From Ramlibacter sp. (GTDB lineage: Bacteria; Pseudomonadota; Gammaproteobacteria; Burkholderiales; Burkholderiaceae_C), in NCBI RefSeq assembly GCF_013697775.1, contig NZ_JACCWG010000239.1, positions 1 through 51,583 of the forward strand: DNA of 51,583 nucleotides. Reading direction: 5' to 3'. The translations under genes were made by a program, and so were the position numbers. Position 1 is the stretch's first letter. Each line of letters begins with the position of its first letter. The notes under the pieces were generated by a model. The model saw only the letters and a program-made list of their open reading frames with translations. It had not been told where the DNA came from and searched no databases. Below, piece by piece: positions 1 to 51,583 of the stretch.

Positions 1-29
1 TCAAGAACATTCCTGTCGCCGCCGTCTGA
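1..29 (+). CDS. 3' end of an upstream gene (partial)
   Basis: The frame starting at base 3 reads Lys-Asn-Ile-Pro-Val-Ala-Ala-Val and stops at 27-29. A class I fumarate hydratase often lies upstream of murI in Comamonadaceae, which makes that enzyme a guess from context; eight residues cannot identify it. A hairpin (CGCGGC/GCCGCG, bases 30-45) follows the stop at once. Confidence 0.4.
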
Positions 30-64
30 CGCGGCAGCAGCCGCGGCGGCGCTAGAGTTTGCGC

Positions 65-868
65 ATGCAACCCGGCAGTCCCATCGGCGTGTTCGACAGC
101 GGCATCGGCGGCCTGAGCATCCTCAGGTCGCTGCGCGCCGAGCTGCCGAATGAAGACTTCGTCTATTTCTCCGACGCCGGGCACGCGCCCTACGGCGAGC
201 GCGACGACGCCTTCGTCGCGCAGCGCTCGGCCGGCATCGCGCGCACGCTGGTGGACGGCCACCGCATCAAGGCGCTGGTGGTGGCCTGCAACACGGCCAC
301 CGCGGCGGCGGTGCACCTGCTGCGCGAAACGCATGGGCAGGCCCTGCCGGTGGTCGGCGTGGAGCCGGCATTGCGGCCGGCGGCAACGCTCACGCGCACG
401 CGCCGCGTTGCCGTGTTTGCCACGCGCGGCACGCTGGCCAGCGCCAAATTCCGCGCGCTGCACGATTCGATGTCGGCGCATGCCGAATTCCTGCTGCAGC
501 CGTGCGACGGCCTGGCAACGGCAATCGAGTCGCATGACGCTGACGCAGTCGCGGCGCTGTGCGAACGCTATGCGCGCGCCTGCGGCGCCTTCGGCGGCAC
601 GCAGGGGCAGATCGACACGCTGGTGCTGGGCTGCACGCACTACCCGTTCGCGCTCGCGCAGCTCACGGCCGCGGTCGGGCCGGCGGTGCATCTGCTGGAA
701 AACGGGGCACCGGTGGCGCGGCAGACGCGCCGGCTGCTGGAAGACAACGCACTGCTCAATGCCCAGGGCGCCGGCCGTGTGACGCTGCTGACGACCGGCG
801 CGCCGCAGGCCCTGCGCGCCGCCTCGCAGCGCTGGCTCGGCCTTCAGGCCGAAGCCGTGCCGGCCTGA
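65..868 (+). CDS. murI: Glutamate racemase
   Basis: Cytoplasmic enzyme that interconverts L- and D-glutamate to supply D-Glu for peptidoglycan. The 267-residue product has the family hallmarks: DSGIGG near the N-terminus, first catalytic cysteine in VACNTA (Cys75) and second in LGCTHYPF (Cys190). Length is normal. A TTG two codons upstream (59) is also open, but the ATG at 65 is preferred. The 3' end overlaps the convergent MFS gene by 25 bp. Confidence 0.95.
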   Translation: MQPGSPIGVFDSGIGGLSILRSLRAELPNEDFVYFSDAGHAPYGERDDAFVAQRSAGIARTLVDGHRIKALVVACNTATAAAVHLLRETHGQALPVVGVEPALRPAATLTRTRRVAVFATRGTLASAKFRALHDSMSAHAEFLLQPCDGLATAIESHDADAVAALCERYARACGAFGGTQGQIDTLVLGCTHYPFALAQLTAAVGPAVHLLENGAPVARQTRRLLEDNALLNAQGAGRVTLLTTGAPQALRAASQRWLGLQAEAVPA

Positions 869-2157
869 AGCGCGGCGTCGCGGCCGCGCTGCACATTCAC
901 TTTGACCAGCAGCACCAGCCCGGCGGCGAACAGCACCGTGGTGGACATCAGCGCTGCGCGCAGGTTGCCGCCGCTTGCCCAGGCAATGGCGCCGAAAGTG
1001 AGCGGCCCCACGATGCTGGCCAGCCGGATCGCGAACGTCCACAGCCCATAGAACTCCGCCAGCTGGCGCGGCGGCGCGAACAGGCCGGCCATGGCGCGGC
1101 CGGCCGACTGGCTGGACCCCATGCACAGACCCGCGAGCGCGGCGGCCCACCAGAACTGGCCCTTGCTGGTGCTCACGGCCGCGATCACGCAGGTGGCCAC
1201 CCAGCCGACCAGCGTGCTGCCCAGCGCCAGCTTGTGGCCCACGCGGTCCTGCAGGTAGCCCCAGGCGAATGCGCCGCCGGCCGCCGCGAGGTTCAGCACG
1301 AAGATCAGCACCATGGTTTCCTGCTGCTGGAAGCCGATCACCGTTTCCGCATAAATCGCCGCCAGCGAGATCGCCACCGCCACGCCACCCTGGTAGAACA
1401 CGGCGCAGCCCATCAGCCACATGAAGTCGGTGTAGCGCCTCGCCTGGGCAAAGGTGCCGCGCAGCTGGCGCAGCGAGGCCCGCATGCCGCCTTCGCGCAG
1501 CGCATCGGGATTGGGCCGCGCGCGTTCGTCCATCAGCCAGAAAGTCGCGAGCGCGGCCAGGCCGTAGATCGCCGCGGTGACCACCATGGTCACCGGCACG
1601 AACCGCTCGGCCGGGATGCCGTGCGCCTGCGCCCAGATCACGTAGGCCAGGCAGATGCCGAGCGCCAGCATGCCGCCGAAGTAGCCGAAGCCCCAGCCCC
1701 AGCCGCTGACCTTGCCCATGGCTTCGGGCTTGGCCAACTCCGGCAGGAAGGCGGCCGTGAGCGATTCGCCGTAGGAATAGAAGGTGTTGGAGACGATCAC
1801 AAGCAGCATGGCCAGCGCCACGCTGCCCGGCCGCGCGAAGGCGAGCGCCGCGGTGGACAGCACGCAGCCGGCGGTGAACCACGCCAGCAGCCGCTTCTTG
1901 GCGGCGCGCAGGTCGGCATAGGCGCCGATGCTGGGCATGGTGAGCATGACGATGGCGTAGGACACGCTGAGCGCCGCCGTCCAGGCGAAGGTGGCCCACT
2001 CGGCCTTTTGCGCGATGCCGCCGACGAAGTACGCAGCGAACACGGCCGTGATCACCACCGTGGTGTAGCCGGAGTTGGCGAAGTCGTACATCGCCCAGCC
2101 GAACACCTCGCGCTTGCGCACGCCGGGGTTCAGGGCATCCTTGGAAAACAGCGCCAT
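844..2157 (-). CDS. MFS transporter, UMF1/Atg22-like family
   Basis: Integral inner-membrane permease of 437 residues with about 12 hydrophobic segments. The N-terminal WAMYDFANSGYTTVV and the following SYAIVMLTMPSIGAYADL stretch match the UMF1 (Atg22-like) branch of the major facilitator superfamily. The substrate cannot be read from sequence. An open frame extends 31 codons further upstream, but the ATG at 2157 has a clear ribosome binding site (GGAGG on the minus strand, 2163-2168), so this start is chosen. It converges on murI with a 25-bp overlap. Confidence 0.85.
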   Translation of the reverse strand: MALFSKDALNPGVRKREVFGWAMYDFANSGYTTVVITAVFAAYFVGGIAQKAEWATFAWTAALSVSYAIVMLTMPSIGAYADLRAAKKRLLAWFTAGCVLSTAALAFARPGSVALAMLLVIVSNTFYSYGESLTAAFLPELAKPEAMGKVSGWGWGFGYFGGMLALGICLAYVIWAQAHGIPAERFVPVTMVVTAAIYGLAALATFWLMDERARPNPDALREGGMRASLRQLRGTFAQARRYTDFMWLMGCAVFYQGGVAVAISLAAIYAETVIGFQQQETMVLIFVLNLAAAGGAFAWGYLQDRVGHKLALGSTLVGWVATCVIAAVSTSKGQFWWAAALAGLCMGSSQSAGRAMAGLFAPPRQLAEFYGLWTFAIRLASIVGPLTFGAIAWASGGNLRAALMSTTVLFAAGLVLLVKVNVQRGRDAALQAGTASA

Positions 2158-2203
2158 GTGGGCCTCCTCACGGCCGAGCATAGCGGAGGATGGCGCGCCT
2201 GCT

Positions 2204-2827
2204 TCAGTGCAGGTGGCGCGGGCGGCGTCCGCCGCCGTGGCCGCCGCCACCGCTTCCGCGCGGCGGCTTGCCCAGCTCGAGCGAGCTGGCCAGCGCGTCG
2301 AAGCGTTGCGCGAACAGCTTGTCGATCTCGCCCACCACGCCCGACAACTCGGAGGCGTCGAAGTGCCGCTCCATCAGGTTGATCACGTCCTGCACCAGCA
2401 GGTCGCGCTGCACCTGCATGATGGCCGCGGGCGTTGGCCCGACGAACAGCATCAGGAAATCGTCGCGCGACTCGGCTTCGGAATCGGACTCTTCCTCGTC
2501 GAAGTCGGCATCGTAGAAGGTGACTTCGATGGCCGCGCCGGCGTCCGCCAGGTCGTTCAGGCTCATGCACATCTCGTCGAGCGACTGGCGAAAATCCTCG
2601 TCGCCGTTGACGGTCCAGCACATGGTCAGCAGGTGCTCGTGCGCATCGAACTTGATGCCGGGCTCTTCCTCGTACGCGCTTTCGGCACCGTCGGCCAGCG
2701 ACTTGGCGCCGGCGTATTTCCACAGGGGGCTGAGCGCCTCCTGCAGCTGGGCAAAAGTGACGTCGGAGCGCAGCGGCACATCGCCATGGACGTGGATCTC
2801 GAAGGGGGCGTTATCGTAATTGGCCAT
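2204..2827 (-). CDS. Conserved acidic protein (DUF6806-like)
   Basis: A 207-residue soluble protein with no signal peptide or membrane segment. It has an acidic stretch (DFDEEESDSEAESRDD) in the middle and a glycine/histidine/arginine-rich C-terminal tail (GGGGHGGGRRPRHLH). The N-terminus (NAPFEIHVHGDVPLR) and the block FVGPTPAAIMQVQRDLL resemble a family found almost only in Burkholderiales and, from memory, named DUF6806. Function is unknown; the His-rich tail could bind metal, but that is inference. The start is chosen for the GGAGAG 6-7 bases upstream. It is probably transcribed alone. Confidence 0.75.
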   Translation of the reverse strand: MANYDNAPFEIHVHGDVPLRSDVTFAQLQEALSPLWKYAGAKSLADGAESAYEEEPGIKFDAHEHLLTMCWTVNGDEDFRQSLDEMCMSLNDLADAGAAIEVTFYDADFDEEESDSEAESRDDFLMLFVGPTPAAIMQVQRDLLVQDVINLMERHFDASELSGVVGEIDKLFAQRFDALASSLELGKPPRGSGGGGHGGGRRPRHLH

Positions 2828-2933
2828 GTGGCTCTCCGGAACCGGTACGCCGCTCTGCAAGCGGCATCAAGCCCGATGATACCCCGGCGTTCGGCCGGGA
2901 CCGGTCAGGAAACGGCTCAGCGGTGCGGCCTTC

Positions 2934-4133
2934 TCAGTGGAGCGACGCGAGCGGTTTCTGCCGCGCCGAGAGCACCGCGCCGATGAACAGCGCAACGGCC
3001 GACACGATCAGGCCGCGCTCCAGTCCGCCCGGGCCGTCGGCGATCCAGCCCACCATGGTCGGGCCCACGATCTGGCCGAAAGCAAAGGCGGTGGTGAATG
3101 CGCTGATGCCCGCGGACCAGGATTCCTGCGGCAGGTTGTGCCGCACCAGGGCCGTGGTGGAGGCCACGACCGACAGGAACACTCCGCCGAAGACGATGCC
3201 GGAGAGGAACACGACCGGCACCGAGCTGGTCAGCGCCGGCAGGATGCAGACCACGCCCAGCACGCCGTTCAGGATCGCCAGCGACTCGCCGCCCTTGAAG
3301 CGGTCCAGCATGCGTGCCCAGATGCGCGACGACGCCACCACCGCCAGGCCGAGCAGCGTGTAGAACAGCGTGATCCGCCCTGGCGTCATGCCCTGCTGCT
3401 TGAGCAAGGCGATCACAAAGGTCATGTAGCCGATGTAGCCCATGCCGAACATGAAGTAGCCGCTCAGGCCGAAGAAGAAATCCTTGACGGCGAACGCCCG
3501 CTTGCCGCCCTGCCCGGGTGGCGCTTCGCCGATGGCCCTGGCCGGCAGGGCCAGGATGGCCGTGGCAAGCAGGCACGAAATGCCGAGCGCCAGCCACGGC
3601 CACTGCCAGGTGTGCGCCACGCCGTGTTCCTGCGCGGATGCCAGCGCCGCGGGCACCAGCAAGGCGGACAGCGCAATGCCGATGCCGGTGCCGCCGTAAT
3701 ACAGGCCGATGAGGAAACCGGCGCGCTTGCTGTGCATGGAGCCCAGCCGCGCCGACAGCACGCCACCAGCGATGAAGATAAAGGAGCTGGCGATGCCCGC
3801 GCACACCCGCTGCAGGAACAAGGCGCTGGCATCGGTCACCAGGCCCGACACCAGCATGAAGATGCCGGCCAGCACGGAACCCGCGATCAACAGGCGCCAG
3901 ACACCCATGCGGCGCATCAAGGCCGGTGTGATCAGCGCGCCGATGAAATAGCCGAGCGCATTGGCCGTGTTCATTCCGCCGGCCAGCAGATACGACCAGC
4001 CGAGATCGGAGCGCATCGGCGGCAACAACAGTCCGTAGGAGAATCTTGAGATTCCTAATGCGACTGCTGCAGCGAGTGACAGCGCCAATGCCGTTGCCAC
4101 GGGATGGCGTATGGAAATTCCCTGAGAAGACAT
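2934..4133 (-). CDS. MFS transporter, YbfB/YjiJ family
   Basis: Inner-membrane permease of 399 residues with about 12 hydrophobic segments. The pattern ALGISRFSYGLLLPPMRSDLGWS at the first helix is typical of YbfB/YjiJ-type (MFS_4) transporters, whose substrates are mostly unknown. The start at 4133 is favoured over further-upstream ATGs because a TATAAT-like -10 box on the minus strand lies about 30 bp upstream of it. It follows the cupin gene in the same direction by about 140 bp and may export or import a compound handled by the divergent KamA-like operon; that link is inference from position only. Confidence 0.8.
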   Translation of the reverse strand: MSSQGISIRHPVATALALSLAAAVALGISRFSYGLLLPPMRSDLGWSYLLAGGMNTANALGYFIGALITPALMRRMGVWRLLIAGSVLAGIFMLVSGLVTDASALFLQRVCAGIASSFIFIAGGVLSARLGSMHSKRAGFLIGLYYGGTGIGIALSALLVPAALASAQEHGVAHTWQWPWLALGISCLLATAILALPARAIGEAPPGQGGKRAFAVKDFFFGLSGYFMFGMGYIGYMTFVIALLKQQGMTPGRITLFYTLLGLAVVASSRIWARMLDRFKGGESLAILNGVLGVVCILPALTSSVPVVFLSGIVFGGVFLSVVASTTALVRHNLPQESWSAGISAFTTAFAFGQIVGPTMVGWIADGPGGLERGLIVSAVALFIGAVLSARQKPLASLH

Positions 4134-4163
4134 GCGAGCGCGGAATGTTGGTATGCTTTTTTG

Positions 4164-4169
4164 ATTATA
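4164..4169 (-). promoter_or_regulatory. Candidate -10 box for the YbfB-type MFS gene
   Basis: The minus strand reads TATAAT at these bases, a perfect sigma-70 -10 hexamer in otherwise GC-rich DNA. Transcription would begin close to 4157, leaving a leader of about 20 nt before the ATG at 4133. No good -35 hexamer is visible at 16-18 bp spacing, so the site is tentative. Confidence 0.4.
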
Positions 4170-4274
4170 CATTTCGCGGTTTCGTCTGCCGCGTCGCGGC
4201 GGACGAAACGGGCGTCCCGCCTGATGGCGGAACGCCAATGGGCGCAATGCAATGCCCCAATTCCCGAGGCTGCT

Positions 4275-4682
4275 TCAGCGGCGCTCGGCGTTCCCCACCA
4301 CGTCGGCCACGGTCTTGGCCTTGTCGTGGATGAAAACGCAGAGCAGCTTGATCGGCGTTTCGCTCAGCACCCTGGCGAAATGCACGTCCTTGTCCGTGAC
4401 CATGTAGGACATGCCGGGCTTGAAGCGCTTGTCGGGCTTGCCTTCGGTGACCAGGTCGAACTCGCCTTCGAGCACGTAGGTGCACTCGAGGCCGGGGTGC
4501 GTGTGCGGCGCCGCGCTGGTGCCGTTGGGCACTTCGATGATGCTGCAGTTGACGGTGTAGCCCTCGGGGAAATTCGCCTTCTGCAGCGTCGTGCGCTTGA
4601 TGCCCCCCTGGACGTAGGAAGCGCCGACCTTCGCGGCGATTGCTTCCTCGACGCTGGATTCTCTCAGTGCGAGTTCTTGCAT
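4275..4682 (-). CDS. Single-domain cupin protein
   Basis: A 135-residue cytoplasmic protein with one beta-barrel cupin fold. The metal-ligand pattern PHTHPGLECTYVLEGEFDLV matches cupin motif 1 (H-x-H-x3-E), and PGMSYMVTDKDVHFARV matches motif 2 with a conserved His. Such proteins are small metal-dependent oxygenases, isomerases or ligand sensors; which one cannot be said. The start is set by AAGGAGA eight bases upstream. It is divergent from the KamA-like operon. Confidence 0.8.
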   Translation of the reverse strand: MQELALRESSVEEAIAAKVGASYVQGGIKRTTLQKANFPEGYTVNCSIIEVPNGTSAAPHTHPGLECTYVLEGEFDLVTEGKPDKRFKPGMSYMVTDKDVHFARVLSETPIKLLCVFIHDKAKTVADVVGNAERR

Positions 4683-5102
4683 GTCTGTTTCTCCTTGCTC
4701 ATCTGATTGAAAAATTGCCATCCCTCCAACCGACTTCATGCAGTGCGGACTTTGGGGGGCGAAAGGCCAAATCTAAATCAGCCAATTTCAAAGATCAAGA
4801 AATTACAGATGTGCATTGCGTAAATATCCAAGTCAAATTGTCTTTTCTGGACAAATAGCTACGTACGACGGATTTATTTACGAAATTAAAATTGACGTGC
4901 AATAGCGTGCCGAGAGAGATTAGCTGGATCGCCCTTCCGACATCTCCGCGAGATTGGCAATTAGAAATTGAATTGGTGAGCAAGCAGACGCAAGGCGATC
5001 TCCTCGACTGGAACGGTGTTCCGGTCGATCTTGTTTTCGGAGCCTGTTTTCCTTCTCGCCGCTTGGGTGGCATCCAATTCAATTGCATTTCAGCAATCAA
5101 CA
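4683..5102. other. AT-rich divergent intergenic region
   Basis: About 420 bp without a convincing gene between the cupin (minus) and the KamA-like gene (plus). It is clearly AT-richer than its surroundings, especially 4780-5010. It must hold the promoters for both directions. A dyad TTGTC-N7-GACAA (4838-4854) is the best operator candidate, of a type used by GntR- or LacI-like repressors. TTGACG at 4892 could be a -35 box but has no good partner. Short open frames here (for example 4892-5215) do not look coding. Confidence 0.5.
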
Positions 5103-6524
5103 ATGAAAAAAGGTCTATCCGTGAACACAGAAGATGCAGTGAGATTCAGGCCGTACACGCGCAGCAACATCAGCGAGGCACCGCAATGGGGAAAGCTCAC
5201 GCAGGACCAGCGTGAATCGGTGACTGTGATCTCGCGGGTGCTTCCGTTCCGTGTCAATTCCTACGTCCTGGGCGAGCTGATCGATTGGGACAACATTCCC
5301 GACGATCCGATCTACCGGCTCACTTTCCCGCACCGCGACATGCTGCGGCCGCAGGAATACGAGGCGCTGCGCGACCTGGTGCTGGTGGACAAGGACGAGA
5401 AGAAGATCGAGCGCATGGTGCATGACATCCGCATGCGCATGAATCCGCACCCCGCGGGGCAGATGACGCACAACGTGCCCTACCTGGACGGCCGGCCGTT
5501 GAGCGGGCTGCAGCACAAGTACCGGGAGACCGTGCTGTTCTTCCCGAAGGCCGGGCAGTCCTGCCACGCCTATTGCACCTTCTGCTTCCGCTGGCCGCAG
5601 TTCGTGGGCATGGAAGAGCTCAAGTTCGATGCCAAGGACGCGTCGGAGCTGGTCGCCTACCTCAAGCGGCACAAGGACGTCACCGACATCCTCATCACCG
5701 GCGGTGACCCGATGGTGATGAATACGCGCGCGCTGAGCAGCTACATCGAGCCCCTGCTCGTGCCCGAGCTGTCGCACATCCAGAACATCCGCATCGGCAC
5801 CAAGTCGGTCGCCTACTGGCCGCAGCGCTTCGTGAACGAAAAGGATTCGGACGACGTGCTGCGGCTGTTCGAAAAGGTGGTGGCGTCGGGCAAGAACCTG
5901 GCGCTCATGGGCCACTACAACCACCCGGCCGAATTGCGCACCCCGCTCGCGCAACAGGCCGTGCGGCGAATCATTTCCACTGGCGCGACGCTGCGCATCC
6001 AGGCGCCGCTGATCCGCCACATCAACGAAGACCCGAACGGCTGGGCCGAGCTGTGGACGACCGGCGTCAGGCTGGGCGCCATTCCCTATTACATGTTCGT
6101 CGAGCGGGACACCGGCCCCAGCCACTACTTCGAGCTGCCGCTGGCCAAGGCCTACGAGGTGTTCCAGCAGGCATACAAGCAGGTATCCGGCCTGGCGCGC
6201 ACGGTGCGCGGTCCTTCCATGAGCGCGCATCCGGGCAAGGTGGTCATCGACGGCATCGTGACGCTGGCCGGCGAAAAGGTGTTCGCACTGCAGTTCCTGC
6301 AGGCGCGCAACCCGGACTGGGTGCGCCGGCCGTTCTACGCGAAATTCGACCCCAAGGCGACCTGGTTCGACCAGCTGGTCCCGGCCTTCGGCGAGGACAA
6401 GTTCTTCTTCCAGGAAGACAGCGCCCCGGCGCGCGAGGAGCAGGTGGTCGAGCACCGCATTCCCGTGGCCTCCCTGAAGCGCACGCGCGAGGTGCATGCC
6501 GACGCGCCTGCCGACGTGTCCTGA
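5103..6524 (+). CDS. KamA-family radical SAM aminomutase-like enzyme
   Basis: A 473-residue relative of lysine 2,3-aminomutase (KamA), enzymes that move an alpha-amino group to the beta carbon using a [4Fe-4S] cluster, S-adenosylmethionine and PLP. The cluster motif CX3CX2C is Cys154/Cys158/Cys161, followed by the ITGGDPM SAM-site motif (199-205). A lysine in the HPGK stretch (Lys379) sits where KamA carries its PLP lysine. The usual DAPGGGGK context is replaced by RGPSMSAHPGK, so the substrate-binding aspartate there is missing and the substrate is probably not lysine. The start is uncertain: ATG 5103 has no ribosome site, whereas GTG 5121 has AAAAAAGG seven bases upstream. It is first in a three-gene operon. 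Confidence 0.85.
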   Translation: MKKGLSVNTEDAVRFRPYTRSNISEAPQWGKLTQDQRESVTVISRVLPFRVNSYVLGELIDWDNIPDDPIYRLTFPHRDMLRPQEYEALRDLVLVDKDEKKIERMVHDIRMRMNPHPAGQMTHNVPYLDGRPLSGLQHKYRETVLFFPKAGQSCHAYCTFCFRWPQFVGMEELKFDAKDASELVAYLKRHKDVTDILITGGDPMVMNTRALSSYIEPLLVPELSHIQNIRIGTKSVAYWPQRFVNEKDSDDVLRLFEKVVASGKNLALMGHYNHPAELRTPLAQQAVRRIISTGATLRIQAPLIRHINEDPNGWAELWTTGVRLGAIPYYMFVERDTGPSHYFELPLAKAYEVFQQAYKQVSGLARTVRGPSMSAHPGKVVIDGIVTLAGEKVFALQFLQARNPDWVRRPFYAKFDPKATWFDQLVPAFGEDKFFFQEDSAPAREEQVVEHRIPVASLKRTREVHADAPADVS

Positions 6525-6532
6525 AAGCCGCC

Positions 6533-7387
6533 ATGAGCAAGCCTTCCTACGAGGTGTATGCGCTGCGCTACGCCACGCATCCCGGCCGCCATGCATCGGA
6601 AAACTTCATCTTTTCCGACTTCCACGACGACGCCCTGATGCCGCTGGATTTTTTCATGTGGGCGATCAAGGGCGAAGGCCGGACGATCGTGGTGGACACC
6701 GGGTTCGACGCCGAGACGGCGAAGAAGCGCCACCGCGTCTACCTGCAAAGCCCGGTGGAGATGCTGCGCGACGTGGGCATCGATGCGAACACGGTGACCG
6801 ACGTCGCCATCACCCACATGCACTACGACCATTGCGGCAACCTGATGGCGTTCCCGAATGCGCGCTTCCACATCCAGGACGACGAGATGGCCTACTGCAC
6901 GGGCCGCTGCATGGGCCACAAGGCCCTGCAGCAGCCGTTCGAGGTCAAGGACGTCATCAACGCCATCCGCTGCCTGTACGAAGGGCGGCTGGTCTTCCAC
7001 AAAGGCCGGGGAAAGCTCGCCGACGGCATCTTCCTGCACCAGGTGGGCGGCCATACCAAGGGCCTGCAGGTGGTGAGCGTGCCGACGGCGCGCGGCGAGC
7101 TGGTGCTGGCGAGCGACGCCGCGCACTACTGGGCCAACATCCGCGAGCGCAGCCCGTTCCCGATCGTGGTCGACGTGGAGGGCATGCTGGAGGCGCACGC
7201 CACGATCGACGCGCTCGCCGACGGGCCCTACCACGTCATCCCGGGGCACGACCCCAAGGTGCTGGAGGTGTTCCCCAGGCTGCCGGGCAACAGCAACATC
7301 GCCGTGCTGCATGCCCACCCGGTGTTCCCGGGTGAAGAAAAAATCCAGGAAGTCATCTCGCAGAGCCTGGCCGCGACTCCTCAATAA
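6533..7387 (+). CDS. Metallo-beta-lactamase-fold hydrolase (AHL-lactonase-like)
   Basis: A 284-residue cytoplasmic hydrolase. The dinuclear zinc motif HMHYDH (95-100) matches HxHxDH. Further ligands are seen in QVGGHTKG, LASDAAHYW and VIPGHDP, the order found in N-acyl-homoserine-lactonase-like (AttM/AiiA-type) proteins. It follows the KamA-like gene by 8 bp and precedes the FAD protein by 8 bp, so the three are co-expressed. No luxI/luxR genes lie nearby, so a role in the same small-molecule pathway (ester, lactone or thioester hydrolysis) is more likely than quorum quenching. Confidence 0.85.
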   Translation: MSKPSYEVYALRYATHPGRHASENFIFSDFHDDALMPLDFFMWAIKGEGRTIVVDTGFDAETAKKRHRVYLQSPVEMLRDVGIDANTVTDVAITHMHYDHCGNLMAFPNARFHIQDDEMAYCTGRCMGHKALQQPFEVKDVINAIRCLYEGRLVFHKGRGKLADGIFLHQVGGHTKGLQVVSVPTARGELVLASDAAHYWANIRERSPFPIVVDVEGMLEAHATIDALADGPYHVIPGHDPKVLEVFPRLPGNSNIAVLHAHPVFPGEEKIQEVISQSLAATPQ

Positions 7388-7395
7388 GAATTGCC

Positions 7396-9264
7396 ATGGA
7401 CACCGCACGCATCACAATCGTCGGCATGGGCCCGCGCGGCCTGAGCATCCTGGAGCGCATGGTGGAGCTGCTGCACGCCAGCCCGCTGCCGCTCGACATC
7501 AAGGTGGATATCGTCGAGCCGGGCGAGTGCGGGCAGGGATCGCATCCCGCGCACCAGCCGGACCACCTTCTCACCAACACGGTAGCGTCGCAGGTCAGCA
7601 TCTTCGCGCAGGACAGCATGGTTGCCGGCAAGGACGGCATCTCGCTGACGCAGTGGGCGCGCATGGTCGGCTACCGCAGGTTCGGCACCCGCTACTTCCC
7701 GGTGAAGGACGGCTCGGGCGAGGAGATCACCGACCACGACCATCTGCCGCGCAACATGCTGGGCGAATACCTGACCTGGGCGTTCGACCGCATCGTGCGC
7801 CTGCTGCCGGAGAACGTGCGCATCGAACACCACAGGCGGCGCGTGGTGGACCTGATCGCGCTGAAGAGCGGCGGTTTCACTGTCTGCCTCGACAACGGCT
7901 TCCAATATCCCGCCGACCACGTGTTCATCACCACCGGTCACGGCACGCGCGCGGCCAGCCCTGCCGACTTGGCGTTCGACGCATTCGCACGCTCCACCGG
8001 TGCGAAGAACCCGAAGCTGAATTTCTATTCCACGCCGTATCCGGTGCATTGCCTCAACACCATCGCGGCGGATGCGACGGTGGCGGTGCAGGGCCTGGGC
8101 CTCACGGCCTACGACGTCATCTCCGCGCTGACGACGGGGCGCGGCGGCCAGTTCGTGGAGGAGCAAGGCAAGTTCGTCTACCGGCCGAGCGGCCGCGAGC
8201 CGAACATCCTGCTGTTCTCGCGCAACTGCCTGCCGTTCGCCGCGCGCGGCGCCAACCAGAAGGGCATTGCGGGCCGGCACCAGGCGCGCTTCTTCACCGT
8301 CGACGCGGTCAAGGCCTTGCAGGCGCGTGCGGTCGCGCGCACCGGCAGCCACCAGCTGGATTTCGCAGAGGAGATGCTGCCGCTGATCGAGAAGGAAATG
8401 GCGTACGTCTACCGTGCGGTCGGGACGGGGAGCGACCCGGCCCCGGCGTCGTTCCAGGCGACCGCGGAAGAACGCCAAGCGATTTCGAAGCTGCTGAACC
8501 CGCTGAAGGGCAAAACCTTCTCCTCGTTCGAGAGCTTCAGGCGGTTCTTCCGCGCGCAGGTCGAAGCCGACCTCGCAGAAGCGCACAAGGGCAACCTGAC
8601 CAGCCCGGTCAAGGCGGCGACCGATGTCTTGCGCGACACCCGCGAGGCCTTGCGCACGGGCGTCGAGTTCGCGGGCCTGACGCCGTCGTCCCACAAAGTG
8701 TACGTGGAAGACTTCGTCGCCACTACCAACCGGATCTCGTTCGGCCCGCCCAGGCGGCGCAATGCCGAACTGCTCGCGCTGATGGATGCCGGCGTGCTCG
8801 ACGTCGCCGGCGGACCAGGCAACCAGGTCACTACCGATGCCGCGCGGGGGCAGTTCTGCATCGCCAACCAGTTCGGCAAGGAACAGGTCAGGCACTATGC
8901 TGACGTGCTGGTGATCGCCAGGCTGGACCCCTATTCGCCCCGGACCGATTCCTCGGCGCTCACCACGAACCTGGTCCGCAGGGAGCTCGTGCGGCCGCAC
9001 CTGAACGGCGACTACCATCCCGGCGGCCTGGACATCAACCGCGACATGCAGGTCATCGATGCAAGCGGCGAGTCGCACGGCAACCTGTGGGCGATCGGAT
9101 TTCCCGTGGAAGGCCCGCATTTCTACACGCATGCCCTGCCCCGGCCATTGATGAATTCCCGGTTCACGCAGGATGCGCACCGCTGCGTGGCGCAGTTGCT
9201 GGAGTCGCTGCGCGAACGGCAGCAAGCCTCTCGGCAAGAAGACAGACTTGCCGCTTTCAGCTAA
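7396..9264 (+). CDS. Large FAD/NAD(P)-binding oxidoreductase
   Basis: A 622-residue protein that opens with a Rossmann dinucleotide motif, GMGPRG (residues 10-15). It has the long build of the FAD_NAD-binding type (Pfam NAD_binding_9) rather than of the classical YUCCA/BVMO type. From memory this family contains CreE-like amino-acid N-oxygenases and many uncharacterised proteins. There is no signal peptide or membrane segment. It is third in the operon, 8 bp after the hydrolase. With an aminomutase-like enzyme upstream, oxidation of an unusual (beta-)amino acid is plausible, but this is inference. Confidence 0.8.
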   Translation: MDTARITIVGMGPRGLSILERMVELLHASPLPLDIKVDIVEPGECGQGSHPAHQPDHLLTNTVASQVSIFAQDSMVAGKDGISLTQWARMVGYRRFGTRYFPVKDGSGEEITDHDHLPRNMLGEYLTWAFDRIVRLLPENVRIEHHRRRVVDLIALKSGGFTVCLDNGFQYPADHVFITTGHGTRAASPADLAFDAFARSTGAKNPKLNFYSTPYPVHCLNTIAADATVAVQGLGLTAYDVISALTTGRGGQFVEEQGKFVYRPSGREPNILLFSRNCLPFAARGANQKGIAGRHQARFFTVDAVKALQARAVARTGSHQLDFAEEMLPLIEKEMAYVYRAVGTGSDPAPASFQATAEERQAISKLLNPLKGKTFSSFESFRRFFRAQVEADLAEAHKGNLTSPVKAATDVLRDTREALRTGVEFAGLTPSSHKVYVEDFVATTNRISFGPPRRRNAELLALMDAGVLDVAGGPGNQVTTDAARGQFCIANQFGKEQVRHYADVLVIARLDPYSPRTDSSALTTNLVRRELVRPHLNGDYHPGGLDINRDMQVIDASGESHGNLWAIGFPVEGPHFYTHALPRPLMNSRFTQDAHRCVAQLLESLRERQQASRQEDRLAAFS

Positions 9265-9312
9265 AAAGTCCTAGCGCGTATTAACATGCTGTTCTTTTCA
9301 CTGAATTGACGC

Positions 9313-9657
9313 ATGGCAACTTATCGCGAACTGCAAGAACAAGCCCAAAAACTTCTGGAGCAAGCCGAACAGCAGCGGCAGAAAGAGGTCAAAGAATCTC
9401 TGGACTTGATAGCCAAGACGATGACGGATTTCGACATCGGCCTTGAAGAACTCTTCGATCACCTGAAGTCCGCCGGATTCAAGGCGGAGAGCCCCAGGAG
9501 GACGGCCAAGAACAAGGTGAAAGCAAAGGGCGGGGTTCCAAAATTCCGCAATCCGTCTACTGATGAAACCTGGTCTGGCCGTGGCCGCGCGCCGGCTTGG
9601 CTTCGCGAAGCCGAAGAAAAGGGCAAGAGCCGCGACAAGTTTCTGATCAAGTCATAG
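9313..9657 (+). CDS. H-NS family nucleoid-associated protein
   Basis: A 114-residue protein. The N-terminal half is a charged coiled coil (QEQAQKLLEQAEQQRQ) for oligomerisation. The C-terminal half has the H-NS DNA-binding signature, here KFRNPSTDETWSGRGRAPAWL (consensus YRNPxTGETWSGRGRxPxWL). It binds AT-rich DNA and silences foreign genes. It lies 48 bp after the FAD gene, with a possible TATTAA -10 box at 9279, and ends 22 bp before the tRNA-Leu 3' end. Its place beside the AT-richer cluster may be meaningful. Confidence 0.9.
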   Translation: MATYRELQEQAQKLLEQAEQQRQKEVKESLDLIAKTMTDFDIGLEELFDHLKSAGFKAESPRRTAKNKVKAKGGVPKFRNPSTDETWSGRGRAPAWLREAEEKGKSRDKFLIKS

Positions 9658-9679
9658 GGCAGTCCGGCTCTCCAGGCAT

Positions 9680-9991
9680 TGGTGCTCGCGGCCGGACTCG
9701 AACCGGCACGATCTCTCAATCGACGGATTTTCGTACCCCTACAGCTTTCGCTGCGCGCGCCACCGAGGTGGCGCGTTTGTGGTCTGGACTATCCCTTCAC
9801 CCTAGCCTCGCGGCCGTAGGTGCTGCCCGTCTAGTCTCTACACCTTCCTGATCTCTCAGGCTTGGCTCGGGATTGGCAACAGCATCACGCTGCGAGCGTT
9901 CCCCGAATTTGAGCAGTTCTACTTCCGGCGTTTCCACCGGAGCACTCAAATCTCCCAAGTCCGTTGCGTCTACCGATTCCGCCACGCGAGC
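9680..9991 (-). tRNA. tRNA-Leu(UAA), interrupted by a group I intron
   Basis: The acceptor stem 5' half GCTCGCG starts at 9991, and its partner CGCGAGC plus discriminator A and encoded CCA end at 9680. Exon 1 is 9957-9991 and ends in the anticodon loop after C-T-T. Exon 2 is 9680-9731 and resumes A-A-A-A. Splicing joins a loop CUUAAAA with anticodon UAA, five-pair anticodon stem ACGGA/UCCGU, a long leucine-type variable arm and a T arm GCCGG-UUCGAGU-CCGGC, giving an 87-nt mature tRNA. The interruption falls between U34 and A35, the same site as in cyanobacterial and plastid tRNA-Leu(UAA) genes. Confidence 0.93.
9732..9956 (-). ncRNA. Group I self-splicing intron in tRNA-Leu(UAA)
   Basis: This 225-nt insert starts after a 5'-exon U and ends in G (9732), as group I introns do. 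Core elements on the minus strand: exon ACUU can pair with an internal-guide GAGU to give P1 with a U·G at the splice site; a Q-like element AATCCCGAGCCAAG; an R element with AGACTAG (9831-9837); and an S element with GATAGTCC (9786-9793), whose GACTA and TAGTC strands pair as P7. Near the 3' end are a P9-type hairpin (9757-9774) and a small hairpin closed by a GAAA tetraloop (9742-9753). It has no ORF, so no homing endonuclease. Its size is close to the compact Azoarcus tRNA-Ile intron. Confidence 0.9.
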
Positions 9992-10070
9992 AAGTCACTT
10001 TAAAAAATTCTTGGAAGTTCGAGCTGTGCCAGTGTAAAGGCTTCGCTGTGGGCATCGCAGGTGTTTGCCC

Positions 10071-10112
10071 GCCAAAAAGAAACAGCCCCGGCAGGTTCAC
10101 CTGCGGGGCTGT
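10071..10112 (-). terminator. Rho-independent terminator after tRNA-Cys
   Basis: ACAGCCCCG (10082-10090) pairs with CGGGGCTGT (10104-10112), extended inside by CAGGT/ACCTG. On the minus strand the stem is followed by a T-rich tract (TCTTTTT). It ends the tRNA-Cys transcript and separates it from tRNA-Leu. Confidence 0.85.
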
Positions 10113-10117
10113 GTGTC

Positions 10118-10191
10118 TGGAGGCGCGGGGCGGAGTCGAACCGCCCTGGACGGATTTGCAATCCGCTGCATAACCGCTTTGCTACCGCGCC
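10118..10191 (-). tRNA. tRNA-Cys(GCA)
   Basis: A 74-nt cloverleaf with acceptor stem GGCGCGG/CCGCGCC, discriminator U and encoded CCA. The anticodon loop TTGCAAA gives anticodon GCA, and the T arm has GGTTCGACTCC. It is flanked on both sides by terminator hairpins. Confidence 0.97.
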
Positions 10192-10198
10192 GCACAAG

Positions 10199-10226
10199 AA
10201 AAAGGGAAGCGGAAGCTTCCCTTTTT
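10199..10226 (-). terminator. Terminator hairpin between tRNA-Gly and tRNA-Cys
   Basis: A perfect inverted repeat, AAAAAGGGAAGC / GCTTCCCTTTTT with a GGAA loop. The A/T flanks let it act as a terminator on either strand. It lies between tRNA-Gly and tRNA-Cys, so tRNA-Cys is either read by leak-through or has its own start. Confidence 0.8.
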
Positions 10227-10237
10227 CGAACGGTACC

Positions 10238-10313
<76 letters not shown>

Positions 10314-10372
10314 GGAAGACCATGATTATAGACAGAAATTTCGGTGCTTTAAGGTGCGTCCGAAGTTTTTGA

Positions 10373-12799
<2,427 letters not shown>

Positions 12800-12894
12800 G
12801 AAAATCCTTTTTGTGACCAGCCGCATATGGCTGGCGATGCGCCATTTTCAACCCGGCCTCATCCGAGTGGGGCCGAATGGGTCGAAAGCGGCTG

Positions 12895-12927
12895 AAAAAC
12901 CATGAAGGGCTCCCATGGGAGCCCTTC
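12895..12927 (-). terminator. Terminator after clpX
   Basis: A 24-base perfect palindrome (12904-12927; arms GAAGGGCTCCCA and TGGGAGCCCTTC) begins two bases after the clpX stop and is followed on the minus strand by a TTTTT run (12895-12899). It should end most clpP-clpX transcripts before lon. Confidence 0.85.
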
Positions 12928-12929
12928 CG

Positions 12930-14195
12930 TTACGCTTTCTTGGCCGCCTCGCGGTACACCAGCAAGGGCGGCTTGTTCTCTTCAACGGTTGATTCGTCCA
13001 CCACCACGCGCTCCACGTTGGAGATGTTGGGCAGCTCGAACATCGTATCGATCAGCGACTGCTCCAGGATCGAGCGCAGGCCGCGCGCGCCGGTCTTGCG
13101 CGCCAGCGCCTTGCGGGCGATGGCCTTCAGCGCGCTCGGGCGCACCTCCAGGTCAACGCCTTCCATCGACAGCAGCTTGGCGTACTGCTTGACCAGCGCG
13201 TTCTTCGGCTCGGTGAGAATCTGCACCAGCGCGTCTTCGCTCAGCTCGGACAGCGTGGTGACCACCGGCAGGCGGCCAACCAGTTCGGGGATCAGGCCGA
13301 ACTTGATCAGATCTTCCGGCTCGACCTCGCGGAACATGTCGGACAGGCTGCGCTCGGCCTTGCCGCGCACCTTGGCCGAGAAGCCGATGCCCGAGGCTTC
13401 GGTGCGCTGTTCGATGACCTTTTCCAGGCCGGAGAACGCGCCGCCGCAGATGAACAGGATGTTGGTCGTGTCGATCTGCAGGAAGTCCTGGTTCGGGTGC
13501 TTGCGGCCGCCCTGCGGCGGCACGCTGGCCATGGTGCCTTCGATGAGCTTGAGCAGCGCCTGCTGCACGCCCTCGCCCGAGACGTCGCGCGTGATGCTGG
13601 GGTTGTCCGACTTGCGCGAGATCTTGTCGATCTCGTCGATGTAGACGATGCCGCGCTGCGCCCGCTCCACCTCGTAGTTGCAGTTCTGCAGCAGCTTCTG
13701 GATGATGTTCTCGACGTCTTCGCCCACATAGCCCGCTTCGGTCAGCGTGGTGGCGTCGGCCATGACGAAGGGCACGTCCAGCATGCGCGCCAGCGTCTGC
13801 GCCAGCAGCGTCTTGCCGGAACCGGTAGGGCCGATCAGCAGAATGTTGGTCTTGGCGAGCTCGACCTCTTCCTTCTTGGCTTTTTCCTTGTGGCGCAGCC
13901 GCTTGTAGTGGTTGTACACGGCCACCGACAGCGCCCGCTTGGCGGGCTCCTGGCCGATGACGTAGTTGTCCAGGTTCAGCTTGATCTCGTTGGGCGTCGG
14001 CAGGTCGCCGCGCGCCTCGCGCTGCTCGTCGCCCTGCGGCAGCTCGTCGCGGATGATCTCGTTGCACAGGTCGATGCACTCGTCGCAGATGAAGACCGAA
14101 GGTCCCGCGATGAGTTTCTTCACCTCGTGCTGGCTCTTTCCGCAGAAGGAGCAGTAAAGCGTTTTCTCGCTGGAAGAGCCTTTTCGTTCGGCCAT
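12930..14195 (-). CDS. clpX: ClpXP unfoldase subunit ClpX
   Basis: AAA+ unfoldase of 421 residues that feeds tagged proteins to ClpP. The N-terminal zinc-binding domain has Cys15, Cys18, Cys37 and Cys40. The AAA+ module has Walker A GPTGSGKT and Walker B IVYIDEID, and the IGF-type ClpP-docking loop is present as GIGFSAKV. Length is normal. It lies downstream of clpP in the same direction, separated by about 170 bp rich in inverted repeats. Confidence 0.97.
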
Positions 14196-14245
14196 GTGGG
14201 GAGCGCCTGCCTCGGTGTACGGTTGGGGAGGATGATACAGAAAGG

Positions 14246-14338
14246 GCCGAGGGGCCAGGGATGAGGGGCTAGGGGAAAAATCACAGAGAGGCGTCGGATG
14301 ACGCCCTGTTTTCCCTAACCCCGGCCCCTGGCCCCTCA
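14246..14338. repeat. Long imperfect inverted repeat between clpP and clpX
   Basis: The left arm (14246-14279, rich in GAGGGGC/TAGGGG) is nearly complementary to the right arm (14309-14338). A small perfect hairpin GGCGTC-GGAT-GACGCC (14290-14305) sits in the loop. It resembles the GAGGGGCTAGGGG-type dispersed repeat of Comamonadaceae. In the clpP-clpX message it would fold into a stem of about 90 nt that could set the clpX/clpP ratio. Confidence 0.7.
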
Positions 14339-14342
14339 GCCT

Positions 14343-14366
14343 GCGAAGCGGCGCGTGCCGCTTCGC
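14343..14366 (-). repeat. Perfect hairpin just after the clpP stop
   Basis: GCGAAGCGGC (14343-14352) and GCCGCTTCGC (14357-14366) form a perfect 10-bp stem with a 4-base loop, directly adjoining the clpP stop. There is no T run, so RNA stabilisation or processing is likelier than termination. Confidence 0.65.
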
Positions 14367-14975
14367 TCAAGGCCGCTTCGCGATGACTTGGTCGACGATG
14401 CCGTAGTTCTTCGCTTCCTCGGCTTCGAGGAAGTAGTCGCGGTCGGTGTCGCGTTCGACCTTTTCCAGCGGCTGCCCGGTGCGCTCGGCCATGATGCGGT
14501 TCATCGTGGCCTTGGTCTTCAGGATGTCCTTGGCATGGATCTCGATGTCCGTGGCCTGGCCCTGCATGCCGCCCAGCGGCTGGTGGATCATGATCTTGGC
14601 GTTGGGCAGCGAGAAGCGCTTGCCCTTCTCGCCCGCGGCCAGCAGGAAGGCGCCCATGCTCGCGGCCATGCCGGTGCACAGCGTGGAGACCGCGGGCTTG
14701 ATGAAGTTCATGGTGTCGTAGATCGCCAGGCCGGCGCTCACGCTGCCGCCCGGGGAGTTGATGTACAGCGAGATGTCCTTGTCGGGATTCTCGCTTTCCA
14801 GGAACAGCAGCTGGGCGACCACCAGGTTGCCCGTCTGGTCGTTCACCGGGCCGACCAGGAAGATCACGCGTTCGCGCAGCAGTCGCGAGTAGATGTCGTA
14901 AGACCGCTCGCCGCGGCCCGACTGCTCGATGACCATCGGAATCAGGCCGAGGCCCTGGGTGTCGAGTGCGCTCAT
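14367..14975 (-). CDS. clpP: ClpP protease subunit
   Basis: Serine peptidase of 202 residues forming the tetradecameric proteolytic chamber used by ClpX (and ClpA). The catalytic triad is Ser106 (GMAASMGAF), His131 (IMIHQPLGG) and Asp180 (DTDRDYF), with spacing identical to E. coli. The start at 14975 follows GGAG about 10 bases upstream; a longer frame to 15038 looks non-coding. It lies about 100 bp after tig. Confidence 0.97.
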
Positions 14976-15011
14976 GGGGGATTTCGCTCCGTGTGTGGCT
15001 GCTACTGTAGT

Positions 15012-15074
15012 CCGAAAGAAGATGGGGCGCGGCCGCAAGACTGCAAGCCCGCGCCCCGATCCGGGATCTTTCGG
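15012..15074 (-). repeat. Two-tier hairpin between tig and clpP
   Basis: The outer arms CCGAAAGA (15012-15019) and TCTTTCGG (15067-15074) enclose inner arms GGGGCGCGG (15024-15032) and CCGCGCCCC (15049-15057). There is no T run on the minus side. In the tig-clpP transcript this would be a stable stem ahead of clpP. Confidence 0.65.
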
Positions 15075-15079
15075 CGGAA

Positions 15080-16393
15080 TCAGCCCTGCGGGCCCATCAG
15101 CTCGTCGAACGTGACCTGCTTGTCGTTGACCTTGGCCTTGGCCAGCACGTAGTCGGTCACGTTGTTCTCGATCACGATGGCTTCGACTTCGGCCATGCGG
15201 CGGTTGTCGCCGTGGTACCAGCGCTCCACGTCGGCCGGGCGCTCGTAGCTGGCGGCCAGCTCCTGGATGTGCGCCTTGACCTGCTCGGGCTTGGCGCCCA
15301 GGTCGTTGGAGCGCACCAGCTCGGCGACCACCAGGCCCAGGCGGACGCGGCGCTCGGCCTGCGGCTGGAACACGTCGCCGGGAATCGGCGCCTTGTCGGC
15401 GTCCTTGATGCCGCGCTGCTTCAGGTCGGCGCGGGCGTTCTCGACCATGCGGTCGATCTCGGCCTGCACGATGGACTTGGGCAGGTCAAGCTCGGCCTTG
15501 GACACCAGGGCGTCCATGGCGGACTGCTTGTTGCGCGCAAGCACGCGGAATTTCACCTCGCGCTCCAGGTTCTTGCGGATGTCGGCGCGCAGGCCGTCGA
15601 CCGTCGCGTCGGCGATGCCCAGCGACTTGGCGAAAGCTTCGTTGACTTCCGGCAGATGCGGCGCCTCGATCTTCTTGACCGTGACCATGAAGTCCGCCGT
15701 CTTGCCGGACACGTCCTTGCCGTGGTAGTCCTCGGGGAAAGCGAGCGGGAAGGTCTTGCTCTCGCCGACCTTCATGCCGCGCACGGCGTCCTCGAATTCC
15801 TTGAGCATCTGGCCTTCGCCGATGGAGAACTGGAAGTCCTCGGCCTTGCCGCCGCTGAAGGTTTCGCCGTCGATCTTGCCTTCGAAATCGACCGTGACGC
15901 GGTCGTCCTGCTCGGCCGCCGCGTCCTGCGAACGCTGGGCGAAGCTGCGGCGCTGCTTGCGCAGGATGTCCAGCGTGCGGTCGACGGCCGGGTCGGTCAC
16001 TTCGGCGCTGATGCGCTCGACTTCGGCGTCCGACAGGTCGGCGATCTTGACTTCGGGATAGACCTCGAAGACGGCGTCGAATTCCAGCTGGCCTTCCGGT
16101 GCGCCTTCCTTCTCGGTGATCTTGGGCTGGCCGGCGACGCGCAGGTTGGCCTCGTTGGCGGCCTGGGCGAAGGCTTCGCCCACCTTGTCGTTCATCACCT
16201 CGTACTGCACCGAGTAGCCGTAGCGCTGCGCCACCACCGACATCGGCACCTTGCCGGGCCGGAAGCCGTCCATCTTGACGGTGCGCGCGAGACGCTTGAG
16301 ACGGGTGTCGACTTCGGACTGGATCGCGCCGACAGGCAGCGACAGGGTGATCTTGCGTTCCAGCTTGTCCAGGGTTTCTACGTTCACGGCCAT
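15080..16393 (-). CDS. tig: Trigger factor
   Basis: Ribosome-bound chaperone and peptidyl-prolyl isomerase of 437 residues. The N-terminal ribosome-binding domain contains GFRPGKVP (signature near residue 50). The FKBP-like domain is around 155-245 ([16 protein letters not shown]), followed by the helical C-terminal arms. The ATG at 16393 is chosen because relatives begin MAVNVETL; a GTG five codons upstream (16408) is also open. It heads the tig-clpP-clpX-lon block and lies about 30 bp after tRNA-Leu(UAG). Confidence 0.95.
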
Positions 16394-16425
16394 GATGGGT
16401 TTGCTCACTAGAGTCTTCGATTGCG

Positions 16426-16512
16426 TGGTGCGCGGGGGGGGACTCGAACCCCCACACCATTGCTGGCGTCAGGACCTAAACCTGGTGCGTCTACCAATTT
16501 CGCCACCCGCGC
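16426..16512 (-). tRNA. tRNA-Leu(UAG)
   Basis: An 87-nt leucine tRNA with acceptor GCGCGGG/CCCGCGC, discriminator A and encoded CCA. The anticodon loop TTTAGGT gives UAG, and it has a long class-II variable arm. It lies directly upstream of tig, the usual order in Burkholderiales, and is not interrupted, unlike the UAA isoacceptor in this window. Confidence 0.96.
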
Positions 16513-16648
16513 CCGCTGTCCTGATTCTTTGAAAGGGAAAGCGGGCAGCCAGGTGACCCCGGCGGCCCGCTCGAATCCGGTCAACTGACGATTTTAACCT
16601 GCGGAACAACGGCGCCCGAACAGCCGCCGTTTTCCGCGCGTTGCACCG

Positions 16649-19600
16649 TCAGGCCGGCTGCGCCTCCAGCAGGGGCGGCGCCGGTTGTTCCTCGCCGGGG
16701 CGCTTCACGCGGAACCACGCCGCGTACATCGCCGGCAGGGCGAGCAGCGTCAGCACGGTGGCCACGATCAGCCCGCCCATGATGGCCACCGCCATCGGGC
16801 CCCAGAACACCGAGCGCGACAACGGGATCATGGCCAGCACTGCCGCGGCCGCGGTCAGCACGATGGGGCGCAGCCGCCGCACCGCCGATTCGACGATGGC
16901 GGTCCAGGCCGGCACGCCGCGCGCGCGGTCCTGCTCGATCTGGTCGATCAGGATCACCGAGTTGCGCTGGATCATGCCCATCAGCGCGATCACGCCCAGC
17001 AGCGCCACGAAGCCGAATGGCCGGTTCAGCAGCAGCAGCGCGCCCGCCACGCCGGCAATGCCCAGCGGGCCGGTGATGAACACCAGCAGCGCGCGGCTGA
17101 AGCTGTGCAGCTGCAGCATCAGCAGCGTGAAGACGATGAACAGCATCACCGGGATGCCGGCGGAGATCGACGACGAGCCCTTGCCGCTCTCCTCCACCGC
17201 GCCCGCCACCTCCAGCCGGTAGCCGGGCTGCCACTTGGCGGCCAGCGCATCGAGCTTGGGCTGCAGTTCCGCCGTCACGGTGGCGCCCTGCAGGCCCTCG
17301 ATCACGTCGGCTTGCGTGGTGATCGCGTAGCTGCGGCCCTCGCGCCACATCACGCCCGGCTCCCAGGCGAAGGTCGGCTTGGCGATCTGCGTGAGCGGGA
17401 TCGACTTGCCCGACGCGGTGGGCAGGTAGGCGTTGCCGATGTCGGTGATGGCGTTGCGCTCGTCCAGCGGCTGGCGCAGCACGATGTCGATCAGCTTGTC
17501 GCCTTCGCGGTACTGGCCGACCGTGGTGCCCGACAGGATGGTCTTGCTGGCCTGCGCGATCGACTGGCTGGTGACGCCGAGCGCACGCGCCTTGGCCTGG
17601 TCGACCTCCAGCCGCAGCACCTTCACCGATTCGTTCCAGTTGTCGTTGACGCCGCGCGTGTTCGGGTTGGCGCGCATGGCAGCCTTCACCTGGTCGGCGT
17701 AATCGCGCAGCACCGCCGGATCGGTGCCGACGACGCGGAACATCACCGGGTACGGCACCGGCGGGCCGTTGGGCAGCAGGGTCAGGCGGCCGCGGGCTTC
17801 CGGGAACTCCCTGGCCAGCAGCGCCGGCAGGGTGCCGCGCAGCGCCTCGCGCGCATGCAGGTCCTGCGGCAGCACGATCAGCTGCGACACGTTGGTCTGC
17901 GGGAACACCTGGTTGAGCGGCAGGTAAAAGCGCGGCGCGCCCGAGCCGATCCAGGTGCTCACCGAGCTCACGCCCGGCTGGGTCATCAGGCGCTTTTCCA
18001 CCCGCCTGGTGAGTTCCTCGTTGGCGGCGAACGACGTGCCCTCGGGGAACCACAGGTCCACCATGATCTCCGGCCGGCTCGAGTCCGGGAAGAACTGCTG
18101 CTGCACCTTGCCCATGCCGACGATTCCCAGCGCGAAGGTCAGCAAGGTGGCTCCGATGGTGATCCAGCGGTGCTCCACGCACCAGTCCACCGCCCGGCGA
18201 AAGCGCCGGTAGAACGGCGTGTCGAAATGCTCGTGCACTTCGGCGGACCCGGCATGCACCGGCGCGTGCGGCTTGGCCTTGAGCAGCAGCGTGCCCAAAT
18301 ACGGCACGAAGTACACCGAGACGAACCAGCTGAGCACCAGCGCGATCACCGTCACCGCGAAGATCGCGTAGGTGTACTCGCCCACGGTGGAGCGCGCCAT
18401 GCCGATCGGCAGGAAGCCGGCGGCGGTGATCAGCGTGCCGGTCAGCATCGGCATCGCGGTGACCTCGTAGGCGAAGGTGGCGGCGCGGACCTTGTCGTAG
18501 CCCTCCTCCATCTTGCGCACCATCATTTCCACCGCGATGATCGCGTCGTCCACCAAGAGGCCCAGCGCGATGATCAGCGAGCCCAGCGAGATCTTGTGCA
18601 GGCCGATGCCCCAGTAGTTCATGGCCAGGAAGGTCACGGCCAGCACCAGCGGGATGGTGATGCCCACCACCAGGCCGGGACGCATGTCCACGTACCAGCG
18701 CCGCCACAGCGGCAGGCTCCCGGCGTCGGGCCGCTTGTGCAGGCCCAGCGCGAGGAAGCTCACCGCCAGCACGATCGCCACCGCCTCGATCAGCGTGCGC
18801 ACGAATTCGTTGACCGAGCTGGCCACCGAGCGCGGCTGGTCCTGCAGCTGCACCAGGCGGATGCCGGCGGGCAGGCCGTCCTCGATGCGGCTGGAATTGG
18901 CCTTGAGCGCCTTGCCCAGGCGGATGATGTCGCCGCCCTTGGCCATGGACACGCCCAGGCCGATCACCTCCCTGCCCTGGTGGTGCACCTTCACCAACGG
19001 CGGATCGACGTAGCCGCGCTTGATCTCGGCGATGTCGCCCAGCCGCAGCTGGCTGCCGGAGCTGCCGCGGATCGGCATCGCCTTCAACTGGTCGAGGGCC
19101 TCGAACTGGCCGCCCACGCGCACCTGCACCACGTCCAGCGGCGTCTGCACCGCGCCGGCCGATTCCACCGCGTTCTGCTGGCCCAGCTGCGCCAGCACCT
19201 GGGTCAGGTCCAGCCCGAGCTGCGACAGGCGCTTTTGCGAGATCTCGACGTAGAGCTTCTCGTCCTGCACGCCGAACAGCTCCACCTTCGCCACGTCGGG
19301 CACGCGCAGCAGCTGCTGGCGCACGTCGTCGGCGAAGGTCTTGAGCTCGGCGTAGTTGAAGCCGGCGTCGGCCTGCAGCGCGTAGATGACGCCGTAGACG
19401 TCGCCGAACTCGTCGTTGTAGAACGGCCCCTGCACGCCCTGCGGCAGGGTGGCGCGGATGTCGCCGATCTTCTTGCGCACCGTGTACCAGACGTTGGGCA
19501 CGTCGCCCGGCTTGGAGGAGTCCTTGATCTGGAAGGTGATCAGCGACTCGCCCGGCTTCGAATAGCTGCGGATGATGTCGGAGTACGGCACCTCCTGCAG

Positions 19601-19846
19601 CGTGCGCTCCAGCTTGTCGGTGACCTGCTCGGCCACCTGCTGCGCCGTGGCACCGGGCCAGTAGGTGCGGATCACCATGGCGCGGAAGGTGAATGGCGGG
19701 TCCTCGTCCTGGCCCAGCTGGAAGTAGGCCGCGACGCCCAGCACCATCAGCACCACCATCAGGTAGCGCGTGAGCGCCGGGTGTTCCAGTGCCCAGCGCG
19801 AGAGGTTGAAGCGCTGGCTCTCTTGGGTTGCGTGTCCGTCCTGCAT
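16649..19846 (-). CDS. RND efflux permease (AcrB/MexB-like)
   Basis: Inner-membrane proton-driven pump subunit of 1065 residues with 12 expected membrane helices and two large periplasmic loops. The proton-relay aspartate pair is visible in GLLVDDAIIAVEMM. The first helix is followed by DEDPPFTFRAMVIRTYWPGA, typical of the hydrophobe/amphiphile efflux subfamily (MexK/TriC-like). It begins 7 bp after the adaptor stop, so the two are one operon. No outer-membrane channel gene is present, so a shared TolC/OprM-type channel elsewhere is assumed. The substrate is unknown. Confidence 0.93.
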   Translation of the reverse strand: MQDGHATQESQRFNLSRWALEHPALTRYLMVVLMVLGVAAYFQLGQDEDPPFTFRAMVIRTYWPGATAQQVAEQVTDKLERTLQEVPYSDIIRSYSKPGESLITFQIKDSSKPGDVPNVWYTVRKKIGDIRATLPQGVQGPFYNDEFGDVYGVIYALQADAGFNYAELKTFADDVRQQLLRVPDVAKVELFGVQDEKLYVEISQKRLSQLGLDLTQVLAQLGQQNAVESAGAVQTPLDVVQVRVGGQFEALDQLKAMPIRGSSGSQLRLGDIAEIKRGYVDPPLVKVHHQGREVIGLGVSMAKGGDIIRLGKALKANSSRIEDGLPAGIRLVQLQDQPRSVASSVNEFVRTLIEAVAIVLAVSFLALGLHKRPDAGSLPLWRRWYVDMRPGLVVGITIPLVLAVTFLAMNYWGIGLHKISLGSLIIALGLLVDDAIIAVEMMVRKMEEGYDKVRAATFAYEVTAMPMLTGTLITAAGFLPIGMARSTVGEYTYAIFAVTVIALVLSWFVSVYFVPYLGTLLLKAKPHAPVHAGSAEVHEHFDTPFYRRFRRAVDWCVEHRWITIGATLLTFALGIVGMGKVQQQFFPDSSRPEIMVDLWFPEGTSFAANEELTRRVEKRLMTQPGVSSVSTWIGSGAPRFYLPLNQVFPQTNVSQLIVLPQDLHAREALRGTLPALLAREFPEARGRLTLLPNGPPVPYPVMFRVVGTDPAVLRDYADQVKAAMRANPNTRGVNDNWNESVKVLRLEVDQAKARALGVTSQSIAQASKTILSGTTVGQYREGDKLIDIVLRQPLDERNAITDIGNAYLPTASGKSIPLTQIAKPTFAWEPGVMWREGRSYAITTQADVIEGLQGATVTAELQPKLDALAAKWQPGYRLEVAGAVEESGKGSSSISAGIPVMLFIVFTLLMLQLHSFSRALLVFITGPLGIAGVAGALLLLNRPFGFVALLGVIALMGMIQRNSVILIDQIEQDRARGVPAWTAIVESAVRRLRPIVLTAAAAVLAMIPLSRSVFWGPMAVAIMGGLIVATVLTLLALPAMYAAWFRVKRPGEEQPAPPLLEAQPA

Positions 19847-19853
19847 GCCGGCC

Positions 19854-21038
19854 TCAGCGCGTGGCGGTGGGCACGGGCGCGGCCGCCGCGGTCCCCGGCG
19901 CCGGCTTGGGGGCGGCCGGGGCGGCGGCGCTCATGGCCGACGGGTCCTGCCAGATCGCGACCTTCTGGCCGGGCTGCAGCACATGCACGCCGGCCGACAC
20001 CACGGTCATGCCCGGCTGAAGGCCGGAGCTGATGACTGCCTCGTTGCCGTCGGCGGTGGTCACCTGCACCGGTTGCGACTTCAGCGTCATGGAGCCGCGG
20101 TCCACCACCCACACGGCCGTGCCCTTGCCTTCCTGGCGCAAGGCGCTGGTCGGCAGCTTGATCATCTGGGCCGAGAGCTCCGGGCGGCTCAGCACGGGCA
20201 GTACCGACACGGTGGCGCCCAGCGGCGGCTGCACGGCGGGATCGAGCGACACCTTGACGGCATAGGTGCGGGTCACCGGATCGGCGCTGGCCGCGACTTC
20301 GCGCACCTTGCCGGGCACCGAGGTGCCGCTGGCCCAGGGCTTGACCATCACGGCCGCCCCGGGGCGCACGCCCGCCACCTTGTCCTCTGGCACCGAGAAC
20401 ACCACGTCGCGGGCGCCGTCCTGCGCAATCCGCACCACCGGCGTGCCGGCGGACACCACCTGGCCAGGCTCGGCTTCGATGGCGGTCACCACGCCCGAGA
20501 CGTCGGCCACCAGGTTGGTGTAGCGCGCCTGGTTGCCCTGCGAGGCGAACTGCGCCTGCGCCTGCTGCAGCTGCGCCTGCGCCGCCTTGAGGGTGGTTTC
20601 GCGGCGCTCGAGTTCGGCGCCGCTGATGAAATTCTGCTCGCGCAGGGCGGCGTAGCGCTTGAAGTCGCCGGCCGCCAGGTCGCGGTTGGTGCTGGCCGCG
20701 GCGACCTGTGCGCGCGCGGCGTCGGTGGCCAGCTTGTAGTCCTGCGGATCGAGCTGCGCGAGCACGTCGCCGGCCTTCACGTGCTGGCCCAGTTCGGCCT
20801 GGCGGCGAATCATCTTGCCCGCCACGCGAAAGCCCAGGCGCGATTCGACACGCGGCTTGACCTCCCCGGAAAACTCGTAACCCGACTGTGCGCTGGATGT
20901 GCCCACGTTGATCACCTTGACGGCACGCAGCGGCTCGGGCGGCGCCTCGGGCTTGGAGCACCCACCCAGGGTGATAGCTACCAATGCGAGCAGGCTGAGC
21001 GACAGCGGAAGTGCGGAGAATTTCTGATACGGCATCAT
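19854..21038 (-). CDS. RND efflux periplasmic adaptor lipoprotein
   Basis: Membrane-fusion protein of 394 residues linking the RND pump to an outer-membrane channel. The N-terminal signal ends in the lipobox LGGC (Cys27), so it should be lipid-anchored in the inner membrane. A lipoyl-like half-motif (AELGQHVKAGDVLAQLD), an alpha-helical hairpin rich in Ala/Gln and the second half (VSGVVTAIEAEPGQVVSAG) are seen in order. A proline/alanine-rich tail ends the protein. Two adjacent ATG codons (21038 and 21035) are possible starts and neither has a strong ribosome site. A TetR-type operator lies 35 bp upstream. Confidence 0.92.
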   Translation of the reverse strand: MMPYQKFSALPLSLSLLALVAITLGGCSKPEAPPEPLRAVKVINVGTSSAQSGYEFSGEVKPRVESRLGFRVAGKMIRRQAELGQHVKAGDVLAQLDPQDYKLATDAARAQVAAASTNRDLAAGDFKRYAALREQNFISGAELERRETTLKAAQAQLQQAQAQFASQGNQARYTNLVADVSGVVTAIEAEPGQVVSAGTPVVRIAQDGARDVVFSVPEDKVAGVRPGAAVMVKPWASGTSVPGKVREVAASADPVTRTYAVKVSLDPAVQPPLGATVSVLPVLSRPELSAQMIKLPTSALRQEGKGTAVWVVDRGSMTLKSQPVQVTTADGNEAVISSGLQPGMTVVSAGVHVLQPGQKVAIWQDPSAMSAAAPAAPKPAPGTAAAAPVPTATR

Positions 21039-21071
21039 GAAAGAGGTCAAAAGTTTCGCAAAATCAGGTGC

Positions 21072-21091
21072 TACTGACTGACTGGTTAGTA
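21072..21091. promoter_or_regulatory. TetR/AcrR-type operator candidate
   Basis: The sequence TACTGACTGACTGGTTAGTA is an imperfect dyad (TACTGAC...GGTTAGTA; half-site TACTrAC). It resembles operators of AcrR/TtgR-type repressors that sit in front of RND pump operons. It lies between the adaptor start and the divergent hpnC start. No tetR-like gene is adjacent. Confidence 0.55.
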
Positions 21092-21113
21092 ATCTAGGGG
21101 ATTTGGCCCAGCC

Positions 21114-21992
21114 GTGTCAAGCAACAATGCGCGGGTGACGACACCGCCCGACGGCCGGCCCCAACCGGTCGACCACTACGAAAATTTCCCGGTCGCCTCC
21201 TGGCTGTGCCCGGCGCGCCTGCGCCCGGCCGTGGCGGCGATCTACTGGTTCGCGCGCACGGCGGACGACATCGCGGACGAAGGCGACGCCACGCCGGCAC
21301 AGCGTCTCGCCGACCTTGCCGCCTACGAGAGTGCCCTGCGCAGTTGCATCGCCGGCACCGACGCTTTCGCGCGCTGGCCGCAGGTGTTCACGCCGCTTGA
21401 CAGGGTGCTGCGCGATTTCGCCCTGCCCTCCGGGCCGCTGTTCGACCTGCTGAGCGCCTTCACGCAGGACGTGCGCAAGACCGCCGCCGGCGCGCTGTAC
21501 CGCGACCGCGTCGAGCTGATCGACTACTGCCGCCGCTCCGCCGACCCGGTCGGGCGGCTGATGCTGCACCTGTACGGCGTCACCGACGCCCAGGCGCTGC
21601 AACGGTCGGACGCCATCTGCAGTGCGTTGCAGCTCATCAATTTTTGGCAGGACTTGAGCCTGGACATCCCGCGCGGCCGCTACTACTTGCCGGTGGACGA
21701 CCTGCGGCGCCACGGCATGGACCCGGCCGATCCCGCGCAGTGGGCCAGCCACCCGCAGGCGCCTGCGCTGGTCGCCCACGAAGTGGCATGGGCGCGCGAC
21801 CTGATGCACGCCGGCGCACCGCTGGTCCACCAGGTGCCAGGCCGCGCCGGCTGGGAATTGCGGCTGGTGGTGCAAGGCGGCCTGCGCATCCTGGACCGCA
21901 TCGCGGCCACAGGCTACGGCAGCTTCCATGTGCGGCCGAAGCTGCGGCGCCGGGATCTGGGCGCCATGGCATGGCGTGGCTTGCGAATGTGA
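21114..21992 (+). CDS. hpnC: Hydroxysqualene synthase HpnC
   Basis: A 292-residue squalene/phytoene-synthase-fold enzyme that turns presqualene diphosphate into hydroxysqualene. Typical features are VDHYENFPVASWL near the start, the first Asp-rich motif ARTADDIADE, and INFWQDLSLDIPRGRYYLP at the second. The start is uncertain: GTG 21114 and GTG 21135 are both open and neither has a good ribosome site. First of hpnC-hpnD-hpnE, which together make squalene for hopanoids; the cyclase shc is not in this window. Confidence 0.9.
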   Translation: MSSNNARVTTPPDGRPQPVDHYENFPVASWLCPARLRPAVAAIYWFARTADDIADEGDATPAQRLADLAAYESALRSCIAGTDAFARWPQVFTPLDRVLRDFALPSGPLFDLLSAFTQDVRKTAAGALYRDRVELIDYCRRSADPVGRLMLHLYGVTDAQALQRSDAICSALQLINFWQDLSLDIPRGRYYLPVDDLRRHGMDPADPAQWASHPQAPALVAHEVAWARDLMHAGAPLVHQVPGRAGWELRLVVQGGLRILDRIAATGYGSFHVRPKLRRRDLGAMAWRGLRM

Positions 21993-22005
21993 CAATCGCT
22001 GCCTC

Positions 22006-22845
22006 ATGACGCCAGAACAGTACGTGCAGGACAAGGCCGCGGCCTCGGGCAGCAGCTTCTACTACGCCTTCCTGTTCCTGCCGCCGCCGCGCCGCGCCGC
22101 CATCACCGCTTTCTACGCCTTCTGCCGCGAGGTGGACGACGTGGTGGACGAGGTCAGCGACCCCGGCATCGCCGACACCAAGCTGGCCTGGTGGCAGGCC
22201 GAGGTGGCGAAATCCTGCGCTGGCAATCCCACGCATCCGGTCATGCGCGCGCTGGTGCCGCACATGGCGCCCTTCGGGCTGCGGCAGGACCAGCTGCAGG
22301 CGGTGATCGAAGGCTGCCGCATGGACCTGCAGCAGACGCGCTACCTGGACTTCCCTGGCCTGAAACGCTATTGCCACCTGGTGGCCGGCGTGGTGGGCGA
22401 GGTGTCGGCGCGCATCTTCGGCCAGACGCAGGAAGCCACCACCGCCTACGCGCACACGCTGGGCCTGGCATTCCAGCTCACCAACATCATCCGCGACGTC
22501 GGCGAGGACGCGCGGCGCGGGCGCATCTACCTGCCGGTCAACGAGCTGCAGCAGTTCGAGGTGAAAGCCAATGAAGTCCTGCAGCGCCAGTATTCCGAAC
22601 GCTTCACCGCGCTGATGCGCTTTCAGGCGCAGCGCGCACATGCGTTGTACGACGAAGCGCTGGCGCTGCTGCCCGCCGAGGACCGGCGCGCGCAGAAGCC
22701 GGGGCTGATGATGGCCAGCATCTACCGCACCCTGCTGCGCGAGATCGAATCCGATGGCTTCCAGGTGCTGCACCAGCGCGTGAGCCTCACGCCGTTGCGC
22801 AAGTTCTGGCTGGCCTGGAAAATCCAGGCGCTCGGCCGCCTGTGA
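22006..22845 (+). CDS. hpnD: Presqualene diphosphate synthase HpnD
   Basis: A 279-residue enzyme that condenses two farnesyl diphosphates to presqualene diphosphate. The Asp-rich motifs are CREVDDVVDE and NIIRDVGEDARRGRIYLP, both intact for Mg-diphosphate binding. It starts 13 bp after hpnC, and its stop overlaps the GTG of hpnE. Confidence 0.93.
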   Translation: MTPEQYVQDKAAASGSSFYYAFLFLPPPRRAAITAFYAFCREVDDVVDEVSDPGIADTKLAWWQAEVAKSCAGNPTHPVMRALVPHMAPFGLRQDQLQAVIEGCRMDLQQTRYLDFPGLKRYCHLVAGVVGEVSARIFGQTQEATTAYAHTLGLAFQLTNIIRDVGEDARRGRIYLPVNELQQFEVKANEVLQRQYSERFTALMRFQAQRAHALYDEALALLPAEDRRAQKPGLMMASIYRTLLREIESDGFQVLHQRVSLTPLRKFWLAWKIQALGRL

Positions 22846-24140
22846 CGCGCCCTGCTATGCGCAAGGTGGCCGTGGTCGGCGGCGGCTGGGCCGGACTGGC
22901 CGCCGCTGTGCAATGCATCCGTGCGGGCCACCAAGTCACGCTGTTCGAAGCGTCGCGCACCCTGGGCGGCCGCGCGCGTAGCCTGGAGGTGGCGCTGCCC
23001 GACGGCACGACGGCAATGCTGGACAACGGCCAGCACATCCTGATCGGGGCCTACGTGCAGGCGCTGCGCCTGATGGAGGATGTCGGCGTCGACTTGCAGC
23101 AAGCTTTGCTGCGGCTGCCGCTCACGCTGCGCTTTCCCGACGGCACCGGCCTGCGGCTGCCCGCGTGGCCGGCGCCGCTGGACGCGCTGACCGGCATGCT
23201 GGGCGCGCGCGGCTGGGGCTGGCGCGACAAGCTGTCGCTGCTGCGGCATGCGGCCGGCTGGCAGTGCCGTGGCTTTGCGTGCGCGCCGGAACTCAGCGTC
23301 GCCGTGCTGTGCCGCGACCTTGCGCCGCGCGTCGTGCACGACCTGGTCGAGCCGCTGTGCGTCGCCGCGCTCAACACGCCGGCCGAACGCGCAAGCGCCC
23401 AGGTGTTCCTGCGCGTGTTGCGCGATTCGCTGTTCGGCGGCGGCCATGGCCAGTGGGCCGGCTCCAACCTGCTGCTGCCGCGCCGCGACCTGGGCCGGCT
23501 GTTCCCGGATGCCGCACGCGACTGGCTGCGGGCGCACGGCGCCGAGATCCGCATGGGCGCGCGCGTGCATGCGCTCATGCGCGATGGCGCGCAATGGCGC
23601 GTCGACGGCGAGCCGTTCGACGCGGTGCTGCTCGCCTGCCCGCCCTGGGAAGCCGCGCGCCTGGTGGAAGCCAGCGGCGCGCCCGCTGATGGCTGGCTCG
23701 CGCGCGTGCGCGCACTCGACTACGAACCCATCGCCACCGTGTACGCGATGGGCAGGCAAGCCCTGCCCTTGTCTTTGCCCTCTCCCATGCTGTCCCTGCG
23801 CAGTGATGCCCGGCGGCCGGCGCAGTTCGTGTTCGACCGCGGGCAGCTTGGCGGGCCAGCCGGCCTGCTGGCCTTCGTCGCCAGCGCCAGCCGCGGCAGC
23901 CTGGAAGAACTGCAGGACCAGATCGTCGCGCAGGCGGCAACGCTCGGCTGGCCGGTCACGCCGCTGCGCACGGTGGTGGAAAAGCGCGCCACCTTTGCCT
24001 GCACGCCCGGCCTGCTGCGGCCTGGCATTGCCGTCGCGCCGGGGCTGTGGGCCTGCGGCGATTACGTGGAAGGCCCTTATCCCGCGACGCTGGAAGGCGC
24101 GGTGCGCGGCGCCATCGAGGCTGCCGGCGCGCTCACCTGA
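22842..24140 (+). CDS. hpnE: Hydroxysqualene dehydroxylase HpnE
   Basis: A 432-residue FAD amine-oxidase-fold enzyme that reduces hydroxysqualene to squalene. The Rossmann motif [14 protein letters not shown] is at the N-terminus, followed by [11 protein letters not shown]; the C-terminal FAD contact [20 protein letters not shown] is typical. The GTG start overlaps the hpnD stop (GTGA); an ATG at 22857 is an alternative. The 3' end overlaps the convergent HAD gene by 8 bp. Confidence 0.92.
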
Positions 24141-24825
24141 GCAGATCGCACAGCTCGCCCAGGTGGGCCACTGTGATGTGCGGCTGCAGTTCGTGCGGCC
24201 ACATCGTGTCCGAACGGTTCAGCCACACCGCCTGCATGCCCGCGTTCAGCGCGCCCAGCACGTCCAGCGTGGCGTCGTCGCCCACATGCAGCACGCTTTC
24301 GGGCGGCACGTCCACCGCGCCGGCGGCGGCGTGGAAGATGCGCGGATCGGGCTTGCCCACGCCGAACTCGCGCGCCGAGATGCTGGCCGCGAACAGCGGC
24401 GCCAGGCCGACCACCGCCAGGTCCGCGTTGCCGTTGGACACGCTCACCAGCGGAAAGCGCGCCGCCAGGAAATCCAGCGCGGGACCTGCGTCGTCGAACA
24501 GCGTCACGCGCTGGCGCTCAGCGAAGAACACGCGGAACGCCTCGTCGGCCAGCAGCGGGTCTTCGCCGGCGCGGTAGAGCGCCAGGCGGATCGATTCGCG
24601 CCGCAACGTGCTCAGGTCGTGCTTGAGTTCGGGACGCGAATCCGCCATGTGGTCGCGGATCTCGCGCAGGGCGCCGGGGCTGGAGAACAGCGCCGCGGCC
24701 ATCGGCGCGTTGTGGGTCAGCCAGCTGTGCAGGGCTTTTTCGGCGCGCTCGATGGTGGGCCAGATCGGCCACAGCGTGTCGTCCAGATCGAGGGAAATGG
24801 CCTTGATTTTGGCGACGTCGAGCAT
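24133..24825 (-). CDS. HAD-superfamily phosphatase
   Basis: A 230-residue cytoplasmic hydrolase with all four HAD motifs: DLDDTLW (nucleophile and acid/base Asp), SVSNGN, the lysine in [10 protein letters not shown], and HVGDDATLD. The cap insertion follows motif I, as in HAD-IA enzymes of the YjjG/GPH type. The exact phosphate ester is unknown. Its start lies 18 bp from the divergent hemH start, so the two promoters must overlap the neighbouring genes. Confidence 0.88.
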
Positions 24826-24843
24826 GACGGCGAGAATACTCCA

Positions 24844-25941
24844 ATGGCCTCGCCCTTCATGACGGAACCACCTTTCGCGCACGGCCAGCCGCCGCGCACC
24901 GCCCTCCTCCTGTGCAACCTTGGAACGCCCGACGCGCCCACGCCGGCGGCGGTGCGCCGCTACCTCGCTGAATTCCTGAGCGACCCGCGCGTGGTGGAGA
25001 TCCCGCGCGCGGTCTGGCTGCCGCTTCTGCACGGCGTGATCCTGCCGCGCCGCAGCGCGAAGTCGGCCGCCAAGTACGCGAGCATCTGGACGCCCGAGGG
25101 CTCGCCGCTGAGGATCTGGACCGAGCGCCAAGCCAAGCGGCTGCAAGGCTGGCTGGGCGAGCACGGCCACCGCGTGCAGGTGGCCTACGCCATGCGCTAC
25201 GGCAATCCCTCCATCGCCAGCCAGCTCGACGCGCTGAAGGCCGCCGGCGCCACGCGCGTGCTGGTGCTGCCTTGCTATCCGCAGTATTCGGGCACCACCA
25301 CGGCCAGCATCATCGACGCAGTGGGCGCGTGGACGGCACGCACGCGCAGCGTGCCAGAGCTGCGCTTCGTCAACCGCTACCACGACGACCGCGGCTACAT
25401 CGATGCGCTGGCCAAACGCATCGAGCGGCACTGGCGCGAGGAAGGCCGTGGCGAGCATCTGCTGATGAGCTTTCATGGCGTGCCCGAGCGCACGCTGCAC
25501 CTGGGCGACCCCTACCACTGCGAATGCCGCAAGACGGCGCGCCTGCTGGCGGGCAGGCTGAACCTGGCGGAAGGCGATTACAGCGTCACCTTCCAGTCGC
25601 GCTTCGGCCGTGCCAAATGGCTGGAGCCGTACACCGAACCGACCTTGCGCGAACTGGCGCGGCGCGGCGTCGAGCGCGTAGACGTGGCGTGCCCCGGCTT
25701 CACCGGCGACTGCCTGGAGACGCTGGAAGAGATCGCGCAGGAAGGCCGCGACGCTTTCCTCGCCTCGGGCGGCAAGGAGTTCCACTACATCCCGTGCCTG
25801 AACGACACCACGGAGTGGATCGGCGCGCTCGGCGGCATCGCGGAACAGCACCTGGCCGGCTGGCCAACGAAAGACGAGCCCGACAAGCAGAAGCTGGCGG
25901 CATCGCGCGAACGCGCGCTGGCACTCGGCGCAAAGGCCTAG
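24844..25941 (+). CDS. hemH: Ferrochelatase
   Basis: Final haem-biosynthesis enzyme, inserting Fe(II) into protoporphyrin IX; 365 residues. Family motifs: [21 protein letters not shown] at the N-terminus, [14 protein letters not shown], the metal/proton His in [12 protein letters not shown], and [15 protein letters not shown]. Either ATG 24844 or ATG 24859 may start translation; neither has a clear ribosome site. A hairpin GCGCA-AGC-TGCGC follows the stop. Confidence 0.95.
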
Positions 25942-25963
25942 CGCAAGCTGCGCCCAGCCCAGC

Positions 25964-26848
25964 TCAGGCCGCTGCCAGCATCTGCTGGTGCCGGTCGATG
26001 AACGACGTCACCAGGTCCAGCTGCGCCGGCACGTTCAGCGCCGGCGCGTGCCCGCAGCCGGGCACTTCCACCACGCGCAGCAGGCCCAGGGTGCCCGGGC
26101 CGCGGCGCTGCATCTCCTCGGTGGCATCGGGCAGCACCAGGTCGGACTCGGCGCCGCGCAGCACCAGCACCGGAATGCGCAGCCGGTCGTAGTGCTCCCA
26201 CAGGTCGTAATCGTTCGGGTGGTCGGTGAACTGCCGCACCATCGCCGGGTCGTAGTGCGGCGTCACGCGCCCATCGGGCAGGCGGCGCGCCGAGGTTTCG
26301 GCCAGGCGCCGCCACTGCGCGTCCGTCAACAGGCCGAACGGCTTGTAGACCTGCCGGAAGAAGGCTTCCAGCTGCGCCATGGTGTCGAAGGCCGGCGGAT
26401 TGCCGGCATAGGCGCGGATGCGCTCCACCGCCGGCGCCGACAGGCGCGGCGCGTTGTCGTTCATCACCAGGCTGGCGATGCGGTCCTTCATGCCCGGCTC
26501 ATGGATGCCGGCCGCGCACACCTCGCCGATGGCGCCGCCCATCGAGGTGCCGACCCAGTGCGCGCGCGCGATGCCGAGCCGGTCGAACAGCGCCGCGGCG
26601 GTGCGCGCGTAGAACGCCAGCGTGTACTCGTTGCCCGGGTCGGGGCTCCACTGGCTGAAGCCGCGGCCGATGGTGTCGGGGCAGATCACGCGGTAGCGGC
26701 CGCTCAGATGGTCGGCCAGTTCGTCCATGTCGCGGCCGGTGCGCGCGAGTCCATGCCAGGCGATCACCACCGGCGCGTTCGGCGAGCCCCACTCCGTGTA
26801 GTGCATCTCGCGCCCCGCGCAGGTGACGTAGTTGGAGGTGAATGGCAT
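25964..26848 (-). CDS. Alpha/beta hydrolase, last gene of the PHB operon
   Basis: A 294-residue cytoplasmic esterase-like protein with no signal peptide. It has the oxyanion strand VVIAWHGLARTGRD, the nucleophile elbow GTSMGG, an acid in LVLRGAESDLVLP and a terminal catalytic His in VPGCGHAPAL. It begins 14 bp after the 3-hydroxybutyrate-oligomer hydrolase. Position suggests it cleaves short 3-hydroxybutyrate esters imported by the transporter, but its sequence alone would only say general carboxylesterase or lactonase. Confidence 0.85.
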   Translation of the reverse strand: MPFTSNYVTCAGREMHYTEWGSPNAPVVIAWHGLARTGRDMDELADHLSGRYRVICPDTIGRGFSQWSPDPGNEYTLAFYARTAAALFDRLGIARAHWVGTSMGGAIGEVCAAGIHEPGMKDRIASLVMNDNAPRLSAPAVERIRAYAGNPPAFDTMAQLEAFFRQVYKPFGLLTDAQWRRLAETSARRLPDGRVTPHYDPAMVRQFTDHPNDYDLWEHYDRLRIPVLVLRGAESDLVLPDATEEMQRRGPGTLGLLRVVEVPGCGHAPALNVPAQLDLVTSFIDRHQQMLAAA

Positions 26849-26862
26849 GGACACTTCGCTCG

Positions 26863-29016
26863 TCAATCGGGAATGGTGACCGTTCCCGCCAAGAAGCCGA
26901 TGGCGTCGGCGGGCGCCGGTGCTGTCACGAAGGCCGGCACGTTGGCCGCGGTGATGGCCGGCGCCGTGCCAGGCACGCCACCGCGCGGCACGGTGCGCAC
27001 CACCTGGCTGGCCGGCAGCGCGCTGCCGTTCTTCAGGTGGCCGTACATCGCGTCGAGCGCGCGGTTGAGGTACACGTGCAGCGGCACGAAGCGGCTGTCG
27101 TAGCCGGGCAGCACGCTCGGCAAGCCGATGAAGGTATCGAAGTGCTGGGCGTTGGTGACCTCGATGTACGACAGCTTGCTGGCTGCGCCTTCCACCTTCT
27201 TGTTCAGGCCGAAGTATGGGCGCGAGGTGTGGTTGACCGGCAGCAGGTTGTCCGAGCGGCCGTGCACGATGATGGCCGGCTTGCCCTGCAGGTTGCCGTT
27301 GCGGCGCGTCTCGTCCAGCCCGGCCTGCAGCTTGAGCGCCTGCGGCGTGTTGCCGGTGACCAAATTGCGCAGGCACAGCGCGCCGTCCAGGTTCCAGTCG
27401 GCCACGCTCGCGGCGTTGAACGACAGGAAGTCGCGCGCCGGCCCGAACTTGCCGTTGTTGTTCACCAGGTTGATGCCGCCAGCCGGCGGCACGCCGTTGC
27501 CGGTGGCGAACATGCCGGCCAGCGCCGCCGCCGGCGCCAGCGTGGTGATGCTGCCGTTCGCGGCCGTGGCGGCGTAGCTGAAGCCGCACAGGTTGTCCTT
27601 CACGCTGGCGCGCGACAGCGCGTTGGCGAAGGTCACTGCGACGGCGGGTGCGATTTCGAACGCGGCGTGCGAGGCCTGCAGGATGGCCGCATCGGGCTCC
27701 CAGCCGTAGGCCAGCAGCTTGTGCAGCGACTCCTCGGCCTGTTCGGCGGTGGTGGAGGCGTTCAGCAGCCCCTGCGCCTTCAGCGCGGCGCAGCGGTTCG
27801 GCGCCACCGGAAACGCGGGCGCCGCGAAGCCGGCCGCGTAGGCGGCGGCGAACGGACCGCTCGCGATGGAGGGCGCGAGCGAGGCGCAGGCCTGGTACAG
27901 GTTGGCGTAGGTGGTGAAGTCGATCAGCGGCTTGCCGACCACCGGCACGGTGGTGTTGCCGCGCCTGATGGTGATGCCTGCGTTGGCCGGCATCTCCACC
28001 GCGGGTTCGGCCACCGCCACGCCGCGGATCAGGCCGCGCGTGTCCTGCTCGGCCGCCGCGATGGCGGCACCGCCGCCGTTGGACACGCTGGAGGCGATGA
28101 CGATGGTGTTGCCGGGCGTGAGCGTGGCGTAGCGGCGGCCGCCGCCGTCCTGGTCGCCGTACTTCTCGTTCAGCACGTACAGCGCGAACTCCGCCGCCTG
28201 CAGCGTGAACTTGCCCCAGTCCTTCTCCACGTTGTGCCCGGAATGCGCGTGCTTGAAGGCGTAGCGGTTCGGCGTAACGGCGTTGAATGCGGCCAGCTCG
28301 GTGCCGCTCAAGCCGGCATTGAACTGCGCGGCCGTGCCGGCCGCGGCCGCGCTCGTACGCCGGCCGTCGATCAGCGGCACGGTGTCGTTTTGCAGGTCGT
28401 GCGGCGCGGCGCCGGTGCCCTTGTCCGTGTAGGCGACGGCGCAGCCGTGCTTCAGGCCCCACTCGCCGGTGGAGATGGCGCCGTACACGCCGCGCGAGCC
28501 TGACGACGCGGCGGCAATGATGCAGGGATTGGCTTTGTCGAAGGTGGCCGGCACCTGCACCATCAGCGTCACGTTCTGGCGGCCGCTGCCGTCGTCGGAG
28601 AACGCGATGTACTCGGTGCCCGCGATCTTGCCGCTGCCGGCCGTCGGCGTGCCGCCCACGTCCACCGACGGGCCGTACAGGGTGCCGTAGCCACCGGCCG
28701 CCGTGGTGTCGACGATGGCGCGGTAGCTGTTGTAGATGGCCGCGCGGCGCAGCTCGGCGGCCGTCGGCGCCTCGGCATTCGCATAGGCCGGCGGCGTCGC
28801 CGACGCGAGGCCGCTTGCGCCCAGGCCGGCGGTCAACAGGTCGTCGCCGCTGCCGTCGTAGGTGGCGGACATCACGCTGCCCAGGAATGCAGGCTTCTCG
28901 TTCACCTGCTGCGATGACGAATCGCCGCAGCCGGCGGCCAGCGCCGCGCAGGCCAGCCCCACACCCGCCAGTCCCATCGTGCCCGCCGTGCCGGCGGCAT
29001 GCTGTTTCTTCGTCAT
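26863..29016 (-). CDS. D-(-)-3-hydroxybutyrate oligomer hydrolase (lipoprotein)
   Basis: A 717-residue hydrolase that splits soluble 3-hydroxybutyrate oligomers released by PHB depolymerase. The signal ends in lipobox LAAGC (Cys30), so a membrane-anchored periplasmic or surface location is predicted. The nucleophile motif SSVSNGG (Ser312) and a late VHGRSDNLLPVNHTSRPYF block match the oligomer-hydrolase family (Pfam 3HBOH). ATG 29016 is preceded by AAGGA and overlaps the livM stop codon as ATGA, so translation is coupled to the transporter. An open frame upstream to 29163 is out of frame with livM and not used. Confidence 0.9.
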   Translation of the reverse strand: MTKKQHAAGTAGTMGLAGVGLACAALAAGCGDSSSQQVNEKPAFLGSVMSATYDGSGDDLLTAGLGASGLASATPPAYANAEAPTAAELRRAAIYNSYRAIVDTTAAGGYGTLYGPSVDVGGTPTAGSGKIAGTEYIAFSDDGSGRQNVTLMVQVPATFDKANPCIIAAASSGSRGVYGAISTGEWGLKHGCAVAYTDKGTGAAPHDLQNDTVPLIDGRRTSAAAAGTAAQFNAGLSGTELAAFNAVTPNRYAFKHAHSGHNVEKDWGKFTLQAAEFALYVLNEKYGDQDGGGRRYATLTPGNTIVIASSVSNGGGAAIAAAEQDTRGLIRGVAVAEPAVEMPANAGITIRRGNTTVPVVGKPLIDFTTYANLYQACASLAPSIASGPFAAAYAAGFAAPAFPVAPNRCAALKAQGLLNASTTAEQAEESLHKLLAYGWEPDAAILQASHAAFEIAPAVAVTFANALSRASVKDNLCGFSYAATAANGSITTLAPAAALAGMFATGNGVPPAGGINLVNNNGKFGPARDFLSFNAASVADWNLDGALCLRNLVTGNTPQALKLQAGLDETRRNGNLQGKPAIIVHGRSDNLLPVNHTSRPYFGLNKKVEGAASKLSYIEVTNAQHFDTFIGLPSVLPGYDSRFVPLHVYLNRALDAMYGHLKNGSALPASQVVRTVPRGGVPGTAPAITAANVPAFVTAPAPADAIGFLAGTVTIPD

Positions 29017-30104
29017 GTGCGTTTTCCTTGCATGAGCTTGTGTTGCGTGGAAGCGGCGCGCAGCCGCCCCACCACACCAGTGGGGAAGTAATAGACCGAG
29101 AGCACGAACAGCACGCCCAGCCATAGCAGCCAGCGGTCCGGCGACAGCAGCGCGGCCAGCCATGGCAGGCCCGACGCGGCTTCGCTGCCCAGCCGCAGCA
29201 GGTCCTGCAGGTAGCTTTGCGCCACCACGAACAGGCCGGCGCCGAGCGCGGCGCCATACACCGTGCCCATGCCGCCGATGACGACGATCAGCAGCACGTC
29301 GAGCATGATCTCGAACGACAGCGAAGTGTCCGGCCCGTTGTAGCGAAGCCAGAGCGCCAGCATGGCGCCGGCCAGCGTGGCGAACAGCGCCGACAAAATG
29401 CTGGAGAGCGTGCGGAACACCACCACGCGGTAGCCGATGGCCTCGGCGCGGAACTCGTTCTCGCGGATCGCCTGCAGCACGCGGCCGAACGGCGAATTCA
29501 CGATGCGCAGCAGGGCCAGGAACAGCACCAGCGCCACAACGAACAGCAGGTAGTAGCAGACCAGGCGCCCGTCGAGCGTGACGCCGAAGAGCGGCTGTTC
29601 GGCCAGCGCGAAGCTGGGCGACAGGACTTCCGGCACCTTGAAGGTCAGGCCGTCCTCGCCGCCGGTGATCTCCGACAGCTGCGAGGCCAGCGTCTGGAAC
29701 GCCGCCGCCACCGCCAGCGTGATCATCGAAAAGAAGATCGCCCGCACGCGCAGCGAAAACAGGCCGATGGCCAGCGCCAGCACGAAGGACAGCGCCAGCG
29801 CGCCGGCGATGCCCGTGAACAGTGCGCCCCAGGTCGGGCCGAACCGCGTGAAGGCGATCGCCACGCCATAGGCACCGATACCGAAGAACATGGTGTGGGC
29901 GAAGCTGACGATGCCGGTATAGCCCAGCAGCAGGTCGAAGCTCGCCACCAGCACCACGAACACCAGCACCTTGGCGGCGACGTTGAGCGCCTTCACGCCG
30001 GGGAAGACGAACGGCGCGAACGCCAGCGCGAGCAGCAGCACGACGAGCAGCACGGCCAGCACGCGGCTGCGCGGGAAATCGGTGGAAAGGATGCGGGCTA
30101 GCAT
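29013..30104 (-). CDS. livM: Liv-type ABC permease (LivM), PHB operon
   Basis: Inner-membrane permease of 363 residues with about 9 hydrophobic segments. The LivM signature is seen in LLGYTGIVSFAHTMFFGIGAY and in the loop GRVLQAIRENEFRAEAIGY. Generic annotation would be branched-chain amino-acid transport, but the stop codon overlaps the oligomer-hydrolase start, and the depolymerase gene lies upstream in the same transcript. 3-Hydroxybutyrate or its short oligomers are therefore the more likely cargo (inference). It starts 5 bp after livH. Confidence 0.9.
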   Translation of the reverse strand: MLARILSTDFPRSRVLAVLLVVLLLALAFAPFVFPGVKALNVAAKVLVFVVLVASFDLLLGYTGIVSFAHTMFFGIGAYGVAIAFTRFGPTWGALFTGIAGALALSFVLALAIGLFSLRVRAIFFSMITLAVAAAFQTLASQLSEITGGEDGLTFKVPEVLSPSFALAEQPLFGVTLDGRLVCYYLLFVVALVLFLALLRIVNSPFGRVLQAIRENEFRAEAIGYRVVVFRTLSSILSALFATLAGAMLALWLRYNGPDTSLSFEIMLDVLLIVVIGGMGTVYGAALGAGLFVVAQSYLQDLLRLGSEAASGLPWLAALLSPDRWLLWLGVLFVLSVYYFPTGVVGRLRAASTQHKLMQGKRT

Positions 30105-30109
30105 GGCGC

Positions 30110-31090
30110 TCACTTGTTCAGGGCGTACACGCCCTGTGGCCGCCACAGCAGGATGGCCATCATGAGCGCGATGTTGGAGAACAGCGCCGCCTTGGGCACC
30201 AGGAAGCCGGTGTAGTTGGCCATCAGGCCCACCAGCACGGCGCCCACCAGCGCGCCGGTGGTGGAGCCCAGCCCGCCGATGATGAGCACGATGAAGATCA
30301 GCACGTTGACCTGCGCGCCCATCTGCGGCGTCACATTCTGCTGGTACAGGCCCCACATCACGCCGCCCAGGCCCGCCAGCGCGCTGCCGACCACGAACAC
30401 GCCGATGAACAGCACGCGGATGCGGTAGCCCAGCGACTCCACCATCTCGCGGTCCTGCACGCCGGCGCGGATCAGGAGACCGATCTTGGTGCGCGTGAGC
30501 GTCCACAGCAGGCCGCCGAACACCAGCGCGCCGACCACCACCGCGAGCGCACGGTACTTCTCGACCGCGGCCTCGCCGAACAGGAGGGTGCCGCGCATGC
30601 CCTCGGGCAGCGGCAGCGGGATCTGCAGGGGGCCCCAGATGACCTTGATCAGCTCCTCGCCGATGATCATGCCGCCCATGGTGATGAGGATCTGCTTCAG
30701 GTGGTTGCCGTACACCGGCCGCACGATGAAGCGCTCGAACGCCAGGCCCACGGCCGCGGCGACCAGCATGGCGACCACCATCGCCGGCAGCACCGCCAGC
30801 AGGTTCATCCACAGGCTGGCCGAGCTGGTGTAGTCGGACATGCCGCCCAGCACGCTGGTGGCGACGAAGGCGCCCAGCGCGATGAACACGCCGTGGCCGA
30901 AATTCAGCACGTCCATCAGGCCGAACACCAGCGTGAGGCCGGAGGCGATGACGAAGATGATCATGCCCATGGCCAGCCCCGCCACCGTGAGCGTGACCCA
31001 GGTGGACAGCGAGCCGATAAAGGGCAGCACCGCCAGTGCCAGCAGCGGCACCAGGGCCAGCGGCTTCCAGTCGAAATCGATGTTCTTCAT
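30110..31090 (-). CDS. livH: Liv-type ABC permease (LivH), PHB operon
   Basis: A 326-residue permease partner of LivM with about 8 membrane segments. Typical motifs: GLTLVFGLMDVLNFGHGVFIALGAF and a cytoplasmic coupling loop with GVQDREMVESLGYR. The ATG overlaps the livF stop codon (ATGA), so it is translationally coupled. Confidence 0.92.
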   Translation of the reverse strand: MKNIDFDWKPLALVPLLALAVLPFIGSLSTWVTLTVAGLAMGMIIFVIASGLTLVFGLMDVLNFGHGVFIALGAFVATSVLGGMSDYTSSASLWMNLLAVLPAMVVAMLVAAAVGLAFERFIVRPVYGNHLKQILITMGGMIIGEELIKVIWGPLQIPLPLPEGMRGTLLFGEAAVEKYRALAVVVGALVFGGLLWTLTRTKIGLLIRAGVQDREMVESLGYRIRVLFIGVFVVGSALAGLGGVMWGLYQQNVTPQMGAQVNVLIFIVLIIGGLGSTTGALVGAVLVGLMANYTGFLVPKAALFSNIALMMAILLWRPQGVYALNK

Positions 31091-31812
31091 AGGGCCAGTC
31101 CCAGCAAGGACTGCTGCAGGGCCTCGTCGTCGGCCAGCTCCTTCATGGAGCCGGCATGCACGACCTGGCCGTTGTCCATCACGGCCACCGTGTCGCCCAG
31201 CCGCCTGGCGAAGTTGAAGTTCTGCTCCACCAGCAGGATGGTCACGCCGCTGGCTTTCAGCTGCGCGAAGGCGTCGATCATGTTGTTGATGATGGCGGGC
31301 GCCAGGCCCTTGCTCGGCTCGTCGATGACCAGCAGCTCGCGCGGCTCGACGATGGCGCGCGACACCGCGAGCATCTGCTTCTGGCCGCCCGAGAGCTTGC
31401 CGGCCGGGTGGTTCCAGAACTTCTCCACCGCCGGAAACAGCGAGAAGATCCACTTCAGCCGCGTGTCGTCCAGCTGGTCGGCGCGCTTGGCGGCGCGCGC
31501 GGCCAGAAGCATGTTTTCCTTGACCGTGAGGTCGGCGAAGATGCCCATGTTCTCGGGCACGTAGGCGACGTTCAGGCCGGCGATCTGCGGCGTGGGCCAG
31601 GCCGTGATGTCCTGCCCGCCGAAGGCGACGCGGCCGGCGGACGCGCGCCACAGGCCCATGATGGTCCGCAAGGTGGTTGTCTTGCCCGCGCCGTTTCGGC
31701 CCAGCAGCATGGTCAGCTGGCCGCGCGGCACGGCGAGGTCGACGCCGTGCAGGATGTGGTACGCCCCGATGTGGGTGTGCACGGCGGAAAGCGTGAGGAG
31801 ATTGGCGCTCAT
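31087..31812 (-). CDS. livF: Liv-type ABC ATPase (LivF), PHB operon
   Basis: A 241-residue ATPase: Walker A GRNGAGKTT, signature LSGGQKQMLA, Walker B LLVIDEPSKGL and switch His in LLVEQNFNFA (Gln/Asn-type end, as usual in LivF). It starts within the end of livG (overlap of 4 bp) and overlaps livH by 4 bp. Confidence 0.94.
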   Translation of the reverse strand: MSANLLTLSAVHTHIGAYHILHGVDLAVPRGQLTMLLGRNGAGKTTTLRTIMGLWRASAGRVAFGGQDITAWPTPQIAGLNVAYVPENMGIFADLTVKENMLLAARAAKRADQLDDTRLKWIFSLFPAVEKFWNHPAGKLSGGQKQMLAVSRAIVEPRELLVIDEPSKGLAPAIINNMIDAFAQLKASGVTILLVEQNFNFARRLGDTVAVMDNGQVVHAGSMKELADDEALQQSLLGLAL

Positions 31813-32717
31813 GGCTGCTCCCCCGTGCCGCGCAAAGGCCCTTCGACAGGCTCAGGGCGAACGGCCCCCACATCCCGTTCCGGTTTCACTGTGTTCCGTT
31901 CGGGTTGCGCTGCGTTCCGTTCGGGCTGAGCTTGTCGAAGCCCTTCCACTTCAGGGCGAACGGAGACGCCCAGATAAGCCTCTTGCACGATCGGCGACGC
32001 AATCACCTCCGCCGGTTCGCCATCCGCGACCAGCGCGCCGTTGTGCAGCACGATGATGCGGTCGGCCAGTTCGCGCACCACGTCCATCTTGTGCTCCACC
32101 AGCAGGATCGTCTTGGTCCTGTCTTCCTTGAGCTTGCGGATCAGGTTCAGGATCACCGGCGCCTCGGCGGCGTTCATGCCCGCCGTCGGCTCGTCGAACA
32201 TGAAGACCTGCGGCTGCAGCGCCATCAGCAGCGCGACTTCCAGCTTGCGCTGGTCGCCGTGCGGCAGGTTGGCCACCAGCTCGTGCTCCTTGTCGGCGAG
32301 TGCCACGGCGTGCAGCACCTCGTCGGCGCGCGCGGTCAGCGCAGTGTGGTCGCTCCACACGCTCCACAGGTTGAGGCCGCGGCCGTGCCCACCCTCGCGC
32401 GACGACTGCACGGCCAGCCGGATGTTCTCCAGCACGGTCAGGCGCGGGAACAGGTTGGTGAGCTGGAAGGCCCGCCCCAGGCCCGCGCGGGTGCGCTGCG
32501 ACGCGCTCAGGCCCGAGAGGTCGCGCCTGCCCAGCGAGACGCTGCCGGCCGAGGCCTTCAGCTGGCCCGAGATCAGGTTGAAGTACGTCGTCTTCCCCGC
32601 GCCGTTCGGCCCCACGATCGCAGTCAGCGTCCCCGGCTCGAAAGCGCAGGTGACGGCATTGACCGCGACGTGACCGCCGAAACGGATGGTCAGGTCCTTG
32701 GTGGCGAGCTGGCTCAT
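31809..32717 (-). CDS. livG: Liv-type ABC ATPase (LivG) with a repeat-derived C-terminal tail
   Basis: A 302-residue ATPase: Walker A GPNGAGKTT (36-44), LivG-type signature LPHGDQRKLEVA, Walker B VFMFDEPTAGMN and LLVEHKMDVV. The domain would normally end near residue 254. The last 48 residues (rich in Q-P-E-R-N and P-E-P-V-E-G) are encoded by a dispersed palindromic repeat (31839-31943) read through in frame, so this tail is probably an accident of repeat insertion. It starts 10 bp after the depolymerase gene. Confidence 0.92.
   Translation of the reverse strand: MSQLATKDLTIRFGGHVAVNAVTCAFEPGTLTAIVGPNGAGKTTYFNLISGQLKASAGSVSLGRRDLSGLSASQRTRAGLGRAFQLTNLFPRLTVLENIRLAVQSSREGGHGRGLNLWSVWSDHTALTARADEVLHAVALADKEHELVANLPHGDQRKLEVALLMALQPQVFMFDEPTAGMNAAEAPVILNLIRKLKEDRTKTILLVEHKMDVVRELADRIIVLHNGALVADGEPAEVIASPIVQEAYLGVSVRPEVEGLRQAQPERNAAQPERNTVKPERDVGAVRPEPVEGPLRGTGEQP
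31839..31943. repeat. Dispersed palindromic (REP-like) repeat inside the 3' end of livG
   Basis: CCCTTCGACAGGCTCAGGGC (from 31839) and GGGCTGAGCTTGTCGAAGCCC-type sequence (ending 31943) form inverted arms, with partial duplications of GTTCCGTTCGGG in between. This CTTCGACAAGCTCAG element is common between genes in Comamonadaceae and other proteobacteria. Here it is translated as the LivG tail. Confidence 0.8.
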
Positions 32718-32727
32718 CGAGCTTTCA

Positions 32728-34227
32728 TCAGGGACAGGTCCCGATCACGTAGTAGTTGGTGCCGGTCTGCTTCAGCGTGGTGGTCGCGAAGGTGTTCCAC
32801 AGGCCCATGTACTGGTTGGAGCCGTTGGCGTAGGTATAACCGCCCGACTGGTAGGCGCGCCCGGCCGTGGTGTGCGCGTAGTTGCTTGAGGTGTAGCAGG
32901 TCGCGGTGGCGCCCGCGAGCGTGGTGCCGCTGGCCGCTGCCGAGGCCGCGCCTTCCAGGCCGCCGCTGTCCACCGCGCGCACTGTCCACGAATAGGTGGT
33001 CGATGCCGCCAGGCCGGTGTCGGTGAAGCTGGTGCCGCCGACCTGCAGCGCGTTCACCTTGTTGCCGTTGCGGTACACGTTGTAGCCCGACGCGCCGGTG
33101 ACGGCGCTCCAGCCGATGGCCATGGTGCTGGTGGTCGCGCCCGAGGTGCTGACGCTGGCCGGCGCCGGCAGCGTGCCGCCGCCACCGCCCGAGCCGGTGC
33201 CCGAGGACAGCTGGTTCACCATCGCCTTGATCGCCGCGATCTGGGTGCCGCCCTTCTGCGCGAAATTGGTGCCGTACCAACCGATCCAGTCCCAGCAGCC
33301 GTTCGGGTTGGCCAGCGAGCCGCTGGCGGAAGTCGCGCGGCTTGTGCTGTCCACCTTGGCTTGCGGGAACAGAACGATGATGCCGTTGGTGTCGGCCCAG
33401 CGGGTGTAGCCGGTGTTCTTGATGAACTTGTCGCCGATGGTGGCGTAGTTCTGCTGGCAGCCGTGCAGCGCCACGTGCACCTTGCACTGGGTGCCGCTGG
33501 CGCAGCTGGCCGGCACGTACACCCAACCGGTGGCCGACATGCCCGGGTTGGCGGTGAAGGCGGCCTGGTCGAACTCGATGTAGTTGCCCGCGGCTGGCGC
33601 GTTGTTGCGCGCGTTCAGCCCGCCGTAGAAATGCGTGAACATCGCCTGCACGCCGTCATAGCCGCAGTTGCTGATGTAGGGCGAAGCGCTGGTGCCGCAG
33701 GCGTTGTCGCCGGTGCTGTCGAAGTCGGTCGGGAACACGTGGGCCGTGCTGGCGCGCGACACGTACAGCAGGTTGGCTGCCGTCACGCCGTTGTTGGTGT
33801 ACTGCGTCTTGGCGCCGAGCATGGGGTTCGGGCCCACCGTGGAGTCGCTGGTGCCCACGAACATGTAGACCTTCTGCGCCGCCACGTTGGCCTTGGCGTC
33901 GATCTGGCTGCCGCTCCAGTTGTTGATGTCGGCCTGCATCGTCGACAGCTGGGTGGAGCTGATGGTGGCGTTGTACATGCACGCCGTGTAGTTGCTGTGG
34001 CCGGCGCACATGTAGGGGCCGCCCGCGAAGATGCCCACGCCCTTGAAATAGGACGAATAGGCATAGCCCAGCTGGTTGGCCATGAAGCCGCCCGAGGACA
34101 GCCCGGACACCGTCGCCTTGGACGTGTCGACGTTGTACTTGGGAAGCGCCACCACCGCGTGCGCGGCCACGGTGGCGAGAGCCATCGCCGCGGCGGCGGC
34201 GAGGGTGCGAAGCAGTCTGAATTTCAT
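32728..34227 (-). CDS. phaZ: Extracellular PHB depolymerase
   Basis: Secreted polyester hydrolase of 499 residues that degrades extracellular poly(3-hydroxybutyrate) granules. Order: signal peptide (1-24, ending AAHA); catalytic domain with the lipase box GLSSG (42-46, Ser44) near its N-terminus and the oxyanion motif LHGCQQ (254-259) after it, the circularly permuted type-2 arrangement; Gly-rich linker (341-352); fibronectin type III domain (about 354-437); and a C-terminal granule-binding domain (444-499) with flanking cysteines. ATG 34227 follows AAGGAG. It lies between the binding-protein gene and livG in one operon. Confidence 0.93.
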   Translation of the reverse strand: MKFRLLRTLAAAAAMALATVAAHAVVALPKYNVDTSKATVSGLSSGGFMANQLGYAYSSYFKGVGIFAGGPYMCAGHSNYTACMYNATISSTQLSTMQADINNWSGSQIDAKANVAAQKVYMFVGTSDSTVGPNPMLGAKTQYTNNGVTAANLLYVSRASTAHVFPTDFDSTGDNACGTSASPYISNCGYDGVQAMFTHFYGGLNARNNAPAAGNYIEFDQAAFTANPGMSATGWVYVPASCASGTQCKVHVALHGCQQNYATIGDKFIKNTGYTRWADTNGIIVLFPQAKVDSTSRATSASGSLANPNGCWDWIGWYGTNFAQKGGTQIAAIKAMVNQLSSGTGSGGGGGTLPAPASVSTSGATTSTMAIGWSAVTGASGYNVYRNGNKVNALQVGGTSFTDTGLAASTTYSWTVRAVDSGGLEGAASAAASGTTLAGATATCYTSSNYAHTTAGRAYQSGGYTYANGSNQYMGLWNTFATTTLKQTGTNYYVIGTCP

Positions 34228-34274
34228 TGCGTTGTCTCCTTGATATAGCGGGATTCCGTCATGGCGATGCCCAT

Positions 34275-34292
34275 CCCCCGTGTGCCCGGGGG
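34275..34292 (-). repeat. Intercistronic hairpin between binding protein and depolymerase
   Basis: CCCCCG and CGGGGG flank a 6-base loop. There is no T run on the minus side, so it probably protects the upstream binding-protein message rather than terminating it, which would favour excess binding protein. Confidence 0.6.
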
Positions 34293-34327
34293 TTGTTCTC
34301 AACGTGAAAGTTAGCGGTGCAGGCGCT

Positions 34328-35524
34328 TCAGCGCTTGTTGCGGATCGGGACGTTCATCTCTTCCGGCTTGATCTCGCGGACCAGCTCGGGAACGCCCCAG
34401 GGGAAGGCCGGATCGACCTTGATCTTGAAGTGGTACATGGACTGCATGGCCTGGTGGTCTTCCTTGCGGAAAGTCATGCGGCCCTTGGGCGTGTCGAAGC
34501 TCATGCCTTCCATGGCGGCAATCAGCTTGTCGGCGCTGGCGTCGCCGTTGGTCTTCTTCAGCGCGGCCACGGCGGCCATGGCGGCGGAGAAGCCGCCGGC
34601 GGTGAAGAAGTCCGGCGGCGCCTTGAACTGCTTGTAGTGCGCGGCCACCAGGGCTTCGTTCACCGGGTTCTTCGGGATGCCGAAGTAGTAGTAGGTGGCG
34701 CCTTCCATGCCCGGGAACTGCTTGTACGAGGCCATGGCCGGCAGGATGTTGCCTCCGGTGAAGACGTCGATGTTGTAGCGCTGCTTCAGGTTCTGCGCGG
34801 CCAGCGCGTTGTACGGCGGTACGCCGCCGGCCCAGATCACCTCGATGGCCTTGTTGCCCGGCAGGTCCTTGATCCGATCGACGATGCGCTGGATGCCGGC
34901 GGTGAAGTCGGTGGTGGCCTGCGGCAGGTATTCCTCATGGACGATCTTGGCGTTCTTCAGAGCGTCCTTGAAGGCCTTCACGCCGTCGCGGCCGAACGCG
35001 TAGTCCTGCGCCAGCGTGGCAACCACGGTGCCCGGCTTGTCCATCGCCACCGCGTTGGAGATCGCGTCCTGCGAGCTGTTGCGCCCGGTGCGGAAGATGT
35101 ACTTGTTCCACTTGTCGCCGGTGATCGAATCGGCCACGGCCGGCTCGACCAGCAGGATCTTCTTGTACTCCTCGGCCACCGGCAGCATGGCCAGCGCAAC
35201 GCCGGAGGAACTGGGGCCGATGGCCATGTCGGCCTTGTCGTCGGAATAGGCGGTGGCCAGCAGCGACTTGCCCAGGTCCGGCTTGCCCTGGTCGTCCTTC
35301 TCGATGATGACGATCTTCTTGCCGCCGACCATCATGGTGCCGCCGGTGGCGTAGTCCAGGCCCATCATCAGGCCGGTCTGCGTCTGCTTGCCGTAGGCTT
35401 CCAGCGGGCCGGTACGGCTGTAGACGTGGGCGATGCGGATTTCCTTGCTCTGGGCGAACGCCAGCGGGCAAGCGAGTGCGGCGACGGTGGCTGCGGCAAG
35501 CACAGTCAAGGTACGGCGGTTCAT
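34328..35524 (-). CDS. Periplasmic binding protein of the PHB-operon Liv transporter
   Basis: A 398-residue type I periplasmic binding protein of the branched-chain-amino-acid (HAAT) type. The signal peptide ends ACPLAFA. The core begins IRIAHVYSRTGPLEAYGKQTQTGLMMG, and the two-lobe pattern continues through IFRTGRNSSQDA and FTGGNILPA. ATG 35527 and ATG 35524 are adjacent; the second is better spaced from AGGAG. It is first gene of the PHB operon and lies behind a sigma-54 promoter. The ligand is inferred to be 3-hydroxybutyrate or an oligomer, not leucine. Confidence 0.88.
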   Translation of the reverse strand: MNRRTLTVLAAATVAALACPLAFAQSKEIRIAHVYSRTGPLEAYGKQTQTGLMMGLDYATGGTMMVGGKKIVIIEKDDQGKPDLGKSLLATAYSDDKADMAIGPSSSGVALAMLPVAEEYKKILLVEPAVADSITGDKWNKYIFRTGRNSSQDAISNAVAMDKPGTVVATLAQDYAFGRDGVKAFKDALKNAKIVHEEYLPQATTDFTAGIQRIVDRIKDLPGNKAIEVIWAGGVPPYNALAAQNLKQRYNIDVFTGGNILPAMASYKQFPGMEGATYYYFGIPKNPVNEALVAAHYKQFKAPPDFFTAGGFSAAMAAVAALKKTNGDASADKLIAAMEGMSFDTPKGRMTFRKEDHQAMQSMYHFKIKVDPAFPWGVPELVREIKPEEMNVPIRNKR

Positions 35525-35550
35525 CATGTCTCCTAGTTTGCAGACGACCT

Positions 35551-35566
35551 TGCACGCACCGTGCCA
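35551..35566 (-). promoter_or_regulatory. Sigma-54 (-24/-12) promoter of the PHB operon
   Basis: The minus strand reads TGGCACG-GTGC-GTGCA. The -24 GG and -12 GC are exactly 10 bp apart and the -24 element is a full consensus match (TGGCACG). A start near 35540 leaves a leader of about 15 nt carrying AGGAG before the binding-protein ATG. Confidence 0.75.
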
Positions 35567-35630
35567 GAGCGTAAGTGGTTGATTTCACAGTGTGTGGCGC
35601 ACCAGCCGTGGCTCATCTGCATGGTTCGCG

Positions 35631-35650
35631 GACACTTGACTGTCTTGTTT

Positions 35651-35665
<15 letters not shown>
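35631..35665 (-). promoter_or_regulatory. Candidate upstream activator sites
   Basis: Two dyads, GACACTTGACTGTC (35631-35644) and CAGGCAGTTGTCTG (35652-35665), lie about 65-100 bp upstream of the -24 element, the normal distance for an enhancer-binding protein. They overlap the end of the activator gene itself. Symmetry is imperfect, so this is tentative. Confidence 0.35.
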
Positions 35666-37108
<1,443 letters not shown>

Positions 37109-37109
37109 C

Positions 37110-37853
37110 TCAGTGCCCCAGGATCTTGGACAGGAAGTCCCGGCTGCGCTCGCTCTGGGGATTGTTGAAGAAGTCGTGCGGGTTGCCGCGCTCGACGATC
37201 TGGCCTTCGTCCATGAAGATCACGCAGTCGGCCACCGCCTTGGCGAAGCCCATCTCGTGGGTCACGCACAGCATGGTGATGCCCTGCCCGGCCAGCTCGA
37301 TCATCACGTCGAGCACCTCCTTGATCATCTCCGGGTCGAGCGCCGAGGTCGGCTCGTCGAACAGCATGATCTTCGGCGTGAGGCACAGCGCCCGCGCGAT
37401 GGCCACGCGCTGCTGCTGCCCGCCCGACAGCTGCAGCGGGAACTTGCTGGCCTGGTCGGCGATGCGCACGCGTTCCAGCTGCTGCATGGCGCGCTCCACC
37501 GCCTCTTTTCGCGGCAGCTTGCCCACCCACATGGGCGACAGGATCAGGTTGTCCAGCACGCTCAGATGCGGGAACAGGTTGAACTGCTGGAACACCATGC
37601 CGACCTTCCTGCGCACGGCGTCGATGGCTTTCACGTCGTCGGCCAGTTCCACGCCGTCGACCACCAGGCGGCCTTCCTGGTGTTCCTCGAGGCGGTTGAT
37701 GCAGCGGATCAGCGTGGACTTGCCCGAGCCGGACGGACCGCAGATGACGATGCGTTCACCGCGCCCCACCTCCAGGTCGATGTCGCGCAGCACGTGGAAG
37801 TCGTTGCCGTACCACTTGTTGACCTTGTCGAAGCTGATGATGGATTCGGGCAT
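37110..37853 (-). CDS. aapP: Polar amino-acid ABC ATPase (AapP-like)
   Basis: A 247-residue ATPase: Walker [10 protein letters not shown], signature [10 protein letters not shown], Walker [15 protein letters not shown] and switch His in CVTHEMGFA. Very close to AapP/GltL-type ATPases. Last transport gene of aapJ-Q-M-P and followed by the activator gene after one base. Confidence 0.93.
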
Positions 37854-37872
37854 GGCAGGACCTGCTTTCGGC

Positions 37873-38979
37873 TCAGCGCCGTTTGCTCGTGTTGACCTCG
37901 CGCTCCACCCAGCGGCTGTAGCGCGACATGGAAAAGCAGAACACGAAGTAGATCAGCGCGATGAAGAAATAGCCTTGCAGCTTGAACACCTTCCAGTTCG
38001 GGTCGGCGTTCAGCGCGAGGTCGAGCGCGCCGGTGAGCTCGTACAAGCTGACGATGCTTACCAGCGAGGTGTCCTTGAAGATCGAGATGAAGCTGTTGAC
38101 GATGCTGGGCACCACCATCGCCAGCGCCTGCGGCAGCACGATCTTGCGCTGGGCCTGCCAGTACGACAGGCCCAGCGTCGCCGCCGCCTCCACCTGGCCG
38201 CGCGGCACCGCCTGCAGGCCGCCGCGGATCACCTCGGCGAGATACGCCGCGGCGAACAGCGTCATGCCGGCCAGCACGCGGATCAGCACGTCGATGGTCA
38301 CGCCCTGCGGCATGAACAGCGGGAACATGAACGAGGCCATGAACAGCACCGAGATCAGCGGCACGCCACGGATCAGCTCCACGTAGACGGTGCAGATGGC
38401 GCGGATGGCCGGCAGGTCGGATCGCCGGCCCAACGCGACCGCCAGCGCGATCGGGAACGCCATGCCGATGGACAGCGTGGACAGCAGCACGGTGAGCGAC
38501 AGGCCGCCCCAGCGATCGGTCTCCACCTTCGACAGGCCCAGCACGTTGCCGTGCATCAGCATCAGGAACACCGCCAGAACGGCGAGCCAGGCGACCGCCA
38601 GCCACGATTTCCAGAACACGCGCATGCAGCTGGCCACCAGCATCGCCAGCATCAGCAGGGTGGCCACCAGCGGACGCCACTGCTGGTCGAACGGATAGCG
38701 GCCCAACACGATCACGCGGTACTTCTCGGCCACCACGCCCCAGCAGGCGCCCACGCCCTCGGCGGCGCGGCAGGCCACGAGGTCGGGCCGCCACACGGCG
38801 TTGAGCACCGCCCAGTTCAGGAAGCGCGGCAGCACCCACGCCAGCAGCGCACACACCAGCAGCGTGCCGGCCGCCGTGCGCCAGTCGTGGAACAGGTTGG
38901 CGCGCGTCCAGGCGAGCGGGCCCTGCGTGCGGCGCGGCGCCGGGCGCGGGACGATGGAGCGGAAACTGCTTGCGCTCAT
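37873..38979 (-). CDS. aapM: General L-amino-acid ABC permease (AapM-like)
   Basis: A 368-residue inner-membrane permease. The N-terminal half has extra helices and a short insert with two cysteines ([13 protein letters not shown]), as in AapM; the C-terminal half is a standard His/Glu/Gln permease domain with the ATPase-contact loop [22 protein letters not shown]. It starts 7 bp after aapQ. Confidence 0.9.
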
Positions 38980-38986
38980 GCTGTGC

Positions 38987-40162
38987 TCAGCGTTCCTTGA
39001 TGGCGACGCGCGCGTTGTACCAGTTCATGGCGCCCGAGGTCAGCAGCGACAGCGTGAGGTACACCGCCATCAGGATGGCGATGCACTCCACCGCGCGGCC
39101 GGTCTGGTTCATCGCGGTGTTGGCGATGGACACCACGTCGGGGTACCCGATGGCGACCGCCAGCGAGGAGTTCTTGGTGAGGTTCAGGTACTGGTTGGTC
39201 AGGGGCGGCACGATCACGCGCAGCGCCTGCGGCAGCATCACCAGGCGCAGCTCCATGCCGCGGTCCAGCCCCAGCGCGGCCGCGGCCTCGCCCTGGCCGG
39301 CCGGCACGGCGGCGATGCCCGAGCGCACCACTTCGGCGATGAAGGACGCCGTGTAGAGCGACAGGCCCATCAGCAGCGCCAGGAATTCCGGCGTCAGCGC
39401 GCCGCCGTTCTCCACCGCGAACTCGCCCTTCATGGGGAAGTCCAGCACGGTGGACGCGCCGCCGGCCAGCCAGCCGGCGAAGCCGCCCACCAGCAGCAGC
39501 CCGATGGGCACCCAGACCATGCTGAGCGGCCGGCCGGTCTGCTCGAAGCGCTTGCGCGCCCAGCGCCGGTACAGCCACATCAGCACTACGCCGGCGCCCA
39601 GGCCTGCCAGCGTCCAGGCCTCGCCCGGTCCCCAGACCGGGGCGGGAAAATTCAGGCCCCCCTTGCTCAGGAAGAACGGCCCGACTTTCCAGGCTTCCTG
39701 CAGGGAAGGCAGCATTTCGGTGAGCACCAGGTACCACATCAGCAGCTGGATCAGCACCGGCACGTTGCGGAATGCTTCCACGTAGCCGGCGCACAGGCCG
39801 CGCACCAGGGCGTTGCGCGAGAAGCGGCCGATCCCGACCAGCGTGCCGATCAGGGTGGCGAAGATGATGCCGGCGACGGCCACGCGCAGCGTGTTGCTCA
39901 GGCCGATGCCGAAGGCGCGCACATACGACTCGGTGGAGTCGAAGGGGTACAGGCTCTCGCCAATGGTGAAGCCGGCGGGCTGGCTGAGGAAATCGAAGCC
40001 GCTCTGGATGCCGCGCACGCGCATGTTGTACGCGGTGTTGGAGGCGAGGAACCACACCACCAGCGCGATGGCGGCCACGGCGACCAGCTGATAGACCAGC
40101 CCGCGGAAGGCGCGGCTGCGCCAGGACCAGCTCTTCTTGCGCGGCGGCTTCTTTGCTTGCAT
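38987..40162 (-). CDS. aapQ: General L-amino-acid ABC permease (AapQ-like)
   Basis: A 391-residue permease with a basic cytoplasmic N-terminus (KKPPRKKSW), about 8 membrane helices and the coupling loop GEAAAALGLDRGMELRLVMLPQALR. The long insertion between helices is typical of AapQ/BztB rather than GltJ. Second gene of the operon, 71 bp after aapJ across a strong hairpin. Confidence 0.9.
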   Translation of the reverse strand: MQAKKPPRKKSWSWRSRAFRGLVYQLVAVAAIALVVWFLASNTAYNMRVRGIQSGFDFLSQPAGFTIGESLYPFDSTESYVRAFGIGLSNTLRVAVAGIIFATLIGTLVGIGRFSRNALVRGLCAGYVEAFRNVPVLIQLLMWYLVLTEMLPSLQEAWKVGPFFLSKGGLNFPAPVWGPGEAWTLAGLGAGVVLMWLYRRWARKRFEQTGRPLSMVWVPIGLLLVGGFAGWLAGGASTVLDFPMKGEFAVENGGALTPEFLALLMGLSLYTASFIAEVVRSGIAAVPAGQGEAAAALGLDRGMELRLVMLPQALRVIVPPLTNQYLNLTKNSSLAVAIGYPDVVSIANTAMNQTGRAVECIAILMAVYLTLSLLTSGAMNWYNARVAIKER

Positions 40163-40184
40163 GTCGGACAGGGGTATGCAACAT

Positions 40185-40210
40185 GCGGGCCCGGCCGGGG
40201 CCGGGCCCGC
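40185..40210 (-). repeat. Perfect GC hairpin between aapJ and aapQ
   Basis: GCGGGCCCGGCC and GGCCGGGCCCGC form a perfect 12-bp stem around two bases. There is no T run. It follows the binding-protein gene and is likely an mRNA-stability element that keeps aapJ message above the permease message. Confidence 0.7.
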
Positions 40211-40233
40211 TGTCGCGAACTGCGCTCAGGTGC

Positions 40234-41268
40234 TCAGCGGATCGGGTAGGCGTACATCAGGCCGCCCTTGTTCCACTGGTTGTTCAGGCCGCGCGGCAGC
40301 CCCAGGGCCGACTTCGGGCCGACGTTGCGCTCGAAGATCTCGCCGTAGTTGCCGGTGGCCTTGAGGGCGCGTGCCATCCAGTCCTTGTCCAGGCCGAGCA
40401 GCTTGCCCATGTCCTCGCCGGTGCCCAGGATGCGGCGCACCACCGGGTCCTGGCTGCTGGTCTTCAGGCTGTCCACGTTGGCCTGGGTGATGCCGTACTC
40501 CTCGGCCTCGATCAGGCCGTAGACCACCCATTTGACGATGGCGAACCACTCGTCGTCGCCGCGGCGCACCAGCGGGCCCAGCGGCTCCTTGGAGACCAGC
40601 TCGGACAGGATGATGTGGTCGTCCGGCTTGGGCGCGACCTTGTTGCGGATGGAGGCCAAGCCCGAGGCATCGGTGGTGTAGGACACGCAGCGGCCGGCGA
40701 AATAGGCGGCGGTGGCCGCTTCTTCCTTCTCGAACACCACCGTCTTGATGTTCAGGTTGTTGGTCTTGGAGAAGTCGGTGAGGTTCTTCTCGGTGGTGGT
40801 GCCCGACTGCACGCAGATCGTCTGGTTCTTGAACTGCTTGGTGCTCTTGATGCCGCTCTTCTTGGTGACGATGAAGCCCTGGCCGTCGTAGTACGTGGCC
40901 GTGATCTGGTTCAGGCCCAGCGAGGCGTCGCGGGTCAGCGTGAGCGTGGTGTTGCGCGACAGCAGGTCGAGCTCGCCGGACTGCAGCGCGGCGAAGCGCT
41001 GCTGCGCCGTCAGCGGCACATACTTCACCTTTTCCGGGTCGCCCAGCACGGCGGCGGCGACGGCGCGGCAGACGTCCACGTCCAGCCCGGACCACTTGCC
41101 CGCGGCGTCCGCGGCGGAGAAACCGGCCAGGCCGGTGTGCACGCCGCACACCATCTGCCCGCGCTGCTTCACGCCGTCCAGGGTCTTGCCGGCCAGCGCG
41201 GCCGTCGTGGACGCCATCGCGCCCACGGCCACGGCCAGGGCAATGCAGCGCTTGCTGAGTCTGTTCAT
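40234..41268 (-). CDS. aapJ: Periplasmic L-amino-acid binding protein (AapJ-like)
   Basis: A 344-residue type II binding protein of the SBP_bac_3 family. Signal peptide 1-26 (ending TTAALA). Signature region GKWSGLDVDVCRAVAAAVLGDPEKVKYVPL and DLLSRNTTLTLTRD are typical of AapJ/BztA proteins that take several polar amino acids. ATG is preceded by GAGGAG. First gene of the aapJQMP operon, behind a sigma-54 promoter. Confidence 0.92.
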   Translation of the reverse strand: MNRLSKRCIALAVAVGAMASTTAALAGKTLDGVKQRGQMVCGVHTGLAGFSAADAAGKWSGLDVDVCRAVAAAVLGDPEKVKYVPLTAQQRFAALQSGELDLLSRNTTLTLTRDASLGLNQITATYYDGQGFIVTKKSGIKSTKQFKNQTICVQSGTTTEKNLTDFSKTNNLNIKTVVFEKEEAATAAYFAGRCVSYTTDASGLASIRNKVAPKPDDHIILSELVSKEPLGPLVRRGDDEWFAIVKWVVYGLIEAEEYGITQANVDSLKTSSQDPVVRRILGTGEDMGKLLGLDKDWMARALKATGNYGEIFERNVGPKSALGLPRGLNNQWNKGGLMYAYPIR

Positions 41269-41313
41269 TGGATCTCCTCGTTCGGATCGAAAAATTGCTG
41301 AGACTTTTGCGAT

Positions 41314-41329
41314 TGCAAGTCCCGGGCCA
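41314..41329 (-). promoter_or_regulatory. Sigma-54 (-24/-12) promoter of the aap operon
   Basis: The minus strand reads TGGCCCG-GGAC-TTGCA, with GG and GC exactly 10 bp apart and a perfect TTGCA -12 box. The start is expected near 41303, giving a leader of about 35 nt to the aapJ ATG. A CCGCAG-G-CTGCGG dyad (41356-41368) lies just upstream, next to the tctA stop. Confidence 0.85.
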
Positions 41330-41368
41330 GAAAAGGATATCCCAACTGTGCCGCGCCGCAGCCTGCGG

Positions 41369-42880
41369 TCAACCCGGAGTCGGCACGGGTTCCGGCCGCA
41401 TCCAGCGCTTGAGCACCCGCGGCACCACCAGCACCAGCACGATCACCACCAATAGCGCGATGGACATGGGCCGCTGCACGAACACCGCGGCGCTGCCTTC
41501 GCCGATGGAGATGGCGTTGCGCATCTGCGCCTCGGCCAGCGGGCCCAGGATCATGCCCACGATCACCGGCGCGGTCGGGAAGTCGAAGCGGCGCATCAGC
41601 ACGCCCACCAGGCCGATCCCCCACAGCAGCACCAGGTCGAACGCGCTTTGCCGCATGCCGTAGGCCCCGACGGTGGCGAAGATCAGGATGCCGGCATAGA
41701 GCTGAGGTTTGGGAATCTTCAGCAGCTGCACCCACAGCTTCACCATCGGAAGGTTCAGCACCAGAAGCATCACGTTGCCGATGTAGAGCGATGCGATCAG
41801 CGCCCACACCAGCGTGGCGGAGGTGGTGAACAGCTGCGGGCCCGGCTGGATGCCGTAGTTCTGGAACGCGCCCAGCAGGATGGCGGTGGTGTTGGAGGTC
41901 GGGATGCCCAGCGTCAGCAGCGGGATCATCGCGGTGGTGACGGTGGCGTTGTTGGCTGCCTCCGGCCCGGCGACGCCCTCGATGGCGCCCACCGTGCCGA
42001 ACTCCGCCTTGTTCTCGCCCTTGGCCAGCTTCTTCTCCACCGCGTAGCTGAGGAAGGTCGGGATCTCGGTGCCGCCGGCCGGGATGCAGCCGAACGGCGC
42101 GCCGATGGCGGTGGCGCGCAGCCAGGCCGGAATCGAGCGGCGCCAGTCCTGCCTGGTCATGTAGACCTTGCTCATGGGGTTGCGGGTTTCCGTCTCGCGG
42201 CCCTCGTACAGCGCGAAGTACAGCACCTCGGCCACGGCGAACAGGCCGACCGCCACCAGCACGATCTCGATGCCGTCCAGCAGTTCCGGAACGCCGCCGA
42301 TGTAGCGCGCCTGCCCCGAGATCTGGTCCAGGCCGACCAGGCCGATCGCCAGGCCCAGGAACAGCGCCGCCATGCCGCGCAGCGTGCTCTTGCCCAGCAC
42401 CGCGCTGACGGTGGTGAAGGCCAGAACCATCAGCAGGAAATACTCGGGTGGCCCGAGCTTCACCGCGAAGTCGGCCACATAGGGCGCGAACAGCGTGACG
42501 ATCAGCGTGGCGATGGTGCCCGCCACGAACGAGCCGATGGCGGCAGTGGCCAGCGCCGCGCCGGCGCGCCCGCTCTTGGCCATCTTGTTGCCCTCCATCG
42601 CCGTCACCATGCTGGCCGTTTCGCCGGGCGTGTTCAGCAGGATGGACGTGGTGGAGCCGCCGTACATCGCGCCGTAGTAGATGCCGGAGAAGAAGATCAT
42701 CGATGCGGTGATGTCCACCTTGGCCGTGATCGGCAGCAGCATGGCCACCGCCACCGCCGGGCCGATGCCGGGCAGCACGCCAACGGCCGTGCCCAGCACG
42801 CAGCCGATGAAGGCCCACATCAGGTTAATGGGCGTGATGGCGGTGGCGAAGCCACCCATGAGCGCGGAGAAGATGTCCAT
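41369..42880 (-). CDS. tctA: Tripartite tricarboxylate transporter large permease TctA
   Basis: A 503-residue inner-membrane permease with about 12 helices. TctA hallmarks: [17 protein letters not shown] and [27 protein letters not shown], repeated in the second half as [13 protein letters not shown] and [18 protein letters not shown]. It imports citrate or related tricarboxylates with TctB and TctC. ATG is preceded by GGAG. Last gene of tctC-B-A. Confidence 0.93.
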
Positions 42881-42894
42881 GTCAGTCTCCGCAG

Positions 42895-42960
42895 AGCCGC
42901 CTCAAGGAGGCTGAAGCCCCCTCGGGGGGCAGCGAGTGAACGAAGTGAAGAGCGTGGGGG
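42895..42960. repeat. Comamonadaceae-type intergenic repeat between tctB and tctA
   Basis: A block with two hairpins, GCCTC-AAG-GAGGC and GCCCCC-TC-GGGGGGC (42916-42930), followed by the motif AGCGAGTGAACGAAGTGAAG. This composite element is widespread between genes in Comamonadaceae genomes. It probably affects the tctB-tctA message only mildly. Confidence 0.65.
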
Positions 42961-42969
42961 TTCATGGTT

Positions 42970-43491
42970 TTAGATCCACCCGGTTTGCGTCAGGCCCGGC
43001 AGGTTGATTGCCAGGAATTTGGTGAACATCCAGTACACGGGCGCGGAAATCACCAGCCCGGCGGCCAGGTCGGTCGCCAGCACCGCAGGCGTCGAGGCAC
43101 CCGCCTGGCCCTGCGCGCGCCGCAGGCCCTGCACCGTCAGCACGTAGCACAGCGTGCAGCTCAGGATGAAGCCGATGGTGGTGATCAGCGCCGCGTTCGC
43201 CAGCAGCCCCGCCGAGACCCACACCAGGCCCGGCCACCAGCCGCGCGCCGCGCCCGAGGGCGCATCCAGCTCGCGAAAGCCCCCGCTGCGCGCCTCGCGC
43301 ACCATCAGCACGCCGCAAATGGAGAGCACCAGCGCCACCAGCCAGGGCAGGAAGTTGGGCCCCACGCCGCCGTAGCCGGCGGCCGAGGGAATGGTGAGCG
43401 CGCCGCCCGCCAGGCCGAGGCCGGTGAGCAGGATGCCCGCGCCGACCAGCGTCTGCGCGAGCCGCTGGGATGAAGATCCGTCTTGCGTCAT
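42970..43491 (-). CDS. tctB: Tripartite tricarboxylate transporter small permease TctB
   Basis: A 173-residue membrane protein with 4 predicted helices, the usual form of the small TctB subunit (IPSAAGYGGVGPNFLPWLVALVLSICG). The ATG at 43491 has GGAG seven bases upstream; frames extending further run into the terminator hairpin ahead of it. Confidence 0.85.
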   Translation of the reverse strand: MTQDGSSSQRLAQTLVGAGILLTGLGLAGGALTIPSAAGYGGVGPNFLPWLVALVLSICGVLMVREARSGGFRELDAPSGAARGWWPGLVWVSAGLLANAALITTIGFILSCTLCYVLTVQGLRRAQGQAGASTPAVLATDLAAGLVISAPVYWMFTKFLAINLPGLTQTGWI

Positions 43492-43507
43492 GAGGTGCTC
43501 CGGGAAC

Positions 43508-43533
43508 AAAAAACGCCCGGTGGAAGCCGGGCG
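43508..43533 (-). terminator. Terminator/attenuator between tctC and tctB
   Basis: CGCCCGG (43514-43520) and CCGGGCG (43527-43533) form a stem followed on the minus strand by six T residues. It lies inside the operon, 15 bp before the tctB start, so it should act as a partial terminator giving more TctC than TctBA. Confidence 0.8.
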
Positions 43534-43566
43534 GTACTGCTTGGCGGAAGGGAACGCGACAGCGCG

Positions 43567-44520
43567 TCAGACCATGCCGGACTTCACCATGGTGGCGCGC
43601 AGGCTGGCGAATTCGTCGTCGACGAACTTGTCGAAGGCCGGGCCGCTCAGCAGGGCCGGCGTCCAGTCGTTCTTCTCCAGCGACTCCTGCCAGGACTTGG
43701 TCTTCAGCGCGGCCATCACCATGTCGGTCAGCGCCTTGCGCTGCGCCGCGGTGATGCCGGGCGCGCCGTACACGCCGCGCCAGTTGCCGATTTCCACGTC
43801 GATGCCCTGCTCCTTCAGCGTAGGCACGTCGTTCAGGCGCTTGGGCGAGGTGACCGCGATCGGCTTCATCTTGCCGGCCTTGATGTACTCGGCGAACTCG
43901 CTGTAGCCGCTGCCGCCCACCGTGACGTTGCCGCCCAGGATGGCAGCCGTGGCCTCGCCGCCTCCGCGGAAGGCCACGTAGTTGATCTTGGAGGGATCGA
44001 CGCCGGCCTTTTGCGCGATCATGGCCGCGGCGATGTGCTCGGTAGAGCCGCGCGAGCCGCCGCCCCACTTGACGCTGCCCGGGTCCTTCTTGAGCTGCGC
44101 GATCACATCGGCCATGGTCTTGAAGGGCGAGTTGGACGGCAGCACGAACACGTTGTATTCGCTGGTGATGCGGGCGATCGGCGTGGCCTGCGACAGGTTC
44201 ACAGGCGGCTTGCCGGTGATGATGCCGCCCAGCATCACGGCGCCCATCACCATCATCGCGTTCGGGTCGCCCTTGCTGCCGTTGACGAACTGCGCCAGGC
44301 CCAGCGCGCCCGCGGCGCCGCCCTTGTTGTCGTACGTGACGCTGTCGGCGACCTTGGCTTCCTGCAGCGCCTTGCCGAGCGCGCGGCCGGTGGTGTCCCA
44401 GCCGCCGCCGGGGTTGGCCGGGATCATCATCTTGACGTTGCCCGCGGCGCGGGCCGAGAGCGGCAGCGCGCCGGCGGCGGCCAGCGCGACCAGCGATCTG
44501 AGGAATGTGTCGCGTCGCAT
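43567..44520 (-). CDS. tctC: Tricarboxylate-binding protein TctC (Bug family)
   Basis: A 317-residue periplasmic binding protein. Signal peptide 1-25 (ending PLSARA). Core motifs VKMMIPANPGGGWDTTGRALGKAL, then NKGGAAGALGLAQFV, are typical of TctC/Bug receptors. ATG follows AGGAGA. It is divergent from tctDE, which presumably controls it. Confidence 0.92.
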   Translation of the reverse strand: MRRDTFLRSLVALAAAGALPLSARAAGNVKMMIPANPGGGWDTTGRALGKALQEAKVADSVTYDNKGGAAGALGLAQFVNGSKGDPNAMMVMGAVMLGGIITGKPPVNLSQATPIARITSEYNVFVLPSNSPFKTMADVIAQLKKDPGSVKWGGGSRGSTEHIAAAMIAQKAGVDPSKINYVAFRGGGEATAAILGGNVTVGGSGYSEFAEYIKAGKMKPIAVTSPKRLNDVPTLKEQGIDVEIGNWRGVYGAPGITAAQRKALTDMVMAALKTKSWQESLEKNDWTPALLSGPAFDKFVDDEFASLRATMVKSGMV

Positions 44521-44637
44521 GCGTGTCTCCTGTTGGAATATGGAACATTCGCATGATCGCCCTGGCGGCTGTCAATCGGCTGTCCGGCGTATTGGGGAAA
44601 CTACTAGAGTCTGCTTGAACCACACTTGCACGTATTC

Positions 44638-45315
44638 ATGAGATTGCTTTTGGTCGAAGACGATGCCGCCATGCGCAGCACCCTGCAACGCGCCCTGGGC
44701 CGCCGCGGCTGGCAGGTTGCCACCTGTGACGACGGCACCAAGGTGCTAGCTCAATGGCGCGCCGCCCCGCCCGAGGCGGTGGTGCTGGACCTCAGCCTGC
44801 CGGGCATAGACGGCCTGCAGGTGCTGGAGCAGGCGCGCAGGGACGGCTTGGCCACGCCGGTGCTCATCCTTACCGCGCGCGGCACGGTGGGCGACCGCAT
44901 CATCGGCCTGAACACCGGCGCCGACGACTACCTGCCCAAGCCGTTCGACCTCGACGAGCTGGAGGCGCGCCTGCGCGCCCTGGTGCGCCGGCGCGGCGAG
45001 GCGGTGGACGACCCCGCCGCCGGCAACCTGCAGTTCGGCGGGCTGGTCTACGACCACGACGGCGGCGCCTTCCACCACCGCGACGAGGTGCTGGAACTCA
45101 CGCCGCGCGAGTCGGCGCTGCTGCAGGCGCTGATGGCGCGGCCCGGCCGCGCGGTCACCAAGGAGCGGCTGTTCGAGATCGTGTTCGCCGGCGAGCAGGA
45201 CGTGCAGTACGAAGCGGTGGAGGTGGTGGTGTATCGGCTGCGCAAGAAGCTGGCCCACACCGGCGTCTCGTTGGTCACGCTGCGCGGCCTGGGCTACCTG
45301 CTGAAGATCGGGTGA
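44638..45315 (+). CDS. tctD: Response regulator TctD
   Basis: A 225-residue OmpR/PhoB-class regulator: receiver domain with acidic pocket EDD (7-9), phosphoacceptor Asp51 and Lys101, and a winged-helix DNA-binding domain with VEVVVYRLRKKL and the closing VTLRGLGYLL. Divergent from tctC across 117 bp; GAAT-N7-ATTC (44536-44550) in that gap is a possible binding site. The stop overlaps the tctE start. Confidence 0.93.
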   Translation: MRLLLVEDDAAMRSTLQRALGRRGWQVATCDDGTKVLAQWRAAPPEAVVLDLSLPGIDGLQVLEQARRDGLATPVLILTARGTVGDRIIGLNTGADDYLPKPFDLDELEARLRALVRRRGEAVDDPAAGNLQFGGLVYDHDGGAFHHRDEVLELTPRESALLQALMARPGRAVTKERLFEIVFAGEQDVQYEAVEVVVYRLRKKLAHTGVSLVTLRGLGYLLKIG

Positions 45316-46751
45316 CGAGCGTGCCGTCGCCAGGGCCCCGCCCGCTTCGGCCGCACTCGCTGCGCCGTTACCTGCTGCTGGGCATTCTGCTGCCGGTGAT
45401 GCTGCTGATCGCGCTGAACGGCATCAGCCTGTACGGCCGCGCGCTGGCCGCGCTCAACACCGCCTACGACCGCACCCTGCTGGCCTCGACCAAGGTGATC
45501 GGCGAGCAGCTCGACGTGGAGGGCTACGACGAGGCGGCACGGCTGCGCGCCACGGTGCCCTATTCCGCGCTGGAAGCGTTCGAGGCCGACACCCGCACGC
45601 GCATGGTCTACCGCGTGTCCAGCCTGTCGGGCGAAATGGTCTCCGGCTATGCCGACCTGCCGTTCTGGCACGGCCGGCTGCCGGCGCGGCCGCCCTATGC
45701 CGCGCTGGTGGATTTCTACGACGACGTCTACGCCGGCGCCGAGGTGCGGGTGGCGGTGCTGCTGCAGCCGGTGGCCAGCGCCCGCGGCCGCGGCATGGCG
45801 GTGGTGCAGGTGGCCGAAACGCTGGAGCTGCGCCGCACCCTGGCGCGCCAGATCCTGTTCGACACGCTGTGGCGCCAGGCCGTGCTGGTAGCGGTGATCG
45901 GCCTGGTGGTGATGCTGGTGGTGCAGCGCGCCACGCGCCCGGTGCGCCAGCTGAGTGCGCAGCTGCGCGAACGCCCCGAAGGCGACCTGACGCCGATTGC
46001 CGCCGCGGATGCGCCGCGCGAGCTGCTGCCGCTGGTGGACGCCACCAACGCGGTGATGGCGCGGCTGGCCGCCATGCTGGACAACCAGAAGCGCTTCGTG
46101 CGCGACACCGCGCACCAGCTGCGCACGCCGCTGGCGGTGCTGAAGACGCAGGTGCAGTCGGCCTTGCGTGGCGACGTGGAGCCGATGCAAGCGCTAGCCG
46201 AGGTGAACGAAACGGTCGAGCGCGCCACCATACTGGCCAACCAGATGCTGTCGCTGGCCAAGGTCGAACAGCTGCGCCAGCAGCCGGGCAGCGGCGTGGC
46301 CGACCTGGCCGAGGCGGTGCGCGAGGTGGCGCTGGACCTGTCGCCGCTGATCGCCGAGAAGGACATCGATTTCGAAATCGCCACCGAGCCGGTCGGCATC
46401 CGCGCCCACGAATGGATGCTGCGGGAGCTCGCGCGCAACCTGCTGCACAACGCCATCAAGCAGGTGCCGGCCGGCGGCAGCCTTGCGGTGCGTGTCGAGC
46501 GCGAGGGCGACGCGGGCGTGCTGCTGGTGCGCGACAGCGGCCCGGGCATCGCCGACGCGCTGCGCGTGCGGCTGTTCCAGCCGTTCTCGGCCGGCGACCT
46601 GCGCGGCGGCTCGGGCCTGGGCCTGGCGATCTGCCACGAGATCGTACGCGCGCTCGGCGGCGGCATTTTTCTCGACAACCGGGAAATCCAGGGGCATATC
46701 GCCGGTTTGGATGCCACCGTGCGGCTGCCGCTGGCGGAAAATGGCGGCTGA
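45312..46751 (+). CDS. tctE: Sensor histidine kinase TctE
   Basis: A 479-residue inner-membrane kinase. Helix 1 at 20-42, a periplasmic sensor loop (TctE N-terminal domain, about 45-185), helix 2 near 188-206, HAMP-like linker, phosphorylated His268 in RDTAHQLRTPL, and ATPase boxes NLLHNAIKQ (N), DSGPGI (G1) and GSGLGLAICHEIV (G2). The GTG start overlaps the tctD stop (GTGA); GTG 45321 is an alternative. Confidence 0.93.
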   Translation: MTSVPSPGPRPLRPHSLRRYLLLGILLPVMLLIALNGISLYGRALAALNTAYDRTLLASTKVIGEQLDVEGYDEAARLRATVPYSALEAFEADTRTRMVYRVSSLSGEMVSGYADLPFWHGRLPARPPYAALVDFYDDVYAGAEVRVAVLLQPVASARGRGMAVVQVAETLELRRTLARQILFDTLWRQAVLVAVIGLVVMLVVQRATRPVRQLSAQLRERPEGDLTPIAAADAPRELLPLVDATNAVMARLAAMLDNQKRFVRDTAHQLRTPLAVLKTQVQSALRGDVEPMQALAEVNETVERATILANQMLSLAKVEQLRQQPGSGVADLAEAVREVALDLSPLIAEKDIDFEIATEPVGIRAHEWMLRELARNLLHNAIKQVPAGGSLAVRVEREGDAGVLLVRDSGPGIADALRVRLFQPFSAGDLRGGSGLGLAICHEIVRALGGGIFLDNREIQGHIAGLDATVRLPLAENGG

Positions 46752-47179
46752 TGGACAAGCTGCGCATCGACAAATGGCTGTGGGCCGCCCGCTTCTACAA
46801 GACCCGCACGCTCGCCACGGATGAGATCGCCAAGGGCCGGGTCGCCGTCAATGGCCAGGACGTGAACAAGCCGGCGCGCGAGGTGAAAGTCGGCGACACC
46901 GTGGCGATGCGCCGCGAAGGCCTCACGCGCACCGTCGTCGTCAAGGGCCTGTCGGAAATGCGCGGGCCGGCGCCGGTGGCCCAGCAGCTGTACGAGGAAA
47001 CCCCCGAAAGCCTGGCCGAGCGCGAACGCGCCGTGCAGCAGCGCCGCTACGCACCGGAACCAGCCAACAGCATCGAGCACGGCCGTCCCACCAAGCGCGG
47101 CCGGCGCGACCTGGAAGAGCAGTCGCGCCAGGGCTGGGGCGACCGCTGGAGCGCTTCGGTGGACGACGAAAACAAGTAG
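46751..47179 (+). CDS. hslR: S4-domain RNA-binding heat-shock protein Hsp15
   Basis: A 142-residue cytoplasmic protein. The N-terminal S4 RNA-binding domain (MDKLRIDKWLWAARFYKTRT) matches Hsp15, which rescues 50S subunits carrying stalled nascent chains. The C-terminal tail is basic (RPTKRGRRD). The ATG shares one base with the tctE stop (TGATG), so translation is coupled although the functions are unrelated. Confidence 0.9.
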   Translation: MDKLRIDKWLWAARFYKTRTLATDEIAKGRVAVNGQDVNKPAREVKVGDTVAMRREGLTRTVVVKGLSEMRGPAPVAQQLYEETPESLAERERAVQQRRYAPEPANSIEHGRPTKRGRRDLEEQSRQGWGDRWSASVDDENK

Positions 47180-47346
47180 GCTCTCGCAGCGCCACGCCGA
47201 CCAGAAACCTGAAGCTCTGGCTCGGCCGTTGTCGGACCGCTCCGACCCGCCTTGGCGCGCGCTACTGTCATAACCCTGGCATCACTCTCGCTGATACTTT
47301 GTGCACTGCAGTCACACACAGCGCCAAACAATCGTCGTAGGGAACC

Positions 47347-47526
47347 ATGGAATTGATCGAAACCCGAACCCCGTCCATCCTGGAACGGGTGCCCAAAATC
47401 CTCGCGGTGACCGCCGCGTCTTACGGGCTCTCGTTGCAGCCGCGCACCGTGCGCGAAGGACCCCACATCAAGAAGGCCGGCAGCCACAAGCCGACAGCCC
47501 GCAGCCGCAGTGGCGCGCGCCAATAA
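47347..47526 (+). CDS. Small basic protein, 59 residues, unknown
   Basis: ATG preceded by AGGGA at good spacing. The product (starting MELIETRTPSILERVPKILA) is basic, with a Lys/Arg/Ser-rich tail ending SRSGARQ, and has no membrane segment. I do not recognise a family. A strong terminator 24 bp after the stop supports a short real transcript. It could alternatively be a small RNA with a chance reading frame. The 167 bp upstream (47180-47346) holds a weak GATACT -10-like box at 47293. Confidence 0.5.
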   Translation: MELIETRTPSILERVPKILAVTAASYGLSLQPRTVREGPHIKKAGSHKPTARSRSGARQ

Positions 47527-47549
47527 GAAGCATAGGGATCACACGCCAG

Positions 47550-47580
47550 GAAGGCCGCCTCAGGGCGGCCTTCTTCTTTT
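47550..47580 (+). terminator. Strong rho-independent terminator
   Basis: GAAGGCCGCC (47550-47559) and GGCGGCCTTC (47564-47573) form a perfect 10-bp stem with a 4-base loop, then TTCTTTT. It closes the small-ORF transcript ahead of the patatin gene. Confidence 0.9.
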
Positions 47581-47641
47581 CACATCCATGCTGGACCCGG
47601 GACTGCAGTCGAGGTACAACCCGCTGCGTCACGGAGGACTC

Positions 47642-50600
47642 ATGACTGTTGTGGAAAAAGCGGTGGCAACGCCGCAGGATTGCATCCGGGAGCGCAGGCA
47701 GGCGCTGCAAGCACAAGACATTCGGCTCGAACACGAACGACCCTGGGGGCTGGCGCTCTCGGGCGGCGGCATCCGCAGCGCCACCTTTTGCTTCGGGTTG
47801 ATCAAGGCGCTGGCCGAAAAAGGGCTGTTCCACAAGTTCGACCTGATGTCCACGGTGTCGGGCGGCGGCTACATCGGCTCCACCATCGGGCAGCTGTTCA
47901 ACGAGCGGCGCCAGGCGGATGCGGACCCGCGCGAAGTGGAAGAGGCCTTGAAGGAAGCCGAGACCCGGGTTTTCGCCGCATGGCTGCGCGCCAACGGGCG
48001 CTACCTCATTCCCGGCGGCGCGAAGGACCTGTTCTTCGCAGCCGCGAGCTACGGGCGCAACCTGCTGGCCGTGCATTTCGAGCTGGCCATGCTCTCCTTC
48101 CTGCTCGGCGGCGTCCTGGTCGGCCTCGATCTTCTCGCATGGCAGTGGGGCGATTCGGTGTTTCGGCACGCAAGGGCGAGCGATGCGGGTGCACTCGCCT
48201 ACGAGGTGCTGGGCAGCATCGACTGGATCCCAGCCACATGGCTGCTGCTGCCGCTGCTGATGTGGCTGGGCCTGCTCTTCACGTCGGCGTTCTGGGCCGC
48301 ACCCAAGAAAAAATCAGACCCGTTCGGGTGGCCACGGCCGGCGGTCACCCTGCTGTTCGCCGCCACGCTGGGAGTGGTGGTGATCTCCAACCTTCCCTTC
48401 TTCGCGAAGGGAGACACCGGCTACGCCGTCGAAGGTTCGATGAAGTGGCCGATGCTGGTGCTTGTCGCGCTTTTTCTCGCCGCGGCCGTGCTCGGGCACG
48501 TGCTGGCCGTTGGCCTCGCACTGGTGCGCGATCGCGACGTGGACTGGATTCGCAACCGCCTGACGTCCGCCCTGTCCTTCGTCCTTTCGCTGGCGGTCGG
48601 CCTGGTGGTCCTCGGGGGGGTGGACCATCTGGCCTGGGCGCTCGCGACCACCGACGCCGCCAAGCAAGGCACGCTGGCCATCGTGATGGTGTCCATCGCC
48701 GCCGTCCTGCGCGTCGTGCTGCCCCGGGTGGCCGACGTGCCGCGCGGGTTGACGCCGCGCCTGCGCGGCGCATTGATGAGCGTGATGAACGCCGCCGGGC
48801 TGCTGCTGCTGCTGATGGTGGTGGTGTTCTGGATCAGCCTGGAGCACCGCGCGGTGTCGGGCGTGCTGTTCGACGAAGGGGCCAAGCACCTGCAGTTTGG
48901 ACTTGCCTGGAAGTGGCTTGGCTGGATGGTCGCGCCGCCGCTGGTGATGGTGGTGCTGTCGGCGCGCAACCGCGAATTCCTCAACCGCTCCTCGCTGCAC
49001 AGCTTCTACCACTCGCGGCTCATCCGCAGCTACCTGGGCGCGGCAAACCGCAACCGCTTCGGCACGGACGCGCAACGCGTCGCCGACACCCTGGCGAAAG
49101 TGCGTGACGTGACGGCCGTGGCCAGGGTCGGCGACGTGGATGCCGGCGACGACGTGCCCATGGTGGACTATGCGCCGCACCTGGCGGGCGGCCCCGTGCA
49201 CCTCGTCAACGTGTGCGTCAACCAGACCAGCGACCCGAACGGCGGCCTGTTCAACCAGGACCGCAAGGGGCTGCTGATGACGGTTGGGCCGCGCGGCGCC
49301 AGCTGCGTCAGCGCCGGCACCTGGGCCGCTCCCGAGCCGGAGGCCGCACTGACGCTGGGGTCGTGGGTCGCGATTTCCGGCGCGGCCGTGTCGCCAGGAC
49401 TGGGCGCCTCCACCCGGCCGGGCGTGGCCGCGATCCTGATGCTGGCCGGTGTGCGGCTCGGCTACTGGTGGGACAGCGGCGGCCTTGCGGGGCCGGCGGC
49501 CAAGGCCACTGGCAAGTACAGTGGCTTCATCGACGAACTGCGCGGCCGTTTCTCGGGGATTTCCAGGCGCGAATGGTTCCTCAGCGACGGTGGCCATTTC
49601 GAGAACACCGCCGCCTACGCGCTGCTGCGCGAGGAATGCGAGGTGATCGTCGTCGCCGACTGCGGCGCCGACCCGCGCTACGCGTTCGCCGACCTGGAGA
49701 ACCTGGTGCGCAAGGCGCGTATCGACCTGCAGGCGGACATCACTTTTCTGCGCACCTCGGCGCCGGGTGCCGCGCCGAAGGCGTTCGGGTCGCTCAACGA
49801 AATCGCCTCGGAGGACAGCCAGGCGTGCATCGCGGTGGCCCGCGTGGACTACCGCCACAGCAAGAAGCAGGGCTGGATGTTCATCGTCAAGCCCAACCTG
49901 TGCCAGGGGCTGCCGGTGGACCTGGTGAACTTCAAGGCCGACAATCCGCTGTTCCCGCAGGAACCGACGACCGACCAGTCTTTCAGCGAAGCGCAGTGGG
50001 AGAGCTACTTCCAGCTGGGCGACACGCTGGGCAGGCAGTTGGACGACAAGCAGCTCGGCGCGGCGCAGGCCTTCGCTTCCAACTTCGTCGACGACGACGG
50101 CGCGTTCTTCGTCAGGGACGCGGACGGCACGCCGGTGCTGAAGGCGCCGCAGAAGCGCCTGTCCTCGCGCATCGCCTCGACCGGCGCGGTCACCGCGACG
50201 CTTGGCCTGGGCGGCGTCGCATCGCTCGGCATCGCGGCATGGGAAGGTGTGAACGCTGAGCTGCGGAGCCACACGCTGGCAAGCCAGATCGAACCTGCGG
50301 CTTACAAGGAGCTCACCGAGATCTTCGGGAAACTCCCTGTGGAGCCCGTTTCCGCGGCAGCCCCGGCCAAGTCGGCCGACGGCCGGTTGGGCGAGATGGC
50401 AACAGCCCTGCTACGCGTGGGCGACGCCGCCTGCACCAGCGACAACATGGGCGCCTTCCGCGAATCGAACCTGATGGCGCTGATGATCCAGCGCACCAAG
50501 GACGCCTGCCGCGAGAGCACGCCGAAACACCCCTCCTGCGAAGCCCTGCTGCAGGACGACAGAATCTCGGCCTGCCTGCAGGACAAGCCGCGCGTGAGCT

Positions 50601-51415
50601 GCATACCGGTGTACTGGGGCCGCCATTACGGGCAAGGTCCCAGCAAGCCCGCGAACTGCTGGGACCCGGAGACGGCCATCGTGGCCGCGGCAGCAGCACC
50701 ACCAACTGCGGCCGGACCCGCCGCACCAGCTGTGTCCACTCGCACAACTGGCGCCCAAAGTCCGGCAAGTGCGGTCCAGGGAACCGTCCAGGTGGTCGCC
50801 GCGCGGCCAGAACCCAACCCGGACGCGTGCGCCGGCCACACCATCTACATCCAGATCTACGGTCCCGAATTACGTGACAAGGCACGCATGCTGCGCGCAC
50901 CCTGGCGGGCGCTTGGTGCTTCGGTACCTCCGGTCGAAGATGTGTGGGACACGGCGCGGCGCGCCGGGCGGCGCGCACCACAACCCTATGCCGTGCCAAC
51001 GGTCCTCTACCGAAATGCTGCTTCTTTGCAGTGCGCCGAGGCACTGGCGCCGCCGGGAGCGGTGCAAGCGTGGGCCGTGAAGCCGCTGCGGGCCCAGTCG
51101 GATGCGAGCTCCACGGTGATCGAGGTGTGGCTGCCGCCGCTGCCGCCGCAAATCGGCGCGCTTTCCGCGACCGCGTTTTGCTACCAGGAAGACGATGGTG
51201 TCCAAAGCCCGAGCCGATTCGGCGCGAGCTGCTTTCCAACAGAGGTGCAATGCGTCGAGGGGCGCGGAAACCATCCGCGTCGTCGCATGTCGGAGTGCAA
51301 CAGCGTCGCCATCGACACGCCTGTGCGGGACAAGTTGAGGCCAGGCTGGTCGAATTCTTGGTTTCTGCAGCAGTCGAGCCCGATGGCATCACCGATGCCG
51401 CAATTACCGGGATGA
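47642..51415 (+). CDS. Giant membrane patatin-like phospholipase
   Basis: A 1257-residue protein. The patatin fold is split: the oxyanion loop GGGIRS (41-46) and nucleophile Ser73 in STVSGGGYIGS come first; then about eight hydrophobic segments (roughly 145-460); then the second half with the catalytic Asp649 in DGGHFENT. A long soluble C-terminal part follows, with a hydrophobic stretch near 850, several cysteines (about 930-1010), an Ala/Pro/Thr linker, and a final domain starting near 1065 (TIYIQIYGPELRD). ATG 47642 follows GGAGG; an open frame to 47510 crosses the terminator and is rejected. Predicted lipid acyl hydrolase in the inner membrane; the physiological role is unknown. Confidence 0.8.
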   Translation: MTVVEKAVATPQDCIRERRQALQAQDIRLEHERPWGLALSGGGIRSATFCFGLIKALAEKGLFHKFDLMSTVSGGGYIGSTIGQLFNERRQADADPREVEEALKEAETRVFAAWLRANGRYLIPGGAKDLFFAAASYGRNLLAVHFELAMLSFLLGGVLVGLDLLAWQWGDSVFRHARASDAGALAYEVLGSIDWIPATWLLLPLLMWLGLLFTSAFWAAPKKKSDPFGWPRPAVTLLFAATLGVVVISNLPFFAKGDTGYAVEGSMKWPMLVLVALFLAAAVLGHVLAVGLALVRDRDVDWIRNRLTSALSFVLSLAVGLVVLGGVDHLAWALATTDAAKQGTLAIVMVSIAAVLRVVLPRVADVPRGLTPRLRGALMSVMNAAGLLLLLMVVVFWISLEHRAVSGVLFDEGAKHLQFGLAWKWLGWMVAPPLVMVVLSARNREFLNRSSLHSFYHSRLIRSYLGAANRNRFGTDAQRVADTLAKVRDVTAVARVGDVDAGDDVPMVDYAPHLAGGPVHLVNVCVNQTSDPNGGLFNQDRKGLLMTVGPRGASCVSAGTWAAPEPEAALTLGSWVAISGAAVSPGLGASTRPGVAAILMLAGVRLGYWWDSGGLAGPAAKATGKYSGFIDELRGRFSGISRREWFLSDGGHFENTAAYALLREECEVIVVADCGADPRYAFADLENLVRKARIDLQADITFLRTSAPGAAPKAFGSLNEIASEDSQACIAVARVDYRHSKKQGWMFIVKPNLCQGLPVDLVNFKADNPLFPQEPTTDQSFSEAQWESYFQLGDTLGRQLDDKQLGAAQAFASNFVDDDGAFFVRDADGTPVLKAPQKRLSSRIASTGAVTATLGLGGVASLGIAAWEGVNAELRSHTLASQIEPAAYKELTEIFGKLPVEPVSAAAPAKSADGRLGEMATALLRVGDAACTSDNMGAFRESNLMALMIQRTKDACRESTPKHPSCEALLQDDRISACLQDKPRVSCIPVYWGRHYGQGPSKPANCWDPETAIVAAAAAPPTAAGPAAPAVSTRTTGAQSPASAVQGTVQVVAARPEPNPDACAGHTIYIQIYGPELRDKARMLRAPWRALGASVPPVEDVWDTARRAGRRAPQPYAVPTVLYRNAASLQCAEALAPPGAVQAWAVKPLRAQSDASSTVIEVWLPPLPPQIGALSATAFCYQEDDGVQSPSRFGASCFPTEVQCVEGRGNHPRRRMSECNSVAIDTPVRDKLRPGWSNSWFLQQSSPMASPMPQLPG

Positions 51416-51455
51416 AAGAAGGCAAGAAGCCCTGATAAAGGGCTGTCGCTTCTTT
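51415..51455 (+). terminator. Terminator after the patatin gene
   Basis: AAAGAAG...AGCCCT (51415-51433) pairs with AGGGCT...CTTCTTT (51439-51455) around a GATAA loop, starting at the stop codon itself. The outer stem supplies the T-rich end. Confidence 0.75.
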
Positions 51456-51479
51456 AATGATTTCTCTTCCCCAAGAAGA

Positions 51480-51507
51480 AAAGGCCCAGCATTGCTGCTG
51501 GGCCTTT
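51480..51507 (-). terminator. rRNA operon terminator
   Basis: AAAGGCCCAGCA and TGCTGGGCCTTT form a perfect 12-bp stem around TTGC; the minus strand continues TCTTCTT. It lies 13 bp after the 5S rRNA 3' end. Confidence 0.9.
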
Positions 51508-51520
51508 CTTGCTTTGTAGT

Positions 51521-51583
51521 AGCCTGACGATGTCCTACTTTCACACGGGAATCCGCACTATCATCGGCGCAAAGGCGTTTCAC
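51521..51583 (-). rRNA. rrf: 5S rRNA, 3' part (partial)
   Basis: The minus strand carries the conserved betaproteobacterial 5S end: CGCCGATGATAGTGCGGAT, then CCCGTGTGAAAGTAGG and the closing GTCAGGCT at 51521. The 5' half lies beyond the window, so an rrn operon enters from the right. Confidence 0.93.

Follow-up and report, generated by a model that had tools for sequence, protein, structure and literature searches.

A 51,583-nucleotide stretch of Ramlibacter sp. DNA (in its entirety, the window) encodes what is quite likely a sigma54-controlled operon for PHB utilisation, in which a Liv-type (HAAT) ABC importer would carry 3-hydroxybutyrate (3HB) and/or its shortest oligomers; we infer this ligand and its transport from the gene content, recurrence and binding-protein evidence given below. 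In the proposed pathway, in which the direction of flux, the substrate of the alpha/beta hydrolase (ABH) and the inducer are likewise our suggestions, 1) a PAS-domain activator (EBP) would sense a signal and fire the -24/-12 promoter preceding the binding-protein gene; 2) a putatively secreted depolymerase (PhaZ) would cut extracellular PHB; 3) a lipoprotein-like 3HB-oligomer hydrolase (OH) would trim what the depolymerase releases, in the periplasm or on the cell surface; 4) the binding protein and LivGFHM would import 3HB and/or the shortest oligomers; 5) the ABH would split the imported esters to 3HB in the cytosol; and 6) the 3HB would be oxidised by 3HB dehydrogenases encoded elsewhere in the genome. 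The same genome encodes a class I PHA synthase and yields two matches above the PHB_DH cut-off.

Table 1. Features of the predicted PHB-utilisation operon, in window coordinates
Feature	Position	Strand	Family match or remark
Activator (EBP): PAS, sigma54 AAA and Fis-type HTH	35651..37108	-	Pfam Sigma54_activat, PAS_4, HTH_8
Predicted sigma54 -24/-12 promoter, TGGCACGGTGCGTGCA	35551..35566	-	11/12 scored consensus positions
Binding protein, HAAT type, periplasmic	34328..35527	-	Peripla_BP_6
Predicted type-2 short-chain PHA depolymerase with fn3 domain (PhaZ)	32728..34227	-	NF050059
livG, ATPase	31809..32717	-	ABC_tran, BCA_ABC_TP_C
livF, ATPase	31087..31812	-	ABC_tran
livH, permease	30110..31090	-	BPD_transp_2
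livM, permease	29013..30104	-	BPD_transp_2; scanned inside longer reading frame
Predicted 3HB-oligomer hydrolase (OH)	26863..29016	-	PF10605; lipoprotein-like signal (LAAGC)
Alpha/beta hydrolase (ABH), probably cytosolic	25964..26848	-	Abhydrolase_1; GTSMG; scanned inside longer reading frame

Open reading frames and family matches bear out the eight minus-strand genes, from binding protein to ABH, in the order given by the original prediction, and the ATGA overlaps that it had noted at livF/livH and livM/OH are present. A third such overlap joins livG to livF, and two elements overlooked at that time lie directly upstream, namely a ninth gene, coding for the sigma54 activator, and the -24/-12 site. 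The other intergenic gaps measure 100 bp (binding protein/depolymerase), 10 bp (depolymerase/livG), 5 bp (livH/livM) and 14 bp (OH/ABH). The importer subunits make up the HAAT set of one Peripla_BP_6, two BPD_transp_2 and two ABC_tran proteins. With an AAA-domain activator and a -24/-12 site, the operon is predicted to be activated in a sigma54-dependent manner: 66 of 84 collected operons are preceded by an EBP gene (some loci are truncated on that side), and a site matching at least 10 of the 12 positions occurs in 78 of 85 upstream regions (79 of 86 before dropping that of L057, a slicing artefact), as against 0 of 86 shuffled regions (one shuffle each). A plasmid search returned 36 matching records, none of which covers 80% of the operon stretch.

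The depolymerase is predicted to belong to the type-2 scl-PHA class (NF050059, 372.7 bits against a cut-off of 280). It also matches the PHB depolymerase of PDB 2d80/2d81 (E 1e-102), which we take to be a fungal enzyme from Penicillium, with alignment of the Ser, Asp and His motifs, whose aligned residues are presumably catalytic. The two share the type-2 catalytic domain, whereas the window enzyme additionally has an fn3 domain and is encoded in an importer operon. Its N-terminus appears signal-like by eye. The OH is predicted to be a 3HB-oligomer hydrolase by its match to PF10605 (1031.9 bits against a cut-off of 27), which spans positions 2-688 of 688. A strict lipobox pattern is found in 50 of 59 OH homologues occupying the operon slot and in 20 of 27 other OHs; the window OH fails it and matches only a relaxed form. 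The lipoprotein-like signal makes the OH look secreted, which would place cutting at least partly outside the cell. Its AlphaFold model is usable (pLDDT 77.2, pTM 0.83), and a weak Foldseek match of this model to MHETase (best E 1.1e-6, TM ~0.3, rmsd ~14-15, 13% identity) offers only a hint of structural resemblance.

The ABH is the probable inside hydrolase. Its homologues show a median N-terminal hydropathy of 0.36, and 0 of 98 reach 2.0, a crude threshold that misses many secreted proteins (passed by 53 of 70 binding proteins, 4 of 6 OHs and 11 of 31 depolymerase homologues, the last with a median of 1.92); for this reason the low ABH median (0.36 against 1.92-2.37) weighs more than the 0/98 count, and the protein is probably cytosolic. 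It falls far below the cut-off of the intracellular PHA depolymerase model NF050089 (36.8 bits against 300), and when scanned alone matches no NCBIfam family at E<=1e-40. The ABH bears directly on what crosses the membrane. In a fuller form of our proposal, which we hold tentatively and at slightly under an even chance, the importer of this sigma54 locus would carry 3HB dimers and trimers into the cytosol for a dedicated ABH to finish; interchangeable enzymes would fill the hydrolase slots, and a second binding protein, SBP2, would broaden the range of ligands. A narrower possibility, a serious contender that nonetheless falls somewhat short of even, is that import is confined to monomeric 3HB (or short hydroxy acids), PhaZ and OH cutting all esters outside and the inside hydrolase serving another step. 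The lipoprotein-like signal of the OH fits this, as oligomers could be cut prior to import, and so do the enoyl-CoA hydratase and acyl-CoA ligase genes that adjoin the orthologous importer in the wider order (L203, L204, L208), which suit a free acid. Against it, 84 of the 87 collected operons include the ABH and contig ends truncate the other 3; the ABH is kept even where PhaZ and OH are both absent; further, it stays beside the OH where the importer is missing (L156, L157), the former locus having the order EBP-OH-ABH and a sigma54 site. As to the originally predicted sequence of binding, cutting, import and hydrolysis, the components stand, but the order requires revision in that the lipoprotein-like OH would cut in part before import, leaving the ABH as the probable inside enzyme.

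Import of 3HB and/or its shortest oligomers, the reading that we favour, gains from the recurrence of the arrangement across the family, which rules out chance neighbours. We surveyed 250 family genomes and found the importer in 137. The OH gene directly follows livM in 47 of 87 cases, and a type-2 depolymerase gene just precedes livG in 34 of 63; where the genome holds both LivM and the hydrolase in question, these arrangements occur in 47 of 57 and 34 of 39 genomes, respectively, the latter figure bearing out the conserved phaZ-liv adjacency for which the original prediction had proposed a survey. Conversely, both hydrolases are missing from the slot in 76 of the 137 genomes that hold the importer, and 27 of the 87 OHs occur in genomes lacking the importer at E<=1e-100; the OH therefore works without it. 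Hence, while PHB hydrolases are linked to the importer far beyond the window genome, to call it "dedicated", as had been done, was too strong, and the earlier interpretation of the operon is partly supported. On the importer tree OH presence changes at least 16 times and PhaZ presence at least 15 times, and the slot OHs derive from several deep lineages, 7 or more changes falling on starred branches. The tree lends no support to PhaZ and OH coming and going together (sign test, median p 1), and the two as a single co-inherited unit were set aside, the plain Fisher p of 8e-4 ignoring phylogeny. The hydrolases are optional inserts in a constant core composed of the activator, binding protein, livGFHM and ABH. 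Acidovorax delafieldii DSM 64 (L039) is one relative in which the operon is complete. Among irregular loci, L178, which a length filter removed from the operon tree, has EBP, a shortened livG match, livF, livH, livM, OH and ABH without a binding-protein match, and two of the 80 collected loci (L008, L060) have the binding-protein gene without liv genes.

This core without PhaZ and OH in 76 genomes also accommodates an unlikely alternative, in which importer and ABH act on a different short ester or hydroxy acid, with PhaZ and OH having joined repeatedly only for sigma54 co-regulation. In three relatives (L015, L019, L042) the OH slot holds a carboxylesterase from a different family, and the substrate may therefore be broader. 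Such an account sits poorly with the occupation of two fixed sites by two different PHB enzymes from several lineages, and with a locus from another family (L198) whose operon reads SBP-PhaZ-LivGFHM-thiolase-acyl-CoA ligase-3HB-dehydrogenase-like, an arrangement that also favours 3HB import; a genus-mate of L198 (L199) groups as its sister by similarity. Outside the family the OH seldom accompanies the importer: an order survey of 300 genomes, of which 10 are listed under the same family, found only two outside genomes with both OH and importer, the genes being neighbours in one, and among 16 loci from a phylum search one has an OH and none a depolymerase match. Acyl-CoA ligases lie near 4 of these 16 distant importers, which carries little weight alone. 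A second HAAT lineage (LivM 34-37% identical) also occurs near OH genes (L141, L143, L145, L146, L151, L217); we give it little weight because HAAT genes are common and the loci may be related, and it weighs more only where 3HB genes or SBP2 join.

The binding protein itself departs from the amino-acid-binding type. Its score of 62.3 bits falls short of the 477 required by the LivJ/K-type model PRK15404, and LivJ residues T102, D121 and E226, which we take in role and numbering to be its amino-acid contacts, are replaced by V, N and I in 85 of 85 orthologues, the window protein included (the local alignment around 102 may be off by one, either way without a hydroxyl residue). In 11 distant orthologues the same sites show V in 11, N in 11 and I in 10. 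The urea importer UrtABCDE was likewise rejected, with all four NCBIfam models tested scoring below their cut-offs (UrtA 61.5/492.75, UrtE 213/285.8, UrtB 149.2/250.3 and UrtD 202.9/304.1 bits). AlphaFold modelled the binding protein with a mean pLDDT of 65.7, and this model was left unused. The protein's close homologues PDB 3n0x (E 5e-166, query residues 29-399) and 3nnd (E 1e-157, residues 28-381), presumably both from R. palustris, are named only as "possible substrate binding protein" without a stated function, and a literature search for RPA4397, which we take to be the 3n0x gene, returned no paper. That this is an ordinary branched-chain amino-acid importer with incidental neighbours, as the subunit family names would have it, is very improbable and was discarded as the leading reading given the pocket residues, the LivJ/K-type score, the PHB link recurring across the family and, in the available part of a study of R. 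palustris (PMC3223731), the finding that Leu, Ile, Val or short amides shifted "very few" of 22 such proteins of unpredicted ligand. SBP2 adjoins two different HAAT permeases and, at >=60% identity, occurs in 25 fetched loci, 22 of them also with OH, many having been fetched because they hold OH; at any identity the counts are 27 and 24, the difference being L072 and L102, whose SBP2 is only 33-34% identical.

Hardly anything is known about the route by which cells take up what PHB breakdown yields, and the locus offers, within one bacterial family, a testable candidate importer together with candidates for the inside hydrolase and the regulator. It could prompt re-annotation of a set of importers now labelled "branched-chain amino-acid" and supply markers in genome data for PHB use in the turnover of bioplastics. 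Titles and abstract openings among the matches listed in our literature searches describe no PhaZ-Liv operon, and a 2025 review on the biodegradation of PHA (PMC11893044) has in its main text no word start matching "transport", "uptake", "permease" or "oligomer hydrolase". The hbtABC system of Ruegeria pomeroyi (SPO2571-2573), which the available part of a 2023 paper (PMC10130141) describes as the sole confirmed system for 3HB uptake in bacteria, takes up the substrate proposed for the window importer when compared by description only; it comprises three genes, and that part gives no transporter class for it and mentions no polymer hydrolases with it. E. coli LivJ/K-HMGF, whose locus we fetched, has the same subunit families and set, whereas in the window operon the amino-acid contacts are replaced and PHB hydrolases, a sigma54 activator and an ABH are added. 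The PET system, made up of PETase, MHETase and a terephthalate importer, likewise combines a polymer cutter, an oligomer hydrolase and an importer, but acts on a different polymer through an importer of a different class.

The eight minus-strand genes originally predicted to form one operon, encoding a periplasmic binding protein (SBP), a type-2 PHB depolymerase (PhaZ), LivG, LivF, LivH, LivM, a 3-hydroxybutyrate (3HB)-oligomer hydrolase (OH) and an alpha/beta hydrolase (ABH), were borne out in that order by reading frames and family matches. The expected gaps of at most 14 bp from the depolymerase on likewise held, the sole larger gap being the 100 bp between SBP and PhaZ, which contains a GC-rich inverted repeat, and the ATGA overlaps foreseen at livF/livH and livM/OH are joined by a third at livG/livF. 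Together with the adjoining gene for a sigma54 activator (EBP), the locus fits a sigma54-switched PHB-utilization operon, in which PHB would be cut outside the cell, 3HB and/or short oligomers would be imported through the HAAT (Liv-type) importer LivGFHM, and breakdown would be completed in the cytosol. We consider it probable, with some room for doubt, that the ligand of this importer is PHB-derived. The livG gene has 302 codons, about 50 more than its approximately 250-residue matches in relatives, and its 3' end holds a palindromic repeat pair, of which two matches occurred in 0 of 100 shuffles.

Features of the window and of compared loci
Feature	Location	Strand	Basis or remark
Sigma54 activator gene (PAS/AAA/Fis)	37108-35651	-	directly upstream of SBP gene; family match
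SBP, PhaZ, livG, livF, livH, livM, OH, ABH	35527-25964	-	co-directional; reading frames and family matches
GC-rich inverted repeat	34292-34275		read by eye
Repeat pair in livG	31842-31939		TTCGACAAGCTCAG and near copy, inverted
Putative general amino-acid ABC importer (ATPase, two permeases, binding protein)	37110-41268		between EBP and tct block; read by eye
Putative tripartite tricarboxylate transporter (tct) genes with divergent response regulator and kinase	41369-46751		read by eye
Putative tctA	41369-42880		read by eye
Putative tctB	42970-43509		read by eye
Putative tctC	43567-44520		read by eye
Large ORF, putative patatin-type phospholipase	47510-51415	+	read by eye
Lipoprotein-like PF00135 carboxylesterase	L015:16552-18360		livM-ABH slot, without OH
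Lipoprotein-like PF00135 carboxylesterase	L019:5029-6756		livM-ABH slot, without OH
Lipoprotein-like PF00135 carboxylesterase	L042:15173-16972		livM-ABH slot, without OH
Second type-2 depolymerase, 39% identical (L161)	G000:C203:605-1594		same genome as the window, different contig

To survey the family Burkholderiaceae_C we compared positions in an identical set of 250 genomes (126 genera) for OH (PF10605, excluding weak or fragmentary matches), LivM (E<=1e-100) and type-2 depolymerase (NF050059, E<=1e-50). This showed that PhaZ and OH, where beside the importer, occupy two fixed sites: 1) 47 of the 87 OH genes (82 genomes) follow the LivM match by 57-276 bp on its strand, and this post-livM slot is filled in 47 of the 57 genomes holding both OH and LivM. 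2) 34 of the 63 depolymerase genes (58 genomes) precede LivM on its strand by 2.7-3.4 kb, which places them ahead of livG, as seen in 34 of the 39 genomes with both. The adjacency of phaZ and liv recurs in the family, and the proposed coupling of PHB hydrolases to the importer stands as regards these recurring slots; however, among the 137 genomes with LivM both slots are filled in 20, PhaZ alone is present in 14, OH alone in 27 and neither in 76, and the importer is not dependent on either enzyme.

Among operons collected by binding protein (80 named loci) or chosen by hand, all four liv genes were above filters in 87 sources, the window included. SBP and ABH are both present in 84 of these, the other three (L031, L037, L059) being broken by contig ends, and EBP can be seen in 66 of these 84, with some sequences ending before its position; the core is therefore EBP-SBP-LivGFHM-ABH. 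The cargo of these 84 operons is PhaZ and OH in 15, PhaZ only in 13, OH only in 21 and neither in 35. On their concatenated LivGFHM tree, a set partly hand-picked for PhaZ and OH, at least 15 changes are needed for the presence of PhaZ and at least 16 for OH, and no joint change of the two was found. In quick trees with SH-aLRT support only, starred branches force 7 or more changes for OH (86 rows, some species twice), whose slot members are spread over several deep groups, and PhaZ (64 rows) needs 6 or more. Gain and loss are indistinguishable from these trees; repeated arrival of the hydrolases appears favored, because the mixture of deep lineages in one slot would otherwise be hard to explain.

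The interval between livM (or OH) and ABH also holds, in some relatives, a PF00135 carboxylesterase or a second binding protein (SBP2). Relatives of SBP2 at >=60% identity were present in 25 of the loci fetched, and OH in 22 of those 25, a share biased upward because many loci were fetched for holding OH or PhaZ; three SBP2 and OH loci (L145, L146, L217) have permeases of another HAAT lineage. This second lineage (LivM ~34-37% identical) was seen near OH in these three and in L141, L143 and L151; it is joined by a thiolase and acyl-CoA ligase in L145, by an acyl-CoA ligase and 3HB-dehydrogenase-like gene in L146, and by a depolymerase and SBP2 in L146 and L217.

In 300 genomes of the order Burkholderiales, OH was found in 24 and LivM in 24, of which 17 belong to other families. 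Of the 17, G535 and G699 hold both, and OH and importer are neighbors only in G535 (L181), with an acyl-CoA ligase gene between. The 17 outside-family loci, their neighbors named by similarity to scanned genes except in L181, L198 and L193, carry a hydrolase or CoA-acid gene adjacent to the importer in 15 cases: 1) a type-2 depolymerase separating SBP from livG, with genes for thiolase, acyl-CoA ligase and a short-chain dehydrogenase further on (L198, L199, counted as one lineage because they share a genus); 2) enoyl-CoA hydratase with acyl-CoA ligase (L203, L204, L208) or without it (L200); 3) ABH at 59-62% (L201, L205, L206, L207, L210) or a relative at 36-37% (L193, L209, L211); and 4) the ligase of L181. 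L202 and L212 have no gene of these kinds beside the importer. In L198, whose genes were family-scanned (L199 was read by similarity), the depolymerase is above cut-off (385.6 of 280), the dehydrogenase best matches 3-hydroxybutyrate dehydrogenase models below cut-offs (256.9 of 307.05; 251.4 of 258), and the thiolase, ligase and dehydrogenase genes show four-base overlaps. A phylum search matched 23 of 397 genomes, own family included; as 16 examined loci from 15 genomes held a single OH (L181) and gave no match to the depolymerase, the ancestral substrate may have been short acids of a broader class.

A -24/-12 match at >=10 of 12 scored positions precedes SBP in 79 of 86 loci, or 78 of 85 once L057, whose match is an artefact of its shortened upstream region, is removed, and in 0 of 86 shuffled controls (one mononucleotide shuffle each). 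Outside the family a site precedes the binding protein in L200, L203, L207 and L208, and none was found in L198, L199 or L210. EBP, OH and ABH can stand together without the importer, as seen in L156 (EBP, site at 11/12, OH and ABH, importer absent); L158 holds EBP, a weaker site at 9/12 and OH, and in L157 OH adjoins ABH with no site. Eleven further scans away from the importer operon gave one site, before the L146 depolymerase (10/12). In distant loci of one genus (L182, L183, L185, L187) a 48-49% activator is retained close to the binding-protein gene; L187 holds GGDEF/EAL genes, with homologues named by similarity in the other three.

As to the flanks, 33 of the 97 sources compared contain a tctA-like ORF, in most cases upstream of EBP, and the ATPase and permease genes of the putative amino-acid importer also adjoin EBP in L007 and L036. 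In L154, which has no Liv importer match, a tctC-like gene has OH ~2.4 kb downstream.

The window PhaZ aligns to 2d80 over the catalytic domain, retaining the serine, aspartate and histidine motifs. A sequence search recovered no solved relative of OH at E<=0.001, and its predicted model weakly resembles MHETase. OH looks like a lipoprotein: 50 of the 59 homologues in the slot and 20 of the remaining 27 carry the strict lipobox pattern, the window motif LAAGC matching only a relaxed form. ABH is probably cytosolic, because its N-terminal hydropathy is low (median 0.36; >=2.0 in 0 of 98). The odds between monomer and oligomer as ligand are split nearly evenly, since the constancy of ABH favors at least some ester import and the lipoprotein-like OH some monomer import. 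In the window's own genome (assembly 97.7% complete), two matches exceed the cut-off for 3HB dehydrogenase and seven genes are LivM-like at E<=1e-15, that of the operon among them; a class I PHA synthase is also encoded, and the operon copy is the sole OH match.

No PhaZ-Liv operon was found among the literature matches listed. One paper names hbtABC the sole confirmed 3HB importer of bacteria (PMC10130141), and another states that, of 22 non-matching R. palustris proteins of the HAAT binding class, 'very few' showed a shift with Leu, Ile, Val or short amides (PMC3223731). The closest solved structures to the window SBP are 3n0x (E 5e-166) and 3nnd (E 1e-157), whose entries name no function. 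We compared the pocket with E. coli LivJ and LivK, in the former of which T102, D121 and E226 are presumably the positions holding the amino acid. In contrast to LivJ, the main SBP has V, N and I at these positions in 85 of 85 orthologues, with V in 11, N in 11 and I in 10 of 11 distant ones; two SBP2 sequences retain T at 102 and carry G/S and V at 121 and 226, respectively. Replacement of these contact positions argues against an alpha-amino acid as ligand of the main SBP and is compatible with a hydroxy acid or an ester thereof.
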